Shown here: positions 1 to 64,000 of the stretch, piece by piece | How the letters are laid out: each line of letters opens with the position of its first letter | How positions within the stretch are numbered: position 1 is the first letter of the stretch | Origin: Myxococcaceae bacterium | GTDB lineage: Bacteria; Myxococcota; Myxococcia; Myxococcales; Myxococcaceae | Reading direction: 5' to 3' | Length of the DNA: 64,000 bases | NCBI GenBank assembly: GCA_017881265.1 | Contig: JADGRA010000068.1 | Location: forward strand, 1 to 64,000 | The notes under the pieces: model-generated | The model's input: the letters and a program-made list of their open reading frames with translations, nothing else | The model's database searches: none | Told to the model about the DNA's origin: nothing | Position numbers and translations under genes: made by a program

Positions 1-271
1 CCAGCCCCTCGAGGGCGGAGAGTTCCGAGGCGAGTTGGCCCGCCGGCGCGGTGCCAGAGTCCACCGCGTCGAAGAGGAGCAGCACGCGCTCCACCTGGAA
101 GTGGATGCTGCGTGCCCGCGCCGGGGCAATGCGGCGCAGCAGCAAGTCCGCCGTGGCCCCCACCAGCACCCGCGCCACCGCGTCGCGCGAGACGAGGCGC
201 TCCGGCGGGCGGCCCTCCCCTCCCCCGGCCAGCACCCGCAGCTGCGTGCGCCCCTCGTCCTCGTCACCCAT
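1..271 (-). CDS. Hypothetical protein, 3' end cut by window edge
   Basis: A minus-strand reading frame opens with ATG at 271-269 and stays open for 90 codons to the window edge, so the C-terminus is missing. GGGAGCGGGA directly upstream of the ATG is a good ribosome-binding site. The visible part starts MGDEDEGRTQLRVLAG and is rich in Arg, Leu and Val with no signal peptide or membrane segment. It resembles the start of a cytoplasmic regulatory or tetratricopeptide-like protein, but no family is recognised and no function is assigned. Confidence 0.6.
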   Translation of the reverse strand, partial: MGDEDEGRTQLRVLAGGGEGRPPERLVSRDAVARVLVGATADLLLRRIAPARARSIHFQVERVLLLFDAVDSGTAPAGQLASELSALEGL

Positions 272-474
272 TCCCGCTCCCTTGTGTGGACGATGTAGGC
301 CCAAATCCTACCTGCACCCAGGGACCCCGCAACAAAGCGCCCGTCACCAGCAGTTGCGGGCGTGTGCGGCCCAAGGCGCCAGGTATGCTGGCTTCGGCCG
401 GGGTGCCCGGGGGGCGGCTGCTGCCTCCCTGGGGGCGCCCGGCAGCTTCTGGGGAGGACTGCTTGCACACACGG

Positions 475-981
475 GTGGGCGGTTCACGCCAGGCAGCGGT
501 GGCCGTTTGGGCATGCTTGGCGCTGCTGGCAGCCAGCCTGGGTTGCGCCGGCGGCGGGGGGCGGGGCCCCGTGCGGCCCACCTCGGCACCGGACTTCGTC
601 AAGACGACGGGGCCGTGCTTCGTGGGCGGCCGCATCAGCCTCGACCCGACGCTGCTTCCCAAGACGGCCGATGACGAGCTGGCCGCGCTGTCCTGCGAGA
701 ACCTGGTGGTGGTGCAGAAGAGCGAGGATGGCAGCACCCTGTCCGTCCACGCCGACGGCTTCTTCGCAAAGGGCTACGGCGAGTGCCACTACCAGTTCAC
801 CGACGTGCCCGTCGGGACGTCCAGCTACTCGGGCCGGGTGGTGTCGCTCAGCGTCCCCGAGTCGCGCTACGCCCTCACCTCCGCCGTGGAATTCAATACC
901 GTGCGCTGTGGCGGCTCGCTCGGCTCGCTCAACCAGCAGCTGGACTTCCTCCTCACCATTCCGGACGTCCGCGGGCGCTGA
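475..981 (+). CDS. Small putative lipoprotein
   Basis: About 168 residues from a GTG at 475. This start places a short basic N-terminus before a hydrophobic segment (AVAVWACLALLAASLGC) that ends in a Cys, as in a lipoprotein signal. An in-frame ATG at 385 is the alternative but would put about 54 residues before the Cys. GGGGAGG lies about 17 bases upstream of the GTG, so the start is not certain. The mature part has several Cys residues (GPCF, LSCENL, GECHY, VRCGG) and alternating beta-like segments, suggesting a small disulphide-bonded surface domain. Function unknown. Confidence 0.6.
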   Translation: MGGSRQAAVAVWACLALLAASLGCAGGGGRGPVRPTSAPDFVKTTGPCFVGGRISLDPTLLPKTADDELAALSCENLVVVQKSEDGSTLSVHADGFFAKGYGECHYQFTDVPVGTSSYSGRVVSLSVPESRYALTSAVEFNTVRCGGSLGSLNQQLDFLLTIPDVRGR

Positions 982-1012
982 GGCCCGGCGGCCCCGGTGC
1001 GGGGCCACCCCT

Positions 1013-4000
1013 TTACCGACCGGACCGCCAGGCGGCCGGAATCAGCCAGTACAGCGCCCCGTTCAGGTCGGCGATGTTGAGCGCGACGAAGGGCGACTGC
1101 CAACCCGCCGGACTGATGCTACGGAAACCGACGGCGAGCCCAAAGCGGTCCTGGAGGAAGGACAGGTCGAACTCCAGGCCGAAATTGTTGGCGTTGGACC
1201 CCGTCCAGTACAGCGACCAGCGCGGCCCGGCGCCGAAACTGAAGCTGCCGACGTGGGCCAGGGCGCGGACGCCGAGCGTGGTGGCGGTGCGGCTCGGGCT
1301 GAATTGAATGTCCACCAGCTGCAGTGTCGAGTCGAACGAGAACCAGCGGGCGAGCCATAGCTCAGGCTCAATCCAGCTGAGCGCGAGCCCCCCGCCGACG
1401 ATGTCCAGGGCCACCCGGTACGGGACAAGGTGGGCGAGGACGATGGGCAGGTAGGAGCCGTCCGCCAGCGGCTCAGTGGGAATGGTGGAAGGGTCGACCA
1501 CGAAGCGCACCCCCGTCTCGTAACTCTGCGAGCGGGTGAGCAGCTCGGTCGCGCCGATGCCCAGGTTCACCATCCCCTCGGTTCCGGTCGAATCCCCGCT
1601 CGGCCGCTTGATTTCGATGGTGGCCGCGCGGTCCACCGCGCGCTTCAGCGTCCCGGTGAACCAGCGGCGCCGGCTCTCCAGCGCCGTCCGCATGCTGTCC
1701 GAGTCGGCCACGTAGCCCGCGGCCACCAGCCCATCCATGAAGGCGTCGAAGCTGAGCTCATCGAAGCACAGCTTCTCCTGCGCCCCCTGCTCGCAAGGCA
1801 TGGGCTTGCTGAGCAGTACCTGCACCACCTTGCCCACCGAGCCCACCGACTTGAGGACCGGCGGCTCGGCGCCCAGCCACTGCCACTGGGGCAGCCGGGC
1901 CACCCGCTCCCCGTCGGCCGCGCTGCCGAGCCAGGCAATCAGCTCACGGCGCGCCAGCGTCTTCACCACCACGGCCGCCTTGGAGGAGTCGAAGAGACGC
2001 AGCCACCGCGCGGCGACCTCCATCGCGGCACCGAGACACACCTGGGTGGCTTCCTGGGTGAAGTCCAGCTCCCCGGTGCCGTCCAGCTTGCGCACCGGCG
2101 CCGCGCGCGTCGTCTCGTACGGGTCCTGCAGGTCACACCAGCTCGCCGCCGCCTGGTGCAGGCCGTCGTAGACACCGATGTAGTAGTCCGCCTCGCGCAA
2201 CGGGCGGTCGAGGAAGCCTCCGAAGGCGTCCAGCTGGCTGCCCGCGAGCGGGCTGAACCGCGTGGTGAGCACCAGCTTGCGCTCGCCGCTGCTGTCGTGT
2301 TCGAGCTCAGCAGCGTCCTGCGCCACCTGAAAACTCTCCGCGGTGAGCGTCCCGAGCCGCGCCCGCAGCTGCAGCAGCCGCTCCAGGCCCGCCCAGGCCA
2401 GCCGCACGGTCTCGTTCAGCTCCCCCGGCGGCGCCGCGCGGAGTGCCTCGATGACGGACTGCAGGGGCTGCACGGCAAAGGGCAGCGTCTCCGGGACGCT
2501 GGCCACGGCCGCCAGTGCCCTACTGGCTGCCACGCCCGGGGGCAGGGGGGCGTTCCGGCCGGCCACCGCCCGCAGCTGCTCCACCACCAGCGCGTTGGTC
2601 AGCCGGTTCGTCCTCTCGGCGCGGTAGCGCGCCTGCTCCACGTACTGCAGCAGCGTCGTCCGCAGCCTTCGCAGCGCGTCCTCGCTCAGCGAGCCGTGCG
2701 TCATCCGAGGAAGTTCATCGGTGAGGAGGATGACGGTGGCGGACGAGACCTGCGCTCGCGCCGTGCTGAAGCGCGCCACCTGCAGGCGTTGGGCAGCCGT
2801 CGCACCATGACTGCCCAGCGCCGCGTCCTCCAACCGGCGGCGCGGGTTGCTCTCCCCGGAGAGGGCCGTCAGTGCCTCCGCCATCCGCACCAGTTCCTCC
2901 TCCGAGAGCGGCACGGCCTCCCGGGCCAGCTGCGCCGGGTCGCCCCGGAGAGGGTCCGCGCCGGGGACCTCCCGCGCGGCCGAGGCACAGACGTCCTCGA
3001 GGGCTGACGCCGCCGGCTCGGCGTCGGTGACGGCCATGCGCCGCACGCAGCTGTACAGCATCCGGCTGAAGCGGATGCGCTCGGGCAAGGTGCCGTGAAA
3101 CACCGGCGGGGGCGGGACCTCGGTCGGCTCGCCCGTCACGTCCATCAGGTGCAGCTGCACCGAGGCCGACTCGGTGAGAAGCAGCGCCACGCGAAACAGC
3201 AGGCTGCGAGTGGTGAGGTTCCATTGCCGGGACCCGACCGACTCGGCCAGCTGCCGCTGCCGGGCCGTGCCCACCAGGGTGAAGGCGAGGTCCAGCGCGC
3301 CGCTGATGCCCTGCCCGGTGTGATCGGCGACGTCCTTGGCCGGGGGCTGAAGCCGGCGCGTGTCCGGGTCCAGGAAGAGCGCCGTCAGCGGACGCAGCAG
3401 CCGCCAGCGTGCGAAGGCCGCGGCCTGGTCGATGGCCAGCCCCACCGGCGCGTTGTCGAAGACGCCGCCGTCCACGAAGTAGCTCTTGCACAGAGACATC
3501 TCGCGGCCGCCGGCGGCGTTCGCGTAGGCCGAGCAGGTGAGGTTGTTGAGCGGGTGCTTGGCGTCCGGACCCGGGCAGCTGGTCCCGGTGACTTCGGTCC
3601 CTTCCGCACAGCGCACCGCGCACTCGCACAGCGGACGGGGCCCGAAGGCGAGGGGGAAGGCCGCCGAGGCGAGCAGGGCCTGGATGAGGGAGTCCGGCGA
3701 GGTGAAGGTCTGCGCGCTCTCGCCCGAGTCGGCGAGCCGCAGCAGGCTGTCCGTGGACGAGAGTCCGCTCAGCCCTTGGCGGTGCAGGTGAACCTTCCCG
3801 CCCTCATCCACCTCGAAGAGCAGCGGGAACACTGCGCGCTGCACCGGGACGGAGAGGCGGGAGACGTCCAGCTTCTCTGGCGTCACCCGCGTCACGGTGA
3901 AGCCCACTGGTAAACGGCACCCCGGTTCGAAGCGCATGCCGTCCGGGGAGAAAATCCGCTCGCGGATGCGGTTCACCACCGGCATCAGCGCCGCCGACGC

Positions 4001-4396
4001 GAGCAGCCCGTCGTCCGGCACGTACAGGTGTGTGTCCTGGGGCAGGAGCGCGTCCAGCCCGACACTCACCCAGGCCTCGCGCAGCAGGTTCTGGTCGACC
4101 GACAGGTTCACCTTATCGTCCGCGGCGCCGCACCACAGGGCGCTCGACAGCAGGCTGTTCACACTGCCGGCCGAGGCGCCGGTCACGGCAAGCAAGGTGG
4201 GCACGCGCTGGTGCCCGAGCTCCTCCGTGGAGAGGTTCGCCTTGCTCAGGCGGACCAGCGTCCACGTCAAGCCGGACTCGTACGTCCCGAGACTCACCCC
4301 GCCGCTCACCGTCAGCGTGAAGGGGTCGTCGTACTGGCCGAGCTCGGTCACCGGTGAAGCGGCGAGCAGAAGCAGGGCCACGGCCGGGGACAGCAT
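1013..4396 (-). CDS. Patatin-like phospholipase with long C-terminal extension
   Basis: A predicted exported lipid acyl hydrolase of 1127 residues. The start chosen at 4396 begins MLSPAVALLLLAASPV, a signal peptide; an upstream ATG at 4498 would add an Arg-rich stretch that spoils it. Residues about 31-37 hold the Gly-rich oxyanion loop (SGGVSLG). GASAG at about 73-77 carries the nucleophile Ser, and VDGGVFDNAP near residue 308 supplies the catalytic Asp of the Ser-Asp dyad. The catalytic domain is followed by about 500 mostly helical residues and a C-terminal ~200 residues of alternating beta strands, much longer than ordinary patatins (about 300). An outer-membrane or extracellular enzyme is likely. 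Substrate unknown. Confidence 0.88.
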   Translation of the reverse strand: MLSPAVALLLLAASPVTELGQYDDPFTLTVSGGVSLGTYESGLTWTLVRLSKANLSTEELGHQRVPTLLAVTGASAGSVNSLLSSALWCGAADDKVNLSVDQNLLREAWVSVGLDALLPQDTHLYVPDDGLLASAALMPVVNRIRERIFSPDGMRFEPGCRLPVGFTVTRVTPEKLDVSRLSVPVQRAVFPLLFEVDEGGKVHLHRQGLSGLSSTDSLLRLADSGESAQTFTSPDSLIQALLASAAFPLAFGPRPLCECAVRCAEGTEVTGTSCPGPDAKHPLNNLTCSAYANAAGGREMSLCKSYFVDGGVFDNAPVGLAIDQAAAFARWRLLRPLTALFLDPDTRRLQPPAKDVADHTGQGISGALDLAFTLVGTARQRQLAESVGSRQWNLTTRSLLFRVALLLTESASVQLHLMDVTGEPTEVPPPPVFHGTLPERIRFSRMLYSCVRRMAVTDAEPAASALEDVCASAAREVPGADPLRGDPAQLAREAVPLSEEELVRMAEALTALSGESNPRRRLEDAALGSHGATAAQRLQVARFSTARAQVSSATVILLTDELPRMTHGSLSEDALRRLRTTLLQYVEQARYRAERTNRLTNALVVEQLRAVAGRNAPLPPGVAASRALAAVASVPETLPFAVQPLQSVIEALRAAPPGELNETVRLAWAGLERLLQLRARLGTLTAESFQVAQDAAELEHDSSGERKLVLTTRFSPLAGSQLDAFGGFLDRPLREADYYIGVYDGLHQAAASWCDLQDPYETTRAAPVRKLDGTGELDFTQEATQVCLGAAMEVAARWLRLFDSSKAAVVVKTLARRELIAWLGSAADGERVARLPQWQWLGAEPPVLKSVGSVGKVVQVLLSKPMPCEQGAQEKLCFDELSFDAFMDGLVAAGYVADSDSMRTALESRRRWFTGTLKRAVDRAATIEIKRPSGDSTGTEGMVNLGIGATELLTRSQSYETGVRFVVDPSTIPTEPLADGSYLPIVLAHLVPYRVALDIVGGGLALSWIEPELWLARWFSFDSTLQLVDIQFSPSRTATTLGVRALAHVGSFSFGAGPRWSLYWTGSNANNFGLEFDLSFLQDRFGLAVGFRSISPAGWQSPFVALNIADLNGALYWLIPAAWRSGR

Positions 4397-4581
4397 CCTA
4401 GGTTCACCCTTTACGCCAAGCAGGTTGGGGAGTCGGCGCCTTCTACCCCATCGGCCCCGCCCACTGGGCCGGCGACGCGGGGTGTCACGCGGACGCAACC
4501 GCTGTTCCCCAAAGCGTCACCGCAGCCGAGCGCTGCAGTCACGTCCGGGCCTCACCATCCGTTCAGGTTCCCAAGGACGAC

Positions 4582-5787
4582 ATGACGAAGGGTCGCATCC
4601 TCTACCTCGCCTTGGCAGATGCCCGCGGTCACTTGATGCGGGCCCACCTCCTGTCCCGCACGCTGGCGGACGACTTCGACGTGCAGGTGGTGACGACGTC
4701 GAACGAGGGGGTTTGCTTCCTGTCCCACCTCGGGACGCCCGCCACGGTGCTGTCGGAGCACTTCCGGGTGGAATTCAACGCGAAGCACGACATGGCCCGC
4801 GCGTGCACCGACCGCCGCGTCCTCAACTACCTCGTGCTTCCCTGGCAGGGGCTGGCCGACCTCGGCCGGCTCACCCGGCTGGCGCGCGGGGCGGACCTCG
4901 TCGTCAACGACTGCCTGCACCCTGCGCTTCTCACCGCGCCGGCGCTCGGTTTTCCATTCCCGGTGGTGCAGGTCTACGGGGAGAACCTGTGGCACGCGAT
5001 GGCGTCCAACCTGGACTGCCGGGCCGCCCCGTGGGTGGTGCGCACCTACCGGCAGGCCCTGGCCGCGGTGCGCGACCGCGCCTTCGGGCGCATCATCCAC
5101 ACCCTGGGCTCGCCCCGCATGGCCCGACCGCACTTGCCCCGCACCTACGTCATGCCCCCCATCGTCGCCCGTCCGGCCCGCACCCGGGCCCAGGTGCGCC
5201 GCGACTTGGGCGTGCCGGGCGGCGCCCCCCTGGCGGCCGTGTACCTCAACCCCCACTTCCGGGAGCCCTCCATCGCCGCCACCCTCGAACGGGCCCTCCG
5301 TCAGGGGGGCTTTCACCTGCATGCCGTCGGCGAGGGCTACGCCAGCCGGCCCGGCTGGTGTGCCACCGACGCCGCCTTCGGCGACGTCGTCCACGCGGCG
5401 GACCTCTTCGGCTCCGGCGCCGGCATGGGGGCGCTCGAGCTGGCCCGCACCTGCGGCACGCCCCTGCTCGTCCTTTTGGGCGACCAGCCCGAGCAGGAGC
5501 GCAACGTCGCCGATGCCAGCGACCGCTGTCCGTCGCTGCGGCTTCGGGCCGTCCCGCTGGGGGGAGACCTGCCCGCCGCTGTCACCGAGGCAGCCCGCAT
5601 CCTCGCCCCGGGCGGCGTTGCCGCTTCCGAGCAGGCCCTGGCCGCGACAGGCGCGCGCGCCACCGAGGCCGGATGGCGCCAGGCCTTTGTGGAGTTGCTG
5701 GAGGCTGCGCGCGCACAGGCCCGGGCGCGCCTCGGCAGCCGCGTGCTGGCCCGCGTCCGCCCCCTGTTGGGCCCGGGCACGTCCTGA
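4582..5787 (+). CDS. GT-B fold glycosyltransferase-like protein
   Basis: 401 residues. The N-terminus (RILYLALADARGHLMRAHLL) matches the first Rossmann half of GT1/GT28 enzymes. The C-terminal half contains GSGAGMGALELARTCGTP followed by LLGDQPEQERN, the typical nucleotide-sugar-binding end of UDP-glycosyltransferases and MurG-like enzymes, where the transferase checks for a rival-free acceptor site and a returned nucleotide. No signal peptide, so it is probably cytoplasmic. It stands alone on the plus strand, divergent from the patatin gene and convergent with the gene at 5855. Acceptor and donor cannot be told from the sequence. Confidence 0.7.
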   Translation: MTKGRILYLALADARGHLMRAHLLSRTLADDFDVQVVTTSNEGVCFLSHLGTPATVLSEHFRVEFNAKHDMARACTDRRVLNYLVLPWQGLADLGRLTRLARGADLVVNDCLHPALLTAPALGFPFPVVQVYGENLWHAMASNLDCRAAPWVVRTYRQALAAVRDRAFGRIIHTLGSPRMARPHLPRTYVMPPIVARPARTRAQVRRDLGVPGGAPLAAVYLNPHFREPSIAATLERALRQGGFHLHAVGEGYASRPGWCATDAAFGDVVHAADLFGSGAGMGALELARTCGTPLLVLLGDQPEQERNVADASDRCPSLRLRAVPLGGDLPAAVTEAARILAPGGVAASEQALAATGARATEAGWRQAFVELLEAARAQARARLGSRVLARVRPLLGPGTS

Positions 5788-5854
5788 CGTTTGCGCCGCC
5801 CGGCCGCTCCGCGCGCTTGTTCACGCGCCTCGACGCCGCCCGGTGGCCCGGCCG

Positions 5855-6319
5855 TCAGGACGGCCAGATGGCCACCAGCTGGCGCAGGTGCCCTTCCAGC
5901 TCGCGGTCCGGCGTCTTCGTGTAGTCCTTGTGCTCGCTGGCGCGAAGGCGCGCGGCCAGCCCCCGGCCGAGGTTCTCCCGAAGAATGCCCAGCATCTTCG
6001 GTGGGGCGATGAGGACCAGGTGGTGGAAGGCGTTGCTGGCGAGGCCGCGCTCGAGCATCCGGACGAGTTCCTTGGCGAAGCGGTGCTCGGCCTCGTCGGA
6101 CGGCGCCGTACTCTGCTGCAGTGCCCCGCGGTGCATGGAGGCGTGCTTCTGGTGGTCCGCCACCTCCGGCAAATCGCCGCTCTCGTCGTGCGCCGAGCCG
6201 TCGGGGCGGCTGCGGATGGTGTGGCGCAGCTTCCCCGGAAGGCCCGCGTCCTCGACGTCAAAAATGCGGCCCTGGTGAGCGTCCGCCACCAGCACCCAGG
6301 TGTTGCCTTGTCCTGTCAT
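5855..6319 (-). CDS. Host attachment family protein
   Basis: 154 residues matching the bacterial family annotated as protein required for attachment to host cells. It starts NTWVLVADAHQGRIFDVED, has the conserved middle with HRFAKELVRMLERGL and the LVLIAPPKMLGILRENL block, and ends HKDYTK plus a short tail. Length is typical. No signal peptide is present, so despite the family name it is probably cytoplasmic. In plant-associated bacteria the family is linked to attachment; in soil myxobacteria the role is unknown. A single-gene unit between the glycosyltransferase and a tiny lipoprotein. Confidence 0.85.
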   Translation of the reverse strand: MTGQGNTWVLVADAHQGRIFDVEDAGLPGKLRHTIRSRPDGSAHDESGDLPEVADHQKHASMHRGALQQSTAPSDEAEHRFAKELVRMLERGLASNAFHHLVLIAPPKMLGILRENLGRGLAARLRASEHKDYTKTPDRELEGHLRQLVAIWPS

Positions 6320-6427
6320 GGGGTGAAAAGCCTACCGCCTCTTACCCGGGTTTCGGGGCCCAAAGCGTGCACCGGGACGGGGCCCGCCCCCGGGCCTGGG
6401 GAGGCTGGAACACCGCCGCCCCGTCCG

Positions 6428-6589
6428 TCACCAGCCCCCGACGCCGCCACCCGACCCCGTCTGGGGCGGGGGGTTCGGCGTCGAGGCGGGAGACTGCGCC
6501 GAGGAGGCACTGGTGGTGGCGCAGCCCGACAGCGCGCCAATGACGGCGCCTCCCACCACCAGCAGGTTAAATAGCTTCTTGAAGAGCAT
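6428..6589 (-). CDS. Tiny lipoprotein
   Basis: 53 residues: MLFKKLFNLLVVGGAVIGAL, then a lipobox-like LSGC, then a Ser/Pro/Thr-rich and Gly-rich tail with no folded domain. GGAGGAAG a few bases before the ATG at 6589 is a near-perfect ribosome-binding site and decides this start over the longer overlapping frame. Such small lipidated peptides with low-complexity tails are common in Myxococcota; function unknown. Confidence 0.65.
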   Translation of the reverse strand: MLFKKLFNLLVVGGAVIGALSGCATTSASSAQSPASTPNPPPQTGSGGGVGGW

Positions 6590-6832
6590 GGTCTTCCTCC
6601 CCACAAGGGACTTGCCCGGCAAATCGCACCACCTTGCCGGACCACCGTCCACCCCCAACAAGACACCGCGCAGCGCCCCGCGTTGCGCGGCTGACAGTGC
6701 CCGCCCCGTCTTTCCCCGGGGGGCACAGCCTTTCCCCCTTTGGGTCGTGGCACGCTCTTGAACGAATTTGACGCTCCCCGGCGGCAGGCGGCCATCCACC
6801 TCCGCCCAGGAGAAAACGGGAGGAGGCACACC

Positions 6833-7186
6833 ATGGGAGACTTGCTGGCGGGCGCCCACGTCGTCCTCTACAGCCGGGACGCCGAGCGAGACCGGGACTT
6901 CCTTCGAGAGGTGCTGGCGCTGCCCCACGTCGACGCTGGCCACGGCTGGTTGGTATTCGCACTGCCTCCCTCCGAGGTGGCCGTTCACCCGTCCGCCGAC
7001 AGCGTCGCGCACGCGCTTTACCTGCTCTGCGACGACGTGCAGGCCTTCGTCACCCGCGTGCGGCAGAAGGACGTGGTGTGCAGCGCCGTGGAGACGCAAG
7101 CCTGGGGTCTCCTCACCCACCTCACCCTGCCGGGCGGCGGCAGCCTCGGCGTCTACCAGCCGAGGCACCCGCGCCCGGGCCACTGA
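6833..7186 (+). CDS. VOC / glyoxalase-like superfamily protein
   Basis: 117 residues with one vicinal-oxygen-chelate beta-alpha-beta-beta-beta module pair: VVLYSRDAERDRDFLREVL at the start, WLVFALPPSEVAVHP in the middle, and HLTLPGGGSLGVYQP at the end. The ATG at 6833 is preceded by GGGAGGAGG. Members include glyoxalase I, bleomycin-resistance proteins and dioxygenases. The metal-ligand pattern (H/E) is only partly kept, so it may be a binding rather than catalytic member. Cytoplasmic, single gene. Confidence 0.8.
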   Translation: MGDLLAGAHVVLYSRDAERDRDFLREVLALPHVDAGHGWLVFALPPSEVAVHPSADSVAHALYLLCDDVQAFVTRVRQKDVVCSAVETQAWGLLTHLTLPGGGSLGVYQPRHPRPGH

Positions 7187-7208
7187 GGCGCACCCCCCCT
7201 GGGCCTCA

Positions 7209-8399
7209 TCAAAACCGCGCGCGAACGCCGGCCGCGAAGGCACCGGAGAGCGTGGTCTGCGTGCCGCTGCCAGTTGACGCGCCGGTGGCATCCGGGGGTT
7301 GAAGGTCCACCTGGAAACTGCCCGTCAGCCACACCTTCCACTGCGCGGTGACGGTGTACTCCACGCGCCCGCCCACCACCTGACTCGTCCCGAGGTCCGA
7401 CGTGTACACGCCAAACTGGTACCACAGCCCCAGCGTGACCGGTCCCAAGCGCTGGTGTCCGTCTGCGCGGAGGGTGAAGAGGTACGGGGCGAGCGGGACG
7501 CTGCTGCCCAGGGAGAAGTTGTGCAGTGCCGTCCGTCCCGAGGTGAGCGCGCTGTAGTAGCCAAACTCGGTGGGGTCCTTGCTGTACAGGTAATAGGCGG
7601 TCTGGAGCCCGACGTCCGTGTCGGCGTGAAAGAAGACGGAGCCTCCGGCGGCGAGGCGAAACACGTCCAGCGTGTCCGTGCCGTTGGTGAGGAGCGGCTT
7701 GAGTGCCCGGCACCGCCGCACCTGCGCGGGCACCTTGGTGGTCTCGCACACCTGCTGGATGCGGGCGATGTCTTCCCCAGCTGTCCCCGTCGTGTTTTCC
7801 AGCCGCTCGAGCGTCTGGTCCACGGTGAGGGCGAGCCAGCCGAGGTCGGCATTCACCACGGCGGCCACCGGGTCGGTGAAGGGGTCGCCGATGGCGTAGT
7901 CGCCCCAGACGTCGATGCCATAGCTCGACGCCACCGTCTTGAGCAGGCCATTGCGGTCCACCGTGCCACCATCCGGCGCGGCCAGTGTGATGTCGGTGTT
8001 GGCGCTCTGGGAACTGGGGGGCGAGTAGACACCGTCGACGGACAGCGTGAGCGCTTCGGTGACGTCATAGTCGAGCCCCGCCGACATGGCGAAGATGGAG
8101 GCATGCGTTCCGGCGAAGGAGCCGCCCGTCGGCACAGGCGTCGCAAATTCGTAGGTGAAGCCCAGCGCGGCACGAAGGACCAGCGCCTCCGTCAGGTCAA
8201 AGTCGGCCTTGAGAAGGTCCGCCACGTTTCCGGCGCGAGGGTTGGTGGGCGTCGTCTGCGTGACCTGGCCACCTATCTCATTGGAGACGCTGCCCGCGTC
8301 CACGGAAGGGGCGACCGAGACGACCAGCACCACCAGCAGCGGCCAGCGCCGAGCCCAAGGATGGAACGGCCCGCAAGCGCGCACTGGAGGGGTGAGCAT
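7209..8399 (-). CDS. Putative outer-membrane beta-barrel protein
   Basis: 396 residues. The start at 8399 gives a signal peptide ending near PLLVVLVVSVAPSVDA. The mature part is made almost wholly of amphipathic beta strands (ALVLRAALGFTYEF, ALTLSVDGVYSPP, FFHADTDVGLQTAYYLY) and ends with Arg-Phe (GVRARF), the terminal Phe typical of outer-membrane barrels recognised by BamA. No enzymatic motif. Probably a porin-like or structural barrel. Convergent with the VOC gene (22 bases apart). Confidence 0.65.
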   Translation of the reverse strand: MLTPPVRACGPFHPWARRWPLLVVLVVSVAPSVDAGSVSNEIGGQVTQTTPTNPRAGNVADLLKADFDLTEALVLRAALGFTYEFATPVPTGGSFAGTHASIFAMSAGLDYDVTEALTLSVDGVYSPPSSQSANTDITLAAPDGGTVDRNGLLKTVASSYGIDVWGDYAIGDPFTDPVAAVVNADLGWLALTVDQTLERLENTTGTAGEDIARIQQVCETTKVPAQVRRCRALKPLLTNGTDTLDVFRLAAGGSVFFHADTDVGLQTAYYLYSKDPTEFGYYSALTSGRTALHNFSLGSSVPLAPYLFTLRADGHQRLGPVTLGLWYQFGVYTSDLGTSQVVGGRVEYTVTAQWKVWLTGSFQVDLQPPDATGASTGSGTQTTLSGAFAAGVRARF

Positions 8400-8690
8400 T
8401 CGGGGGAGGTGCGCAGGGCGAGCCGTCACCCCTGCGGGGCAAAGTATAGGGGCCTTGTGGGCGACAGGTGCCGCCCTGGCGCCGGCCTCGGACGGCCCCG
8501 GCGGCCGTTTCATTCAAGCCCGCGCGCCGCTCCTTCCGTGTGCCGCTGCGGCGTCCTGGGTCCACCAGCCGGCGCCCGACGGCGGTCCAGCGGTTTCCCC
8601 ATACAGCACCGGAGAACTTTTCAACGCAGCGGCTGCAGGCCTCCCCTGGCGCGTCCCTTCAACCCGGATTTCCGGCTACCCTCCCCGCGC

Positions 8691-10388
8691 ATGGGACTTC
8701 CCAAGGCCGCGCGCGTGTGCAGTCTCCTTCCCCTGCTGCTGGTGCTGGCGGGCTGTCCGGCCGCAAACGTGGGCGGAGGGACGATGGACTCGGGCCTGCC
8801 CCCCGGTGACGGCGGTGGAAACCCCGACGGGGGCGGTCTGCCCGACGGCGGTGGCAGCCCCGACGGGGGCGGTCTGCCCGATGGCGGGGGCGGGACTCCA
8901 GACGGCGGCGGTACCCCGGACGGAGGGGGCACGCTGCCGGATGGTGGAGTGGCCCTGGCCATCACCACCTTCGGCGTCCACGGCACCCGCGACTCTCTCT
9001 ACGTCGACCCGGCCTTCACCAAGACAAGACTGGCGGCCATTCAGGCAGCCGGCGGGCTGACGGCGGACCCCAACTTCGCGCCGGCGGTGGTGGGCTCTGT
9101 GTACGCCTCGCCGCTCTTCCTGGAAAACGGGCTGAACGGCAAGGACGTTCTCTTCGTGGCCACCGAGGAGAACAACGTCTACGCCATCGACGCCGCCGCT
9201 GGCACGGTGCTGTGGAACCGAGCGCTCGGCGCCGGGGTCCCCTCAAATCAGTTCGGCTGCGGCAACATCAACCCGCTCGGCATCACCAGTACCCCCGTGC
9301 TGGATGTCACGCGACGGGAGCTAGTGCTGGTGGGGACGCTGGAGGTGGGCGCGGGCCTCCCCCACCACATTGTCTACGGCCTCTCCATCGACGACGGGCA
9401 CACGCTGTGGAGCATCGACCTCGACAACACCGTCTCCGGGTTCGACACCAAGTACCAGGGGCAGCGTGCCGGACTCCTCATCCTCAACGACGTCGTCTAC
9501 ATCCCATTCGGCGGGTACGACGGCGACTGCGGGGACAACTGGGGCTACGTCATGGGCATCCCGTTATCCAGCGCCCCAACTGGCCTCTTCAAGTACCAGA
9601 CCCCGGGCCGTGGCGCGGCCATCTGGGCGCCCAACGGCCTCGCCACCGACGGGACCTCCCTGTTTGCCGTTACCGGGAATGGAGAGAGCGGCGAGACGGT
9701 CTGGTCGCAGGGGGACTCGGACGCGTTGCTTCGGCTCGACGCCGCCGCCCTCACCTTCAGCGGAAACACGGCGGACTTTTGGACCCGCACCGACTGGCAA
9801 GCGCTGTCGAGAGCCGACTTGGACTTAGCAAGCAACGGCACGACACTCTTCGAGTTGCCCGGGGCTGGCTCGGGTCACCTGGCGCTGGTCCTTGGAAAGC
9901 TAAAGGCCGCCTACCTCATCGACCGCACCAACATGGGGGGCATCACCGACACCCCGCTTGCCCATCTGGATGGGGTGGCCACCGCAGATGCCAGCGGTGG
10001 CATGGCCACCTATGCAACAGCGTCGGGCCGCTACGTCGTCTACAACGCCCCCTGCGGCACCGGTGGAAACGCCCTGGGCGGCCTCAAAGTGACACCGGGC
10101 AGCCCGCCGACGGTGACTCAGGCCTTCTGCGTCAGCCAAGGGGCGAGCGGCCAGGACCAGGGCGGCTCCCCCATCGTCACCACCAGCGACGGTAGCGCCG
10201 ATGCGGTTGTCTGGGGCCTGGGCGCCTACGGGGACAACAAGCTGCATGCGGTGGACGGGGAGACCGGCGCCGCCATCGTCACCTCCACCGCTATGCCCAA
10301 CCTCATCCACTGGGTCGCGCCACTGGTGGCGAAGGGCAGCCTCTACGTTCCCGTCAACGGGCGGGTGTACGCGTTCCGGGTGCGGTGA
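8691..10388 (+). CDS. PQQ-like beta-propeller lipoprotein with Asp/Gly/Pro linker
   Basis: 565 residues from ATG 8691. The signal ends in LLLVLAGC, a lipobox. Residues about 30-80 form a linker of repeated PDGGG units (nucleotides about 8795-8940), then a beta-propeller of PQQ/WD40-like blades: VLFVATEENNVYAIDAAAGT, LVGTLEVGAGLPHHIVYGLS, DNKLHAVDGETGAAIVTS and a final SLYVPVNGRVYAFRVR. The family often binds quinone in dehydrogenases or acts as a scaffold. No dehydrogenase haem or quinone ligands are obvious, so a surface binding role is favoured. Ends facing the gene at 10575. Confidence 0.85.
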   Translation: MGLPKAARVCSLLPLLLVLAGCPAANVGGGTMDSGLPPGDGGGNPDGGGLPDGGGSPDGGGLPDGGGGTPDGGGTPDGGGTLPDGGVALAITTFGVHGTRDSLYVDPAFTKTRLAAIQAAGGLTADPNFAPAVVGSVYASPLFLENGLNGKDVLFVATEENNVYAIDAAAGTVLWNRALGAGVPSNQFGCGNINPLGITSTPVLDVTRRELVLVGTLEVGAGLPHHIVYGLSIDDGHTLWSIDLDNTVSGFDTKYQGQRAGLLILNDVVYIPFGGYDGDCGDNWGYVMGIPLSSAPTGLFKYQTPGRGAAIWAPNGLATDGTSLFAVTGNGESGETVWSQGDSDALLRLDAAALTFSGNTADFWTRTDWQALSRADLDLASNGTTLFELPGAGSGHLALVLGKLKAAYLIDRTNMGGITDTPLAHLDGVATADASGGMATYATASGRYVVYNAPCGTGGNALGGLKVTPGSPPTVTQAFCVSQGASGQDQGGSPIVTTSDGSADAVVWGLGAYGDNKLHAVDGETGAAIVTSTAMPNLIHWVAPLVAKGSLYVPVNGRVYAFRVR

Positions 10389-10535
10389 CCCTGGGCGCTC
10401 GGGGGCGTCCGCCTCGGACCCCGAACGGCTCGCCCGCTATGGCGCTGCCCCCGGGGCGGCACGGTGCATGCCCTTGGGCAACCCCGGCCGGGCGCCGCGA
10501 CCGCGCCCGGCTCGGGCTCTTCTTCAGCCCCGGGC

Positions 10536-10557
10536 GCCGTCCCCAACCGGGGGCGGC
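10536..10557. terminator. Candidate bidirectional terminator hairpin
   Basis: GCCG-T-CCCC, a four-base loop AACC, then GGGG-G-CGGC form an eight-pair stem with one unpaired base on each side. It lies in the 186-base gap between the convergent genes ending at 10388 and 10575. No clear T-tract follows. Confidence 0.45.
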
Positions 10558-10574
10558 GTCCGGAAAAGGCACGG

Positions 10575-11420
10575 CTAGTTGGTCGAGACCGCGACCGAGT
10601 AGCTGCCGCAGCCCGACCACACAAAGAGCGCTCCGGCATTGCTGTAGGGCGCCGTGTAGTTGCCACTCGTCGCCACCGTCCGACGGGCTTCCAGCTGGCC
10701 GCTCGTGAAGAACCCGCTGCAGTTGTTGTCGAACACCAGGGTGCGGAAGTCCACCTCGGCGGTGTAGGCGAAGTAGTCGCTGCTGCCGTTCCCGCTCGCC
10801 GTTGCAGAGATTTCCTCTTTGGCGAAGCCGTTGATGGTCCCGCCCGTGGTGGTCGTGGTGACGGTGATGTTGCCGCTCAGGGTGCCAGTCTCCGAAACGG
10901 TGGAGCCACTTCCGCTGTAGTCAATGACGATGGTGATGTTCCACGTCACGTTGTCGGTGCTGGCGGTGAGGGTACCGTTAATGCTGCAGGTGTAGCCGGT
11001 CGTCCCTCCGCTGCAGTCGCAGTGGTTGTAGGTGAGGGAGCTGGCGGTCTCGGTGTAGCAGTTGGCGGCGAGCGCTCCACTCCGCAAGCCCGCCTTCGCC
11101 TTGGACACCATCGCCTCGGCAGAGGCGAAGTGCGGATTCGGCGTCGGCGCCAGCGCTGCCGGCAACGCTTCGGTGGTGATGGTGGTGGCGAGTTCCGGGG
11201 CGCTCGCCGCCTGGGCCGAGTTCCCGGACGTCGCTGCGACGACGACCTGGTTCGACGTGGTCTGCGCGTCCGTAGCAGCCGTTTGTTGCTGGGTGGTGGG
11301 TGTCGAGCCGCTGCCGTACGTGAACGTCTTGCTGGGCGGAGGCTGGACACCATTGCTGCCGGTGCCGCTGCTACAGGCCACGAGCGCTGCGCTGGCAATC
11401 AAGCCGAGAATCTTCTTCAT
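10575..11420 (-). CDS. Putative lipoprotein
   Basis: 281 residues. Starts MKKILGLIASAALVAC, a short lipoprotein signal with the lipid Cys at residue 16. About 80 Ser/Thr/Gln/Ala-rich residues follow, then a Cys-containing beta-rich domain (NCYTETASSLTYNHCDCSGG, TCSINGTL, TVSETGTLSGNITVT). Unusually low in charged residues and high in Thr/Ser, as for an extracellular domain. No family recognised. Confidence 0.7.
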   Translation of the reverse strand: MKKILGLIASAALVACSSGTGSNGVQPPPSKTFTYGSGSTPTTQQQTAATDAQTTSNQVVVAATSGNSAQAASAPELATTITTEALPAALAPTPNPHFASAEAMVSKAKAGLRSGALAANCYTETASSLTYNHCDCSGGTTGYTCSINGTLTASTDNVTWNITIVIDYSGSGSTVSETGTLSGNITVTTTTTGGTINGFAKEEISATASGNGSSDYFAYTAEVDFRTLVFDNNCSGFFTSGQLEARRTVATSGNYTAPYSNAGALFVWSGCGSYSVAVSTN

Positions 11421-11915
11421 GAGGAAACCTTCCTTTGCCGGACAGTGTCCGGATGTCTTCGTGTCTCGAGCAGGTCGCGCCGCGCGTGGTTGGCACGGAC
11501 GTCCCCCCCCACAAGTGTCGGCGCCCGAGCCCCGCTGCGGCAACAAGAATTCGACCCTACCCAGCGGATGCACTGTCGCCCGGTGAACCCCCCGGGCAGG
11601 GTCGCTGGCGACCACGGCCTGCGGCTGACACCACGCGCCAAGCGTTCGACGGCATCGGAATGTTTCTCTCAAGACGTGTCGGCACCCCCGCAGAAGCCGC
11701 CTTTCGCGCCTGAAGAAGGAGGTGGCCTCGGGACACGCTGGACGGTTCCTGCTCTGGGACGCGTTCGCTTCTCGCAAGAGACCTCGTGAATAAAGCGCAC
11801 CCCCCGGGCGCGTCGTTGCGCCGGCCAGTCCAGCAACTTCTTCCCGGCTTCAAGTGTTTGGACGTTCAGCGTCCCCCACGGGCAGCTGCAACCCTGCAAG
11901 AAACGAAAGGCCCCC
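11421..11915. other. Intergenic region without recognised gene
   Basis: About 495 bases between divergent lipoprotein genes. Open frames here are Arg/Pro-rich shadows without ribosome-binding sites. It presumably holds both promoters, but no convincing -35/-10 pair was found. Confidence 0.4.
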
Positions 11916-12908
11916 ATGTCCCGCGAACCCAAGAGGCTCCTCGCGTCAGCCACAGTGCTCTGCGTCAGCGGCCTTCTGGTCTTTGCCTGCTCGACGTCGA
12001 CGTCGACGTCGACCACGTCCCAGGCATGCGCAGACGTGGCGCAGGCGCGCTGTCAGAAGCTCCAGCAGTGTAACCCCCAGGGTCTCCTCAACACCTATGG
12101 CGACCTGGCAAGCTGCGCGTCCACGCAAGCCTCCACCTGCGTCAGTAACCTTTCCGCCCCGGGCACTGCCAACACGCCGGAGCACACCGAGGGCTGCGCC
12201 CAGGCGACGCCGTCGCAAAGCTGCGACGACTACGCCCTGGGCACCCTCCCGACAGCCTGCCAGCCGCCGGCCGGGCCGCGCGACGCTGGCAGTGTGTGCG
12301 CGGTCTCCGGGCAGTGTGCCACCGCCAACTGCCTCATCCAGAAGACGTCTGTCTGCGGCACGTGCGCACCCGCGCCAGGGGCCGGGGACTCCTGCTTCAA
12401 CCAGAGCTGCGGCCTGGGCCTCGTCTGCGACAAAATCACCGTGACGTGCGCGGCGCCGGTGTCCGCCTCCGGCGCCTGCGATGATTCGAGCGCCTGCGCC
12501 CCGGGGCTGACCTGCCTCGGCAACACCGCGAGTGCGCTCGGGGCCTGCGTGCCCCTGGCCACGCTGGGCGCAAATTGCGACCTCACCGACGGCGGGAGCC
12601 GGTGTGACGGCCGCTTCGGGCTGTACTGCAACGTCCAGGCGGGCAGGGTCTGCGCGCCGGTGGCGACCGCGACGGCCTCGCAGCCCTGCGGCACCATCGA
12701 CGGCGGTGTCATCGAGTGCGTGGCCAGCGCCTTCTGCCAGAAGTCCGGCAACTCGAAGTCGGGCACCTGCGTCCCGCCCGCCGCCGAGGGCTCGGGCTGC
12801 GACACCGTCAACGGCCCCATCTGCGCCGCGCCCGCGCGCTGCGTGCTCAGCGTGGAGGGTGGAACGACGGGCACCTGCCAGGCCATCGTCCCCGAAAACT
12901 GCAACTGA
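11916..12908 (+). CDS. Cys-rich lipoprotein (Dickkopf-like Cys repeats)
   Basis: 330 residues. The signal runs to LLVFAC, and the next residues are a Ser-Thr dipeptide repeat coded by a GACGTC-type microsatellite (about 11993-12018). The rest carries over 30 Cys residues in repeated modules such as GSVCAVSGQCATANCL, GDSCFNQSCGLGLVCD and GACDDSSACAPGLTCLG. This is the Dickkopf/EGF-like pattern frequent in myxobacterial surface lipoproteins. Probably a disulphide-stabilised extracellular protein involved in adhesion or as a structural surface element; partner unknown. Confidence 0.8.
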   Translation: MSREPKRLLASATVLCVSGLLVFACSTSTSTSTTSQACADVAQARCQKLQQCNPQGLLNTYGDLASCASTQASTCVSNLSAPGTANTPEHTEGCAQATPSQSCDDYALGTLPTACQPPAGPRDAGSVCAVSGQCATANCLIQKTSVCGTCAPAPGAGDSCFNQSCGLGLVCDKITVTCAAPVSASGACDDSSACAPGLTCLGNTASALGACVPLATLGANCDLTDGGSRCDGRFGLYCNVQAGRVCAPVATATASQPCGTIDGGVIECVASAFCQKSGNSKSGTCVPPAAEGSGCDTVNGPICAAPARCVLSVEGGTTGTCQAIVPENCN

Positions 12909-12956
12909 AACGAACGCCCGGGGCTTCTGGGCGGGACGTGCGCACCCCCCCCGCAG

Positions 12957-12993
12957 CCCCTTGCAAGGGGGGGAACCCGGGGGGGGTTCCTTT
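12957..12993 (+). terminator. Candidate terminator hairpins
   Basis: Two adjacent palindromes lie after the Cys-rich lipoprotein gene. CCCCTTGCAAGGGG is at 12957-12970. GGAACCC (12972-12978), a five-G loop and GGGTTCC (12984-12990) form the second hairpin, and TTT follows. The second fits a short intrinsic terminator. Confidence 0.45.
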
Positions 12994-13060
12994 GTCAGCG
13001 GCCCCATGCCCGGGCTATTCCCCTGCCCAAGGCGGAACCTCGCGACAAAGGCGGCACCCC

Positions 13061-13933
13061 ATGCCACAGGCAGCCCTGCCGGACGTCTCGGACACCGCGC
13101 GCTGGGTGGCGTACTACCGTGCGCTCGAGTCGGAGCGGCCCGACGCACTCTTCCGGGACCCCTTCGCCCGACGTCTGGCCGGGGAGCGCGGCCGGGCGAT
13201 GGCCGAGAGCATGCCGGGGGCGGTGGGCGCCAACTCCTGGCCCATGGTGGTCCGCACCAGCCTCATCGATGAACTCATCCTACAGTCCATCGCCGAAGGG
13301 GCAGACCGCGTCCTCAACCTGGCCGCCGGGCTGGACACCCGACCCTACCGGCTGCCGCTGCCCGCCTCGCTAAGTTGGGTCGAGGCCGACTTGCCCGCCA
13401 TCCTCGCCGAGAAGCAGCGGCTGCTCGGCGGAGAAACACCCGTCTGCGCGCTGCGCCGGGAGAGTGTCGACCTGACGCAGCCAGCGGCGCGGAGGGCCTT
13501 CCTCGACGGGGCCCTCCAGGGCGCCCATCGCGCCCTGGTGCTGACCGAGGGACTCCTCATCTATCTCGACCCGCAGGAGGTCCGCGAGCTCGCCGGGGAC
13601 CTGGCCGACCAGCACGCGATTGCCTACTGGATGCTCGACCTCGCCTCCCCCGCCATCCTCCGGATGCTGCGCCGGCGGACGCGTCGCCGGCTGGGCGAGG
13701 GCGCTCAGATGAAATTTGCCCCGGCCGAGGGCGTGCGCTTCTTCGAGGCGCTCGGCTGGACGCCGCTCGACGTCCGCCCCTACCTGCAGGAGGCCGCTCG
13801 GCTGAAGCGTCTGCCCGGGTTGCTGCGCCTCTTCGCGCGACTGCCGCCAGCGGATGCGCGCAACCCCGGACGACGGCCCTGGTCCGCGGTGGTGCGCTTC
13901 GGCCGGCCGGCGGCCCCGGCCCGGGGCCCGTGA
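13061..13933 (+). CDS. Class I SAM-dependent methyltransferase (PPM1/TcmP-LCMT family)
   Basis: 290 residues. It shows the leucine carboxyl methyltransferase/TcmP O-methyltransferase layout: SDTARWVAYYRALESERPDALF with FRDPFARRLAG at the N-terminus, the SAM loop LNLAAGLDTRPYRL around residue 90, the acidic strand WVEADLPAIL, and LVLTEGLLIYLDPQEV. Length is right for the family, which methylates carboxyl or hydroxyl groups, often on polyketide products. Substrate unknown. Its stop codon directly abuts the stop of the GH5 gene on the other strand. Confidence 0.88.
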   Translation: MPQAALPDVSDTARWVAYYRALESERPDALFRDPFARRLAGERGRAMAESMPGAVGANSWPMVVRTSLIDELILQSIAEGADRVLNLAAGLDTRPYRLPLPASLSWVEADLPAILAEKQRLLGGETPVCALRRESVDLTQPAARRAFLDGALQGAHRALVLTEGLLIYLDPQEVRELAGDLADQHAIAYWMLDLASPAILRMLRRRTRRRLGEGAQMKFAPAEGVRFFEALGWTPLDVRPYLQEAARLKRLPGLLRLFARLPPADARNPGRRPWSAVVRFGRPAAPARGP

Positions 13934-15223
13934 CTACGGGAAGCTCTGCAGGTGCGCCTGGTACGTCTTGCCGTAGGTGCCATTCGGGGTCCCGGTGTAG
14001 TCGGAGACGAGGACCAGGCACGTCCCGCTCCAGTCATCCCAGGTCCAGCCGAGGTAGCTGGCGTTGTGGCCGTCCAGCCACGACATGACGCTGGTGATGA
14101 AGCCGCCCGCGCAGTCGTCCTCGCCAATCTCGGTGGCGATGAGGGGGTGCGCCGCGGCGGTGGGGGCGACGTTGGCGTCGAAGCAGCTGGTGCTGTTGCA
14201 GGTGTTGAAGTTGTAGACGTGCCAGGCGGCGGCCAGGTTGTTGGCCGGGTCCGTCGGCATGTGGGCGTCCCACTGGCTCAAGCTGTTGGAGTAGGTGACG
14301 CCGCCCAGCACCACCAGGTTGGTGGCGCCGGCGTTGCGCACCGCCGTCACCAGCTCCTGCATCCCCGCCACCGGGTAGCTGACGCCGGAGCAGGTGCCTC
14401 CCGACTGCCAGCACGTCCAGGCCGCATTGGTGTCCTGGTTGTTGTCCGGGTACGGCTCATTGAAGAGTTCGAAAATGACTTCCCCGCGGTCCTTGAAGTA
14501 GCCGGCCACCTCGCTCCAGAACGTCACCGAGTGGTCTCGGTCGGGCATCGGATTCTGTCCGGTTGCCGGCGTCGTCCCGGGTGCCGACCAGTGCAGCTCG
14601 AGGATGGGGTATAGGCCCTTGGCCGCCGCGCGCTGGGCGAAGTCGGCGATGGCGGCTTGGTAGGTCGCCCCGGCGTAGGCCGCCTTGACGCCGTTGATGG
14701 CGAGCCAGCAATCCTCGTTCAGCGGAATGCGGATGGCATTGGCGTGCCAGCTGCGGATGGCTTCAAGTGACGCGTCGTCCGAGGGACCGTCGAAGAGGCC
14801 ATTGCCCTGGATGCAGCTGTACTCGCTGCCGGCACGGCTGACCCCGCGCAGCTGCACCACCGCGCCCGAGGGGTCGACCAGCTTGTTGCCGGAGGCGCGC
14901 AGCGGCACCACCGTCCCACCGTCCGACGCCCCACTGCCCGGGCTGCTTCCACCGTCCGACGCCCCGCCGCCCGGGCTGCTTCCACCGTCCGACGCCCCGC
15001 CGCCCGGGCTGCTTCCGCCGTCCGACGCCCCGCCGCCCGGGCTGCTTCCGCCGTCCGGCGGCGGCCCGGCGTCGTGGTTTCCACCGGCCGCGCCGACGCC
15101 GGCGTCCGTACCGGGCGCCAGCGCTGCGTCACCGACGGTGCCGCCACAGCCAGCAAGGAGGCCAACCACAAGCAACGCGACACAGGTGCCGCGCGCGCGA
15201 GAGTCGAACGGAGACATGCGCAT
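13934..15223 (-). CDS. Glycoside hydrolase family 5 lipoprotein (cellulase-like)
   Basis: 429 residues. LLVVGLLAGC is a lipobox. About 75 residues of linker follow, with four near-identical 11-residue units of DGGSSPGGGAS type (about 14930-15060). Then comes a GH5 barrel: IRIPLNEDCW, YPILELHWSAP, the acid/base Glu in FELFNEPYP (about residue 256), the His-containing WHVYNFNTC, and the nucleophile Glu in ATEIGEDD (about residue 365). It likely cleaves beta-glucans or mannans at the cell surface. A second ATG six bases downstream is also possible. The linker repeat is a replication-slippage hotspot. Confidence 0.9.
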   Translation of the reverse strand: MRMSPFDSRARGTCVALLVVGLLAGCGGTVGDAALAPGTDAGVGAAGGNHDAGPPPDGGSSPGGGASDGGSSPGGGASDGGSSPGGGASDGGSSPGSGASDGGTVVPLRASGNKLVDPSGAVVQLRGVSRAGSEYSCIQGNGLFDGPSDDASLEAIRSWHANAIRIPLNEDCWLAINGVKAAYAGATYQAAIADFAQRAAAKGLYPILELHWSAPGTTPATGQNPMPDRDHSVTFWSEVAGYFKDRGEVIFELFNEPYPDNNQDTNAAWTCWQSGGTCSGVSYPVAGMQELVTAVRNAGATNLVVLGGVTYSNSLSQWDAHMPTDPANNLAAAWHVYNFNTCNSTSCFDANVAPTAAAHPLIATEIGEDDCAGGFITSVMSWLDGHNASYLGWTWDDWSGTCLVLVSDYTGTPNGTYGKTYQAHLQSFP

Positions 15224-15386
15224 GGCCGCGCACCGTAACAGCCGCGCGGACGACAAATGCGCATGCGCACTCGCACACACGTTGTTCCGAAAGCGGCCGT
15301 CTCATCTGCGTGAAAGAGTCCCGCGACACTGGCTTCGCGGAGCCCGGAAATTTCTCGTGCGGCCCGCGGCAGCCGAGCGTACCTGC

Positions 15387-15926
15387 TCAGCGCTCGAAGA
15401 GAATCGTCGGCTGCCCTTTGTACGTGGTGCGGCGAAACTCCCGGTAGCCGCATTTCTCCGCCACGCGGATGGACGCGACATTCTCGGGGCTGATGAGGCA
15501 CACCGTCCGCTGCGCAGGAAGGTTGGCGGCTCCCCACGCCAGCGCCGCACGGACGGCCTCCGTCGCAAAGCCCCGCCGATGTGCCCACGGCGCCAGCACC
15601 CAGCCCGACTCCGGCGTCGCCCCCAGCGGTGGGTCGAGGTCCCGCAGGAAGTCGCCCAGCCCAACCTCGCCGGCGAAGCGTCCGCTGGCCTTCTCCTCGA
15701 TGGCCCAGAAGCCGTACCCGAGGAGCGCCCAGTGCCCGACGTAGCGCAACAGGCGCATCCACACCTCGTCGCGGCCGAAGGCCTTGCCGCCAATGTAGCG
15801 GGCCACCTCGGCATCCCCCCACATGGCCGCGCACATATCCAAGTCGTCCAGTCGGTGGCCGCGAAGCAGGAGGCGCTCCGTCTCCACTCTCGGGATGGCG
15901 GTCGTCGTGTCGAGCAGGCCGGGCAT
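15387..15926 (-). CDS. GNAT family N-acetyltransferase (RimJ/RimL type)
   Basis: 179 residues. It has IPRVETERLLLRGHRLDD at the start, GFWAIEEKASGRFAGEVGL (beta 4), the acetyl-CoA loop WAHRRGFATEAVRAAL, and SPENVASIRVAEKCGYREF near the end, the standard RimJ/RimL order. Acetylates an amine (protein N-terminus or small molecule) in the cytoplasm. Start at 15926 aligns with family N-termini. It is divergent from the island promoter at 15.99 kb. Confidence 0.88.
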   Translation of the reverse strand: MPGLLDTTTAIPRVETERLLLRGHRLDDLDMCAAMWGDAEVARYIGGKAFGRDEVWMRLLRYVGHWALLGYGFWAIEEKASGRFAGEVGLGDFLRDLDPPLGATPESGWVLAPWAHRRGFATEAVRAALAWGAANLPAQRTVCLISPENVASIRVAEKCGYREFRRTTYKGQPTILFER

Positions 15927-15996
15927 GCGGCAAGGGCCTAGCAGGCCTGTCCCACGACGAGAAAGCCAGTCTACCAACGCCTGACATGAGTCGTAG

Positions 15997-16025
15997 TTGA
16001 AGTTCAATTGAGTTCTATATAGTAT
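15997..16025 (+). promoter_or_regulatory. Candidate promoter/operator for the relaxation-coupling pair
   Basis: An AT-rich patch in otherwise GC-rich DNA. TTGAAG (15997-16002), 17 bases, then TAGTAT (16020-16025) resembles a sigma-70 promoter. The -35 overlaps a perfect palindrome TTGAA-G-TTCAA (15997-16007), a possible operator. TGAGTTC (16009-16015) recurs in the candidate promoter at 34.3 kb. Confidence 0.4.
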
Positions 16026-16091
16026 TCGTATCAATCTGCCGGGCCCTTCCACCGCTCGACGCGCAGGCGCCCGGCTCCAGGAGCACATTGT

Positions 16092-17276
16092 ATGGAGACC
16101 CATCTGCCGGCAGCGTCCGGCCAGGACGTGCAAGGCGTCGTCGCGGACGGACGCCCCCGCCGGCTGCAGCAAGGCGACCGCGCGGTGCTGGCGCTGTTGG
16201 GGCTGTGCCGCTACCTCACGGGGGGCCAGGTGGTGGCGCTCGGCGTCGCCGGTCGGAGCGAGAAGGCCGTTGCCCGGCGGCTGCGCGGCCTGGCCGGCGA
16301 GGGCGCGTCGGCTCGGGCCCGACCCGCGCCGCTGCTGCGCGCGGTTCCCTACCGCACCTACGCCGGTGAGGCGGCACGTCTGTGGGGCCTCGGGCCGGCG
16401 GGCGCGGCGGCGGCGTCCCGGGAACTCGCCCGGGACGTGAAGGCCCTCCGCGCGGACGTGGGTGCCGTCTTCGCCGAGCACTTCGTGTGCCTGACGGACC
16501 TCTTCGTGCAGCTGGCGCGTCCCTATTTGGCCGCGGGCATCCCGCCGGCCGCCCTGCCCTTTCGCTGGAACGTCGCCGAGGACGTGGAGCTGCCCTGGCG
16601 CGAACCGGACGAGGCCGGGTGCGCCCGGGCACGCGTCATCCGCCCCGACGCGGTCCTGGAGGCGCCGGCCACCCGGAGACGCTTCTTCATCGAGTGCGAA
16701 ATGGGGACGCACACCCTCACTCCGCTGAGTCCAGACAAGCCGCAGGCCACCGTGCGCAAGCTCGAGCGCTACGACGCCTACGTCTCTGGCCTGGCCGACG
16801 TGCCGTCGCGGCGTTCCCACTACCAGCGCAAGTACCCCGACAGCTGGCCGTGCGAGGTGCTTTTCCTCGTCCGGAGCGAGAGCCGGCAGCGCGCCACCGA
16901 GGCCGCGCTGCTGGCCCGCCTCTCAGGCCTTGCCGGAACGCGGCTGACGGCCCGCGCCTTCACCCTGCAGCAGGCCGCCGCCCACTGTGCGGCGCACTCC
17001 CCACCCGCCCCGGCCCTGGGGCCGCCGGCGCCCGGAGGCCCGGACGCAGCGTCACCGCCGTGCGGCTTCTACGGCGAGGCCGAGCACGGCGCCGTCAAGG
17101 ACTTCGTCCTGGAGATGACGGCCGCGCTGGCCGAGGCCAACGCCCTGCTGCGCTGCCACGGCCTCGGCGCCATCCCCGGGCCCATGTCCAAGGCGCGCAT
17201 GCTGGACTTCCTCCGCAAGGCGCACGCCCAGATGCAGAGGCGACGGACGCCCGCCCCTCCCCCCGCCCATGCCTAG
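16092..17276 (+). CDS. Replication-relaxation family protein
   Basis: 394 residues. The N-terminal ~110 residues look like two winged-helix modules (ALLGLCRYLTGGQVVALG, AVARRLRGLAGEGA). The middle has DAVLEA and RFFIECEMGTHTL, followed by KPQATVRKLERYDAYVSG. This matches the replication-relaxation family (PF13814), found on plasmids and conjugative elements beside coupling proteins, whose core resembles a PD-(D/E)xK nuclease-like fold. GGAG lies just upstream of the ATG. It overlaps the next gene by 8 bases, so the two are translationally coupled. No classical relaxase is present, so this may be the DNA-processing partner. The link to the element is inferred from the coupling-protein neighbour. 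Confidence 0.75.
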   Translation: METHLPAASGQDVQGVVADGRPRRLQQGDRAVLALLGLCRYLTGGQVVALGVAGRSEKAVARRLRGLAGEGASARARPAPLLRAVPYRTYAGEAARLWGLGPAGAAAASRELARDVKALRADVGAVFAEHFVCLTDLFVQLARPYLAAGIPPAALPFRWNVAEDVELPWREPDEAGCARARVIRPDAVLEAPATRRRFFIECEMGTHTLTPLSPDKPQATVRKLERYDAYVSGLADVPSRRSHYQRKYPDSWPCEVLFLVRSESRQRATEAALLARLSGLAGTRLTARAFTLQQAAAHCAAHSPPAPALGPPAPGGPDAASPPCGFYGEAEHGAVKDFVLEMTAALAEANALLRCHGLGAIPGPMSKARMLDFLRKAHAQMQRRRTPAPPPAHA

Positions 17277-19062
17277 GCGCTCGCGCGGGCGGCGGCCCCT
17301 CCTCCTGCGGCTCGCCGTCGCCGGCCTTCTGGCTCTTGCCGTCACGGAGACGCTGTACCGCGCCGCCTGCGGCGCCCTTCCCCTGGCGCTGCCGCGCGCG
17401 CTGTGCGCCCGCCTGCTGTCTGAACTTCACCCCTACGGCCAGGGGCGAGCCTGGGCCCTCCACCATGGGTGGGCGTCGGTGTCGCTGGCGCTGGGGGCCG
17501 CCGCCCTGGCGACGCTTGCCCTGCGCCAGACCTTCATCCTCACCGCCGCCGCGACGGCCCGCCTCAGCGGCACCGCGGTGCGGCCGGTGGACTTCACCTT
17601 TCCCAGCCGCAGCGTTGACGTCGTGCGGGAGATTGCGCGGCGGCCGAAGGGCCACTCCTTCGTCGGGCTGACGCCACGCAAGGCCCTCTTCGGTTGGCGG
17701 TGGAGACCGGTGTACCTGTCCCCGAGGCAGAAGACGATGCACCGGCACGTCATCGGCAAGACGGGCAGCGGGAAGACGACAAGCATCCTCTGGCCCAGCG
17801 TCCTGCAGGACGCCCTGGACGGCAAAGGCGTCCTGGTGCTGTCGGCGAAGGGTTCCGATGAGGAGATTGGGATGATGAAGGCCATCGCTGCCCTGGCTGG
17901 CCGCCAGGCGCAGCTGCGCGTCTTTTCCCTTCCCGCGTGGAACGTGCCGGAGCTCTTCAGCCACGCCTACAACATGCTGTACGTCCGTCCGCGGACGAGA
18001 AACTCCCCCGGCGGAGACCCGGTGGCCACCGCCCAGCGCGTCTTCTCCGTCCTCCCCATGGGGGACAACGTCTTCTACAAGACGCAGGCCGAGGTCATGT
18101 TCACCAACCTCTGCCGCCTGCTGCACGGCATGGTGGACGCCCAGGGCACCGGCATTCCCTTCGTCCTGCGCGACGTCTCGGTGTGCCTGAAGGCCATCGG
18201 CAACACCGGCGGCTGGTCACGCGCACTCCGGCACTGCCTGGACAACTCGCTCGACCGGGAGGCGGCAGCGCAGGTGCGGGCCCAGGTGAAGCAGCTCGAC
18301 CGCGAGGTTCTCAAGTCGCTCTCGGGGATTGTCGGGGCGCTGGACAAATTCCAGAGTGACCTCGTCAACGCCTACGCGCCGGACATCGTCTTCGAGGAGA
18401 TTCTCGAAACCAACGGCCTCGTCTACATGCAGCTGCCGGCCAACCTCTTCCGCCTTCAGGCGCCCGCCCTGGGGAAAGTCATCCTCATGGACGTCCAGCA
18501 CGAGGGCAGCCTACGGCAGGTGTTTCGCCGGGTGAGGAACCAGACGCCCTTCAGCGTCACGGTGGACGAGTTCTACAACTTCGCCGACCGCAGCATCGTC
18601 GACAGCCTCAACAAGCTGCGCGATGCCAACCTCGAATACACCCTCGCCCACCAGTCGCTGGCGGACCTGGAGCTCGTCTCGCGGGAGTTCGCCACCGCCG
18701 TCTGGGACAACACCCGCACCAAGGACGTCCTCAGCCAGGACAACCCCGAGCTGTGCGACCGCATCGCCAAGTCCATCGGCACCCACCACGTGAAGGAGCT
18801 GACGGTGCGCCGCCGCGAGGGCCCGCTCGCCACCAGCCTCCTGACGGGGGAAGCCTCCTCCCGGCAGGTGGAGGCCTACCGGCTTCACCCCAACTGCATC
18901 AAGAATCTCGCCCGCTGTGGCCAGGGCTACCTGCTCTCTGACGACGGACTGTGGCCGTGCGTCTACGGCATGCTGCCGCAGCTGAGCGCCGACTACCCCC
19001 TGCACCGGAGGGACCAGGCGCGGGCGCCGGGCGTCCGCCTGTACGAGACCTTTGTCGCCTGA
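17269..19062 (+). CDS. Type IV secretion coupling ATPase (VirD4/TraG/TraD-like)
   Basis: 597 residues. Two N-terminal membrane segments (about residues 12-35 and 65-90) precede a cytoplasmic motor domain. VIGKTGSGKTTSI at about 160-172 is Walker A, and SVTVDEFYNFAD at about 428-439 is Walker B. LVLSAKGSDEEIG is the strand after the P-loop, and the C-terminal AYRLHPNCIKNLARCGQGY resembles the TraG/TraD tail. Coupling proteins recruit substrate (DNA or protein) to the secretion channel. Its channel genes lie about 15 kb downstream (36.5-45.5 kb), not adjacent. Length is normal. Confidence 0.9.
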   Translation: MPRRSRGRRPLLLRLAVAGLLALAVTETLYRAACGALPLALPRALCARLLSELHPYGQGRAWALHHGWASVSLALGAAALATLALRQTFILTAAATARLSGTAVRPVDFTFPSRSVDVVREIARRPKGHSFVGLTPRKALFGWRWRPVYLSPRQKTMHRHVIGKTGSGKTTSILWPSVLQDALDGKGVLVLSAKGSDEEIGMMKAIAALAGRQAQLRVFSLPAWNVPELFSHAYNMLYVRPRTRNSPGGDPVATAQRVFSVLPMGDNVFYKTQAEVMFTNLCRLLHGMVDAQGTGIPFVLRDVSVCLKAIGNTGGWSRALRHCLDNSLDREAAAQVRAQVKQLDREVLKSLSGIVGALDKFQSDLVNAYAPDIVFEEILETNGLVYMQLPANLFRLQAPALGKVILMDVQHEGSLRQVFRRVRNQTPFSVTVDEFYNFADRSIVDSLNKLRDANLEYTLAHQSLADLELVSREFATAVWDNTRTKDVLSQDNPELCDRIAKSIGTHHVKELTVRRREGPLATSLLTGEASSRQVEAYRLHPNCIKNLARCGQGYLLSDDGLWPCVYGMLPQLSADYPLHRRDQARAPGVRLYETFVA

Positions 19063-19151
19063 CGGCCGGACGACCGACAGCGGCCCCCGGCCGGCCCGGT
19101 GTGAGATTTGGCCGCCATGGGCGAATCATGAGGGGGACAGGCACAACCCCC

Positions 19152-19664
19152 ATGAGCGCAGGCGACCTACAAGAACGCTTCCTGGCCCTCCTCGAGGAGC
19201 ACCGGCGCCTCCTCTATAAGGTGGCCCGTGCGTACGGCCGCATGGGCCCGGACCGGGAGGACCTGGTCCAGGAGATGGCCGTCCAGGCCTGGAAGTCCTT
19301 CCCCCGCTACGACGGGCGGTGGCGCTTCTCCACCTGGCTGTACCGGGTGGCCCTCAACGTCGCCATCTCCTTTCAGCGCAGAGAGCGCACCCGGGCGCTG
19401 CACGTGGCACCGGGCGGGGAGGAAGTGCTGGAAGGCATCGGCCAGGCCGACCCCGAGGCGGCCGAGGACGTGGCGCTCCTCTACACCTTCATCGGCCGCC
19501 TAGACCCCCTCAACCGCGCCCTGATGCTGCTGTACCTGGATGGCCAGAACCAGGCGGAGATTGGCGAGGTGCTCGGCATCAGCCCGGCCAACGTGTCGAC
19601 CCGCGTGGGCCGCCTCAAGCAACGGCTGCGGGAAGACTTCCGCGACGTTGGCAACCTGCAATGA
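19152..19664 (+). CDS. RNA polymerase sigma factor, ECF subfamily
   Basis: 170 residues. Region 2 is LLYKVARAYGRMGPDREDLVQEM with AWKSFPRYDGRWRFSTWLYR (promoter melting). Region 4 is LLYLDGQNQAEIGEVLGISP with NVSTRVGRLKQRLRE (helix-turn-helix for the -35). It starts MSAGDLQERFLALLEEH; an in-frame ATG at 19128 is an alternative. The next gene begins 17 bases on and encodes a membrane protein that may act as its anti-sigma partner. Confidence 0.92.
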   Translation: MSAGDLQERFLALLEEHRRLLYKVARAYGRMGPDREDLVQEMAVQAWKSFPRYDGRWRFSTWLYRVALNVAISFQRRERTRALHVAPGGEEVLEGIGQADPEAAEDVALLYTFIGRLDPLNRALMLLYLDGQNQAEIGEVLGISPANVSTRVGRLKQRLREDFRDVGNLQ

Positions 19665-19681
19665 CAGAAGGAGACAGTCCC

Positions 19682-20365
19682 ATGGAACTCGATGAGATGC
19701 AGAAGCGCTGGGCAGTCCAGGACGCGAAGCTGGATGAGGTGCTGCGCCTCAACCGGAAGCTTCTCGACTCGGAACGCCTCGGTCGCGCGCGTTCGGCGCT
19801 GCAACGGCTGCGGATTGGACTCGCCCTGGAGTTGCTCCTCAACACGGTGAGCATCGCCGCGCTGGGCGCCTTCATCGGCAACCACCTCGGCGAGCTGCGC
19901 TTTCTCCTCCCCGCCGTCGCACTGGACGTCGCGGCGGTGGCCATCCTGGCCTCCTCGGTCGGGCAGTTTGCCCGGGCGCACGGGGTGGACTTCACGGGCC
20001 CGGTGACGAGCAGCCAGCGCAGCCTCGAGGCCCTCCGCGTGCTGAGAATCCGCACGACGCAGTGGGTGCTGCTGCTCTCCCCGCTCGCGTGGACGCCGCT
20101 CCTCGTCGTCGCGCTGCAGGCGCTCTTCGGCGTGGATGCGTACGCGACGCTGGGTGTGCCGTACCTCGCCCTCAACCTCCTCTTCGGCGTGGCATTCGTT
20201 CTGCTGATGCGCCTTGCCGCCCGACGCTGGGCCCACCGGCTTGAGCGTGGCGGCTGGGCCCGGCGCTGGGCGGAGGCCCTCGCCGGGACGAGTCTCACCG
20301 CGGCCCTGGGCCAGCTGGCCTCCATCGCCGACTTCGAGCGCGAGCAGCGCGCCACCCCGGCTTGA
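19682..20365 (+). CDS. Membrane protein, possible anti-sigma partner
   Basis: 227 residues. The ATG at 19682 has AGAAGGAG upstream and is preferred to ATG 19661, which overlaps the sigma-factor stop. About 50 charged N-terminal residues (MQKRWAVQDAKLDEVLRLNR) are followed by four hydrophobic segments near residues 45-65, 75-95, 120-145 and 150-170. A soluble N-terminus followed by membrane helices, directly downstream of an ECF sigma gene, is typical of anti-sigma regulators, though the zinc-binding HxxxCxxC is absent. Assignment rests on position. Confidence 0.55.
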   Translation: MELDEMQKRWAVQDAKLDEVLRLNRKLLDSERLGRARSALQRLRIGLALELLLNTVSIAALGAFIGNHLGELRFLLPAVALDVAAVAILASSVGQFARAHGVDFTGPVTSSQRSLEALRVLRIRTTQWVLLLSPLAWTPLLVVALQALFGVDAYATLGVPYLALNLLFGVAFVLLMRLAARRWAHRLERGGWARRWAEALAGTSLTAALGQLASIADFEREQRATPA

Positions 20366-20399
20366 CGGCACTCCACCGCCGCATGGCAAGAAGGCCCCC

Positions 20400-22313
20400 G
20401 TGGACGCCTTACTGACGCTTGCCCCCGCTGCCCCGCCGCCGCTCGATGCCGCGCACCGAGCGGCGGTGGCGCTTGCCGAAGCCATCATCCCAGGGAGTTC
20501 CAACGTCCCCCCGGCCGACGAGCGCACGGCCCGTGCTGCCGCCGAACTCATGTCCAGCGTCTCCCCGCGGGTCGGCACCGCATGGTCGGCCGCCGTGCGG
20601 ACGCTGGACGCGGCGGCACGCCTGCGTACCGGTCGTCCCTTTCACGCGCTCTCCACCGCGGCCCAGGACGAGTTGCTCGGCCGTTGGGAGCGCGACCCGC
20701 TCCTGAAGACGCCCCTGCTACTGGTGTCCGTCGTTTACAAGCTGGTGCATTTCGACGCCCCTCACGTGCTGCGCGCGATGGGCGCCAAGGCCAAGCCGCC
20801 GCTGCAGGTGACGCAACCCCGCTGGACCGAGCAGGTGCAGGCCGCCGACAGCTGGACCGGCGGGGACGTCGAGTGCGACGTGGTGGTGGTGGGCACCGGC
20901 GCCGGCGGCGGCGTGGTGGGGTACGAATTGGCCCAGCGCGGCCACGCGGTGGTGTTTGTCGAGGAAGGGCAGCTGCACCACCGGCACGCCTTCGACGGCA
21001 GCAGCGTGCGGGCCCTCAGTCGCTTCTACCGGCCCGCCTTCTCGGTGGGGAACGCCTTCATCCCCATTTTCTCTGGTCGGCTGGTCGGGGGCTCCACCGC
21101 CATCAACGGCGGCACCGCCTACCGCACCCCGGGCTGGGTGCTGGACCGCTGGTGCGAGGAGATGGGCACGGACGAATTCCTCGCCAGCCGCATGGCGCCC
21201 TACTTCGAGCGGGTGGAGGCCCACTTGGGCGTCGGCCCCTCTCCGCGCAAGTACATCGGGCCCATCGGGGACATTTTTCAGCGGGGTTGCGACGCGCTCG
21301 GCTGGCACCATGGCGTACTGAACCGCAACGCCCCTGGGTGCGAGGCCTCCGGCTTCTGCGACTTCGGCTGCCGGACGGACGCTCGAAAGAGTACCAACGT
21401 CGCCTACCTGCCTCCGGCGTTGGAGCGCGGCTCGCTTCTCTTCACCGGGCTCCACGCGGAGACGGTGCTGCAGGAAAATGGCCGGGCGGTGGGGATTGAG
21501 GGGAGCGCCGCGGGCGGCCAGCGACTGCGCATCCGCGCCAAAGCCGTCATCCTCGCCGGCGGTGCCCTGCCCACGCCGCTGTTCCTCCTCAAGAACAACC
21601 TGGCCAACTCCAGTGGACAGGTGGGTCGCAACCTCACGGTGCACCCGAGCGGCGTCATCTCGGCCCTCTTCGACGAGGAGGTCCGCGGCTACGACTTCAT
21701 CCCGCAGAGCGTCGGCTGCGAGGAATTCCTGCGCGAGGGGCTGTTGCTGCTCGCCGCCCAGGGCAGCCACAACGTGGTGGGGACGTTCTTCCCGGGAAAC
21801 GGGCGGCGCCTCATGGAGCCAATCTCGCAGCTCGCCCACCTCGTCTCGCTCGGGCCGCTCTCGGCGGACACCACCCGCAACGGCCGGGTGTACCGTGAGG
21901 TCCGGGGCCTGCCGGCCATCCACTACACCCTCACGCCGGCCGACGTGGCGCGCCTCAAGCGCGGGCTGTTGCTGTCCATGGAGATGATGGTGGCTGCCGG
22001 CGCTCGCCACCTCTACCCCGGCGTGATGAGCCACCCCAGCCTCGACCCGAAGCGCGGCCTCGACAGCTTCCGGAAGGCGGAGCTGAACCCGGCGGACCTG
22101 GTGCTGGCGAGCTACCACCCGCTGGGGACGTGCGACATGGGCACCGACCCGCGCACCAGCGTGGTGGGCCTGGACCACCGGTGCCACGACGTGCCCGGCC
22201 TCTTCATCGTCGATGGGAGCACGGTGCGCGGGCCGCTGGGCGTCAACCCGCAGCTCACCATCATGGCGATGGCGGTCCGCGCGGCGGAGAAAATCTCCCC
22301 CCAGCTGAACTAG
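20400..22313 (+). CDS. GMC-family FAD-dependent oxidoreductase
   Basis: 637 residues from a GTG at 20400 with AGAAGG six bases upstream. The first ~110 residues resemble a gluconate 2-dehydrogenase subunit 3-like domain (AEAIIPGSSNVPPADERTA). From about 160, CDVVVVGTGAGGGVVGYELA is the FAD-binding Rossmann motif and VFVEEG its ribose Glu. VGGSTAINGGTAYRTP is the GMC signature. The C-terminal SYHPLGTCDMG and GPLGVNPQLTIMAMA carry the His and Asn active-site positions. Likely oxidises an alcohol, sugar, sterol or cyclitol. It ends facing the aldehyde dehydrogenase gene; the two could act in succession. Confidence 0.88.
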   Translation: MDALLTLAPAAPPPLDAAHRAAVALAEAIIPGSSNVPPADERTARAAAELMSSVSPRVGTAWSAAVRTLDAAARLRTGRPFHALSTAAQDELLGRWERDPLLKTPLLLVSVVYKLVHFDAPHVLRAMGAKAKPPLQVTQPRWTEQVQAADSWTGGDVECDVVVVGTGAGGGVVGYELAQRGHAVVFVEEGQLHHRHAFDGSSVRALSRFYRPAFSVGNAFIPIFSGRLVGGSTAINGGTAYRTPGWVLDRWCEEMGTDEFLASRMAPYFERVEAHLGVGPSPRKYIGPIGDIFQRGCDALGWHHGVLNRNAPGCEASGFCDFGCRTDARKSTNVAYLPPALERGSLLFTGLHAETVLQENGRAVGIEGSAAGGQRLRIRAKAVILAGGALPTPLFLLKNNLANSSGQVGRNLTVHPSGVISALFDEEVRGYDFIPQSVGCEEFLREGLLLLAAQGSHNVVGTFFPGNGRRLMEPISQLAHLVSLGPLSADTTRNGRVYREVRGLPAIHYTLTPADVARLKRGLLLSMEMMVAAGARHLYPGVMSHPSLDPKRGLDSFRKAELNPADLVLASYHPLGTCDMGTDPRTSVVGLDHRCHDVPGLFIVDGSTVRGPLGVNPQLTIMAMAVRAAEKISPQLN

Positions 22314-22322
22314 GGATGACAG

Positions 22323-22340
22323 GGGGCCCGAAGCGGCCCC
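22323..22340. terminator. Bidirectional terminator hairpin
   Basis: GGGGCC, a six-base loop CGAAGC, then GGCCCC in the 46-base gap between the convergent GMC oxidoreductase and aldehyde dehydrogenase genes. Position and strength fit a shared terminator. Confidence 0.5.
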
Positions 22341-22359
22341 TTCCCGACGGGGCAGGCGC

Positions 22360-23961
22360 CTACCGGAAGAAGGCGCGCAGCGTCCGGATGCGCCGACGCA
22401 TCAGCGCCGGCAGCCGCCAGGCGCGCTCCACGCGCGCCGTCTGCAGGTCGGCCAGAATGTCGCCCAACTCGATGAGGGTGGCGTCGTACGGCATCCAGAA
22501 CAGCTCGGGCTTGCCCCGGCGGTCGATGACGGTGGTCCGGGGCCGCAGGAAGGTGCTGAGGGCGTAGGCGCTGTTGGCCACGCCGAAACCGGTGGCCCGC
22601 GTCCCGGTCCAGGGCAGGCTGGGCACCGCCCCGGTGAAGGCGTGGTTGTTGATGTTCACCACTCCCACGTCCAGGCGCTCCGCCAGCCGCTGGCCGCGCG
22701 CCACGTCGCGTGTCCACAGCGAGGCGCCCAGTCCATACCGCAGCCGGTTGGCGGCGTGGATGGCCTCCACTGGTCCATCCACGCGCACCACCGCCAGCAC
22801 CGGGCCGAAGGTCTCCTCCTGCACCACGGCCATGGTGTCGTTGCAGTGGTCGAGCAACGTGGGCGCGTACCACAGGCCCTTGTCGAGCGGAGCGCCGCCA
22901 CACACCACCGTCGCGCCCCGGGTGCGAGCGTCCTCGACGTGCGCCTTCACCACTTCGAATTGGCGCCGGTTGGCGAGCGGGGCCACGTCGGTGGCGGAAC
23001 CGTGGCCCGGCCCGACGCGCAGCTGGGTCCACGCCTCCCGCATGCGCGCGACGAAGCGGTCGGCCACGGCGCGGTCGACGTAGGCAATCTCGATGGCCCC
23101 GCAGGCCTGGCCGGCGTTGCTGAGCGTCCAGTGGGTGATGCCGGCGACGGTGCGGTCCATCTCGCAGTCGGCCAGGACGATGGCGGCGTCCTTGCCCCCC
23201 ATCTCGACGCTGCAGGGGATGCCGTGCTCGGCGCAGCGCACAGCCACCTTGCGCCCGGTGTGCGGCGAGCCGGTGAAGACACACGCGTCGGGCTTCACCT
23301 CCAAAAGCGCCGCCCCCACCTCGCCCGGGCCGAGCGCCACCTGCACCAGCCCTGGCGGCAGGTGCGCGGCCAGAATCTGCGCGAACCAGTTGCTCGAGCG
23401 TGGGGTGTACTCGCTCGGCTTGAGGATGACGGCGTTGCCCGTCATCAGTGCCGGAAAGACCGAGCGGTACAGGCCCGCCACCGGGTAATTCCAGGGGGCG
23501 ATGATGACGACGACGCCCCGCGGGACGACGTCGATGTAGGCGCGCTTCCCCGGGAAGCTCATCGGGTTCAGGCGCACCTTCTTCCGCTGCAGCGCGGGCC
23601 GTACGACCGCGGCCCAGCCCTTCACCGCATCGAGGGGACCGAGCGTCTCGTTGAAGAGGGCCTCGGCCTCGACCTTCCCCATCTCCTCTTCAACGATGGA
23701 CATCCCCTGCTGCCGGCGCTGGAGCAGCTCCCGGGCGGCGGCCAAAAGCGGCTGCAGCCGCTCGGCGAAGGGCTTGTGGCGCCAGGGCTCCTGGGCGGCC
23801 CGGGCACGGACCAGCAGTTCCGGCAGAGCCTCCAGCGGGGTGGGCGGGGCCGGGTCCAGAGGACGGAGGTCCCGCGGCGACAGCCGGGCGAGCTCCCCGG
23901 CCAGGGGCTGGAGGAGCTCTCGCGCTGCCCGCTCGGTGCGGGGAAGTTCCGACTGCGACAC
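22360..23961 (-). CDS. Aldehyde dehydrogenase family protein
   Basis: 533 residues from a GTG at 23961 with AGGAG upstream; a GTG at 24027 lacks one. Motifs in order: VVIIAPWNYPVAG (substrate/NAD pocket), GNAVILKPSEYTP (NAD adenine), FTGSPHTGRKVA, the general base Glu in SVEMGGKD (about residue 253), the catalytic Cys in SNAGQACGA (about residue 287), and QEETFGPVLAVV. The N-terminal ~100 residues are an extra helical extension. Oxidises an aldehyde to an acid with NAD(P); substrate unknown. Shares a terminator with the GMC gene and diverges from the GH3 operon. Confidence 0.92.
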   Translation of the reverse strand: MSQSELPRTERAARELLQPLAGELARLSPRDLRPLDPAPPTPLEALPELLVRARAAQEPWRHKPFAERLQPLLAAARELLQRRQQGMSIVEEEMGKVEAEALFNETLGPLDAVKGWAAVVRPALQRKKVRLNPMSFPGKRAYIDVVPRGVVVIIAPWNYPVAGLYRSVFPALMTGNAVILKPSEYTPRSSNWFAQILAAHLPPGLVQVALGPGEVGAALLEVKPDACVFTGSPHTGRKVAVRCAEHGIPCSVEMGGKDAAIVLADCEMDRTVAGITHWTLSNAGQACGAIEIAYVDRAVADRFVARMREAWTQLRVGPGHGSATDVAPLANRRQFEVVKAHVEDARTRGATVVCGGAPLDKGLWYAPTLLDHCNDTMAVVQEETFGPVLAVVRVDGPVEAIHAANRLRYGLGASLWTRDVARGQRLAERLDVGVVNINNHAFTGAVPSLPWTGTRATGFGVANSAYALSTFLRPRTTVIDRRGKPELFWMPYDATLIELGDILADLQTARVERAWRLPALMRRRIRTLRAFFR

Positions 23962-24182
23962 GGGGTCTGTAGCTCCTGGAGCGCCCTTTTGAGAGCGACT
24001 CGCAACTTCTAACGCGCGTCTCGCCACAGGACGAGAAGCTTGCGTGCGTGAAGCGGCCCCCCTATAGCATGGGCCCGCCTTTCAGGAGGTCTTCCGGCGC
24101 GTCAAGCCGGGCCCCAAAGCTTCTAGTTGCCGCTGCCATCTCGGAGATGGTAGGGACCGGTCCCTTTGAGCCCCCCCTTTCC

Positions 24183-25763
24183 ATGAAGACCCCTTTTGGC
24201 GCAGCCGCCATCGGCCCATTGGCTTGGACCGCGGCGACGGCGCGCGTCCTTAGTTGGAATAAAATCGTCAGCGACCGGGAGCGCCTACGGGACGTCCAGG
24301 TCGCGACCCTGCGTCGCAACTGCGAGACCGCCCGGGACACCGAGTTCGGCCAGGGCCACCGCCTCGGCGAAGTGACGTCGTACGAAGACTTCCGTGAGCG
24401 CGTTCCGCTCCGGACGTACGCCGCGTTTGAGCCGTACCTGGAACGCATGCGGCAAGGCGAGCGCGACGTGCTCTGGCCCGGCTTGATTAAGTACTTCGGC
24501 CAGTCCTCGGGCAGCTCCAGCACCCTGGCGCAGAACAAGCACCTCCCCATCTCCGAAGAGCAAATCCGCTGGCAGCAGAAAGCCGGATTCGACGTCGTCG
24601 CCCGCTACGTCACGCAGGTGGGCAATGGGCGCTTTCTCGGCGGCTACAGCCTCGGCCTCTTCCCCCCTTCCACCTTGAAGACGGAAGGGGAAGTGCACGG
24701 CACCAACAACCCGGGCCTGATGCAGCGGCACGTCCCCTGGCCCGTCCGCAACACGCTTTTGCCGACGGCGGAACTCCGGGACATCCCGAATTACGACGAA
24801 AAGCTGCAGAGGGTGGCGGCCGCTTACCTGGACTACGACGTCCGGGCGGTGTCCGGGACAACCTGTTGGTTTTCGGTGTTTTTCGATAAGGTGCTCGCGG
24901 CCGCGAAAGCGCGGGGGCGCCCGGTGAGCACCATCAGCGAGCTTTGGCCGAACCTGTCCGTCCTCTTCGGTGGCGGTGTCAACGCCGAAGCCTACCGCCG
25001 CGTCATCGACAAGCGCGTCGGACGGCCCGTGGTCCTGATGGACAACTACAACGCCACCGAGGGCGGGATTTTCGCCGTCACCGACCGCCTTGGCCGGGAT
25101 GGCCTGCTCATGCTCCCCGACCGCGGCGTCTTCTTCGAATTCGTCCCGGCGGCCGACCACGCCAAGCCCAACGCCCGCCGCTGTGCCCTGTGGGAGGTGG
25201 AGGAGGACGTCGAGTACTCCATCGCCGTCAGCACCGCCTCGGGCCTGTTCGGCTACTACATCGGCGACCTGGTGCGCTTCCAGAGCGTCTTCCCGCACCG
25301 CATGGAATTCGTGGGACGCACCTCGGGCGTGCTCTCGCTCACCCAGGAGCTGACTTCCTTCGTCGAAATCGAGCGCGCCATGGACGCCGCCGTCCGCGCC
25401 TGTGCCTGCTCGGTCGTGGAATTCTCCGCCGCCGCCGAGGTGGGTGTCGACGGCAGCGGCAAGGGCCGCTACCAGCTTTTCGTGGAGTTCGAGCAGGCCC
25501 CCGCCGACCCGCGCCGGTTCGCCCGCGCGTTCGACGAGAGTCTGTGTGCGCAGAACCGTGTGTACCGGGAGCACCGTACCCAGGACGTGGCCATCCTGGC
25601 TCCGGCCCTGTTCGCAGTGTCCCCCGGGGGTTCCAAGCGCTTCATGGAAGAGATTGGCCGCAACAGTGCGCAGCAGAAGTTTCCGCGCGTTGTTGATGAC
25701 ATGAAGCGCGACGTGCTCGCGAAATACGCGAGACCAGTAACATCACCGCAGGGGTTCTCATGA
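24183..25763 (+). CDS. GH3 auxin-responsive promoter family protein (acyl-amide synthetase-like)
   Basis: 526 residues. GQSSGSSSTLAQNKHLPISE is the phosphate-loop motif of the ANL/GH3 firefly-luciferase-like superfamily. YNATEGGIFAVTD, YYIGDLVRFQ and VGRTSGVLSLTQEL are the GH3 motifs for adenylation and amide formation. GH3 enzymes join a carboxylate to an amine through an acyl-AMP. Here the adjacent inositol and aminotransferase genes suggest an amino-sugar or amino-cyclitol acceptor (inference). First gene of a six-gene operon; its stop overlaps the next start by 4 bases. Upstream in-frame ATGs (24147, 24048) exist without clear ribosome-binding sites. Confidence 0.88.
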   Translation: MKTPFGAAAIGPLAWTAATARVLSWNKIVSDRERLRDVQVATLRRNCETARDTEFGQGHRLGEVTSYEDFRERVPLRTYAAFEPYLERMRQGERDVLWPGLIKYFGQSSGSSSTLAQNKHLPISEEQIRWQQKAGFDVVARYVTQVGNGRFLGGYSLGLFPPSTLKTEGEVHGTNNPGLMQRHVPWPVRNTLLPTAELRDIPNYDEKLQRVAAAYLDYDVRAVSGTTCWFSVFFDKVLAAAKARGRPVSTISELWPNLSVLFGGGVNAEAYRRVIDKRVGRPVVLMDNYNATEGGIFAVTDRLGRDGLLMLPDRGVFFEFVPAADHAKPNARRCALWEVEEDVEYSIAVSTASGLFGYYIGDLVRFQSVFPHRMEFVGRTSGVLSLTQELTSFVEIERAMDAAVRACACSVVEFSAAAEVGVDGSGKGRYQLFVEFEQAPADPRRFARAFDESLCAQNRVYREHRTQDVAILAPALFAVSPGGSKRFMEEIGRNSAQQKFPRVVDDMKRDVLAKYARPVTSPQGFS

Positions 25764-26959
25764 GTCGGTTGGGTGTTTGCATCGTCGGTGCAGGTGGAGC
25801 CGTGGCCAGCACGGTAATCGCGGGGGTCGCGTTGATGAAGCGCGGCCTTTCTCCGAAGGTCGGAATGGTCACCGAGACCGAACTCGGCAAGCGGCTGGCC
25901 TGTGCGCCGCTCGACAGCCTGGTGTTCGGCGGCTGGGACCTCCGCGGAGATGACCTCTTCGAGGCGGCGATGCGCGAGCGCATCGTCCCGGAGAACCTCC
26001 TCCGGCAGGTCGAGCCGGAGCTGCGCGCCATCAAGCCCTGGCCGGGCGTGGTGTCCTCCAAGTTCCTCAAGTCGACGTCCGGTAGCCACGTCGTCGCGGC
26101 GCGGAACCAGCGCGAGGAGCTCGAGTTCCTGGCCCGCGACGTCAAGGACTTCAAGCAGGCCCACAAGCTCGAGCGGGTGGTCATCGTCAACCTGACCTCG
26201 ACCGAGAAATACGCGGAGGCCTCCGAGGTGCACCGCAGCGTCGCCGCCTTCGAGGCGGGCCTCAACCGCAGCGACGAGCGGATTAGCCCGGCGATGAAGT
26301 TCCTCTACCTGGCCTGCAAGCTGGGAGCGCCGCACGTCAACTTCACCCCCAGCCTGACCAAGGTCCCGGCCCTCGAGACGCTGGCACAGAACTCCGGCAT
26401 CCCCATCGCCGGCGAGGACGGCAAGACGGGTCAGACCTTCCTCAAGACGGCCCTGGCCCCGGCCTTCCGGGTGCGCGAGCTGATGGTGGAGGGCTGGTTC
26501 TCCGCCAACATCCTCGGCAATAACGACGGCAAGGTGCTCGACGACCCGGAGAGCAACAAGACCAAGGTGGCGAGCAAGCTCTCCGTCCTCGACGAGATTC
26601 TCGGCTACGAGGTGAGCGACCACCAGGTCCACATCAACTACTACCGGCCCCGCGGCGACGAGAAGGAAGCCTGGGACAACATCGACCTGGTCGGCTTTCT
26701 GGGCCAGAAGATGCAGCTCAAAATCAACTTCCTGTGCAAGGACTCCATCCTCGCTGCGCCGCTGGTCGTCGACCTGGTGCGGCTGGTGGACGTCGCCCAC
26801 CGCGCCGGCGAGCGCGGCATCCAGCACCAGCTCTCGCTATTCTTCAAGGCGCCCTACCACAGCGAGGGCGAGCGCGCGGTCAATGACCTCTTCAAGCAGC
26901 AGGCGATGCTGCAGGAGTGGGTCGAGAAGCTGACCCGCCGTCCGCGCGCAGCGGTCTAG
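25760..26959 (+). CDS. Inositol-3-phosphate synthase (INO1 family)
   Basis: 399 residues. GVCIVGAGGAVASTVIAG binds NAD. VIVNLTSTEKYAE, the central AGEDGKTGQTFLKTALAP (catalytic Lys region), SANILGNNDGKVLDDP and NFLCKDSILAAPLVVDLVRL are the hallmarks of the bacterial/archaeal INO1 form. It converts glucose 6-phosphate to 1L-myo-inositol 1-phosphate, the only de novo route to inositol. ATG overlaps the preceding TGA, so it is coupled to the GH3 gene. The inositol monophosphatase three genes downstream would complete myo-inositol formation. Confidence 0.93.
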   Translation: MSRLGVCIVGAGGAVASTVIAGVALMKRGLSPKVGMVTETELGKRLACAPLDSLVFGGWDLRGDDLFEAAMRERIVPENLLRQVEPELRAIKPWPGVVSSKFLKSTSGSHVVAARNQREELEFLARDVKDFKQAHKLERVVIVNLTSTEKYAEASEVHRSVAAFEAGLNRSDERISPAMKFLYLACKLGAPHVNFTPSLTKVPALETLAQNSGIPIAGEDGKTGQTFLKTALAPAFRVRELMVEGWFSANILGNNDGKVLDDPESNKTKVASKLSVLDEILGYEVSDHQVHINYYRPRGDEKEAWDNIDLVGFLGQKMQLKINFLCKDSILAAPLVVDLVRLVDVAHRAGERGIQHQLSLFFKAPYHSEGERAVNDLFKQQAMLQEWVEKLTRRPRAAV

Positions 26960-27016
26960 GGTGCGGTGGCGTCGCTGCCCGCCGCATGGCGCGACCTCCC
27001 GTCGCGCGGAGTCAAC

Positions 27017-28342
27017 GTGACACAGCCTCTCGCCATTCACGGCGGAAGCGCCGCCGTGCCGGCCAGCGCCCACGTGCGCTGGCCCGTCCTGCAGGCCGAG
27101 GACCGCCAGGCGGTGCTGGGCGTGCTGGACCGGGGCATCCTCTCCGGGCAATTCGCACCCGAAGTCCGTGGGCTGGAGCGCGAGTTCGCCGCCTTCGCCG
27201 GCGCCAAGCATTGCGTCGCCGTCAACAGCGGCACGGCGGCGCTGCACATCGCCCTGGCCGCCGCCGGCGTGGGCCCAGGCGACGAAGTCCTCGTCCCGGC
27301 CTTCACCTTCGTCGCCACCGCCCTGGCCGTCATGCACCAGGGCGCCGTGCCCGTCTTCGTCGACGTGGAGCCGCGGACGTTCGGCATGGACCCGGCCCTG
27401 CTGGAGGCCGCCGTCACGCCTCGCACCAAGGCCGTCGTGCCGGTGCACCTGCACGGTGTGCCGTGCCAGCTGCAGCCCATTGCCGACTTTGCCGCCCGCC
27501 ATGGCCTTCTTCTCATCGAGGACGCGGCCCAGGCGCACGGCGCCCGGTACCGCGACCGGACGGTGGGCACCATTGGCGCAGCCGGGTGCTTCAGCCTGCA
27601 GTCCTCGAAAAGCCTCGCCTGCGGCGAGGGCGGCCTCCTCATCACCGACGACAACGCGCTCTACCGTCGAGCGCTGCAGGCCCGGATGTTCGGCGAGGAC
27701 AGCCGGCCCGAGGACGAGGCCGGCTACGACCTCACCCACCCCCTGGACGGCAACCGCGCCTACGACTCGGCCAGCCTCGGCTGGAACTACCGCATCACCG
27801 AGATGTCGGCCGCCCTGGCGCGCTCGCAGCTCCGGCGCCTGGCAGGGTGGAACGAGAACGCCCTCGGCAACGCGGAGTTGCTGAGCCGGCGCCTGCGCGA
27901 GCTCCCCGGCGTCACCCCGCCCGAGGTGCCGCGCGACTGCGTTCCGGCCTTTCACAAGTACCGCGTGCAGCTGGACGCCCGGGCCTTGGGCCTGCAGGCC
28001 CCGCCGTCGGCCGTGCGCGACGCCATGGTGCGGGCGCTGCGGGCGGAGGGCTGCGAGGTGGTGCTGTGGCAAACCCGCCCCGTCCCCGGACAGACGCTGT
28101 TCCAGAAGCTGGAGGCGCAGCGCGCCGCGCGCACCGTCCAGGGGGAGCGGCCCGTCAGCTACGCGCTCTCCCAGTACCCGGAGACGACGCGCATCCTCGA
28201 GCGTTCCTTGTGTCTCTTCTCCCAGACGTACCCCATCGCCCCGCAGCCGCGGGCGCTGGTGGAGGCCTACGCCGAGGCCTTCGCCCGGGTGTGGCTGCGG
28301 CTGGGCGAGGTGCTGGGCCCGGCGAAAGCGGCAGGCGGGTGA
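27017..28342 (+). CDS. DegT/DnrJ/EryC1/StrS aminotransferase
   Basis: 441 residues from GTG 27017, preceded by GGAG. A GTG at 26966 is possible but the family begins as here (PLAIHGGSAAVP). NSGTAALHIALAAAGVGPGDEV binds PLP phosphate. VPVHLHG, IEDAAQAHGARY and FSLQSSKSLACGEGG follow, the last containing the PLP Schiff-base Lys at about residue 198. It is closest in pattern to AHBA synthase and streptomycin-type aminotransferases, which aminate keto-sugars or keto-inositols. The inositol synthase and monophosphatase in the same operon favour an inosose substrate (inference). Its stop overlaps the next GTG. Confidence 0.92.
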   Translation: MTQPLAIHGGSAAVPASAHVRWPVLQAEDRQAVLGVLDRGILSGQFAPEVRGLEREFAAFAGAKHCVAVNSGTAALHIALAAAGVGPGDEVLVPAFTFVATALAVMHQGAVPVFVDVEPRTFGMDPALLEAAVTPRTKAVVPVHLHGVPCQLQPIADFAARHGLLLIEDAAQAHGARYRDRTVGTIGAAGCFSLQSSKSLACGEGGLLITDDNALYRRALQARMFGEDSRPEDEAGYDLTHPLDGNRAYDSASLGWNYRITEMSAALARSQLRRLAGWNENALGNAELLSRRLRELPGVTPPEVPRDCVPAFHKYRVQLDARALGLQAPPSAVRDAMVRALRAEGCEVVLWQTRPVPGQTLFQKLEAQRAARTVQGERPVSYALSQYPETTRILERSLCLFSQTYPIAPQPRALVEAYAEAFARVWLRLGEVLGPAKAAGG

Positions 28343-29331
28343 AGTTCCCCTCACCCCGAGAGCTCCTCGCGCAGCCCGTGGTTCGCCTGGCTATGGGCGT
28401 GCTGGGCGCCGGCGTCCTGGCCTTGGCGGTGTGGGGCGCGGGCGCCCAGGCCGTCCTCACCGGACTCGGCGAAAGCCTTCACGCCGTGCCCGTTGTGGCG
28501 GCGCTGGAAGGCCTCTTCCTCTGCTTCAGCGTGCTTGCCCTGCGCGCCCTGTACGGAGAGGACGCGGCCCGCGTCTCCTTCCGCCAGTGGCTGAGGGCGG
28601 GCGCCCTGGGGTACGCCCTCGGGGCGGTGCTTCCTTTGGGCCGGGCCGCCGCCGAGGCCGCCCGCGCCGTCCTCCTCGGGCGCTCGGTCGGCGGGGCCCG
28701 CGCCGCGGTGGCTGCGGTGCAGATTCAAGGGGTGACGTTGCTGGCCAACGCGCTTCTCTCCATGCTGGCCGCCGGTGCCGCCCTGACGCTGCTGGGCATC
28801 GGGGCCATCAGCGCCCTCATTTTCGCCAATGCCGTGGCGGCGGCCGTCCTGGGCGCCGGCATCCTCGTCGTCCGCCAGCGGGCCAGGCCGGGACGTTTCC
28901 TCGGGGGCCTGTCGAAGCGCGGGCGGGCCTTCGGGCTGCAATTCGACGCCATCGCGGGCGCCTCGCGGAATAACCTCCTGCTGTCGTCGCTGTGGGAGCT
29001 GGCCGCCCGCGCCGTCATCGTCGTCCAGTGTGGCGTGGCCCTGTCGGCCATCCACCACCCGTCCTCGGCGGGGACGACACTGGTGGCCCGGGGCATGCTC
29101 ACCCTGGGGAGTGCACTGGGGGACTTCATCCCGGCCCAGCTTGGGGGCACCGAGGCAACGCTGGTGCTGGGCGCATCGGCGCTGGGCCTGACGGCGGCCA
29201 GCGCGGCAGCGCTTGCCCTCCTCATCCACGGCTCGCAGCTGGCGTTGGCCCTCGTCTGCGCCCTGGTGACGTTTGCCGTGCCGGCGGAGCGCCGGGTGGT
29301 ACCCCCCGTGCTGGAACTTGGGCCGCCATGA
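28339..29331 (+). CDS. LPG_synthase_TM / UPF0104-type flippase-like membrane protein
   Basis: 330 residues from a GTG at 28339 overlapping the aminotransferase stop. About eight hydrophobic segments (LAMGVLGAGVLALAVWGAG, VVAALEGLFLCFSVLALRAL, ISALIFANAVAAAVLGAGI, AAALALLIHGSQLALALVCA). The short QLGGTEATLVLG motif near the C-terminus matches the lysylphosphatidylglycerol-synthase transmembrane family. Members flip aminoacylated or glycosylated lipids or carry uncertain transport roles. No synthetase domain is attached. In this operon it probably moves the lipid-linked product across the inner membrane. Confidence 0.72.
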   Translation: MKFPSPRELLAQPVVRLAMGVLGAGVLALAVWGAGAQAVLTGLGESLHAVPVVAALEGLFLCFSVLALRALYGEDAARVSFRQWLRAGALGYALGAVLPLGRAAAEAARAVLLGRSVGGARAAVAAVQIQGVTLLANALLSMLAAGAALTLLGIGAISALIFANAVAAAVLGAGILVVRQRARPGRFLGGLSKRGRAFGLQFDAIAGASRNNLLLSSLWELAARAVIVVQCGVALSAIHHPSSAGTTLVARGMLTLGSALGDFIPAQLGGTEATLVLGASALGLTAASAAALALLIHGSQLALALVCALVTFAVPAERRVVPPVLELGPP

Positions 29332-30119
29332 GGCCACTCGGCGATGCGGAGCGCTCCTCCTGGAAGGAGACCGCTCTCCTCGCCGTGCGCGGCGCGGGCC
29401 AAATCCAGCTCGAGCGCTTCGGCACGGCCAGCGTCGAGCGCAAGGGGCTGGCCGACATCACCACCGACGTGGACGGGGCCTGCGAGCGTTACGTCGTCGA
29501 GCTGGTCCACGAGCGGCACCCGGGCCATGAAGTCCTCGGGGAGGAAGGCAGCGCCGGGCCGGTCGGGGCGAGCCACCTGTGGATTGTGGACCCGCTGGAC
29601 GGCACCAAGAACTACGCCCATGGCTATGCGCGCTCGTGCATTTCACTCGCCCTGGCGGTGGACGGCGACGTCGTGCTGGGGGCCGTCTTCAGCGCCCGTG
29701 CGGGCGAACTGTTCCTGGCCGAGAAGGGGCGCGGGGCCACCCTCAACGGCAGCCCCATCCACGTGTCGGGCACCGAGACGCTGGAGCGGGCCATGGTGGC
29801 CAGCGCCCTCACCTATTCGGGCCGAGGCGCGGACCGGGCGCAGCTGGAGCGACTGGCGCAGTTTTTGGAGGCGGTGGAGGCGGTGCGTTCCGACGGGTGC
29901 GCCGCGCTGGACTTGTGCGACGTCGCCTGCGGGCGCTTCGACGCCTACTTCGAGCGGGGCCTGCACGCCTGGGACACGGCCGCCGGGGCCCTGCTTGTCG
30001 AGGAGGCCGGCGGGCGGGTAAGCAGCAGTCAGGGCGGCCCCCACAACCTGTTCGGCCGGGACACGGTTGCCACCAACGGCCGCCTGCATGCGGTGGTGCT
30101 GGCGTTGGTCGCTGCCTAG
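29328..30119 (+). CDS. Inositol monophosphatase family protein
   Basis: 263 residues, with ATG overlapping the previous stop. HPGHEVLGEEGS supplies the metal-binding Glu. LWIVDPLDGTKNYAHGY is the Asp-Pro-Leu-Asp-Gly-Thr core, and LHAWDTAAGALLVEEAGG is the WDxAAG motif near the C-terminus. All Mg-binding residues appear present. It would dephosphorylate the inositol phosphate made by the INO1 enzyme two genes upstream; other sugar-phosphate substrates are possible for this family. Confidence 0.93.
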   Translation: MRPLGDAERSSWKETALLAVRGAGQIQLERFGTASVERKGLADITTDVDGACERYVVELVHERHPGHEVLGEEGSAGPVGASHLWIVDPLDGTKNYAHGYARSCISLALAVDGDVVLGAVFSARAGELFLAEKGRGATLNGSPIHVSGTETLERAMVASALTYSGRGADRAQLERLAQFLEAVEAVRSDGCAALDLCDVACGRFDAYFERGLHAWDTAAGALLVEEAGGRVSSSQGGPHNLFGRDTVATNGRLHAVVLALVAA

Positions 30120-30123
30120 AGCC

Positions 30124-32643
30124 ATGCCCCAGGTGCCCGGCAAGCCTTGGTCGAGAGTCGGAGTCCGCCTTGCGGAGGCGTACGGGCGCTACATCGCCGT
30201 GGTGTGCGCACGCCCCGACCGGGCTGCCCTCGCCCTCGGCCTGCTCTGTCTTCCGGCGCTCCTGTTGAGTATTTCGTTCTTCAGCCACATTGAGGCGGGG
30301 CTGCAGGAGCTGCTGCCCCCGACGGCGCCGTCGGTGCGTGCGCTCAACACGCTGCATACGCTGGTGGGCGGCAAGTCCCACCTTGCCATCATCGCCCAGT
30401 CGAAGGACCCCACCGCCAACCAGCAATTCATCTCGGAGCTCACCGAACGACTGCAGGCCGCCAAGCTGCCCGAGGTGAGGAGCATCGAGGGCAACGTCAA
30501 GCGGGAGCGGGCTTGGCTGACGCGTCGGGCGCCGCTTCTCATTCCCCAGTCGGACTTTCGACGCCTGGTGAGCCGCTTCGACGAAGCAGTGCGTACCGAG
30601 ACGCAGCGGCGCAACCCGCTGCAGCTGGACCTGGGCGAGGACGAGCGCGCGCCACCGGTGGACTGGACGGCGGTGGAGAAGGAGTTCGACCAGGCCCTCG
30701 CCTCCGAGGACCGCTTCCCCAAGGGCTTCCTCGAGACGCCGGACGGGACGCTGGTGGTGGCGATTATTTGGCTCGCCGGGTCCGAGGTGGACCTCGGCCC
30801 CTCGGAGCGGCTGATGGCGGGCGTCCAGCGGGAAGTGGTCGCCCTCAGCCCGCGGTTCCCGGGCGTGCAGGTGTCCTACAACGGGGAGGTACCCAACCTC
30901 GTCGAGGAGCACGCCGCCATCCTCGCCGACCTGTCCATCTCCAGCCTCTTCGTGGTGGTGCTGGTGGGCGCGTTCATCTCGCTCTACTTCCGGTCGCTGC
31001 GGGCCGTCCTGACGGTGGTGCTGGTGCTGGCCCCCGGCCTCCTCTTCTCCTTCGCGCTCGGACGCCTCACCGTCGGCGGACTCAACTCCAACACCGCCTT
31101 CCTCGGGACCATCATCGCCGGCAACGGCATCAACTACCCGCTTCTCTTCCTGGCCTATTACCGCGCAGAACCGAAGGAACTCAGCATCCAGCACGCCCTG
31201 CGGGTGGCCGCCCGGCAGGCGCTGCCGGGCACGCTCGGTGCGGCCCTGGCCGCCTCGGCCGCTTACGGCGGGCTGGCCGCCTCGGACTTCCGGGGCTTCT
31301 CCCAGTTCGGAATCCTCGGCGGTCTGGGGATGGCCACCGTCTGGGTCTTCACCTACGTCGGCACGCCCATCTTCGTCGCGCTGCTGCGGCCCCCGCGCCG
31401 CGCGCAGCCCTCCACTGCCGTGCAGCAGCTGCTGCGCGCGTTCTTCTCCCGGGGCTGGCTCTCCTCCGGGCTGGCAGTGGCCTTCCTGGCCACCCTGCTC
31501 TTGTGGACGGGGTTGGGCGTGGGCCAGGCGCTGCACTCGGGCGTGTACGAGATGGACCTGCGCGTCATGCGCAACCAGGAGTCGTTGCGGGTGGGCAGCG
31601 CCTCCTGGGACGAGAGGATGAACGAGGTCTTCGGTCTCTGGCTGAACCCGGTGCTGGCGCTGGCGGAGGACCCCGGCCACCGGGAGCCCGCGGCCGCGGC
31701 CCTGCGCCGCGCCTTTGCCGACCGGGACCCGGGCGCCATCCAGACGGTGGACACCATCGAGAAGTTTGTCCCGGCGCTGGCCAGCCAACAGACCCGCCTG
31801 AAGGAATTGTCGCGCATCGCCGCGAAGGTCCGCCGCATCCCGGACCGCGACATTCCCGAGCGCCTGCGCCCCGACGTCCGGGCCTGGTTTGCCCAGGAGT
31901 CGCTCGAGCCAATTGAGTTAGCCGAAGTCCCCGAGCGCCTGGTGGGGGCCTTCCGAGAGGTATCTGGCCGGGTGGACCGGGTGGTCCTCGTCTACCCCTC
32001 CATCCATGTGGATTACAACGACGGGCACAACCTGTCGCGCTTTGCCGAGGTGGTGCGCTCGGCACCGCTGCCGCCGGATGTCATTGTCGGCGGCAGCTTC
32101 CTCTTCATGGCAGACATCCTCCAGCTGGTACGCGACCAGGCGCTGCACGTCGTGCTGGTGGTGGCGGCCCTGGTGTGCGTGCTGCTGCTCGGCATGTTCG
32201 CCCGCCGCCCCGGCCGGGCCCTGGTGAGCCTGGTCACCATGCTGCTGGCCGCCTTCTGCTCGCAGGCGGTAGTGCTGGCCCTGGGCATCAAAGTCAACCT
32301 CCTCAACTTCGCCGCTCTCCCCATCACCATCGGGGTGGGGACGGACTACGTGGTGAATCTCCTCGGGGCGATGAGCTCGCTGCGCGTCGACGCCCGCGGT
32401 GCTTGCGTCCGCATGGGCGGCGCCATCCTGCTGTGTTCGCTCACCACCGTCATCGGCTACTTCTCGCTGGTGCTGGCCAAGTCGGGCGCGCTGCGCAGCT
32501 TCGGCTGGGCGGCTGTCCTGGGAGAGTTGGTGGCCAGCCTGGCCGTGCTCTTGGTGCTTCCGGTCGCCCTCGGGACGCGGTTGGCGGGCGCGGTCCTGCC
32601 GCCGAGCTCGCTGCCTCCCTCGGCGAGCGAACCCACCACCTGA
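30124..32643 (+). CDS. MMPL/RND superfamily lipid transporter
   Basis: 839 residues. It has one N-terminal membrane helix, a periplasmic loop of about 250 residues, five helices (SSLFVVVLVGAFISLYF, LNSNTAFLGTIIAGNGINYP), a second loop, then five more (LHVVLVVAALVCVLLL, NFAALPITIGVGTDYVVNLL). This is the duplicated RND plan with the short periplasmic loops of MMPL proteins and hopanoid exporter HpnN. RND/MMPL members move lipids using proton force. As last gene of the operon, five bases after the phosphatase, it probably exports the product of the cluster to the outer membrane. Specificity is not visible. Confidence 0.88.
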   Translation: MPQVPGKPWSRVGVRLAEAYGRYIAVVCARPDRAALALGLLCLPALLLSISFFSHIEAGLQELLPPTAPSVRALNTLHTLVGGKSHLAIIAQSKDPTANQQFISELTERLQAAKLPEVRSIEGNVKRERAWLTRRAPLLIPQSDFRRLVSRFDEAVRTETQRRNPLQLDLGEDERAPPVDWTAVEKEFDQALASEDRFPKGFLETPDGTLVVAIIWLAGSEVDLGPSERLMAGVQREVVALSPRFPGVQVSYNGEVPNLVEEHAAILADLSISSLFVVVLVGAFISLYFRSLRAVLTVVLVLAPGLLFSFALGRLTVGGLNSNTAFLGTIIAGNGINYPLLFLAYYRAEPKELSIQHALRVAARQALPGTLGAALAASAAYGGLAASDFRGFSQFGILGGLGMATVWVFTYVGTPIFVALLRPPRRAQPSTAVQQLLRAFFSRGWLSSGLAVAFLATLLLWTGLGVGQALHSGVYEMDLRVMRNQESLRVGSASWDERMNEVFGLWLNPVLALAEDPGHREPAAAALRRAFADRDPGAIQTVDTIEKFVPALASQQTRLKELSRIAAKVRRIPDRDIPERLRPDVRAWFAQESLEPIELAEVPERLVGAFREVSGRVDRVVLVYPSIHVDYNDGHNLSRFAEVVRSAPLPPDVIVGGSFLFMADILQLVRDQALHVVLVVAALVCVLLLGMFARRPGRALVSLVTMLLAAFCSQAVVLALGIKVNLLNFAALPITIGVGTDYVVNLLGAMSSLRVDARGACVRMGGAILLCSLTTVIGYFSLVLAKSGALRSFGWAAVLGELVASLAVLLVLPVALGTRLAGAVLPPSSLPPSASEPTT

Positions 32644-32757
32644 GCCCCGCCTTGGAGACGGCGGCGAGGTCGACCAAAGCCGGCGCACTCCAATAGAAGA
32701 CGGGGAGCGACGCCGGTGTCGGCACCGCTCCCCGTTCAAGACATTACGGCAGACTCG

Positions 32758-34044
32758 CTACGGCGCTGGGACGCAGCCCGGAAGCAGATTCGGCGGCGAC
32801 AGCGTCGTCAGCGTCGACTCGTCTGGGAAGCTATAGGACCCATTGAAGGTGCTCGCCGTCGACTGGAAGGCAAACCACTGGAACACGGCCTCGTTCTGCG
32901 GGTGGTACGTCATGCCGTGCTTCTGGATGGAGAAGGTCGGCGTCGTGCTCAGCCCCTCGATGGCATCCCCTGTCTCGAGGTTGTTCTGGCACAGGCCGGA
33001 GGGTGACAGGTACCAGGGCGTGGCATTGTCGATGAACGGGTCGTTGAAGAGCTCGGACAGCTCGTGGCTGAGACCCGTGACGTCCTGGAAGCCACCGCTA
33101 AAAAGGCCGTTGGCAATCCAGCTCGAATAGTTCATGACGTAGAGGCGAGGCAGGTTGCCGTTGGCTGGGGTCCCGGGCTCGAAGTCATAGGAGTGGAACC
33201 CGAGCACGCAGCAGTTCCCGATGTTCCCCTCGTACAGGTAGACGTTGTTGAAGAGGAGCGTCGTGACGTCCTTGGTGGTCATGTCCCCGGCGAGCTCGGC
33301 CGCGCCGATGATGGTGGAGTTGTCGACCGGGTAAGTCGGCGGGAACAGCAGATTGCTAAAGACGTTTCCGTCGACGATTGCAAACAGCGGCGAACCATCC
33401 GGGTTGACGCCGAAGTACCAGTAGCCGTAGGGAATCTGCATCCGCCGCACTTGCTGCACGTCCGGGTTGAGCAGCGTGTGCCAGCCGCTGCCGTTGTCAC
33501 AGTCCTCGTTCCCGCCCTGGTCGCCCCCGCCGACGCGACTCAGGAACTCGTCGCGTTGAATCGCGTCGGTCCACTGCGTGCGGCCAGTGGTGTAGGGCCA
33601 CCGGTCGAAGATGGGGGACTGCAGAACTGGCTTGACGAGGGGCCGGGGGTCGAACGTGAGCTTGTGGCCATAACGGACGGCAACGGTGCCGTCCTTGTCT
33701 AGGAGGTCGACGATGACGGGGATGATGGGCGCATGGATGGTGGTGGTCCCGCCGCGCTCCGGAGGCCGCCCCACGATGGCGTAGGGCCAAACGCTCTGCG
33801 GGTTGCCGAAGTCGTCAAACCCGGGCGCGGTGAATTGCCCGGTCCAGTTCTTCAGCGAGTCGATGCCGGGCACGCCACTGGAGCTCGAGCTGTGGCTAAT
33901 GCCGCCGTAGCCCTTGTGGCCCGTCATGGCAGCCTCGCCTCTGGTTCCCGAATGTGGCTGGATGCCTTTCAGCAGTGCCCGCGGCAATTCCTGTGGGTCA
34001 GGAGTTGCGGCCATCAAGAGTGCGACGAGAGCAGTTGTCACCAT
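32758..34044 (-). CDS. Secreted protein with HExxE motif, possible metalloprotein
   Basis: 428 residues with a signal peptide (MVTTALVALLMAATPDPQ); GGGGGAGG lies just upstream of the ATG at 34044. Near residue 325, GLSHELSELFNDP looks like a metal-binding HExxE. The pattern HEL-E-DP-x-W-G-D-IEGL is seen in EXORDIUM/phosphate-induced-like and related secreted proteins where the His and Glu may bind zinc. The protein is rich in Tyr, Phe and Asn; GNCCVLGFHSYDF may form a disulphide. Probably an extracellular enzyme or structural protein. Single-gene unit, divergent from the T4SS locus. Confidence 0.65.
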   Translation of the reverse strand: MVTTALVALLMAATPDPQELPRALLKGIQPHSGTRGEAAMTGHKGYGGISHSSSSSGVPGIDSLKNWTGQFTAPGFDDFGNPQSVWPYAIVGRPPERGGTTTIHAPIIPVIVDLLDKDGTVAVRYGHKLTFDPRPLVKPVLQSPIFDRWPYTTGRTQWTDAIQRDEFLSRVGGGDQGGNEDCDNGSGWHTLLNPDVQQVRRMQIPYGYWYFGVNPDGSPLFAIVDGNVFSNLLFPPTYPVDNSTIIGAAELAGDMTTKDVTTLLFNNVYLYEGNIGNCCVLGFHSYDFEPGTPANGNLPRLYVMNYSSWIANGLFSGGFQDVTGLSHELSELFNDPFIDNATPWYLSPSGLCQNNLETGDAIEGLSTTPTFSIQKHGMTYHPQNEAVFQWFAFQSTASTFNGSYSFPDESTLTTLSPPNLLPGCVPAP

Positions 34045-34268
34045 GTTTGCCTCCCCCTCGGGGGTGATGTGGGTGCGGAACCCTCACACGGGCACATACG
34101 AAGGAGCAAGCGGCAAAACCTTCGGCGCCGCACGAAAGTTTGAGTCGCGATTGACCCACGTCCGAGGAGCGCGCTCGACACAGCGCGACATTCCCGGAGC
34201 TGGACCTTCGTCGCGCGCCACCCGCCGCCCGGACCCGCTCCACGAATGCGCTGGACCACGAGCCTTGC

Positions 34269-34312
34269 TTGACAGACGCAAATGAACTGTGGTTATTACC
34301 TATGTGAGTTCA
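34269..34312 (+). promoter_or_regulatory. Candidate promoter/operator for T4SS locus
   Basis: TTGACA (34269-34274) is a perfect -35. TATTAC (34294-34299), 19 bases on, is a weak -10. TGAACT (34283-34288) and AGTTCA (34307-34312) are inverted arms around the -10, an operator-like arrangement. The region is notably AT-rich. TGAGTTC (34305-34311) also occurs in the 16 kb promoter. The rest of 34045-34378 shows no gene. Confidence 0.4.
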
Positions 34313-34378
34313 GTTTGAGGTCCACAAGCAACTCAACAGGCTTCACCCCAGCAGCACCCACCCGCAAGGAGCTCCGCA

Positions 34379-34576
34379 ATGAACGCCAACAAGCAGAAGT
34401 TAGACGTCCTCGCCGTCAAGACCGTCAACGAGAAGGACTACTACACGCGCATTGGCGTGGCCTTCCCCCTCGACCACGGGGGCTTCAGCGTCCTCTTCGA
34501 CGCGCTGCCCACCAACGGCCGCGTCCTCCTACTCCCCGACCGGGACCGGCCCGCCGTCGCCGAGCTCGAGGGGTAG
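34379..34576 (+). CDS. Small protein of unknown function, first gene of T4SS region
   Basis: 65 residues, MNANKQKLDVLAVKTVNEKD then a beta-rich body (YYTRIGVAFPLDHGGFSVLF) and VLLLPDRDRP. AAGGAG sits nine bases before the ATG. Short beta proteins of this kind (DUF736-like, Ssb-like) occur on conjugative elements. Cytoplasmic. Function unknown. Confidence 0.7.
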   Translation: MNANKQKLDVLAVKTVNEKDYYTRIGVAFPLDHGGFSVLFDALPTNGRVLLLPDRDRPAVAELEG

Positions 34577-34661
34577 TCCCGGGCCCCTGGGAGCGCCCGA
34601 CGGCCAGGTCCAAGGCCGGGCGGGCGTTCCACCCAAAAAACCCCGGCAGGAGCCAGGTGCC

Positions 34662-35117
34662 ATGACGCATGCCCCCCTGAAACAGAAGCGAGCCGAAAGC
34701 GCTGGCGCCGGCGGGTTCCGGCCACCCAGCTTGGCCGAGCTGCGGCGCGAGCTAGAAGAGTTCGAGCGGGAGACGGAGGAGCGGCGAGCCTTCCGCACCG
34801 AGATGAAGGACCTGCGCGAGGGCCTCAGCGAGCGGAAGCTCCGTGAGCGCCTCGGCCCCTTCCTGGTGCGCGTGGAGAAGTTCGCCACCCAATTCATCCG
34901 GACTTCCGGCGACGCCGAGCTCGGCCGCAGCCTCTTCAGCCCATGGATTTCGCTCCTCGTCGGGAGCGCCGCCGAGCCGGGCTGGCGCATCCCGGGGGGC
35001 TTCGACGTGCTCCAGCGGTGGTGCTGGAGCCGCTACCGCGCCGAGGAGGATAGCCTCCGGACCGAGCGGGCCTCGCCGCCCCCGCCGGACACGCTCAGCC
35101 CGACGTCGGCACCCTGA
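34662..35117 (+). CDS. Charged helical protein of unknown function
   Basis: 151 residues. A Glu/Arg-rich helix (LRRELEEFERETEERRAFRT) at about 25-60 probably forms a coiled coil. A conserved-looking SPWISLLVGSAAEPGWRIPG region follows, then a Pro-rich tail. GCAGGAG precedes the ATG at 34662. No signal peptide. Probably an accessory or substrate protein of the T4SS island (inference from position only). Confidence 0.6.
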   Translation: MTHAPLKQKRAESAGAGGFRPPSLAELRRELEEFERETEERRAFRTEMKDLREGLSERKLRERLGPFLVRVEKFATQFIRTSGDAELGRSLFSPWISLLVGSAAEPGWRIPGGFDVLQRWCWSRYRAEEDSLRTERASPPPPDTLSPTSAP

Positions 35118-35131
35118 AGGCCACCCGCCCA

Positions 35132-35743
35132 GTGCCCAGCACAACGGACAGCGCCTCCCGCCGACCGACACGCGAGCAACCTCCCCACCCAGCCCTGCTC
35201 GGGCCTCTTCCGGACGCCCTTCGCGCCGAGGCCACCCGGCTGGATGCCGCCTACCAGCTGCAAATGGAGGCGGTGTCCCAGGCGCGGAAGGCGGAGGTGG
35301 CGCTGCTGGAGGCCCTGCTGCAAAGCGTACGGCCCGTCCTTCCCGCGCTGGCCCGGCCGCTGCGCCTTGTGGACGTGGGCGCCCCGGGCCGGCCTCAGCA
35401 CGTCCACTGCCGGGCCATTCTGCTGTTTGGACGCCTCCCCGGGCCGAAGACCCCCATCCCCCAGGCGCGCGAGGGTCTGTTTCTCCTCGAGGACAGCACC
35501 TTCCTGCGCGTGCGCTTCACCGGCGCTGCCACGGCCGCCGCGGGTGGGCAGCTTGCCCTTGCCGCCGAGCGCCTCGAGGGCGTCGACGTGCGAGGCGTCC
35601 TCCGCGACCACGACGTGGAAGCAGTGACGACCGTCCTGCTGGCGGCCATGGCCGCCGAGACGGCACACCGCCGAGGCCGCACCCGCGAGGTGGCGGCGTA
35701 TGCCGCCCGTCTTGACGCCGTCCGCGTCCTGCTGGGCAGCTGA
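35132..35743 (+). CDS. Hypothetical protein in T4SS region
   Basis: 203 residues from a GTG at 35132, 14 bases after the previous stop. It has a helical N-terminus (EATRLDAAYQLQMEAVSQAR), then an apparent alpha/beta domain (HCRAILLFGRLPGP, EGLFLLEDSTFLRVRF). No family recognised; no signal or membrane segment. Probably co-transcribed with 34662. Confidence 0.55.
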   Translation: MPSTTDSASRRPTREQPPHPALLGPLPDALRAEATRLDAAYQLQMEAVSQARKAEVALLEALLQSVRPVLPALARPLRLVDVGAPGRPQHVHCRAILLFGRLPGPKTPIPQAREGLFLLEDSTFLRVRFTGAATAAAGGQLALAAERLEGVDVRGVLRDHDVEAVTTVLLAAMAAETAHRRGRTREVAAYAARLDAVRVLLGS

Positions 35744-35867
35744 AGCGGCGCGCCCCTCCCCCTTGGCTCCCAAGTCGCGTCGTCTACCGTTCCATGTCGG
35801 CCAGGAGTGGCATACATGAATGGCCGACCAAGACGACGGTCAGCATCCGACGTGAATACAACTAACA

Positions 35868-35904
35868 TTGACATAGGTCGCACTTGGATGTCATGTTACA
35901 TCCA
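35868..35904 (+). promoter_or_regulatory. Promoter with operator overlapping a possible leaderless start
   Basis: A perfect -35 TTGACA at 35868-35873 is followed 18 bases later by CATGTT (35892-35897), a weak -10. Its flanks TGGATGT (35885-35891) and ACATCCA (35898-35904) are perfect 7-base inverted arms. The right arm reaches the A of the ATG at 35904. Transcription would begin near that A, giving a leaderless mRNA, and a bound repressor would cover both the -10 and the start. This fits autoregulation by the gene that follows. Confidence 0.45.
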
Positions 35905-36272
35905 TGGGCGCTGTGCGCGAGATGGCAAAGACTCCCCTACCGGCAGACCAGGAGATGCGGCAGCTCAACGTGAAGGTGCCCCCCGAGGACGCCAACTTCG
36001 TCCAGGAAGTGCTGCGCCCCCAGCTCGGCTTTCCCTACAACGCCGAGGCGGTCCGCGAGGTCATTTCGCAGCTACGGACGTGGTTCCGGCTGCCCAGCTA
36101 CGTCGTGGACGTGCTGAAGAAGGACGCCGAAGCGCAGAAGCTTCACATCCTCAACTACCTGCAGATGCTTCTGCACAAGCGGTACGAGGACCTTGCCGCC
36201 GAGGGCAGGGAACGGCCGCCGGCGCGCACCTCCATCCCCTCCCCCGCGACGTCCAAGTCCGGACGGCGCTGA
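35904..36272 (+). CDS. Possible ribbon-helix-helix-type regulator/accessory protein
   Basis: 122 residues. A short beta-like segment (MRQLNVKVPPEDANFVQEVL) is followed by two helices, the MetJ/Arc-type layout, then further helices (EVISQLRTWFRLP, SYVVDVLKKDAEAQKLHILN) and a disordered tail. No ribosome-binding site precedes ATG 35904; ATG 35922 is an alternative. Relaxosome accessory proteins and island repressors often have this fold. It sits immediately upstream of the pilus genes. The assignment is structural guesswork. Confidence 0.5.
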   Translation: MGAVREMAKTPLPADQEMRQLNVKVPPEDANFVQEVLRPQLGFPYNAEAVREVISQLRTWFRLPSYVVDVLKKDAEAQKLHILNYLQMLLHKRYEDLAAEGRERPPARTSIPSPATSKSGRR

Positions 36273-36548
36273 GGCGCCCACAAGGCCTGGTCCTGCTTCC
36301 ATGCCCGCTCCCGCCACAAGACGCGACGGCCTCAGCAGCTGGGCCGAGTGCGTCCGGCGGGGGCGCAGTCCGCGCGGCGGCTCGCGCGCCCTTGGCGCGC
36401 CGCCGCGCTCGCTAGCAGGCGCGCTCTTCGGGCCCCCCCGGCCCCACGCCTTCCACCACAGCTTTCTCGGTAGGCAGCGGCTCCCCGCCCCACGGGGGCG
36501 GCCGCGCGCCCGGCCTGCGCTTTCCCCCAGCCCCCAGGAGGTTGTGCC

Positions 36549-36860
36549 ATGACGCCTTTTCCCCACCCCCCGTCTTCTAAGTCTGCCCAGGGCGCGCGCC
36601 TCACCGCCTTTGCTGTCCTGGCCTTCGCTGCCTCGGCGTTTGCGCAAAGCGTGGACCCGGCCGCCATGGGGCAGGGCTTCTTCGCCTACGCGCGCCCCTA
36701 CGTCGTCTGGGCGGGCGCCGGCATGGTGCTCCTCTGCGTCGCAGCTGCCATCTTCTTCAAGCCTTTCCTCAAGGAAGCACTCATCACCGCAGGCATCGTG
36801 GTGATGCTGGTGTTCCTCTTCAACACGTTCCCGGACCTGGTCCGGGCCCTCAGCCGCTGA
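36549..36860 (+). CDS. virB2: VirB2/TrbC-like pilin
   Basis: 103 residues. A long signal peptide is cleaved near SAFAQS (about residue 33), then two hydrophobic segments (YVVWAGAGMVLLCVAAAIFF and ALITAGIVVMLVFLFNTF) are joined by a short basic loop FKPFLKEA. This is the canonical VirB2/TrbC prepilin layout. A strong CCAGGAGG lies before the ATG. First structural gene of a run coupled through to 45536. It is expected to form the pilus or channel lining. The family is identified by topology and position, not by a conserved motif. Confidence 0.8.
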   Translation: MTPFPHPPSSKSAQGARLTAFAVLAFAASAFAQSVDPAAMGQGFFAYARPYVVWAGAGMVLLCVAAAIFFKPFLKEALITAGIVVMLVFLFNTFPDLVRALSR

Positions 36861-36882
36861 AGCACCGCCGAGGGCCGCAGGG

Positions 36883-37212
36883 ATGGATGCGCCTGTCTAC
36901 CGGCACGCCGATGCCCGGGCCACGCTGCTCGGCCTCAACTTCCCCGGGGACTTCTTCGTCGTCCTCGTGGCGAGCTACCTGTGGCTCATGCTGCTGCGGC
37001 CCCTGCCCTTCCTGTTGGCCGCAGCCGCCACCCATGCCGGCGTCGCGCTGCTCAACCGGGACCGTCCACCGCAGCACTGGGCGCACGGGTTGGGCTTCCA
37101 GCTGCGACGGCTGCGCTTTGAGGGAGAAATCAGCGCCGCCGCCCGCAGCGCGGCCCCCCAATTCCCGTTCGGCCCCTACCGAAGCGTCGACGTGGGTGGG
37201 AGGAAACCTTGA
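36883..37212 (+). CDS. virB3: VirB3-like protein
   Basis: 109 residues. A short N-terminus (MDAPVYRHADARATLLGLN) precedes two close hydrophobic segments (FFVVLVASYLWLMLLRPLPF, LLAAAATHAGVALLNRDRP), then a cytoplasmic tail. Small two-helix proteins directly before VirB4 are VirB3 and often fuse to it. The stop overlaps the TTG start of VirB4. Expected to anchor VirB4 to the inner membrane. Confidence 0.75.
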   Translation: MDAPVYRHADARATLLGLNFPGDFFVVLVASYLWLMLLRPLPFLLAAAATHAGVALLNRDRPPQHWAHGLGFQLRRLRFEGEISAAARSAAPQFPFGPYRSVDVGGRKP

Positions 37213-39803
37213 AAGAGACGCCCCTGGCCCAGCACATCCCGCTCTGGCGAACGCTGCGGGAGGACGGCGTCACGGCCCTCGTCACCCCCGCGCTCGACTA
37301 CGTGGGCGGTCTTGGACTTCGCGGCATCGACACGCGCTTTCTGAAGGACGAGGAGTGCAGCCAGCGAGGGGAGGCGCTCCGGGAGCTGCTCGCCGGCCTC
37401 GACGACGAGGTGAGCCTCCTCTTCCTGTACCGCGTCCGGGAGGACGTCGAGGCAGACCTTTCGGCCTACCAGGATGGCGTCGCCAATGGAGCGACGCCGG
37501 CGGAGCGGGCCTACGTCGCGGCGAAGGTGCGCTGGCTCCGCCAGCAGAAGCTGCGCCGGGGCGAGCTCCGCCTCTTCTTCTCCTCCGCGGGAGGCAACGG
37601 GCCGCTGGACCGCGGCGTCCTCGGCGCGCCGCTGCTTTTCAAGAATGCCGAGCGCCTCTCCCATCGCATCCACGCCGCGCGCTTGCAGGCCCTGCGTGGC
37701 CTGCGGGACCGGCTGCGCGCGCGGCTGGCAGCGGCCGGCATCCAGTCCCGGGAGCTCGAGCCCAAGGACGTCTGGCAGTTGCACTATGAATTGCTCAATC
37801 CCGGCCGCACCCGCAGGCCCGGGGCGGCCTGTCCCACCGTCGAACTCCTGGACAACCTCTGGACGGAGGCGCTGACACGGCGAGAGGGACACCATGTCCT
37901 CGAGTACACCGAGGCCGAGTGCCTGTGCTTCGAATCCATCTCCGAGGAGCACGGCTACTTCCGCCAGGGGGGCCTCCTCCGCCGCGTGGCCACGCTCAAG
38001 GCACTGCCGGAGGCACGGACGCGGCCCTTCTGCGCCGAGCCGCTGCAGGCACTCGCCCACCCGCTCACCGGCCAGGCGTTTGGGTACACGCTGGCCGTCG
38101 CCGTGCGCCTTCGCCCTCAAGCGCGGGCGAAATTCTTTCTCAACCAGCAGCACAAGCTCGTCTCGGCCCTGCGCAGCCTGGTCCACCAGGTGAGCGGCGA
38201 GGATGCCCGGAGGTCCGTCGAGGACGCGGACAAACAAGGTGCCATCCTCGCCCTCTTCCAGGAGCTCAACTCGCTCTCCTCCAAACTGGTGGACGTCTCC
38301 GTCACCCTCCTCCTCGACGCCGACACGCTGGATGAACTCGAGGCGCGGACCGAGGCAGCGCGCGACAGCTTTCGTCGGCTCGGCAACAGCGAACTGCTGG
38401 TGGAGCACGTCGCCCAGCTTCCCTGCTACTTCGCCGTCTTTCCCGGTGCCGGCGCCTACCAGGTTCGTCGCAAGGGCTGCACCACCCGGAATGCTGCGGA
38501 CCTGCTTCCACTCTTCGAGCCGTGGGGCGGCGGCAGCAGCGCGGACAGCCTGCTCACCACGCCACTCGGCACCACGCTGCGGTTCGGGCTCTTCGACACG
38601 AGCCTGGGGAATGCCTTTCACGGCCTCATGTGCGCCGACACCGGGGCCGGAAAATCTCTCACCGCCGGCGCGCTTGCCATCGATGCCTACATCGCCGGCA
38701 AGGACGTCATCCTCGTCGACAACGGCGGGAGCTGGTCGCGCCTGACGCGCCTTTTGGGAGGGACCCTGGTGGAGGTGACGCTCAACACACCGCTCTGCCC
38801 CTTCCTCCCCTACCGCGACATGCTGGACCGCGAGGAACTGGCGAGGACGGGACTCGAACAGCTCGACAGCGCGCTGGTGCAGGACGTCGTCGGCTTCCTG
38901 CAAGTGTGCGTCGAGGACCGGGAGCTGCCCTCGTTCACCGTCCCCCAGCAGAACCTGGTGGGCCAGGCCGTTACGCGCAGCTACCAGGAGCGCTTTCGCG
39001 CGCGGCCCGCGGAGCGTCCCGTGATGGGCGACCTCCAGCAGGCGCTCCGCCAGCTGTCCGAAGACGCGATGCTGCACCCGGAGGACCGAGCGCTGGCGGC
39101 ACTGCTGGTGCGCAGGCTCGAGCTGTTCTGCACGGGCACCTACGGCCGCTTCCTCAACCGGCCGAGCGAGCTTCGCTACGACGGGCGCCTTCTCACCTTC
39201 GAGATGGGAGCCATCGGCAAGGACCCGCTGCTGAAGCGAATTGCGTTGGCTGCCGTCATGGGCACCGTCACCGCCCGTGCCGCCGCCCGAAGAAACCGGA
39301 CGCTGTGCGCCATCGACGAGGCGCACGACTACCTCGGAGACAGCGCGGCAGCCGACGCCTTCCTCGGGAAGGCCTACGCCAAGATGCGGAAATTCGACGT
39401 GGCGATGTGGGCCATCAGCCAGAAATTCGAGGACTTCCAGCGCTCGCGGGCCGCAGCCACCATCATCGGCAACTCCTTCCTCAAGCTGTTCCTCTGGCAC
39501 TCCTCTGGCTGGGAGGTGGTGCGCGACGCCTTCGGGTGGCCGGACAGCGTCTACCGGCAGTTCCGGGCGCTCGAGCGCGTCCCCTTCCACTACACGGACT
39601 TTCTCCTGGTTTACGGCGAGCGCTATGCCACCGTGCGCCACGCCGTCCCGCCGCTTGCCTACTGGCTGCTCACCACGCACGGAGAGGACAGGCGGCTGCT
39701 GGAGCGGGCCCGACAGAAGAATCCACACCTCGACGAGCTCGCCCTCCTCCAGGAGCTCTCCGCCCGCTACCCCAGGGGCGCCTCGTCCCCCGGGCCGCAA
39801 TGA
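37209..39803 (+). CDS. virB4: VirB4/TraC-type secretion ATPase
   Basis: 864 residues from a TTG with GGGAGG upstream, overlapping the VirB3 stop. The N-terminal half resembles the CagE/TrbE/VirB region. CADTGAGKSLTAGALAI at about 475-490 is Walker A, and LCAIDEAHDYLG at about 698-709 is Walker B; DNGGSWSRLTRLLGG matches the TraC-type insertion after the P-loop. The C-terminal SSGWEVVRDAFGWP and YGERYATVRH are typical. Energises pilus assembly and substrate transfer at the inner membrane. Length is normal. The most secure marker that this locus is a T4SS. Confidence 0.94.
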   Translation: MKETPLAQHIPLWRTLREDGVTALVTPALDYVGGLGLRGIDTRFLKDEECSQRGEALRELLAGLDDEVSLLFLYRVREDVEADLSAYQDGVANGATPAERAYVAAKVRWLRQQKLRRGELRLFFSSAGGNGPLDRGVLGAPLLFKNAERLSHRIHAARLQALRGLRDRLRARLAAAGIQSRELEPKDVWQLHYELLNPGRTRRPGAACPTVELLDNLWTEALTRREGHHVLEYTEAECLCFESISEEHGYFRQGGLLRRVATLKALPEARTRPFCAEPLQALAHPLTGQAFGYTLAVAVRLRPQARAKFFLNQQHKLVSALRSLVHQVSGEDARRSVEDADKQGAILALFQELNSLSSKLVDVSVTLLLDADTLDELEARTEAARDSFRRLGNSELLVEHVAQLPCYFAVFPGAGAYQVRRKGCTTRNAADLLPLFEPWGGGSSADSLLTTPLGTTLRFGLFDTSLGNAFHGLMCADTGAGKSLTAGALAIDAYIAGKDVILVDNGGSWSRLTRLLGGTLVEVTLNTPLCPFLPYRDMLDREELARTGLEQLDSALVQDVVGFLQVCVEDRELPSFTVPQQNLVGQAVTRSYQERFRARPAERPVMGDLQQALRQLSEDAMLHPEDRALAALLVRRLELFCTGTYGRFLNRPSELRYDGRLLTFEMGAIGKDPLLKRIALAAVMGTVTARAAARRNRTLCAIDEAHDYLGDSAAADAFLGKAYAKMRKFDVAMWAISQKFEDFQRSRAAATIIGNSFLKLFLWHSSGWEVVRDAFGWPDSVYRQFRALERVPFHYTDFLLVYGERYATVRHAVPPLAYWLLTTHGEDRRLLERARQKNPHLDELALLQELSARYPRGASSPGPQ

Positions 39804-39825
39804 CGGCCACCCGACAGGAGTCAGC

Positions 39826-40719
39826 ATGCCCCGCCTCCCCCCACGCCCCTCTGCGTCGCTGTTCACCGCCATTGTCGCCGCTGGCTTGGCCCTGCTGCTC
39901 GTCACGCCCGAGGCCTCAGCCGACCTCTTCGGCGCCGACGTCTCGCTGCTAGGGACGCTGGTCTCCCAGGGCGCCCAGGAGCTTTCCACCGCCGCGCAGG
40001 CCCTCGGGACCCTCCGGGAGGGGGTGACGTCGGCCCAGCGGATGGTGGGTTTTGCCACCCAGGCCCAAACCCTCTTTTCCCGCTTCGCCACTTCCCGAGT
40101 GGCGGATTTTGGAGCGGACAGCTTCGGCCTTGCCCACGGGACCCTGCCCGTCTCCGACGGGAGTCGGCTCCGGAGTGGCGTCGCCCCCTGGGCACCGGCC
40201 ACCGGCGAGCTCCGGGGCGTCAGCCGCCAGTGCGCAAGCGACGTCACGTCGGGCGCCTCCGCTTGCCGCCAAGTCCATGACGCCCTCACTCCCACCGATG
40301 CGCAGAGCGCGGTCAGGCGCACCTTCGGACCTGCGCTGCAGCCGGACACGCAGGCCGGCGACTATGAGGTGGCGCGTGCGCTCTCCGCTGCCGACGCGCA
40401 CCAGCAGCAGGAGGGCTCGCGTGCGGCTGTTTCTGCCGCGAGTCGAAGCGCCGCGTGCGCAAGCGGAGAGGACGCAGCGGTGTGTGGACTGGCCCAGACG
40501 GCACGCCAGGAGAGCCAGCTCGACGCCGTCAACGAGCAGCTGGCCGAGGCGAACCGGCTCCAGGCCGTCCGCCTGGCGCTGCAAAACGCCGAGCGCAAGC
40601 GCGCACTGGGCGAGGCGCAGGAGCGCCGGACGGTGGTAACGGAGGGGTGGAAGGCGCTGCGAACGCCCACCCTCGCCGTGTCCGCCGACGGCGTCAGCCT
40701 CCTCGGAGGCGACCGGTGA
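39826..40719 (+). CDS. virB5: VirB5/TrbJ-like periplasmic protein
   Basis: 297 residues. A signal peptide ends at SADLFGAD (about residue 36). A coiled-coil-prone body follows (LVSQGAQELSTAAQALGTL, REGVTSAQRMVGFATQAQTLF), four Cys residues in the middle (QCASDV, ACRQV, SAACASG, AVCGLAQ), and a long helix (QESQLDAVNEQLAEANRLQA). This is the pattern of the minor pilin/adhesin VirB5 and the TrbJ family. It starts after a CAGGAG site 22 bases past VirB4. Family inferred from position and helical pattern. Confidence 0.68.
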   Translation: MPRLPPRPSASLFTAIVAAGLALLLVTPEASADLFGADVSLLGTLVSQGAQELSTAAQALGTLREGVTSAQRMVGFATQAQTLFSRFATSRVADFGADSFGLAHGTLPVSDGSRLRSGVAPWAPATGELRGVSRQCASDVTSGASACRQVHDALTPTDAQSAVRRTFGPALQPDTQAGDYEVARALSAADAHQQQEGSRAAVSAASRSAACASGEDAAVCGLAQTARQESQLDAVNEQLAEANRLQAVRLALQNAERKRALGEAQERRTVVTEGWKALRTPTLAVSADGVSLLGGDR

Positions 40720-41582
40720 GGGCGCGGCCGTGGCTTGTCCTTGGCGCCCTGGGCTGGCCGGGACTCGCCCTTGCCGCGGATGGCGACGCCCTGGACCTCC
40801 GTGGCGGGGCAGTCGGCGAGCTCACCGCCCGCACCCTCGGCATCGCGCACGGGCTACTCGCCTTTCTCCTCGTCCTCGGACTCGTCGTCGAGCTGCTGCG
40901 GGGGCCAGGACAGCCCCGGCGCTACCTGGCCGTCGTTTGGAGGACGCTCCTCGTTCTCGGTCTGCTGCAGGCCTACACCTTCCTCGCGGGCTCGCTGGTG
41001 AAGCAGTGCACCGCGCTCGCGCAAAGCCTCGCGCCGCAGGAGGCCGACGCGCCTCTGCAACGCTACAAATCAGCCGTCGCGCAGAGCTTCGCCGCGGCGC
41101 CGGGCCCCGACCCAGGGACTTCCGACGCAGCCAAGCCGTCTGGCCTCGGCGGGCTCTTCTTCGACGCGGGCATCTCCCTGCTCCTCCTGCTGGCGGGAGC
41201 CATCCACTGGGTGTTCACGGAACTCTCCCGCATCCTCATCAGCTTCTTCTACGCCATCGGCCCGCTGGCGCTGGCCTTCTATGTGCCCGGACTGGATGCC
41301 CCGCTGCGGTGGCTGCGAAGCCTCACCACCGTCTCCTGTTGGCCCGTGGTTTCCTCCATCCTCCTCCACCTCTCCACGTCCGTGCTCCACCGCGCCAGCA
41401 GCACGGGCTCGGGCGCAACCTTCGGGGCCGTGGCGTCCTCGCTGCTGTTGTGCGTGCTGGCCTTTGCCACGCCCAGGATTGCCTCCGCGCTGGTCGGGGG
41501 TGTGGGCAACCTCCTTGGCGAAGGGGCCGCCGCGGCCCTGCGCGTTGCCGGCGGGGCGGCCGCCGCAGGGGTGTTACCGTGA
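40716..41582 (+). CDS. virB6: VirB6/TrbL-like polytopic membrane protein
   Basis: 288 residues from a GTG overlapping the VirB5 stop, with CGGAGG upstream. A cleavable N-terminal signal (ALGWPGLALAADGD) precedes about six hydrophobic segments (IAHGLLAFLLVLGLVVELL, ISLLLLLAGAIHWVF, ISFFYAIGPLALAFYV, ASSLLLCVLAFATP). The Trp-containing segment near the middle matches TrbL/VirB6. VirB6 shapes the inner-membrane channel. Overlap with the next gene indicates coupling. Confidence 0.75.
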   Translation: MRARPWLVLGALGWPGLALAADGDALDLRGGAVGELTARTLGIAHGLLAFLLVLGLVVELLRGPGQPRRYLAVVWRTLLVLGLLQAYTFLAGSLVKQCTALAQSLAPQEADAPLQRYKSAVAQSFAAAPGPDPGTSDAAKPSGLGGLFFDAGISLLLLLAGAIHWVFTELSRILISFFYAIGPLALAFYVPGLDAPLRWLRSLTTVSCWPVVSSILLHLSTSVLHRASSTGSGATFGAVASSLLLCVLAFATPRIASALVGGVGNLLGEGAAAALRVAGGAAAAGVLP

Positions 41583-42325
41583 GTCCGCTTCCCAGGCCGC
41601 CGGAAGCGGGCCCCACGGTCGTCCGCGCCTCCGGGGCGCGGACACCTGCCGGCCCGGCAGCGGTCTGGGCAGCCATGGCGCGGCAAGCCCAGTGGAAGAG
41701 TTGGGCCCTCGTCCTGGCCTTCTCCCTGTGTGCGCTCCAGGGGCTGGTCATGCTTAAGCTTGCCCGCAAGGAGCCAGACATCGTGCTCATCGCGCCCGAT
41801 GGCAGGAGCACCTACGTCAACCGCAGCGTGGCGGGGGATGCGCTCGTCCGCTTCCTCGAGGAACAGCGTCAGCTGCCGAACGACGTCACCATCTTTCATT
41901 TCACCCGGGACTTCCTTCAGCACTTTTTCGCCATCGACTCGCTGAGCTACGCCTCCTCCTTCGCCGAGGCGCTCGGAATGTTGTCGGCGGGCTTCCGCGA
42001 GCGCGTGGCACGCGAGGCCGCGGCTTCCAGGGTGCTGGAGGCGGTCCGGGCGACTCACAGCCGAGCCACCCTCACGTTCGAGAGTCTCGACCTCGTGGAG
42101 CGGACGACGGAGGCCCTTCACCTCCGGGCCGTGCTTCTCCGAAGAACCGAGAGCTTCAGCGAGGGAGCCCTGGTGTCCTTCGACCGTCTCGAGGTGGACC
42201 TCTACGAGTCGGTGGTTCCACGCACCGCCGCCCACCCGGATGGGCTCGTCATTGGCCAATTCACCAGCCGGTCCGAGAAGGTGGACCCAAGCAGCGCCTC
42301 GGAGCCATCCGCCCATGCGCCTTAG
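41579..42325 (+). CDS. virB8: VirB8/TraE-like inner-membrane protein
   Basis: 248 residues from a GTG overlapping the VirB6 stop. About 45 cytoplasmic residues precede one membrane helix (WALVLAFSLCALQGLVML). The periplasmic domain starts with IVLIAPDGRSTYVNRSVAGDALV and has alpha/beta alternation with RLEVDLYESVVPRT at the end. This is the VirB8/TraE topology and fold order, seen in the assembly nucleators of T4SS. Identified from topology and position between B6 and B10. Confidence 0.68.
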   Translation: MSPLPRPPEAGPTVVRASGARTPAGPAAVWAAMARQAQWKSWALVLAFSLCALQGLVMLKLARKEPDIVLIAPDGRSTYVNRSVAGDALVRFLEEQRQLPNDVTIFHFTRDFLQHFFAIDSLSYASSFAEALGMLSAGFRERVAREAAASRVLEAVRATHSRATLTFESLDLVERTTEALHLRAVLLRRTESFSEGALVSFDRLEVDLYESVVPRTAAHPDGLVIGQFTSRSEKVDPSSASEPSAHAP

Positions 42326-43256
42326 CGTCCTTGGTACCGCTGCGCTGCTCGCCGTGCTGGCCGGTACCGGGGCCCCGGCGACGCCCCGGAAGGACTCCGA
42401 TGCGGTCGTCACCAGCGGCAAGCGGGCCCTCAAACGTCGGAGCCTCGTGGTGACGGATGCCAACTTCAACGAGGTGCAGGTGGTGCACGTCGCCGCCGGA
42501 GTGCCGACGACGCTCAGCTTCCGCCAGCCGCTCCGGGCCGAAAGCGTCATCCTGGCAGACGTCACCAACGCCTTTCTCCCGGTGAAGGCCACGGAGAGCA
42601 GCATCGTCCTCATCCCCAAGTGGGACCTGGGCCAGCGTTCGATGACCACCCTCACCGTCACGCTCGCCGATGGCACCATCCTGCCCCTGCTTCTCACCAC
42701 CGTCTCCGGAGAAGCCGACATCGGCGTGGACATCTCTGTCGCCCTCGTCCAACAGGCGCCACCGGAGTCGGCCACTGTCCTCAAGGCCTCGCTTCTGGAA
42801 CTGCGCAGCGAGCTCGACGAGTGCCGCGCCGACCAGGGCACCGCCGGCATTGCGAAGCTGGCCAGTCTCGTCCTGCAACAGGACCTGTCGCGCCCGCAGG
42901 TCTTCGAACGACACGAATTGCACCGGCGCGACAAGCAGGAGCGTCTTCTGGTGGACGTGCGGGCCGCCTACCGGATTTTCGGACACACCTACCTGGTGGT
43001 CACCCTGGAAAACCGTGACCCCTCCCGCGCCTGGGTGCTCGACCGTCCGGAGCTCAGCGTCACGGGCGGCAGCCAGTCCATCGACGTCTCGGTGACGGCC
43101 TTCCGGATGGACACCACGGCCATCGCCCCCAACGACACGGGAAAGCTGGTGGTGGTTTTCCAGACGCCACCCCAGGGCAGTGGCAACAGCTTGAGTCTTC
43201 AACTCCTCGAAAAGAATGGGAGCCGGCACCTCCGGCTCGACGGCCTGTCGCTTTGA
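42315..43256 (+). CDS. DUF2381 family protein in the VirB9 position
   Basis: 313 residues with a signal peptide (VLGTAALLAVLAGTGAPA). RRSLVVTDANFNEVQVVHV and FRQPLRAESVILADV identify the DUF2381/TIGR02268 family, previously described as a Myxococcus paralogous family. The N-terminal part follows the VirB9/TraK pattern: hydrophobic strand, TTLSF, a strand ending in IVLIPKW, then TTLTVTLADG and LLLTTVSGEADIGVDISVAL. It is encoded exactly between VirB8 and the VirB10-type gene and overlaps VirB8 by 11 bases. Likely the outer-membrane core protein that binds VirB10. Family recognition is firm; the VirB9 role is inferred. Confidence 0.75.
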   Translation: MRLSVLGTAALLAVLAGTGAPATPRKDSDAVVTSGKRALKRRSLVVTDANFNEVQVVHVAAGVPTTLSFRQPLRAESVILADVTNAFLPVKATESSIVLIPKWDLGQRSMTTLTVTLADGTILPLLLTTVSGEADIGVDISVALVQQAPPESATVLKASLLELRSELDECRADQGTAGIAKLASLVLQQDLSRPQVFERHELHRRDKQERLLVDVRAAYRIFGHTYLVVTLENRDPSRAWVLDRPELSVTGGSQSIDVSVTAFRMDTTAIAPNDTGKLVVVFQTPPQGSGNSLSLQLLEKNGSRHLRLDGLSL

Positions 43257-43292
43257 GGCGGCACCCAGGCACTGCGGGAGGGACAGGTTTCC

Positions 43293-45536
43293 ATGTACGA
43301 CGACATCGACCCCCGAAACCTCCCGGCTGGAACGCTGGTGGACGGTTACACCGTGCTCGGCAAGCTCGGCGGCGGCGGGATGGGGGAAATCTACCGGGTG
43401 CAGCGGGGCCGGGAGGTCTTCGCCCTGAAGGTGCAGGGGGAGCGCCTCAGCGAGGCCATGGACCCACTGAAGCGTGAAGAGTTGGAGGCGCGGTCTCGCC
43501 GCGAGGCTGCCGTCCTGCTGAGCCTCACCCACCCCAACATTCTGGCCATCATCGGCAGTGGCCGTTGGCCAGACAAAGGCGGCTACCTCTACCTCATCAC
43601 CGAATTGGTGGCCGGCGAGCCGCTGGACCGCTGGCACGAGCGCCGGGGGCCATCGCTGCGGCAGCTGGCACGCGTCTTCCAGCGCGTCGCGGACGCGCTC
43701 GACTACATGCACCGCGCGGGCATCTACCACCGGGACTTGAAGGACCCCAACGTCCTGGTGCGGGACGATGGGACGCCCGTCGTCATCGACCTCGGCATCG
43801 CGCGGTCTCCGGCCGCGTACACGCTCACGCGTGTCGGCACCGTCATCGGTACCACGACGCACCTCTCCCCGGGCGTCTGCCGGTACCTGGTCGGGGAGAA
43901 GTCCCACGCCTACCGCTTCGGCGCGCACGACGACCTGCATGCGCTCGGCTTCATGCTGTACGAGAGGCTCACCGGAACGGCGCCCTTCCGCCAGCGCAGC
44001 GACGTCGAGTGGCCCGAGTTCGACTACTACCACCAGGTGATGGAGCACGTACCTCCCGCGCCGAGAGCCCTGTGGCCCGCGGTCCCAGAGCAACTGTCGG
44101 CGCTCACCATGCGCCTGCTCGCCAAGACGCCCGAGGCTGGTGTCCGCGACGCGGCCGCGCTGCGGGACGAACTCGACGCCACCTTGCGGGCCGCCCCGGC
44201 CTTTTGGGATGAACCGTTCGCTGTCCCGCGTGGCGTCCAGAGAACGGACTTGCCGCGCAGCGCTCCGGTGAGGCTGCCCATGCCGGACAGTGTCGAGCGG
44301 CCTCCCGCCGAAAAAGGCAACGGCGGTGCTGGCAGCACGGACCAAGCCATCCAGGCGCTGCAGACGGGAGTGTCCGTGCCGCCCCCGCCACCGCCCGACT
44401 TCCGGCCCCCCACGCGCGAAGGGCCCCCACCCTTCGTCCCTCCGGAAGCCGCCCCGGAAAAACCGGCCCCTACCCGCTTGAGTGCCTTCAACGACACCGC
44501 CCTCCGCAAGGTGGCCGAGCACCTGCAGCCCGCGTCGCGTCCCAAGCGGCGCCTGGGAGCGCTGGGCCTCACCCTGGCCGGGGCGACGCTCCTCACCGGG
44601 GGAGCGTTCGTCGCGAAGTCACTCGCGGACCGCCCCCGCGCGGCGCCGAAGAGCCTGCTCGAAAGGTACCGGGAGGACCTCGCCAAGGAGACAACGGCAG
44701 AAGAGCGCTCGGCTCCCGCAACCCAGGTCTCCGTCGGCCCCGCCCTGCCGGCGCCCGCCCCCTCGGTGCTGCCCACGGCCCCGCCTGTGTCGTCCCCGTC
44801 CGGGGGCGAGACGTTGTCCCCCCCGCTGCCCGGGGGGCCAAGCAGCGCCCCGTCACCGAGTGACGCGAAGGCCATCCAGGCCGAACTCGAGCGTGCCTAC
44901 GGCGCGCGGCGTCCCACCCTGCCCGGCAAGCCGCCGCCGCCGAGTCCGGGCAAGCCCAGCTGGGTGAAGGGCGTCGAGGTGGTCGACGCCAAGCCAGCGG
45001 TCGCTGGCGAGCGGAAATTCGGAGGCCGGTACGGTGACCACCTGCGGCTAGAATTGCGCAGCAACCTCGACAGCCGGTTGTGTGGCTCGGGCGCCGTGGA
45101 GGCTGTCCTTGTCCGCCCCTATGTCGTCAATGGGGAGGTGGTGCTCCCCAACCGGACACTGGCCTACGGCCAATGCACGGCCCAGGGCGGCCGTTTCCTC
45201 GTCAGTTTCCAGCGCCTCCGTCTGCCCGACGGGACCGAGGTGCACTTTGACGGGGTGGCCATGGACGTTGCGGACGGCAAGCCTGGCCTGTTGGCCAACC
45301 GTCGCCTTGGCGGGGCGAGTACCGGGCAGGACACGGTCACCGGCGCCGTCCTGCGGGGAGCCGCGTCGACGGCCCTGGCCAGCGCCACCGCTGACGGTAG
45401 TCTGGGCGGTCAGTTAGCCAATGGCGCTGGACAAACCGCCCTCAATGCGCCCGCAGCGACCGCAGCGGAGGCCGAAGCCGCCATTCTCCTCGATGCCGGC
45501 GCAGGCATTGACGTCTTCGTTCGCCAGCGTTTCTGA
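43293..45536 (+). CDS. Ser/Thr protein kinase fused to VirB10/TrbI-type T4SS core protein
   Basis: 747 residues. 1-300 is a eukaryotic-type kinase: Gly loop LGGGGMGEIYRV (25-36), invariant Lys46 in FALKV, HRDLKDPN with catalytic Asp148, Lys150 and Asn153, and DLG (166-168) instead of DFG. APE is replaced by LSPG. A Pro-rich stretch (about 365-400) leads to one membrane helix (about 421-442), a second Pro/Ser-rich periplasmic spacer (470-560), and a 190-residue beta domain: LELRSNLDSRLCGSGAVE, VLPNRTLAYGQCTAQGGRF, PDGTEVHFDGVAMDVADG, ending GAGIDVFVRQRF. Order and motifs match VirB10/TrbI. VirB10 normally has a short cytoplasmic tail; here it is a kinase. Likely a sensor-gate of the channel. 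Confidence 0.85.
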   Translation: MYDDIDPRNLPAGTLVDGYTVLGKLGGGGMGEIYRVQRGREVFALKVQGERLSEAMDPLKREELEARSRREAAVLLSLTHPNILAIIGSGRWPDKGGYLYLITELVAGEPLDRWHERRGPSLRQLARVFQRVADALDYMHRAGIYHRDLKDPNVLVRDDGTPVVIDLGIARSPAAYTLTRVGTVIGTTTHLSPGVCRYLVGEKSHAYRFGAHDDLHALGFMLYERLTGTAPFRQRSDVEWPEFDYYHQVMEHVPPAPRALWPAVPEQLSALTMRLLAKTPEAGVRDAAALRDELDATLRAAPAFWDEPFAVPRGVQRTDLPRSAPVRLPMPDSVERPPAEKGNGGAGSTDQAIQALQTGVSVPPPPPPDFRPPTREGPPPFVPPEAAPEKPAPTRLSAFNDTALRKVAEHLQPASRPKRRLGALGLTLAGATLLTGGAFVAKSLADRPRAAPKSLLERYREDLAKETTAEERSAPATQVSVGPALPAPAPSVLPTAPPVSSPSGGETLSPPLPGGPSSAPSPSDAKAIQAELERAYGARRPTLPGKPPPPSPGKPSWVKGVEVVDAKPAVAGERKFGGRYGDHLRLELRSNLDSRLCGSGAVEAVLVRPYVVNGEVVLPNRTLAYGQCTAQGGRFLVSFQRLRLPDGTEVHFDGVAMDVADGKPGLLANRRLGGASTGQDTVTGAVLRGAASTALASATADGSLGGQLANGAGQTALNAPAATAAEAEAAILLDAGAGIDVFVRQRF

Positions 45537-45616
45537 GGCGGCGTCGCGCCAGCCCGGAACTCGTGCCGCTCACCTGTCTTCGAGGCTGTTCGGCCCCGTG
45601 GGGCGCAAGCGAAGTC

Positions 45617-46593
45617 TCAGCCCGCGATGACGGTGACGACGGCCTCGCCGTAGATGGCGGGGTAGCATTCAGAGTGGCCCGCACATGCAAGGTCCCGACA
45701 GTCGACGGTGCCTTATTCAAGCCGCTGCTGTCGATGGTGCCGCCGGGTGGCCCTTCGTCGACGGACCAGGTCACGGCCGTAGTCGTCGTGCCTTGCACGG
45801 AGGCACTGAATTGGTAGTTGTTGAGGACAACGACGTTGAGCGCGGGGTTCGCGACACCACGACGGACCGCAGCGTGACCTGGATGCTGAAGGTGGGGGTG
45901 CTGGTGAGTCCACCCTCCGGGGACGTTGCGGTGAGGGTTTCCACAACGGGCGGGCCCGGCACCGCCAGCGACGCCATCCCCACGCTGAACGTAGTGGGCT
46001 AGGAGGCCGAGCCTTCACAAAATAGACGGAAGTCGGGAAGGGGAGCTGATGATGACCATCGGCGGACCAACCACCGTCCCGTTGGGCCCTGTCCCTGCGA
46101 CGCTAACGTTCCCGTTCAGCGTGCTGGGACCAGTCCCGAAAATGTAGACAGGGACACCAGCCACATTCGGGACTACTTGCACAAGGGTGAGTGAAATGAT
46201 GAGGCAAGCGTGCAGCCAGCGTCCACTTTCCCGGGCAGTCACACTGTGGGTGACGCTGGCCGTAATGCTGCCTTCGGCGTTGCTCGCGGTCACCGTGTAG
46301 ATGGCCGTCGCGGCGACGGCGGTCGGGGTGCCGGTGATGACGCCGGTCGTCGGGCTCAGTCTGAAGCCGGCTGGCAGTGCCGGCGACACCAAGTAGGAGG
46401 TGGGGGTTCCGCCGGTGGGTGGGCATATTCGCCACGATGGGTATCCCTTGCGAGAACACCGCTGGATTGGTCGAGTCAGCGCGGCCGGCCGGCGCCGCGT
46501 CGTTGACGGTGATGGTGAGGCAGGCCGTGCCCGCGGCGTTGCTCGCAGTGAGGTGTGCCTTGCCGTCGCGGTGACCGAGGTCGGGTGCCTTAA
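45617..46593 (-). pseudogene. Decayed Ig-like repeat tail of the 46594-48861 lipoprotein
   Basis: Continues the gene at 46594-48861 in other frames. Recognisable He_PIG/Ig-like repeat pieces are LPAGLSLSSTSG, STNPAVFSQGIPIVANMP, LPAGFRLSPTTGVITGTP with YTVTASNAEGSI, and a last NYQFSASVQG, TWSVDEGPPGGTIDSSG and GTLHVRATLNA ending near a TGA at 45619-45617. At least four frame changes are needed: one in a TTTTT run (46647-46651), further single-base losses in the next ~40 bases, and others around 46400 and 45850. An in-frame TAA also occurs. Either real decay or assembly error; see the frameshift-patch finding. Confidence 0.7.
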
Positions 46594-48861
46594 TTACCGC
46601 TGGTGGAGCTGAGGCTCAGACCCGCTGGCAGCGCCGGTGACGCCGCGTAAAAAGGGTGTTCCACCGCTGTACGTCGGCACATTCGGCGCGATGGCCGTGC
46701 CCTTCGTGTACACCGCTGGATTGGTGGAGTACGCGAGGTTGCTCGGCGCCTGGACGGAGGACTGCGTAGGTGGCCTCACACGGAGCGAGGCGGCGCGGTT
46801 GTTGAACTCGTCGATGAGGTAGACGTCTCCTACAGTCGAAGCAGAGACAAGGCGTGCGTTGCCGGTGCTGGTGATGCGCGGGTAGAGGTACAGCCACCAT
46901 GGGCTGAGCCCGGGGCCAAAGGCCAGTACGCCGACGCCCAGGGGAGCGCCCGACAGCAGCACAGCGAAGGTCCCGTCGGCTCCCGAATAGACACTTCGTG
47001 CCACCACGGAGTCCTCCGTCGCATCCGCCGAGTCGTACAGGCCGGCGATGGGCGAGGTGACGTCGGGAATGTCGACGGAAGTGACGCCCGCGTCGTTGAG
47101 CGAGGACGGGTACAGCGACCAGAGGTCGAAGGTGGTGTTGGGGGGCGAGTTGGTCAGGGTGACGACCCGGCCGTCCGCCAGCACGCCCACCACCTCGCGC
47201 TGCACCAGCCGTGGCGTCCCGAGCGGTGCGGTGTAGGCACCCAGAATGGTGCTCTGGCCATTGGCTGGGCCGGAGCCGACGCGAAGGATGGGGTACTCCG
47301 TCGTTCCCGTGACGTCGCAACTGGAGACGAGCTGGACAACGAAGGTTCCGTCGCCAACCGCGAGAAGCCTGCCAATTTTCGAGACGGCGCACGCCCGCAG
47401 GAGGCCGTTGGGGTCGAAGACTGGCCCAAAGCTGATGGCCCCCTGCGTGAGGTCCACCAAGTTCCAACTGGCTCCGCATACTGCGACGTTGGGCGAGAGG
47501 TAGAAGCCTCCAGCGCCCGCCACGACGCCAGCATCAGGCCCTCCAAAGACTTTGCCGGTGGCCAGCGCGGTGACCGGCGTCAGCTGCGGCGTCACGCAGA
47601 TGAGGGCCTCTGGCGGCGCCGCGGAGCACACCTGCGCCGTATCCTGCAGACACAAGAGGTCCGGCCCGCCGTCCCCTCCCGTGACCGACGTCAACGGCGG
47701 ATTGGGCAGCGCCACAGGCAACGTGCCGGTAACGACAGGCCCCGCGGCGGGCGGCGGGGGCGCCAGTAGGAGGTTGGAAGTCTTGCCCGTGAACTGGAAG
47801 AAGAGGGTCTGGCCCTGCGCATTCAACCCGCGCGCCAGGTAGCCACCGTCCAGGCCACCAATGGTGGCGACGTCGAAGCCGTAAAACGTCCCATCCGCAG
47901 AGGAGAGGACGCCGGGAATCCACTGCGCGGTGGCGCCGCCTCCGGCACTGGTGGCCAACGGCAACACCACGCCGCCGTTCAGCCCGCTGCCGAACGCCAC
48001 CGGTTCGGCCGCCCAGTTGATGGGACTGCTGGCCGCGGGTTGGCCCGGGATGTAGCGGTCCCATACAAGGCGCGACAAGCCGACGCTCAAGTCGACGGCG
48101 GTGGTGTTCCCATTGAGTCCCGTCGCGTCGACGGTGAGACGCACCACATCGTCCGTGTCCGTCAGGACCTCGATGGGAACCGGCTGCCCTCCATCGTAGT
48201 TGTCAATCCCGATGCCTGGCGTGCTGTTGAAGAAGGCCTCGTAGGTGGGCGGGCCGCCGTCCGGATTTGGAATGGACGTGATGCGGTCCGCCGGCGCCCC
48301 GGCCAAGAGGACGACCGGGAAGGCGCTCAGAGGATGCTGCGGGTCCGTTGGCGTCACCAGCACGACGAAGGGCGACTTGGGCTGTGCGGCGGGTGGGTAG
48401 ACGACCGAGATGGCGGGGCCCGTCGCGTCGAGAAACACCTGGAGGTTTTCCCCCGCGTCGGCGCCGGCCGTCGTCACGGCCTGGACGCTCAGCTGAAGGA
48501 TGGGATTGCCAGCGTCGGGGTTAGGCAACGTCAGGCCTTGGCAGACGGAGAAGTCCACCAGCGCGACGAAGGGAGGCGACCCCCATGCGTAGGCCTGGCG
48601 TGCTCCACCGTCGAGCGGCCCGCAGAGAAGCGCGACGCTGTTGACGCCGTTGACCGAGTCCGCCTGCACCGACACCTCCCCCGTCAGTGCAATGGTGTCC
48701 CCCGCCTTGGGGGCCAGGACCTTCAGCGACGGCGGTGGGGGGTTGGGCGGGACGGTCGGTATGCTCAAGTCCCAACACCCGGCGCTCGCCACCAGCGCCA
48801 GTGCGGCCGCGAGGAGTCCTCTGCGCCCCCAGGCCTCCTTCGGTCGACCGTGCACCGGCAT
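46594..48861 (-). CDS. Large lipoprotein ending in Ig-like repeats, C-terminally disrupted
   Basis: 755 residues as open. ATG at 48861 has GGGAGGGGGAGG upstream. The signal ends LVASAGC (lipobox). Pro-rich linker, then an Ig-like fold (LKVLAPKAGDTIALTGEVSV), and a long beta-propeller-like middle (TFYGFDVATIGGLDGGYLAR, GDGTFVVQLVSSC, RVVTLTNSPPNTTFDLWSL). The frame ends in the first motif of a putative-Ig repeat, STNPAVYTKGTAIAP, and then diverges to nonsense (FLRGVTGAASG). The natural C-terminus continues in the disrupted region to about 45617. Outer-surface protein, probably for adhesion or recognition. Confidence 0.75.
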   Translation of the reverse strand: MPVHGRPKEAWGRRGLLAAALALVASAGCWDLSIPTVPPNPPPPSLKVLAPKAGDTIALTGEVSVQADSVNGVNSVALLCGPLDGGARQAYAWGSPPFVALVDFSVCQGLTLPNPDAGNPILQLSVQAVTTAGADAGENLQVFLDATGPAISVVYPPAAQPKSPFVVLVTPTDPQHPLSAFPVVLLAGAPADRITSIPNPDGGPPTYEAFFNSTPGIGIDNYDGGQPVPIEVLTDTDDVVRLTVDATGLNGNTTAVDLSVGLSRLVWDRYIPGQPAASSPINWAAEPVAFGSGLNGGVVLPLATSAGGGATAQWIPGVLSSADGTFYGFDVATIGGLDGGYLARGLNAQGQTLFFQFTGKTSNLLLAPPPPAAGPVVTGTLPVALPNPPLTSVTGGDGGPDLLCLQDTAQVCSAAPPEALICVTPQLTPVTALATGKVFGGPDAGVVAGAGGFYLSPNVAVCGASWNLVDLTQGAISFGPVFDPNGLLRACAVSKIGRLLAVGDGTFVVQLVSSCDVTGTTEYPILRVGSGPANGQSTILGAYTAPLGTPRLVQREVVGVLADGRVVTLTNSPPNTTFDLWSLYPSSLNDAGVTSVDIPDVTSPIAGLYDSADATEDSVVARSVYSGADGTFAVLLSGAPLGVGVLAFGPGLSPWWLYLYPRITSTGNARLVSASTVGDVYLIDEFNNRAASLRVRPPTQSSVQAPSNLAYSTNPAVYTKGTAIAPNVPTYSGGTPFLRGVTGAASGSEPQLHQR

Positions 48862-49225
48862 GCCTCCCCCTCCCGCGCTGCCGAGGCTACCTCCAAAGAC
48901 GGCGCAGCGTCCCGTGCAACTGCTGGACGCTTGCCGCGCCACCACGGGGTGGGTGGGCGTGGACTCTGCCCCGCCCGCGCCGCCTGCCCCCCCCCCAGCA
49001 ACGTCGTTGAAACCAGCGGCACCCGGACAGCACCGTGTTCCGCGGTGAACGAGCCGAGGGTGGCGGGTAGGCCCCGTGGCGTGTGCGCTCCTGGCCGGAA
49101 CTCCCGGTGGCCTTGGGCGGACCTGGTCACTACAGTTTTCGAGTAAGCGCGACGGAGGCATCCGCCTGGCGGACGAAGAGCGACGTGCGGGCGGAGCGGC
49201 CGCCTCTTGGGCAAGGGCTGGTGCC

Positions 49226-50191
49226 ATGATGGACATCGCCATTCTGGGTGCGGGGGGGCGGCGGCGGCTATTACGGGGGAATGCTCGCGCGCTCGGGCCA
49301 CGACGTCCGCGTGTGGGCGCGGGGCGACAATCTAGACGCGCTGCGCCGGCGGGGCCTGGAAGTCCGCACCCCCGAGGAGAGCTTCACTGTTGGCGTGACG
49401 GCCACGGACGAAGCTGAAGGCCTCGGGCGGGTGGACTTGGCCGTCGTTGCGGTGAAGAGCTACTCGCTACCCGACGTCGCCGACGCCGCACGAAGCGTGG
49501 CACGCCAGGGCGCCACCGTCCTTCCACTGCTCAACGGCGTGGACGTCGCCGAGCAACTGGTTTCGTTGGGGGTCCCCCGGGAGGCGCTGGTCGGCGGGTT
49601 GACGATTTAGCGCAGAGCCGGGTGGCGCCCGGCGTGGTGCAGCGCAAGAGTCCCTATGCGACCATCGTCCTCGGGGAGCTGAGCGGAGGAACAAGTCCAC
49701 GTGCCCAGCAACTGGTCGCCGCCCTGCGCGGTGCCCGGGTGGATGCGCGCGAGACGGACCAGGTAGAAGTCGACCTCTGGCAGAAATTCGTCTTCATCGC
49801 GTCGCTCGCGGCCGTCTGCGGCCTGGCGCGGTCGCCGATTGGCGCGGTCCGCTCCACGAGCCGGGGAGCCGACTTCAATGCCACCGCGGTAAGCGAGGCC
49901 GTGTCCGTCGCGCGCGCGCGTGGCGTCCGTCTCCCGGAGGACCAGGCGGCACGCACCGTGGCGATGATTCAAGGCCTCCCTGCGCAGATGCGTCCCAGCT
50001 TCCTCGTCGACCTCGAGCGCGGCGGCCCGACGGAATTGGAGGCGCTGATGGGCGCGGTGGCACGCATGGGCCAGGCCCTCGGCGTCTCGACACCCCTGCA
50101 CACCGCTGCGGCCGCGGCGCTGTCGGCCAGCCTCGCCAACGCGCCCACGGCGTTGGCGACAGGGGGGCTAGCCTCGGCACCTCAAACCTGA
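49226..50191 (+). pseudogene. Ketopantoate reductase-like (PanE/ApbA) gene with two frameshifts
   Basis: Starts MMDIAILGAGG and then loses frame in a run of seven G (49252-49258); with six G it would read GAGGGGGYYGGMLARSGHDV, the NADP-binding motif. It continues VRVWARGDNLDALRRRGLEV to VGGLT, shifts frame near 49605 with an in-frame TAG, and resumes as VAPGVVQRKSPYATIVLGEL, then DLWQKFVFIASLAAVCGLARS (catalytic Lys region) to 50191. All family parts are present, so only two indels separate it from an intact 2-dehydropantoate 2-reductase-like enzyme. Other genomic copies may cover pantothenate synthesis. Confidence 0.75.
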
Positions 50192-50318
50192 CGGGGCCGG
50201 ACAGTGCGGATGCTCCGCTGGGACACCCGGATGGACGCGCGGCTTTCTCAGTCGGAGCGTTGCAAACTTCTGTCCGGCTGGTGTCCTTTGAGAACGAAAG
50301 AGAGGCTGCCCTGTCCCT

Positions 50319-50547
50319 ATGCGTAGTGTCCGCATTTTCGCCTAGGTGGCCGCCGCCGGCGTGCTTTCTGGGCGATTACCTCGCCGGCGCCGTGAGCGGC
50401 GTCGCGTTCGACACCGGGCCCTCCGGGCTCGGGAGTCGCACCATCACCATCCCCACCACTGCGACGCCCGGCACCGTCATCCCGTATTTCTGCACGGTGC
50501 ACCGCTCGATGATGGGCCAGGGCATGGTCACTGTCGTCGCCCAGTGA
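50319..50547 (+). pseudogene. Cupredoxin (plastocyanin/azurin-like) gene with stop and internal deletion
   Basis: An ATG at 50319 begins a signal peptide MRSVRIFA followed by a TAG, then VAAAGVLSG. In another frame, GDYLAGAVSGVAFDTGPSGL to FCTVHRSMMGQGMVTVVAQ is the C-terminal half of a cupredoxin with its Cys-x2-His-x4-Met copper ligands. The N-terminal strands and first His ligand are missing, so the protein cannot bind copper normally. Lies beside an outer-membrane protein gene (50569) on the other strand. Confidence 0.6.
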
Positions 50548-50568
50548 AGGGCTGACGACAAGGCTGTC

Positions 50569-51498
50569 CTAGAAGGTGCAGCTGAGGATAAGGGTCGGCT
50601 GCCAGGGCGGGTCCCAGGTGGCGAAGCCGTACAAGACGGCCGCCAGCAGCTTGAAGTGCTTCTTGGGCTCGGTCAGCAAAAGGCTCGGGCCCAGTTGCGC
50701 CACCGGGTGCAGCTCGCTCGTCCCGTGGCTGTCGAAGCCCAGCACGGCTTCAACCCCCACCCGGAAGATGTCCTTCACCAGTTCATAGTTGAGCCCGAAG
50801 TCCGCCTTCAGCTCGTAGTCGATGCCGCTCGTGTGGTCGTAGAAAATATTGCGCTCGACGCCGAGGTTGACCGCCAAGAGCAGCTTGGGCGTGAACACCG
50901 TCCCGCCAAGCAGGAGCCGGAACTCCGCCCGCGGTGAGTTGTAGTAGAGGCTGCTCAGCTCGAAATAAAGCGTCGGGTTCCCCCAGATTTGGTCCCAGTA
51001 GTTTCCGATGGCGACGCGCAGCTCGGCCGCAATGCCGGTGTGGCCGCCGGGCGCCACCACGTAACCTCCCGTCGAGTTCTGGTTGAATTCGTAGTTGAGG
51101 TAGATGTCTAGCTGGAGGTGCGGGACGAGCCCTATCTCCACCTCCGTCTGGAAATACTGGTCGTCCTGGTAGGGGCCAGGACGCCCTTTGGGCGCTCCGA
51201 AATAGCCCGTCCACCACTGCTCGACGGTGTACTTGCCAGGGTCGAGCACCCACATCCGCGCATTGGTGAATTCCCTGTCCTGCGTGAAGCCTGGCGACGG
51301 AACGTAGCTGATGACGCGTGTTGCGTAGTCCGCTCCGGTGTCGTCCTTGGAGGGAGGCTCCTCGGCGACGCCACCGTCTGGCCCGACCGGTTGGTAGCGC
51401 GGGGCCGCCTGGCCCGGACCAGCTGAGTACCCGCCTGCGGATTGCGCCAGCACGCGCGAGACCGGCAAGAGGAGGAGCGCGACGGCGAGCAAACGCAC
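50569..51498 (-). CDS. Putative outer-membrane protein
   Basis: 309 residues with a signal peptide (LLAVALLLLPVSRVLAQ). A disordered Gly/Pro stretch (20-55) is followed by long alternating strands (GLVPHLQLDIYLNYEFNQN, TPKLLLAVNLGVERNIFYD, ELKADFGLNYELVKDIFRV) and a final Phe (LSCTF), as expected for a beta-barrel. Intact even though four of the five neighbouring genes on either side are broken. Function unknown. Confidence 0.7.
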   Translation of the reverse strand: MRLLAVALLLLPVSRVLAQSAGGYSAGPGQAAPRYQPVGPDGGVAEEPPSKDDTGADYATRVISYVPSPGFTQDREFTNARMWVLDPGKYTVEQWWTGYFGAPKGRPGPYQDDQYFQTEVEIGLVPHLQLDIYLNYEFNQNSTGGYVVAPGGHTGIAAELRVAIGNYWDQIWGNPTLYFELSSLYYNSPRAEFRLLLGGTVFTPKLLLAVNLGVERNIFYDHTSGIDYELKADFGLNYELVKDIFRVGVEAVLGFDSHGTSELHPVAQLGPSLLLTEPKKHFKLLAAVLYGFATWDPPWQPTLILSCTF

Positions 51499-51679
51499 GG
51501 TTGGAGGATTGATGACACAGCGGCGGGCGCCTGTGCATCAAGCAATTGGGCCCGCCCCTGCGTCATACCGGTGGTTTCGTGTACGCCTTCCTGGCGCACA
51601 CGACAGTCTCAGTGTGGGTGCCCGGCACACCTGACGCACGCCCGGACTGCGAGGGAGCGCGTCCTTACCTCCGGCCCCG

Positions 51680-52046
51680 TCACCGCTCCTGGTGCAGGCC
51701 GACGACGTTTCCCTCGGTGTCCTTAAAGATGGCGATGAAGCCGGGCTCGCCGATGTCCACCCTGGGAGCAATGACCACGCCCCCCCGCCCTGGCGATGCG
51801 CTGGACGCAGGTGTCGAGCTGCCCGCGCGCGTTCAAGTAGAGGAGCGCCCCTTCCGCGGACGGCGTGCGCCGGGCGTCCTGCACCAGGGCCCCGCCGGTG
51901 GATTTGTCGGCGAAGGGGAAGCCGGCCATCGGCACGCCGCCGAAGACCTCTCGCTTCAGGGACACCCCGAGCACCGTCTCGTAGAAGCGGACAGCACGGT
52001 CAAGGTCGGCGGTGGGGATTTCAAACCAGTCGAGGGGACGAGCCAT
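51680..52046 (-). pseudogene. Glyoxalase/VOC-family gene with homopolymer frameshift
   Basis: Starts MARPLDWFEIPTADLDRAVR at 52046 after a GGAGAG site and reads a single-domain VOC protein to IARAGG. A run of seven C (51780-51786 on the plus strand) shifts the frame. Removing one base restores VVIAPRVDIGEPGFIAIFKD and ends HQER at 51680. The intact protein would be about 120 residues, close to YciI/glyoxalase-like proteins often paired with a divergent WYL regulator, which follows here at 52164. Confidence 0.75.
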
Positions 52047-52134
52047 GGCGTTCTCTCCGCAAGCGCTCCACTGGGGGAACCGAAATGGCGCCCACCTCTT
52101 CTCGGAACGCACATGGGACACTGGCTTGAGTCGC

Positions 52135-52152
52135 TGTCAGGTGTGTGTCAGG
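52135..52152. promoter_or_regulatory. Direct repeat in the VOC-WYL divergent region
   Basis: TGTCAGG occurs twice, at 52135-52141 and 52146-52152, just before the WYL-regulator start. Paired half-sites 11 bases apart (one helical turn) suit binding by the divergently encoded helix-turn-helix regulator. Confidence 0.35.
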
Positions 52153-52163
52153 TTTCTTCATGA

Positions 52164-52835
52164 ATGAGACGCCAGTCCCGTCTCTTTGCCCTCGCCGAGC
52201 ACCTGCGCGCCCGTAGGACGGGGGTGAACGCGTCCGAGTTGGCGGAGCGCTTTGGGGTCGCCGTTCGCACCATCTACCGAGACCTGGACGCGCTCCGAGA
52301 AGCAGAACTCCCGGTGTCGGCGGAGCACGGCCGCGGCGGGGGCTACACGCTGGATAGGACCTACTCCCTGCCCCCGGTGAATTTTACCGCGCGAGAGCCG
52401 CCCTCTTCTCCGCCCTAGGCCGGTGGGCCATCGACGCGCGGCTGGTGCCCTTCACCCCGGACGCTGGGTTCAGCCCTCGACAAGGTGCGGGGCGCCCTGG
52501 CGGCCTCAGCCCAGCGGGAGCTCCTGACGTTGCTGCAGGAGCTCACCTTCGTGGGGATTCCGGCACACCCGGCAGCTCCCGGCGTCCGGGAGGCCGTCGA
52601 GGACGCCTGGTTCGAGCGCAGGCCCGTGCGCCTGCAGTACCGCGCCGCGGATGGCACTGCGTCCCAGCGCACCGTCCTCGTGCGGGGACTGACCATGGAG
52701 CGCTCGCTGACGCTGCTCCACTGTGAGGGACTCGACCGGGGCGAGCGTCGGTCCCTCCGCCTCGACAGGATTGTGCAGGCCGCCGTGGAAGCCGGCCCGC
52801 GGCGGTTTCGCTCCACCGACCGCTCGGATGTGTGA
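52164..52835 (+). pseudogene. WYL-domain transcriptional regulator with two compensating indels
   Basis: N-terminal winged helix: RLFALAEHLRARRTGVNASE, VAVRTIYRDLDALREAELPV. The frame shifts near 52403 (one G too few) and again near 52460 (CCCC for CCC). With both corrected, LFSALGRWAIDARLVPFTR leads into LDKVRGALAASAQRELLTLL and a WYL domain (YRAADGTASQRTVLVRGLTM). The two open pieces are in the same frame, as expected for opposite-sign indels. It would repress the divergent VOC gene. Confidence 0.75.
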
Positions 52836-52924
52836 ACGGCGGAACGCATCTCGCGGACCGGCACAGCACGCCCGTCAGCGCCGTGGCTGGACGGCTAGCC
52901 TTTTGCTCAAGTCCGCCCTCGCAC

Positions 52925-52960
52925 GTGACGCTTGACGCGTCACCTATTTGAGACCATTAT
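52925..52960 (+). promoter_or_regulatory. Promoter with palindromic operator
   Basis: GTGACGC (52925-52931), loop TTGAC, GCGTCAC (52937-52943) is a perfect 7-base inverted repeat. It contains the -35 TTGACG (52932-52937); CATTAT (52955-52960) 17 bases later serves as -10. Precedes the large lipoprotein gene at 52991. Confidence 0.4.
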
Positions 52961-52990
52961 AAGACTCTAGGTGGTATGGGGAGGGCGCCC

Positions 52991-55747
52991 ATGCGAGCGG
53001 GATTGTGGAGGAGGGTTGCCGCCGCTGGCGCGATGGTTCTCGCCGGGCTGGTCGCGGCGCAGTGCGGGGGTGGCGAGCCCCCCATCCGTCTCGCGCCAGG
53101 AAACCCGGACGGCGGACTCGACATCTCCGGGTACGCCGTGAAGGGCCCCATCTCCGGTGGCACCGTCACGGCTTACCGGTTGCTCCCGGACATGTCCCGG
53201 GGCGAACAACTCGCCAGCACCACCACCGACTCGAGTGGCTTCTTCGGGCTCTCCCTGCCCGCTTTCACAGGGGACGTCCTTCTCGTCGTCAACGGCGGGA
53301 GCTACCTTGAGGAGGCCCTTGTCGACGCGGACGCTGGCGTGCCGGGACCGACACTCACCGTCAACGTCGACTTCGTGGGCATCTTCCTCACTTACCAACC
53401 CGGGCAACCCGCCACGGCCAACATCACCCCCATCTCGCACCTGGCCTATTCGCTGGCCCGCTACCACGTCCGGAATCTCGGCGAGCCGTTGGCAAAGGCC
53501 GTCAGCGACGCCTTCACACACCTGGGCAGTCACTTCGGCAACGTCCCCGGCGTCGCGACGGACCTCGACTGGCGCACCGTTGTCCCGACTACCCTCGGGG
53601 CCGGGGACGGCGCGCAACTGACGGCTGCGCAGCGGGCTGCGCTGGTGCTCGCCGGCCTGTCCGAAGTCGCCGCCACCATCTCCAGCCGTGCCGCCATCTC
53701 CCCCGGAGGCCCGGTCAACGCCCTGTCGCTGCTGACGGCCCTGGCCGAGGACCTCGAAGCGGACGGCCTCTTCGACGGCCTGGGCACGGGAGGCCGTCAG
53801 CTGCTGCTTCCCGCGGGTGGTTCCGTCCGCCCCACCGGCCCAACTGCAACCGCGCTCGATGGGTCAACCGTCCGTCTTGCACTCGCCTCGGCCATTGCCA
53901 CCTTTGTCCGGTCTGGCAGCAACACCAGCAGCATCACCATCCCCGACGTCGCCGCCGTCACAGGCGCCCTAAGCGCCGATTCGGACACCTACCTCTTCAA
54001 GTCCCCTGGGACGCCTTTCGACGTCACACCGCCGAAGGTCACGGTCGTGTCGGCGCCGCCGCCCTACACCAACGAAAACGCGGTGAGCTTCTCGGTCGCG
54101 GCAAATGCAGGACCGAATTCGACCGGCGTTAAGGCGGTCATCGCGAAAACTGGCGACGGGACTGAACTCACCGGAGTCAATACGACAGGGAACGTGTGGA
54201 CGTTTTCCAACGTCCTTGCTGGCGGCGCTCAGCCGTACTTCGAGGTCTGGGCAATCGACAACACCAACAACTCGGGCGAGCAATTCCCCGTTGGGGACTA
54301 CCACCTGCGCCTGCCGTGTCTCCAGGACCAGGTCGCTCCCACCATTGTTCAGGACTTCAGCGTGCCGAGTTACCTCGATGAGCGCACGATGCAGCTCGCG
54401 AGCAATGCCGTTCCCGCTCAGTTCACTTGGCCAGCGAGCCTTCCAAGGGCTGTTGGGCCTGGTCCCGAAGCTGCCGTGTGGAAGAGTTCGGTCCGACTCT
54501 CGTGGGGAACAGCTCAGCCGACGGGGGAAAGCCTAGAGAGCCCCAATTCGAACAACGTGCCGTTCATCCAAATCGGTATTCCGTTTGAGGCAACCACCGA
54601 TGCTCCCATCGCCTCGGTCGCGTACAGCATCGCTGTCCAAGGCGGAGCCACCTCGAGAGGTTCGCTCATCGCCGCCCAAAAAATGCCTCAGGGCACCGTC
54701 TATTACTACCTCCCTTTGAGCCAAGAGACGATGCCTGACCTCGCTCACTCGTCCGTTAGCCCGCTCACGTTCAAAATTTCGATCACTGTGACGGACGCTG
54801 CAGGCAACGCAACCACGAACACGCTCGAGGACGCGACGAGCGGAGACTTTCTCTTTCACGTGATTGGCCCGCCATTCTACGTGGAACAGGACACAGCCTA
54901 CCCAGACGCCGGCGACACGAAGTCCGTCTACCCATTCGCCCTGGCCAACGGCACGTACCCGAGCAAGTTCGCTGGGGACAATGGCCGGGAGATTGCCCGG
55001 CAGGTACGCTTCGTCGTCTACAACCCCTACCCTGTCGCGGTGCCGTTCAGCACGGCCGTCCCGAGCTACCTGACCACGGGCTCGGAGGAGTGGGACGACT
55101 CCGTCTGGACCACTGGCAGCGTCGTCTGGGACGTGACTTCCCTCTGCGCCGCCGGGCCTCCCTGCGACCCCCAAGCGACGCAACCCCAGCCTTACGTGAC
55201 GACGCTCGGCAGCATGACCTACTCCTGCGAGGCCGCGAGCAGTCCCCAGAGTCAGAGCAACCCGCCCGCTGCCGTCTTCACCAGCCCCACGGGGGAACTC
55301 TCGGCCTGGCAATTCGGAGCGGAGGGGTTGCCTCCGGGCGGCTACAACGACCGAGTCGTGATTCCGGCTGCGCAGGGGAGTACCGCGGGAGCCATCGTCG
55401 TCTACGCCGGGCGCCCCTGGAGCTCTTTCGGCCTGCCCGCCTACTCCTTTGGCACCGACTCGAACCCCGACGGCGTCCTGCGCTTTTACCGCTTCATCCA
55501 GGACCTCTGGCAGCGCGGCGCGAGCCAGGGGACGGTCACCTGCAACTGCAGCATGGCGCCCCCAGTCTGTCAGCACGGAAGGCTGTACCAATTCCCGCAG
55601 CTGCGTTGGACCAAGGTCCTGAGTTCCGCGAGCGAGTCCTTTTCGGGCACGTGGACGTACCAGAGCTACGCGCCGCTCACGCCCACGACGGACCTCGGGG
55701 ATGGAGCACCGCGCTCCATCGGCGTCACTGGGGACGCGAGCTACTGA
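52991..55747 (+). CDS. Large multidomain lipoprotein
   Basis: 918 residues from ATG 52991, which has GGGGAGGG five bases upstream (ATG 52976 lacks one). The signal ends AGLVAAQC. A carboxypeptidase-regulatory-like beta domain (VKGPISGGTVTAYRLLPD, TTDSSGFFGLSLPAF) is followed by a helical region, then Ig/fibronectin-like parts (VTVVSAPPPYTNENAVSFSV, FKISITVTDAAGNATTN) and a Trp/Tyr-rich C-terminal domain. Characteristic of myxobacterial surface adhesins. No catalytic motif. First gene of a likely three-gene unit with 55855 and 56467. Confidence 0.75.
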   Translation: MRAGLWRRVAAAGAMVLAGLVAAQCGGGEPPIRLAPGNPDGGLDISGYAVKGPISGGTVTAYRLLPDMSRGEQLASTTTDSSGFFGLSLPAFTGDVLLVVNGGSYLEEALVDADAGVPGPTLTVNVDFVGIFLTYQPGQPATANITPISHLAYSLARYHVRNLGEPLAKAVSDAFTHLGSHFGNVPGVATDLDWRTVVPTTLGAGDGAQLTAAQRAALVLAGLSEVAATISSRAAISPGGPVNALSLLTALAEDLEADGLFDGLGTGGRQLLLPAGGSVRPTGPTATALDGSTVRLALASAIATFVRSGSNTSSITIPDVAAVTGALSADSDTYLFKSPGTPFDVTPPKVTVVSAPPPYTNENAVSFSVAANAGPNSTGVKAVIAKTGDGTELTGVNTTGNVWTFSNVLAGGAQPYFEVWAIDNTNNSGEQFPVGDYHLRLPCLQDQVAPTIVQDFSVPSYLDERTMQLASNAVPAQFTWPASLPRAVGPGPEAAVWKSSVRLSWGTAQPTGESLESPNSNNVPFIQIGIPFEATTDAPIASVAYSIAVQGGATSRGSLIAAQKMPQGTVYYYLPLSQETMPDLAHSSVSPLTFKISITVTDAAGNATTNTLEDATSGDFLFHVIGPPFYVEQDTAYPDAGDTKSVYPFALANGTYPSKFAGDNGREIARQVRFVVYNPYPVAVPFSTAVPSYLTTGSEEWDDSVWTTGSVVWDVTSLCAAGPPCDPQATQPQPYVTTLGSMTYSCEAASSPQSQSNPPAAVFTSPTGELSAWQFGAEGLPPGGYNDRVVIPAAQGSTAGAIVVYAGRPWSSFGLPAYSFGTDSNPDGVLRFYRFIQDLWQRGASQGTVTCNCSMAPPVCQHGRLYQFPQLRWTKVLSSASESFSGTWTYQSYAPLTPTTDLGDGAPRSIGVTGDASY

Positions 55748-55854
55748 AAAGTGCTGAACGAGGAAGGCCTGTGCACTGGACTGCGCGTCGGGGATGGGGA
55801 CGAGAGAGAGTCGAGCGGTCGAAGGGGCTGCCAGGCCAGGGCACTCGCTGCCGC

Positions 55855-56466
55855 ATGATGTTGGTAGTCGCAGGGCTTCTGAGCGCTGCGCCGGCACAGG
55901 CTGACCGCGGGGCGCTGAGCCTCGACGTCGGCGCGGGTGCAGCCGGGCTCAACCTTCCGGCCCCGTACGCCACCGGCGGTGGCAATACGGTTGGCGTCGG
56001 CTTCGAGACGATGGTGGGCCTCCGCTATGCCCTCACCAATGCGCTCGAGTTCACGGCCGCGGCGTATTTCGAACCGAACGTCACCTATGTCCACGACGGC
56101 GTCGGCGTTCAGGTGCCTGGCAACGCACGGCCTCTCCCTGGAACGGTGACGAACTCGCTGTACTTCGTCGGGGCTGTCGGAGGGCTGCGCTACGTCGGCG
56201 GCTCGGTGTGGAAGCTGGTGGTTGGGCTGGAGGCGGGTTGGTGCCACCGCGTCTACACGGGGGTGCGCTTCGACGGGAGCGCGAGCTTTCCGCTGCCGAG
56301 CTTCAGCACCAACAACTTCGTGCTGCAGCCCCTCCTCGGAGTGGAGTGGGCGTTCGCCGACCACTGGAGCGCGTCCCTCATTCCACGCTTCATGGTCCTC
56401 ATCGGACCCGACGCGACTCTGGGAGCATCACTCTTGCTGTCCATCTCTTACAGCTGGTTCCTCTAG
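55855..56466 (+). CDS. Outer-membrane beta-barrel protein
   Basis: 203 residues. MMLVVAGLLSAAPAQA is a signal peptide. A GTG at 55771 with AGGAAGG upstream is an alternative that adds a basic lead. The body alternates strands (FETMVGLRYALTNALEFTAA, SLYFVGAVGGLRYVGG, LLSISYSWFL) in an OmpA/OmpW-like barrel, ending in Leu after Phe. One stop-to-start step (GTG 56467) links it to the transglycosylase. Confidence 0.7.
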   Translation: MMLVVAGLLSAAPAQADRGALSLDVGAGAAGLNLPAPYATGGGNTVGVGFETMVGLRYALTNALEFTAAAYFEPNVTYVHDGVGVQVPGNARPLPGTVTNSLYFVGAVGGLRYVGGSVWKLVVGLEAGWCHRVYTGVRFDGSASFPLPSFSTNNFVLQPLLGVEWAFADHWSASLIPRFMVLIGPDATLGASLLLSISYSWFL

Positions 56467-57075
56467 GTGCTGGGCGGAAGCAAACGGGCAGGCAGTCTGG
56501 GGCGGCTGGTCGCGCGTCCACTTTGCCGGTCAACACTCGCCCTCGCGCTGCTCATGGTGGCACCGATTGGCAGCGCACAGCCTCGCCCGGGAAGCGCTCG
56601 ACCCATGGGGTGTTCCGGCTACCAGGGCGAAATTGCGGCGGCCGTCCTCGACGCGGCAGCTGTCTGGCCGGTGCCGGCGTCTCTCATCCGGGCGGTCATC
56701 CTACGGGAAAGTGCCTTCAACCCAGGCGCTCTGTCGCCGGCCGGGGCCATTGGCTTGATGCAGGTGTTGCCGTCCAATGCCCGCCGCCTCGGAATGACTC
56801 CCCAAGGGCTGTGGAATCCCGCGAGCAACATCCTCGCTGGGACGCGCATGCTGGCCGTCCTCCTCCAGCATTACCAGGGCGACGTCATCTCGGCCCTGGT
56901 GGCCTACAACGCACGTGCGCGCCGCCCATTTGCGCCGCTTCCCGAAAACCTGGAGACCCCCGGCTACGTCCGCGGCGTCTTACGCTCGTGGTCGGCTTTT
57001 CAGCGCTGCGAGGCGCAGGCCCGGGCGGCGCGTGCGCAGTCGGACCTTGGCGTTGGGGATCGCACGGACTCGTAA
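56467..57075 (+). CDS. Lytic transglycosylase (SLT, VirB1-like)
   Basis: 202 residues from a GTG at 56467, immediately after the previous stop. A signal (LALALLMVAPIGSAQP) precedes an SLT fold: RAVILRESAFNPGA carries the catalytic Glu, followed by GAIGLMQVLPSNARRLG, NPASNILAGTRML and VVAYNA-like LVAYNARAR. Cleaves murein glycan strands without water. VirB1-type enzymes open the wall for T4SS channels, and none is encoded inside the T4SS locus, so this is a candidate, though 11 kb away in another unit. Confidence 0.88.
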   Translation: MLGGSKRAGSLGRLVARPLCRSTLALALLMVAPIGSAQPRPGSARPMGCSGYQGEIAAAVLDAAAVWPVPASLIRAVILRESAFNPGALSPAGAIGLMQVLPSNARRLGMTPQGLWNPASNILAGTRMLAVLLQHYQGDVISALVAYNARARRPFAPLPENLETPGYVRGVLRSWSAFQRCEAQARAARAQSDLGVGDRTDS

Positions 57076-57092
57076 GGCAGATGAAGAAATAG

Positions 57093-57326
57093 CTACGGAC
57101 ACTCGCTCTGGGCCACCATGGTGCACGTGCCCGGGCTGGTGATGCAGCCCGGCTCCGTCGTCGGGGTCGCGCCACAGCAGGCCGTGAAGGCGGCCTGGAT
57201 GGGGCAGCTCCAAGAGCCCGAAGTCCCATTCCAGGTGTAGCAACAGATGTAGCTGTTCGAGGTGCTGTTGCTGCACCCGGCGGCGAATGCAGCTGCAACC
57301 AGTGCTGCGAGTCCCAGGCGGCACAC
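57093..57326 (-). CDS. Small Cys-rich lipoprotein
   Basis: 77 residues. From a GTG at 57326, VCRLGLAALVAAAFAAGC is a lipoprotein signal (an upstream ATG at 57386 is possible). The mature part has six Cys (YICCYTWNG, SCPI, ACCGATPT, GCITSPGTC) in a compact beta domain. Probably an outer-surface protein; function unknown. Confidence 0.6.
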   Translation of the reverse strand: MCRLGLAALVAAAFAAGCSNSTSNSYICCYTWNGTSGSWSCPIQAAFTACCGATPTTEPGCITSPGTCTMVAQSECP

Positions 57327-57425
57327 ATGCGTCTTCTCCCTCCCGGACGCAGAGCCTACTTGCCTCGGCGCCGCATCCACAGCCAAAGCCCACCTTCGTG
57401 CGCTGTGACGACTGGGTAACAGTCC

Positions 57426-57775
57426 CTACGGCTTCTCCAGGCTCACGCGGACCAGCACCAACTCGGAGCCGAAGGGACCATTGCCGTTCGGGCGGGAGTA
57501 GCTGACGTACAGCACCTGACCATTGCCCTCGGCAAGCTCGGCGTGCACCTGCGCGTCGTAGCTGATGCCACCCAGGCCCCGCCTGTCCGCCGTGAAGAGA
57601 CGGGTGGAATCAGACCAGGGGCCGACGAACTCCGGCGCCGTCCGTACCAGCACGTCATTGGACAAGGGAGCCGAGTAGATGGCCGTCCACCGCCCGAGGT
57701 AGCTGTTGTACTGCACCGAAAGGATGGAGGCGGCGTCGAGCACTGGCCACGTTGCGTGGACGCTGCACGGACCCG
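57426..57775 (-). pseudogene. C-terminal remnant of a DUF4185-like protein
   Basis: WTAIYSAPLSNDVLVRTAPE, GPWSDSTRLFTADRRG and SYSRPNGNGPFGSELVLVRV are the terminal blades of a DUF4185/glycosidase-like five-bladed propeller. The upstream portion should be three to four times longer, but the ABC-permease gene ends ten bases away. No start or ribosome-binding site is visible. A truncated fragment left by insertion or deletion. Confidence 0.55.
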
Positions 57776-57784
57776 AACGGCTCC

Positions 57785-58894
57785 CTATTCCGTCCGCCTG
57801 CGAAACAGCCAGGCTGCGACCGTGAGTGTCACCACGGCGATGAAGAACAACGGAACGGTACTCTTGACGACTTCGGCGAAGGGCATCGCCTTGAGGAACA
57901 CGCCACGGGTGACGACCAGGAAGTAGCGCAGCGGGTTGACGGTGGTGAGGGGCTGAAGCCAGGGCGGCATGTTCTCGATGGGAGTGGCGAAGCCCGACAG
58001 GAGCGTCGCGGGCGCGAGAAACAGAAACGCCCCGAGAATGGCTTGCTGCTGTGTGGCGCACAGCGAGGAGATGAACAGGCCGATGCCCGCAACCGCGGCC
58101 AGGAAGAAAAGCGCGCTCCCATAAAGAAGCAGAAGCGAGCCCCGGAGCGGGACGCTGAAAATGAGAACAGTGGCAAGCACGTACAGGGTGATGTGCGCCA
58201 GTCCAATCAGCATCGGTGGAATCAGCTTCCCCAGAAGGATTTCGGGCGTCCGCAGCGGGGCCACCATGAGCTGGTCGAAAGTTCCAAGCTCGCGTTCGCG
58301 CGCGACGGACAGCGCAGTCACAATCAACCCGATGAGTTGGGCCACGATGGCGATGAGGCCGGGCACGGTGAACCAGGTGAACGTCAGGTTAGGGTTGAAC
58401 CAGTTTCGCGGGACGACGCGCGGGGTGCTCGCCACGCGGTGAGAGCGCTCGTTTTCGTCAGCGACATAGGTGTTCACAATCGTGCCGAGGTACCCATTCA
58501 CGATTTGCGCCGCGTTCGACCGGCGTCCGTCGAGCATGAACTGGACGCTGGCTGGACGCCCGGCCACCAGGTCCCGCGAGAAGGATGGGCCGATGTGGAC
58601 GGCGCAGATAGCCTGTTGTTGGTCGATCGCTTTCTGGAGCGCCTTGGGGTCATGCACGGCGAGCACTGACCGGAAGGTGGGAGACCCCTCGATGCGGCGA
58701 ACGAGTTCCAGCCCTGACGCGCCCTCGTCGCGGTTGAGCACTACGAGGTCGACATTCTTCACCTCGAGCGTGGCCGCGAACGCAAAGACGACGAGCTGCA
58801 CCACGGGAGGACCCACCAGGATGAAACGGCTTCGTGGGTCGCGAAGCACCACCAGCAACTCCTTGACGATGAGCGCGAGGAGCCGGGCCCACAT
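57785..58894 (-). CDS. ABC-2 type permease of drug efflux operon (YbhR/YhhJ-like)
   Basis: 369 residues. Six hydrophobic segments: one near the N-terminus (FILVGPPVVQLVVFAFAATL), a long extracytoplasmic loop (about 45-185), then five at the C-terminus (GLIAIVAQLIGLIVTALSVA, LAHITLYVLATVLIFSVP). ARERELGTFDQLMVAPL is the ABC-2 signature. ATG 58894 overlaps the preceding permease stop. Pairs with the other permease to move drugs or lipids through the envelope. Confidence 0.9.
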   Translation of the reverse strand: MWARLLALIVKELLVVLRDPRSRFILVGPPVVQLVVFAFAATLEVKNVDLVVLNRDEGASGLELVRRIEGSPTFRSVLAVHDPKALQKAIDQQQAICAVHIGPSFSRDLVAGRPASVQFMLDGRRSNAAQIVNGYLGTIVNTYVADENERSHRVASTPRVVPRNWFNPNLTFTWFTVPGLIAIVAQLIGLIVTALSVARERELGTFDQLMVAPLRTPEILLGKLIPPMLIGLAHITLYVLATVLIFSVPLRGSLLLLYGSALFFLAAVAGIGLFISSLCATQQQAILGAFLFLAPATLLSGFATPIENMPPWLQPLTTVNPLRYFLVVTRGVFLKAMPFAEVVKSTVPLFFIAVVTLTVAAWLFRRRTE

Positions 58895-60048
58895 CACGCC
58901 ACCCGCTTCCTGGTCGTGCGCACGGCCAGGGCAAGGAACACCACGCCAAACAAGCTCATCGCCCCGACGTCGCGGAGGAAGAGCGGCCAGATGTCGCCCG
59001 CGACGAACACCGTCTGCAGACTCGGAATCAGCCACCGGCCTGGCACGAGGTTCGTAATCCACTGAATCACCCGGGGCATGGATGAAATCTCGAAGAGAAA
59101 GCCGGAGAGCAGAAACGTCGGCAAGAAGGCGGAGAGCAGCGCGAGCTGAGAGGCGAGAAACTGATTCTTGGTCGCCGCCGAGATGAGCAGCCCCTGACCG
59201 AGGGCCGGCAGGAGGAACGCTGCCGAGATGACGTACAGCGCAAGGACAGAGCCTCGGAACGGAACGTCGAACAACCACACCGCAACCAGCGCGCACAGGC
59301 TCATCGAGGCAAGGCCGAGAACGAAATACGGGATGATTTTCCCGAGAAGCAGTTCAATGGCTGTGACGGGCGTCGCCATCATCGCCTCCATGGTTCCGCG
59401 CTCCCACTCGCGCGCCACGACGAGCGAAGTGAGCAGCGTTCCGACCAGGGCCATGACGATGGCGATGGAGCCAGGGACCAGGAAGAAGCGACTCGAGAGC
59501 TCCGGGTTAAACCAGAAGCGCTCCTCCGAGCCAGAGGGACTCCTGACGCGCCCTGCCTCAACGGCTCGAGCCCGGGTCCAGACCCCCACGACGCCCTGCG
59601 CGTAGCCTTGCACTAGGGCAGCCGTGTTCGGGTCCGAACCGTCGACGATGACCTGCACCGCCGGCGTGGCAGAACGCTTCCACAGGTCCGCGTCAAAGCT
59701 CGCCGGGATGACGATGATGCCGCGCAGTTGGCCCGAGGTCAGGGGCTGCTCTAGCTCCCGACGGTCCGTTGCGACGTCCACCTCGAAGTACGGTGAGGCC
59801 TGGAAGGCCGCCAGGAGCCCGCGCGCCGAGGGAGTAGACCGCTCGATGGCCACCCCAATCCGCGTCCGCGTCGTGTCGAGCGACACGCCGTACCCGAACA
59901 AGAACAGCAAGATGAGTGGGAGGACGAACGCGATGAGGATGCTGCTCGGGTCCCGGAAAATCTGCCGCACCTCCTTCCGGATGAGCGCCAAGATGCGCCG
60001 CGCGCGCGCCCTGGCCGAATACGGACGCTCGCTCGACGAGGGCATCAT
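58894..60048 (-). CDS. ABC-2 type permease (YbhS-like)
   Basis: 384 residues. The N-terminus is cytoplasmic, then IAFVLPLILLFLFGYGVSLD, a large loop, and the ABC-2 signature AREWERGTMEAMMATPV, with four more membrane segments. Homologous in plan to the downstream permease, forming a heterodimer. The start overlaps the ATPase stop by four bases (ATGATG; the second ATG at 60045 is equally possible). Confidence 0.9.
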   Translation of the reverse strand: MMPSSSERPYSARARARRILALIRKEVRQIFRDPSSILIAFVLPLILLFLFGYGVSLDTTRTRIGVAIERSTPSARGLLAAFQASPYFEVDVATDRRELEQPLTSGQLRGIIVIPASFDADLWKRSATPAVQVIVDGSDPNTAALVQGYAQGVVGVWTRARAVEAGRVRSPSGSEERFWFNPELSSRFFLVPGSIAIVMALVGTLLTSLVVAREWERGTMEAMMATPVTAIELLLGKIIPYFVLGLASMSLCALVAVWLFDVPFRGSVLALYVISAAFLLPALGQGLLISAATKNQFLASQLALLSAFLPTFLLSGFLFEISSMPRVIQWITNLVPGRWLIPSLQTVFVAGDIWPLFLRDVGAMSLFGVVFLALAVRTTRKRVA

Positions 60049-61772
60049 GCGGCGACCTGCGTCCTGTCGTATGCCTCGACGAGCGCCACGAAAGCGTCCT
60101 CCATCGTGGGCTCGGGGCGGTCCTTGGTGACTGCCCTCGCCTTCAGCTCGTCCGGGGATCCGAGCGCGATCGAGCGCCCCCGGTAGATGAGTGAGATTCG
60201 GTCGCAGTACTCGGCCTCCTCCATGAAGTGCGTCGTCACCACGGCGGCGACCCCCTTTTCGACGAGGCCGTTGATGTGGCACCAGAACTCGCGGCGTGTG
60301 ATGGGGTCGACCCCCGACGTCGGCTCGTCGAGAAACAACGCCTCGGGTTCGTGCATCACCGCACAGGCCAGGGCGAGCCGCTGCTTGAAGCCCAGCGGGA
60401 GTTCCCTGGATGCCATGTCCAGGTGGGCGCTGAGCGCGAAGACGTCAATCATCTGCTCGATTTGCTGGCGCTTCCGCGCACCGCTCAGCCCGTACACGCC
60501 GGCAAAGAAGCGGAGGTTCTGCCGTGCGCTCAGGTCCCCATAGAGCGAGAACTTCTGTGCCATGTACCCGAGTCGCCCACGGGCGCCCGCGGTGTCGCGC
60601 CGCAGGTCGATGCCCGCCACGCGGCCCTCACCGGAGGTGGGCTTGAGCAGCCCACACAGCATCCGGAACGTCGTCGACTTGCCGGCGCCGTTGGGACCGA
60701 GAAGCCCGAAAATCTCGCCGCGCGAGACATTGAAGGAAATCTCCGACGCCGCGGTGAAGTCTCCAAAACGCTTGGTGAGCGCGCGCGCCTCGATGACGTT
60801 CTCTCCTCGCCCGGGAATGGCCCGTACGCCTTCCGCCAGCTTGGACTCGCCGCCCGGGCCTCCCCCCAGGATGTCGATGAAGGAGTCTTCGAAGCGAGGT
60901 GACGCCGGAAGGAGTCTGGCGTGCGGTCCCGCTTCCCTGGGCACCGAAGGTACGTGCTGGGCGTCGCGCGCGACGACGCGAATCGCGCGTCCCTGCACCA
61001 CGCCGTCGATGACTTCGGGGAGCGCGAGCGTCGCTGCCAGGGCCGGCCGACGTCTTCCTTCGATGTCGACCATCCGGAACACGCGCCCCTCTGTCCGGCG
61101 GGTCAGCTCCCGTGGAGGGCCGTCGAAGAGCAGCTTGCCGGCGTTCATCAGCAGAACGCGGTCGCACGCCTCGGCCTCATCGAGGTAGGCGGTGGACCAC
61201 ACCACTCCAACCCCCTCGTCCCTCAGGCCGCGCACCATGCGCCAGAGCTCGCGGCGTGAGATGGGGTCCACTCCCACGGTGGGCTCATCGAGCAGCAGAA
61301 GGCGTGGCTTGCGTATGAGCGCACAGGCAAGGCCGAGCTTCTGCTTCATGCCCCCGGACAGCTTGCCCGCGGGGCGAGTCTTGAAGCTGCGCAGGTCGGT
61401 GAATGCGAGCAGCTCCTCGAAGACGTCCGCCCGTTGCGCAGTGGGCAGCGCACGCAGGTCTGCGTACAGCGTCAGGTTCTCCTCGACAGTCAGGTCCTCG
61501 TAGAGGCCAAAGCGCTGCGGCATGTACCCGATGGCGGTGTGGATGGAGGCAGACTGGGTGGCCGGGTTGAAGCCCAGCACGTCCAGCGAGCCATGTTCGG
61601 CCGTCACCAGTCCGGCCATGAGACGAATCAGCGTGGTCTTGCCCGCACCGTCGGGTCCGACCAGGCCGGTGATGGCGCCTGCGGAGACGCTGCCCGACAC
61701 GGCATCGAGCGCGGGGGGCGCGTCACCGAAACGCTTGGTCACCGCGTGCAACCGGACGAGAGTTTTGCTCAT
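60045..61772 (-). CDS. ABC transporter, two fused ATP-binding domains (YbhF-like)
   Basis: 575 residues with two complete nucleotide-binding domains. First: GPDGAGKTTL Walker A, LSGGMKQKLGLACALI signature, LLLLDEPTVGVDP Walker B. Second: GPNGAGKST Walker A, LPLGFKQRLALACAVM signature and FLDEPTSGVDP Walker B. Both H-loops are present. Matches YbhF, which powers YbhS/YbhR. Start and stop are overlapped with neighbours, so the four genes are translationally coupled. Confidence 0.95.
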   Translation of the reverse strand: MSKTLVRLHAVTKRFGDAPPALDAVSGSVSAGAITGLVGPDGAGKTTLIRLMAGLVTAEHGSLDVLGFNPATQSASIHTAIGYMPQRFGLYEDLTVEENLTLYADLRALPTAQRADVFEELLAFTDLRSFKTRPAGKLSGGMKQKLGLACALIRKPRLLLLDEPTVGVDPISRRELWRMVRGLRDEGVGVVWSTAYLDEAEACDRVLLMNAGKLLFDGPPRELTRRTEGRVFRMVDIEGRRRPALAATLALPEVIDGVVQGRAIRVVARDAQHVPSVPREAGPHARLLPASPRFEDSFIDILGGGPGGESKLAEGVRAIPGRGENVIEARALTKRFGDFTAASEISFNVSRGEIFGLLGPNGAGKSTTFRMLCGLLKPTSGEGRVAGIDLRRDTAGARGRLGYMAQKFSLYGDLSARQNLRFFAGVYGLSGARKRQQIEQMIDVFALSAHLDMASRELPLGFKQRLALACAVMHEPEALFLDEPTSGVDPITRREFWCHINGLVEKGVAAVVTTHFMEEAEYCDRISLIYRGRSIALGSPDELKARAVTKDRPEPTMEDAFVALVEAYDRTQVAA

Positions 61773-62785
61773 GCGCCCGGTCCGCTGGTTTGAATGTGGA
61801 CCGTGACGGGCATGCCCTGATGCAATCCCGCGTCTGGTTCATCGACGATGATGCGCAGCCGGTAGACGAGGTCCGTGCGCAGCTGGGAAGTCTCGACGGA
61901 CTTGGGCGTGAACTCCGCCGTTGGAGAAATGAACCCGAGGTGCCCGCGCACTGGGCGCGAGGGCGCCGTGTCTGAAGTAACGGAGACTTCCATTCCAAGG
62001 CGAAGCTTCCCCAGTTGCGGCTCGGCAACGTATGCGCGCACCCACACCGACTGCGTGAGCGAGAGGACACAGACGACGTCGCTGGGCGAGACGATGGCGC
62101 CCGGCTCCCGCACGCGCGAAATGACGACACCGTCCGAGGGCGCGACCAAACGTGTGTCCCCAAGAGAGGTCTGTGCAGCGTTCAGTCTCGCCCGAGTCGC
62201 TTGGAGCATCGCCCTGCCGGCCGAGATGTCCTCGGAGCGGAAGCCCTGGACGAGGAGCCGATGCTCCTCGGACGCCGAGGCCAGGCGCGCATCCGCCACC
62301 CGGCTCGCCGCGACGGCGTCGTCGTAGGTCGAAGGGGGCATGGCACCGGAGTCGAGAAGCATCTGCGCGCGTTTCAGGGCGGTCCGAGCGTTTTGCTGGG
62401 AGGCCGAGGCCTCGTCCACCGCAGCGCGTGCCCTGGCAATTTCCGGTGCGCGGTTGCCGCCGAGGAGCTTCTGGAGATTGGCGTCCTGCGCGGCAACGTC
62501 CGCCTCGGCGACGTGTAACTCGTCCTCGAATGGCTGCGCATCCAGAGAGGCCATCAGCGCCCCGGCACGGACCGCCTGTCCCTCCTCGAGGTCCACCGTC
62601 TTGAGCCGTCCTGCGACCCGAAATCCGAGCTCGACCTGGCGCACGTCGACGTTCCCGTACAGCGTCAGTGAATTCGGGGGCGCGCTCCGGGCGACGAGGC
62701 GCCCGGACAGCACCAGCCAGGTGCCGATACCGACCGCTATGACGACGAGCGCCAGGATGGCACCAGTCTTGGGCGAAGGCTTCAT
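61769..62785 (-). CDS. Membrane fusion protein (HlyD/YbhG-like)
   Basis: 338 residues. One N-terminal anchor (AILALVVIAVGIGTWLVLSG), then lipoyl/barrel-sandwich domain (LEEGQAVRAGALMASLDAQP), a helical hairpin coiled coil (residues about 90-170), VAPSDGVVISRVREPGAIV, and beta-barrel residues to the end. Start 62785 with AAAGG upstream is chosen over 62884. It links the inner-membrane ABC pump to an outer-membrane channel, probably TolC-type. First gene of the operon. Confidence 0.92.
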   Translation of the reverse strand: MKPSPKTGAILALVVIAVGIGTWLVLSGRLVARSAPPNSLTLYGNVDVRQVELGFRVAGRLKTVDLEEGQAVRAGALMASLDAQPFEDELHVAEADVAAQDANLQKLLGGNRAPEIARARAAVDEASASQQNARTALKRAQMLLDSGAMPPSTYDDAVAASRVADARLASASEEHRLLVQGFRSEDISAGRAMLQATRARLNAAQTSLGDTRLVAPSDGVVISRVREPGAIVSPSDVVCVLSLTQSVWVRAYVAEPQLGKLRLGMEVSVTSDTAPSRPVRGHLGFISPTAEFTPKSVETSQLRTDLVYRLRIIVDEPDAGLHQGMPVTVHIQTSGPGA

Positions 62786-62868
62786 GACGTGCCTTTCGAG
62801 AGGACAGTCGACGACTCTGTGTTGGCAAGACCTACGGAAGTCGACAGCGCCAGCACCGCCAGAATAGG

Positions 62869-62902
62869 AAGGAACTGCTGTCAAACGTGGTTTCCGTTCC
62901 TT
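62869..62902. promoter_or_regulatory. Inverted repeat in divergent promoter region
   Basis: AAGGAAC (62869-62875) and GTTCCTT (62896-62902) are perfect 7-base inverted arms 20 bases apart, between the efflux operon and the DUF374 gene. A plausible operator for a regulator not encoded nearby. Confidence 0.3.
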
Positions 62903-62910
62903 AGGCGGAT

Positions 62911-63558
62911 ATGACCTGGCGCGTCGACAACCTGCCGCACGCCTGGCGACCGGTGCTGTGGCTGGGAGGGACGCTTGGGGCGGGCCTCCTCGCCCTGTTG
63001 TGGGGGCTCCTCAAACTCACCGTGCGAGTTCGGCACGCCGGTCGGCCGGGCGATGATGTGGCAGTCTCAAGCATTGAGTGCGCCTGGCACGAGTTCCTGC
63101 TTCCGTACTTTCTCGTCCGGATGCCGTACCCAAGGCCCTACGTCTGGATGAATCACCCAGCATGGTTCATGAAGCCCATTCACGTTCTGCTCGGCTGGAT
63201 GGGCGTGCAGGAGTTGATTCTCGGTTCCTCCGGGCACGGCGGTCGCGCGGCGCTCGCCGCCCTCATTCCGAGCGTCAGGGCGGGTAAGCCTACCTTCCTC
63301 AATCCGGATGGGCCCTACGGTCCGGCCCACCGGGTGAAGGATGGGGTGCTCGACCTCTCAGTAGCGACCGGCGTGCGTGTACTCGCCATGCGCTTCGAGC
63401 ACTCGGCGGCCATTCGCTTGCCGACCTGGGACCGGAAGCTCATCCCCCTGCCGTTCAGTCGCGTCGAGGTCTTCTACACGACCATTGACGCCGTGCGGCC
63501 CGACACACGCGACAGTTCTCGAGCGGCAATTGGCCGAGCGCTCGGCGGTTCCCCGTGA
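62911..63558 (+). CDS. DUF374 family (lysophospholipid acyltransferase-like) protein
   Basis: 215 residues. One N-terminal membrane helix (VLWLGGTLGAGLLALLWGLL), then WHEFLLPYFLVRMPY, LGWMGVQELILGSSGHGGRA, and FLNPDGPYGPAHRVKDGVL. The last block is the DUF374 DGPxGP motif, in the same superfamily as lipid A and phospholipid acyltransferases. The HxxxxD that usually carries catalysis is not clearly present. Probably acts on an envelope lipid. Monocistronic, divergent from the efflux operon. Confidence 0.75.
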   Translation: MTWRVDNLPHAWRPVLWLGGTLGAGLLALLWGLLKLTVRVRHAGRPGDDVAVSSIECAWHEFLLPYFLVRMPYPRPYVWMNHPAWFMKPIHVLLGWMGVQELILGSSGHGGRAALAALIPSVRAGKPTFLNPDGPYGPAHRVKDGVLDLSVATGVRVLAMRFEHSAAIRLPTWDRKLIPLPFSRVEVFYTTIDAVRPDTRDSSRAAIGRALGGSP

Positions 63559-63695
63559 CCAACGTGCAGTTCGAGAGCAATCGAGCCAGGTCGGCTGTTT
63601 CTCGCCTGGCATCGCGACGGCCTGATGATGAGGGTCGGTTTGTCCACCGGGTCGGCAGTCCAAAGCCTTAGCGATGCGGCTGTCGGTCCCGACTC

Positions 63696-64000
63696 TTACG
63701 GCTTGATGGTCCAGTCGATCTCATAGTTGATGATGGGCTCGAACCGCACGCCCTTCGACCGCATGAGGGTGCCCTCCGCTTTCATCTCTGCGAGCGACGT
63801 CATCTGCTCGGCGTGCTCAAGCGTGTCCCAAACACTGGCATTGATGATGGCGCTGGCCGCCCGGTTGGTGCCTGCGTAGTAGTGCAGGCACCCGGGAAGC
63901 GCCCGAATCGCTGGAACGAGGCGCGCGCCGCCTTCCCGCAGCGTCCTCTCGATTTCCTCATACTGACTGGCCTCGAAGTGGGCCGTTGATACGCGAACAA
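63696..64000 (-). CDS. Antibiotic biosynthesis monooxygenase-like domain, start beyond window
   Basis: The minus strand reads without a stop from the window edge to TAA at 63698-63696: STAHFEASQYEEIERTLREG, ALPGCLHYYAGTNRAASAII, SVWDTLEHAEQMTSLAEM, IINYEIDWTIKP. This is a dimeric alpha+beta-barrel fold as in ABM and related small proteins. About 101 codons are visible; the N-terminus is missing. Possible roles include quinone or haem chemistry, or none. Confidence 0.65.
   Translation of the reverse strand, partial: VRVSTAHFEASQYEEIERTLREGGARLVPAIRALPGCLHYYAGTNRAASAIINASVWDTLEHAEQMTSLAEMKAEGTLMRSKGVRFEPIINYEIDWTIKP

Follow-up and report, generated by a model that had tools for sequence, protein, structure and literature searches.

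The last gene of a type IV secretion operon in the stretch of DNA analysed here (64,000 nucleotides from a member of the Myxococcaceae, referred to as the window) raises the question whether a Ser/Thr protein kinase can be a built-in part of a secretion channel, and if so what it would do there. The gene runs on the forward strand from an ATG at 43293 to a stop codon that ends at 45536, and encodes 747 amino acids in a single unbroken frame, as an earlier sequence-only reading of this DNA had claimed. The codon-position G+C of the frame fits the norm of this genome. Considering Pfam matches, an alignment of 14 homologues, an AF2 model, hhalign comparisons and hydrophobicity, the product is composed, from N- to C-terminus, of a kinase domain (residues ~15-300), a Pro-rich cytoplasmic linker, a membrane helix, a Pro-rich periplasmic spacer and a VirB10/TrbI-like domain (~560-747). 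We are highly confident of this architecture.

The sequence-only reading had pointed to the danger that the assembly had merged two separate genes. This is not so. A search with the C-terminal domain in 195 genomes of the phylum picked out 14 genomes, which belong to 11 genera. On inspection of the reading frames, the kinase proved to be missing from only one of the matches (L041), where a related operon encodes an ordinary VirB10-like protein without a kinase. More fusions are present on the plasmid NZ_CP123279 of the soil isolate Myxococcus sp. MxC21-1 and on pYRE (NZ_CP102771) of M. stipitatus, where the database records describe both proteins merely as 'protein kinase', and a profile search added another two loci (L165 and L166). 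Altogether, the fusion is found in 20 loci (one of them, L037, partial) from about 10 genera of Myxococcota; Anaeromyxobacter oryzisoli, A. terrae and A. soli are among the named relatives. The occurrence of the same fusion in independent assemblies, in one single-contig genome (G032; 5,013,479 bases) and on two complete plasmids rules out an assembly or gene-fusion artefact, the chance of which we consider negligible. The recurrence of the architecture in 20 loci is far beyond chance.

The C-terminal domain (residues 561-747; 44973..45533, +) was assigned on basis of the Pfam family TrbI, hhalign and the AF2 model. TrbI (PF03743) matches residues 587-723 with an E-value of 2e-7, the score of 31.5 bits being slightly below the curated cut-off of 35, and is matched at E<=0.01 by 11 of the 14 homologues. 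Comparison by hhalign of the fusion C-domain profile to seven canonical VirB10/TrbI proteins gave 94.6% (E 6.8e-8 for this single comparison), whereas non-corresponding T4SS subunits that were compared with each other as controls remained below 3%. An earlier mixed TrbI/TraB alignment had given no match, but the clean VirB10/TrbI alignment did. The sequence-only reading had singled out the VirB10/TrbI motifs LCGSGAVE, PDGTEVHF and GIDVFV and a C-terminal beta domain, and all three motifs are indeed present. In the AF2 model the strands mostly have a pLDDT of 80-92, and a helical hairpin, the helices of which have a pLDDT below 50, precedes the last two strands, which is the order expected of a VirB10 C-domain. 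A sequence search connected the domain to no solved structure, and Foldseek of the whole fusion against the PDB, with only kinases among the 50 matches listed, was uninformative on this part. As judged from the sequence profiles, the C-terminal domain is VirB10/TrbI-like but very divergent.

The genomic context, which the sequence-only reading had also interpreted as a type IV secretion operon, is in line with this assignment. The order of genes in the window is B2, B3, B4, B5, B6, B8, DUF2381 and kinase::B10, with the fusion gene closing the operon, and in other genomes such fusions likewise lie beside VirB4, the main group of loci sharing the order B3-B4-B5-B6-B8-DUF2381-kinase::B10. The VirB4/TraC-type ATPase (37209..39803, +) is firm (TIGR02746 E 2.6e-52, TIGR00929 E 1.1e-27), and the membrane protein encoded at 40716..41582 (+) is VirB6/TrbL-like (hhalign to TrbL 94.4%, E 9e-8). 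The first gene encodes a VirB2-pilin-like protein with a signal peptide and two hydrophobic helices (36549..36860, +), recognised by a conserved sequence pattern and its position, and is followed by a VirB3-position protein (36883..37212, +) that is conserved before VirB4 and has no profile match. A secreted protein takes the VirB5/TrbJ position (39826..40719, +; start uncertain), for which the conserved position is the sole basis. The VirB8-like protein (41579..42325, +; start uncertain) was assigned by its position, its size and a single N-terminal membrane helix, with weak profile support, and is conserved in the compared loci. In sequence profile comparisons of B2, B3, B5, B8 and B9 to the canonical P-type proteins little was matched, and none of the genes scanned could be recognised as VirB11.

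Directly upstream of the fusion lies a protein of the DUF2381/TIGR02268 family (42315..43256, +; Pfam E 5e-49). Its sequence profile does not match the P-type TrbG, and its top structural neighbours are DotH, VirB9 of X. citri, TrwF of R388 and subunits of the F-plasmid core complex. More specifically, the VIA comparisons gave Z 13.4 with DotH (108 aligned, rmsd 2.8), Z 10.9 with X. citri VirB9 (198 aligned, rmsd 8.7 over both domains) and Z 10.3 with the N-domain of TrwF (101 aligned, rmsd 2.8). By these matches DUF2381, a family of unknown function, has the two-domain VirB9 fold, and its member here is the VirB9-fold partner of the fusion.

The kinase domain (residues 19-281; 43347..44135, +) was delineated by Pfam (Pkinase, E 2.4e-31), the 14-homologue alignment and Foldseek, where PknB is the best match of the fusion model (E 4e-21). 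The model NF033483 matches the kinase part only, far under its cut-off, and the Pfam scan of the fusion gave no match to PASTA repeats. All main kinase motifs are present just as described before: the Gly loop, K46, E71, H146-R147-D148-L-K-x-x-N153 and D166-L-G, where DLG instead of DFG is shared by no aligned member other than the window protein and L026, the relative closest to it. The kinase is of the HRD type, with K46, E71, H146, R147, D148, N153 and D166 invariant in 14/14 aligned members, and has conserved threonines in the activation segment, of which Thr179 is invariant and Thr187 nearly so. Between two Anaeromyxobacter copies (L031 and L032, from A. terrae and A. oryzisoli) dN/dS was 0.076 for the kinase, 0.075 for the VirB10 domain, 0.055 for VirB4 and 0.28 for the linker. 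Thus, the kinase is kept as strictly as the channel and is, by this estimate, under strong purifying selection. A reading as pseudokinase is disfavoured by the invariant catalytic residues together with the dN/dS values. The same observations bear on the proposal that the domain is a structural adaptor that binds VirB4 or VirD4 and is not used as an enzyme. The cytoplasmic tails of VirB10 proteins do bind ATPases (PMC12624023), and the existence of the kinase-free relative L041, from which it follows that the kinase is dispensable for some of these systems, would suit a scaffold as well; but the catalytic residues have all remained invariant over a long divergence under strong purifying selection, and this makes a mere scaffold quite improbable.

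How the kinase is connected to the channel follows from the hydrophobicity and the model. The sole hydrophobic segment of the window protein comprises residues 423-441 and is preceded, on the kinase side, by basic residues. The same arrangement is seen in most homologues, L028 having a second, borderline segment and the pMxC21 homologue a membrane segment below the threshold of 1.5. We infer that the N-terminus is inside and the C-terminal part periplasmic. In the AF2 model, which was built on the 14 homologues, the kinase domain is confident and the linker is disordered except for a helix at 402-411; the membrane helix (424-445) is followed by the disordered Pro-rich spacer. The single membrane helix and the spacer thereby agree with the sequence-only reading. 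Its proposal that the kinase replaces the cytoplasmic tail of VirB10 held in part: kinase and VirB10 are fused, but a simple replacement is not what is found. Since a long Pro-rich linker with a juxtamembrane helix that is conserved among homologues intervenes, the VirB10 tail may have been kept between kinase and membrane. The presence of this long, fast-evolving linker next to an HRD-type kinase with conserved activation-segment threonines would also fit an assembly checkpoint, in which the main targets of the kinase are the kinase itself or the linker, so that the building or dismantling of the secretion ring is tuned and not the transfer of substrate. The present evidence does not separate such self-regulation from phosphorylation of the ATPases; we consider it possible, at rather low odds.

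Our preferred reading is that the fusion serves as VirB10 subunit in a conjugative T4SS of Myxococcota, with a predicted competent Hanks-type kinase at its cytoplasmic N-terminus. It is known that VirB10 spans the distance from cytoplasm to outer membrane and that its N-terminal domains touch VirB4 and VirD4; these domains have been suggested to act as a switch, and the route of the signal to the core was called an open question in a 2025 review (PMC12624023). In the arrangement that we propose, the VirB10 subunits and the VirB9-fold DUF2381 proteins would form a ring at the outer membrane, and once assembled this ring would bring a circle of kinase domains next to VirB4 and VirD4 at the base. 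The kinases would be drawn together first by this assembly and later by a signal from outside that is transmitted through VirB9/VirB10 (contact with a recipient, possibly via a surface protein), and could then phosphorylate one another in the activation segment. Once they are activated, their next targets could be the juxtamembrane segment of VirB10, VirB4, VirD4 or the relaxase-like protein, the phosphorylation of which would switch the machine from assembly to DNA transfer. The topology, the ring and the activation are extrapolated here from known T4SS and kinase biology, and the kinase activity, the substrates and the gating of secretion by the fusion are predicted. To the overall statement, that a ring of kinase-bearing VirB10 is activated by assembly or an outside signal and licenses DNA transfer, we assign a probability of about 0.5. 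Against it speak the divergence of the VirB10 domain, the low confidence of the antenna region in the model, the kinase-free relative L041, and the scan of the element genes, in which neither a phosphatase nor an FHA reader could be recognised.

That DNA would be the substrate is suggested by the other genes of the element. A Replic_Relax protein (16092..17276, +; Pfam E 9.5e-14), a candidate relaxase, shows linkage to the fusion in further genomes as well as on both plasmids, and the adjoining VirD4-type coupling protein (17269..19062, +; TraG-D_C E 1.6e-9) has homologues with 57-66% identity in other genomes, where they are likewise linked to the fusion. Downstream of the operon are a large secreted surface protein (53033..55747, +) with homologues in 11 of the 12 compared element sets, the gene of which is found directly 3' of the fusion gene in several other loci, a conserved predicted outer-membrane beta-barrel protein (55855..56466, +; OMP_b-brl E 4.5e-5, below the cut-off) and a conserved VirB1-like lytic transglycosylase (56605..57075, +; SLT E 2e-23). 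Because VirD4, Replic_Relax, the transglycosylase and the surface protein belong to the same element, it looks like a conjugation system, as predicted from its genes. A point against transfer is that the complete plasmids NZ_CP123279 and NZ_CP102771, which both carry VirB4, VirD4 and Replic_Relax, are both typed as non-mobilizable by MOB-suite (PLSDB). Standard plasmid typing overlooks an entire class of likely conjugation systems. The paper on the plasmid pMF1 mentions only a TraC-like protein (PMC4700575).

In the window the element genes are interrupted by metabolic genes (~20-34 kb) and, in the stretch at 46-53 kb, by other genes, and the element may therefore be integrated and rearranged; the ends of the contig do not overlap, hence there is no sign of a plasmid. 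The block between VirD4 and the T4SS (20466-32643) contains genes for a GMC oxidoreductase, an aldehyde dehydrogenase, a GH3 protein, an inositol-phosphate synthase, an aminotransferase, an LPG-synthase-like protein, an inositol monophosphatase and an MMPL protein, and looks like cargo or a lipid pathway. A ketopantoate-reductase-like gene (49281-50191) is apparently split over two open reading frames and is a possible pseudogene within the element. In addition, a large secreted protein is encoded next to the fusion gene in the window (46594-48861, -) and in L053 (21393-22886), the plasmid counterpart of which is a Big_7 Ig-like protein. Directly after VirD4 lies a gene for an ECF-type sigma factor (19152-19664).

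The association between a VirB9-fold protein and a kinase extends beyond secretion loci. DUF2381 proteins were found in 78 of the 195 genomes, often with at least 10 copies in Myxococcaceae (examples of stand-alone loci are L098-L117, L058-L087 and L169), and no VirB4 was present near the stand-alone loci examined. Among the best 30 DUF2381 loci, a small downstream protein with a reduced VirB10-like domain was found in 23 and a downstream kinase in 6, including the T4SS of G032; in the remaining one neither was found. The stand-alone kinases are built like the fusion, with the kinase domain followed by a membrane helix, a Pro-rich part and the C-domain. Their C-domain matches the fusion C-domain profile with 91% (E 1e-6; one member E 2e-8) and canonical VirB10 weakly (32%). 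In three loci a second kinase-like gene directly follows the stand-alone kinase (L099 6882-8141, L110 6905-8200 and L112 671-1963); these genes lack a clear HRD motif and might encode a pseudokinase partner.

A tree was made of the fusion kinases, the stand-alone DUF2381 partner kinases and 18 further kinases encoded in the same genome. The majority of the fusion kinases cluster with the stand-alone kinases in a single clade (98/93, 18 rows), the support being 84/79 when L039 and L040 are included, whereas the kinases of pYRE and L038 sit in a different lineage (100/99). Since a single clade of all fusion kinases is rejected (p-AU 7e-5), the kinase met VirB10 on two or more occasions, or was swapped. 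In the VirB4 tree, the comparison of one versus several origins of kinase-bearing systems favoured neither (p 0.32). As VirB9 and VirB10 are general parts of the T4SS, the stand-alone DUF2381 pair is apparently a signalling module that was derived from a T4SS core; in the DUF2381 tree the placement of these modules is supported at 57/62 and the root is not firm. The many modules of a VirB9-fold protein and a kinase with a miniature VirB10 domain that exist apart from T4SS genes indicate that such a module can be kept without secretion, and lend some weight to a reversal of the proposed signal: the T4SS core would be a receptor, VirB9/VirB10 sensing contact or the state of the envelope and the kinase signalling to the cell (transcription, motility). 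The position of the ECF sigma factor gene next to VirD4 would fit as well, but none of the 12 other element sets compared contains a homologue of this gene, and the kinase of the T4SS is physically built into the secretion core; reverse signalling is a tentative option, which we rate no higher than a minority view. In a broader sense, VirB9 and the kinase-bearing VirB10 might constitute a transplantable trans-envelope signalling device that was born in conjugation machines of Myxococcota, recruited its kinase repeatedly, and was then domesticated and multiplied as stand-alone modules, a scenario for and against which we see about equal odds. If true, a receptor-kinase family has been made out of a secretion channel, with no secretion machine left.

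A kinase on the inner end of VirB10 could account for the way in which such machines perceive a signal and are activated, and with an enzyme of measurable output at the suspected VirB10 switch the question of the signal route becomes open to testing. Moreover, DUF2381, multi-copy in Myxococcaceae, gains a fold and a likely role. The sequence-only reading had mentioned neither the VirB9 fold of DUF2381 nor the VirD4, relaxase-like, VirB1-like and surface-protein genes of the element, the involvement of more than one kinase lineage or the stand-alone modules. The sequence-only reading knew of no VirB10 of this form, and neither a kinase-bearing VirB10 nor any paper on DUF2381/TIGR02268 was found in the open-access literature searched; the VirB10 with built-in kinase apparently is a conserved arrangement that has gone undescribed. 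A similar principle is found in type VI secretion, where the Ser/Thr kinase of the PpkA threonine-phosphorylation pathway is reported to switch the secretion machine post-translationally (PMC3953482, PMC5995506). The likeness is in working principle alone, PpkA being a separate protein of a different machine, whereas the fusion kinase is covalently part of the channel and has no recognised FHA protein. With the transmembrane Hanks kinases of the PknB type the fusion shares the internal kinase, the single membrane helix and an extracytoplasmic C-terminal domain, but this domain is VirB10-like, PASTA repeats were not found, and the gene belongs to a T4SS operon. The stand-alone DUF2381/TIGR02268 pairs are alike in that downstream of a VirB9-fold gene lies one for a kinase whose VirB10-like domain is reduced, and in that their kinases group with those of the fusions; they differ from the fusion in that VirB4 is not alongside, the C-domain is without antenna helices, and the partner is more often a small lipoprotein-like protein. 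Finally, the fusion resembles the VirB10/TrbI/TraB family in its single inner-membrane helix, Pro-rich periplasmic part and C-terminal beta domain, and in the location of its gene directly after VirB9 in an operon with VirB4 and VirB6, whereas it is set apart from that family by a ~300-residue active-type kinase on the cytoplasmic end, by the strong divergence of its C-domain and by a VirB9 partner that belongs to the DUF2381 family.
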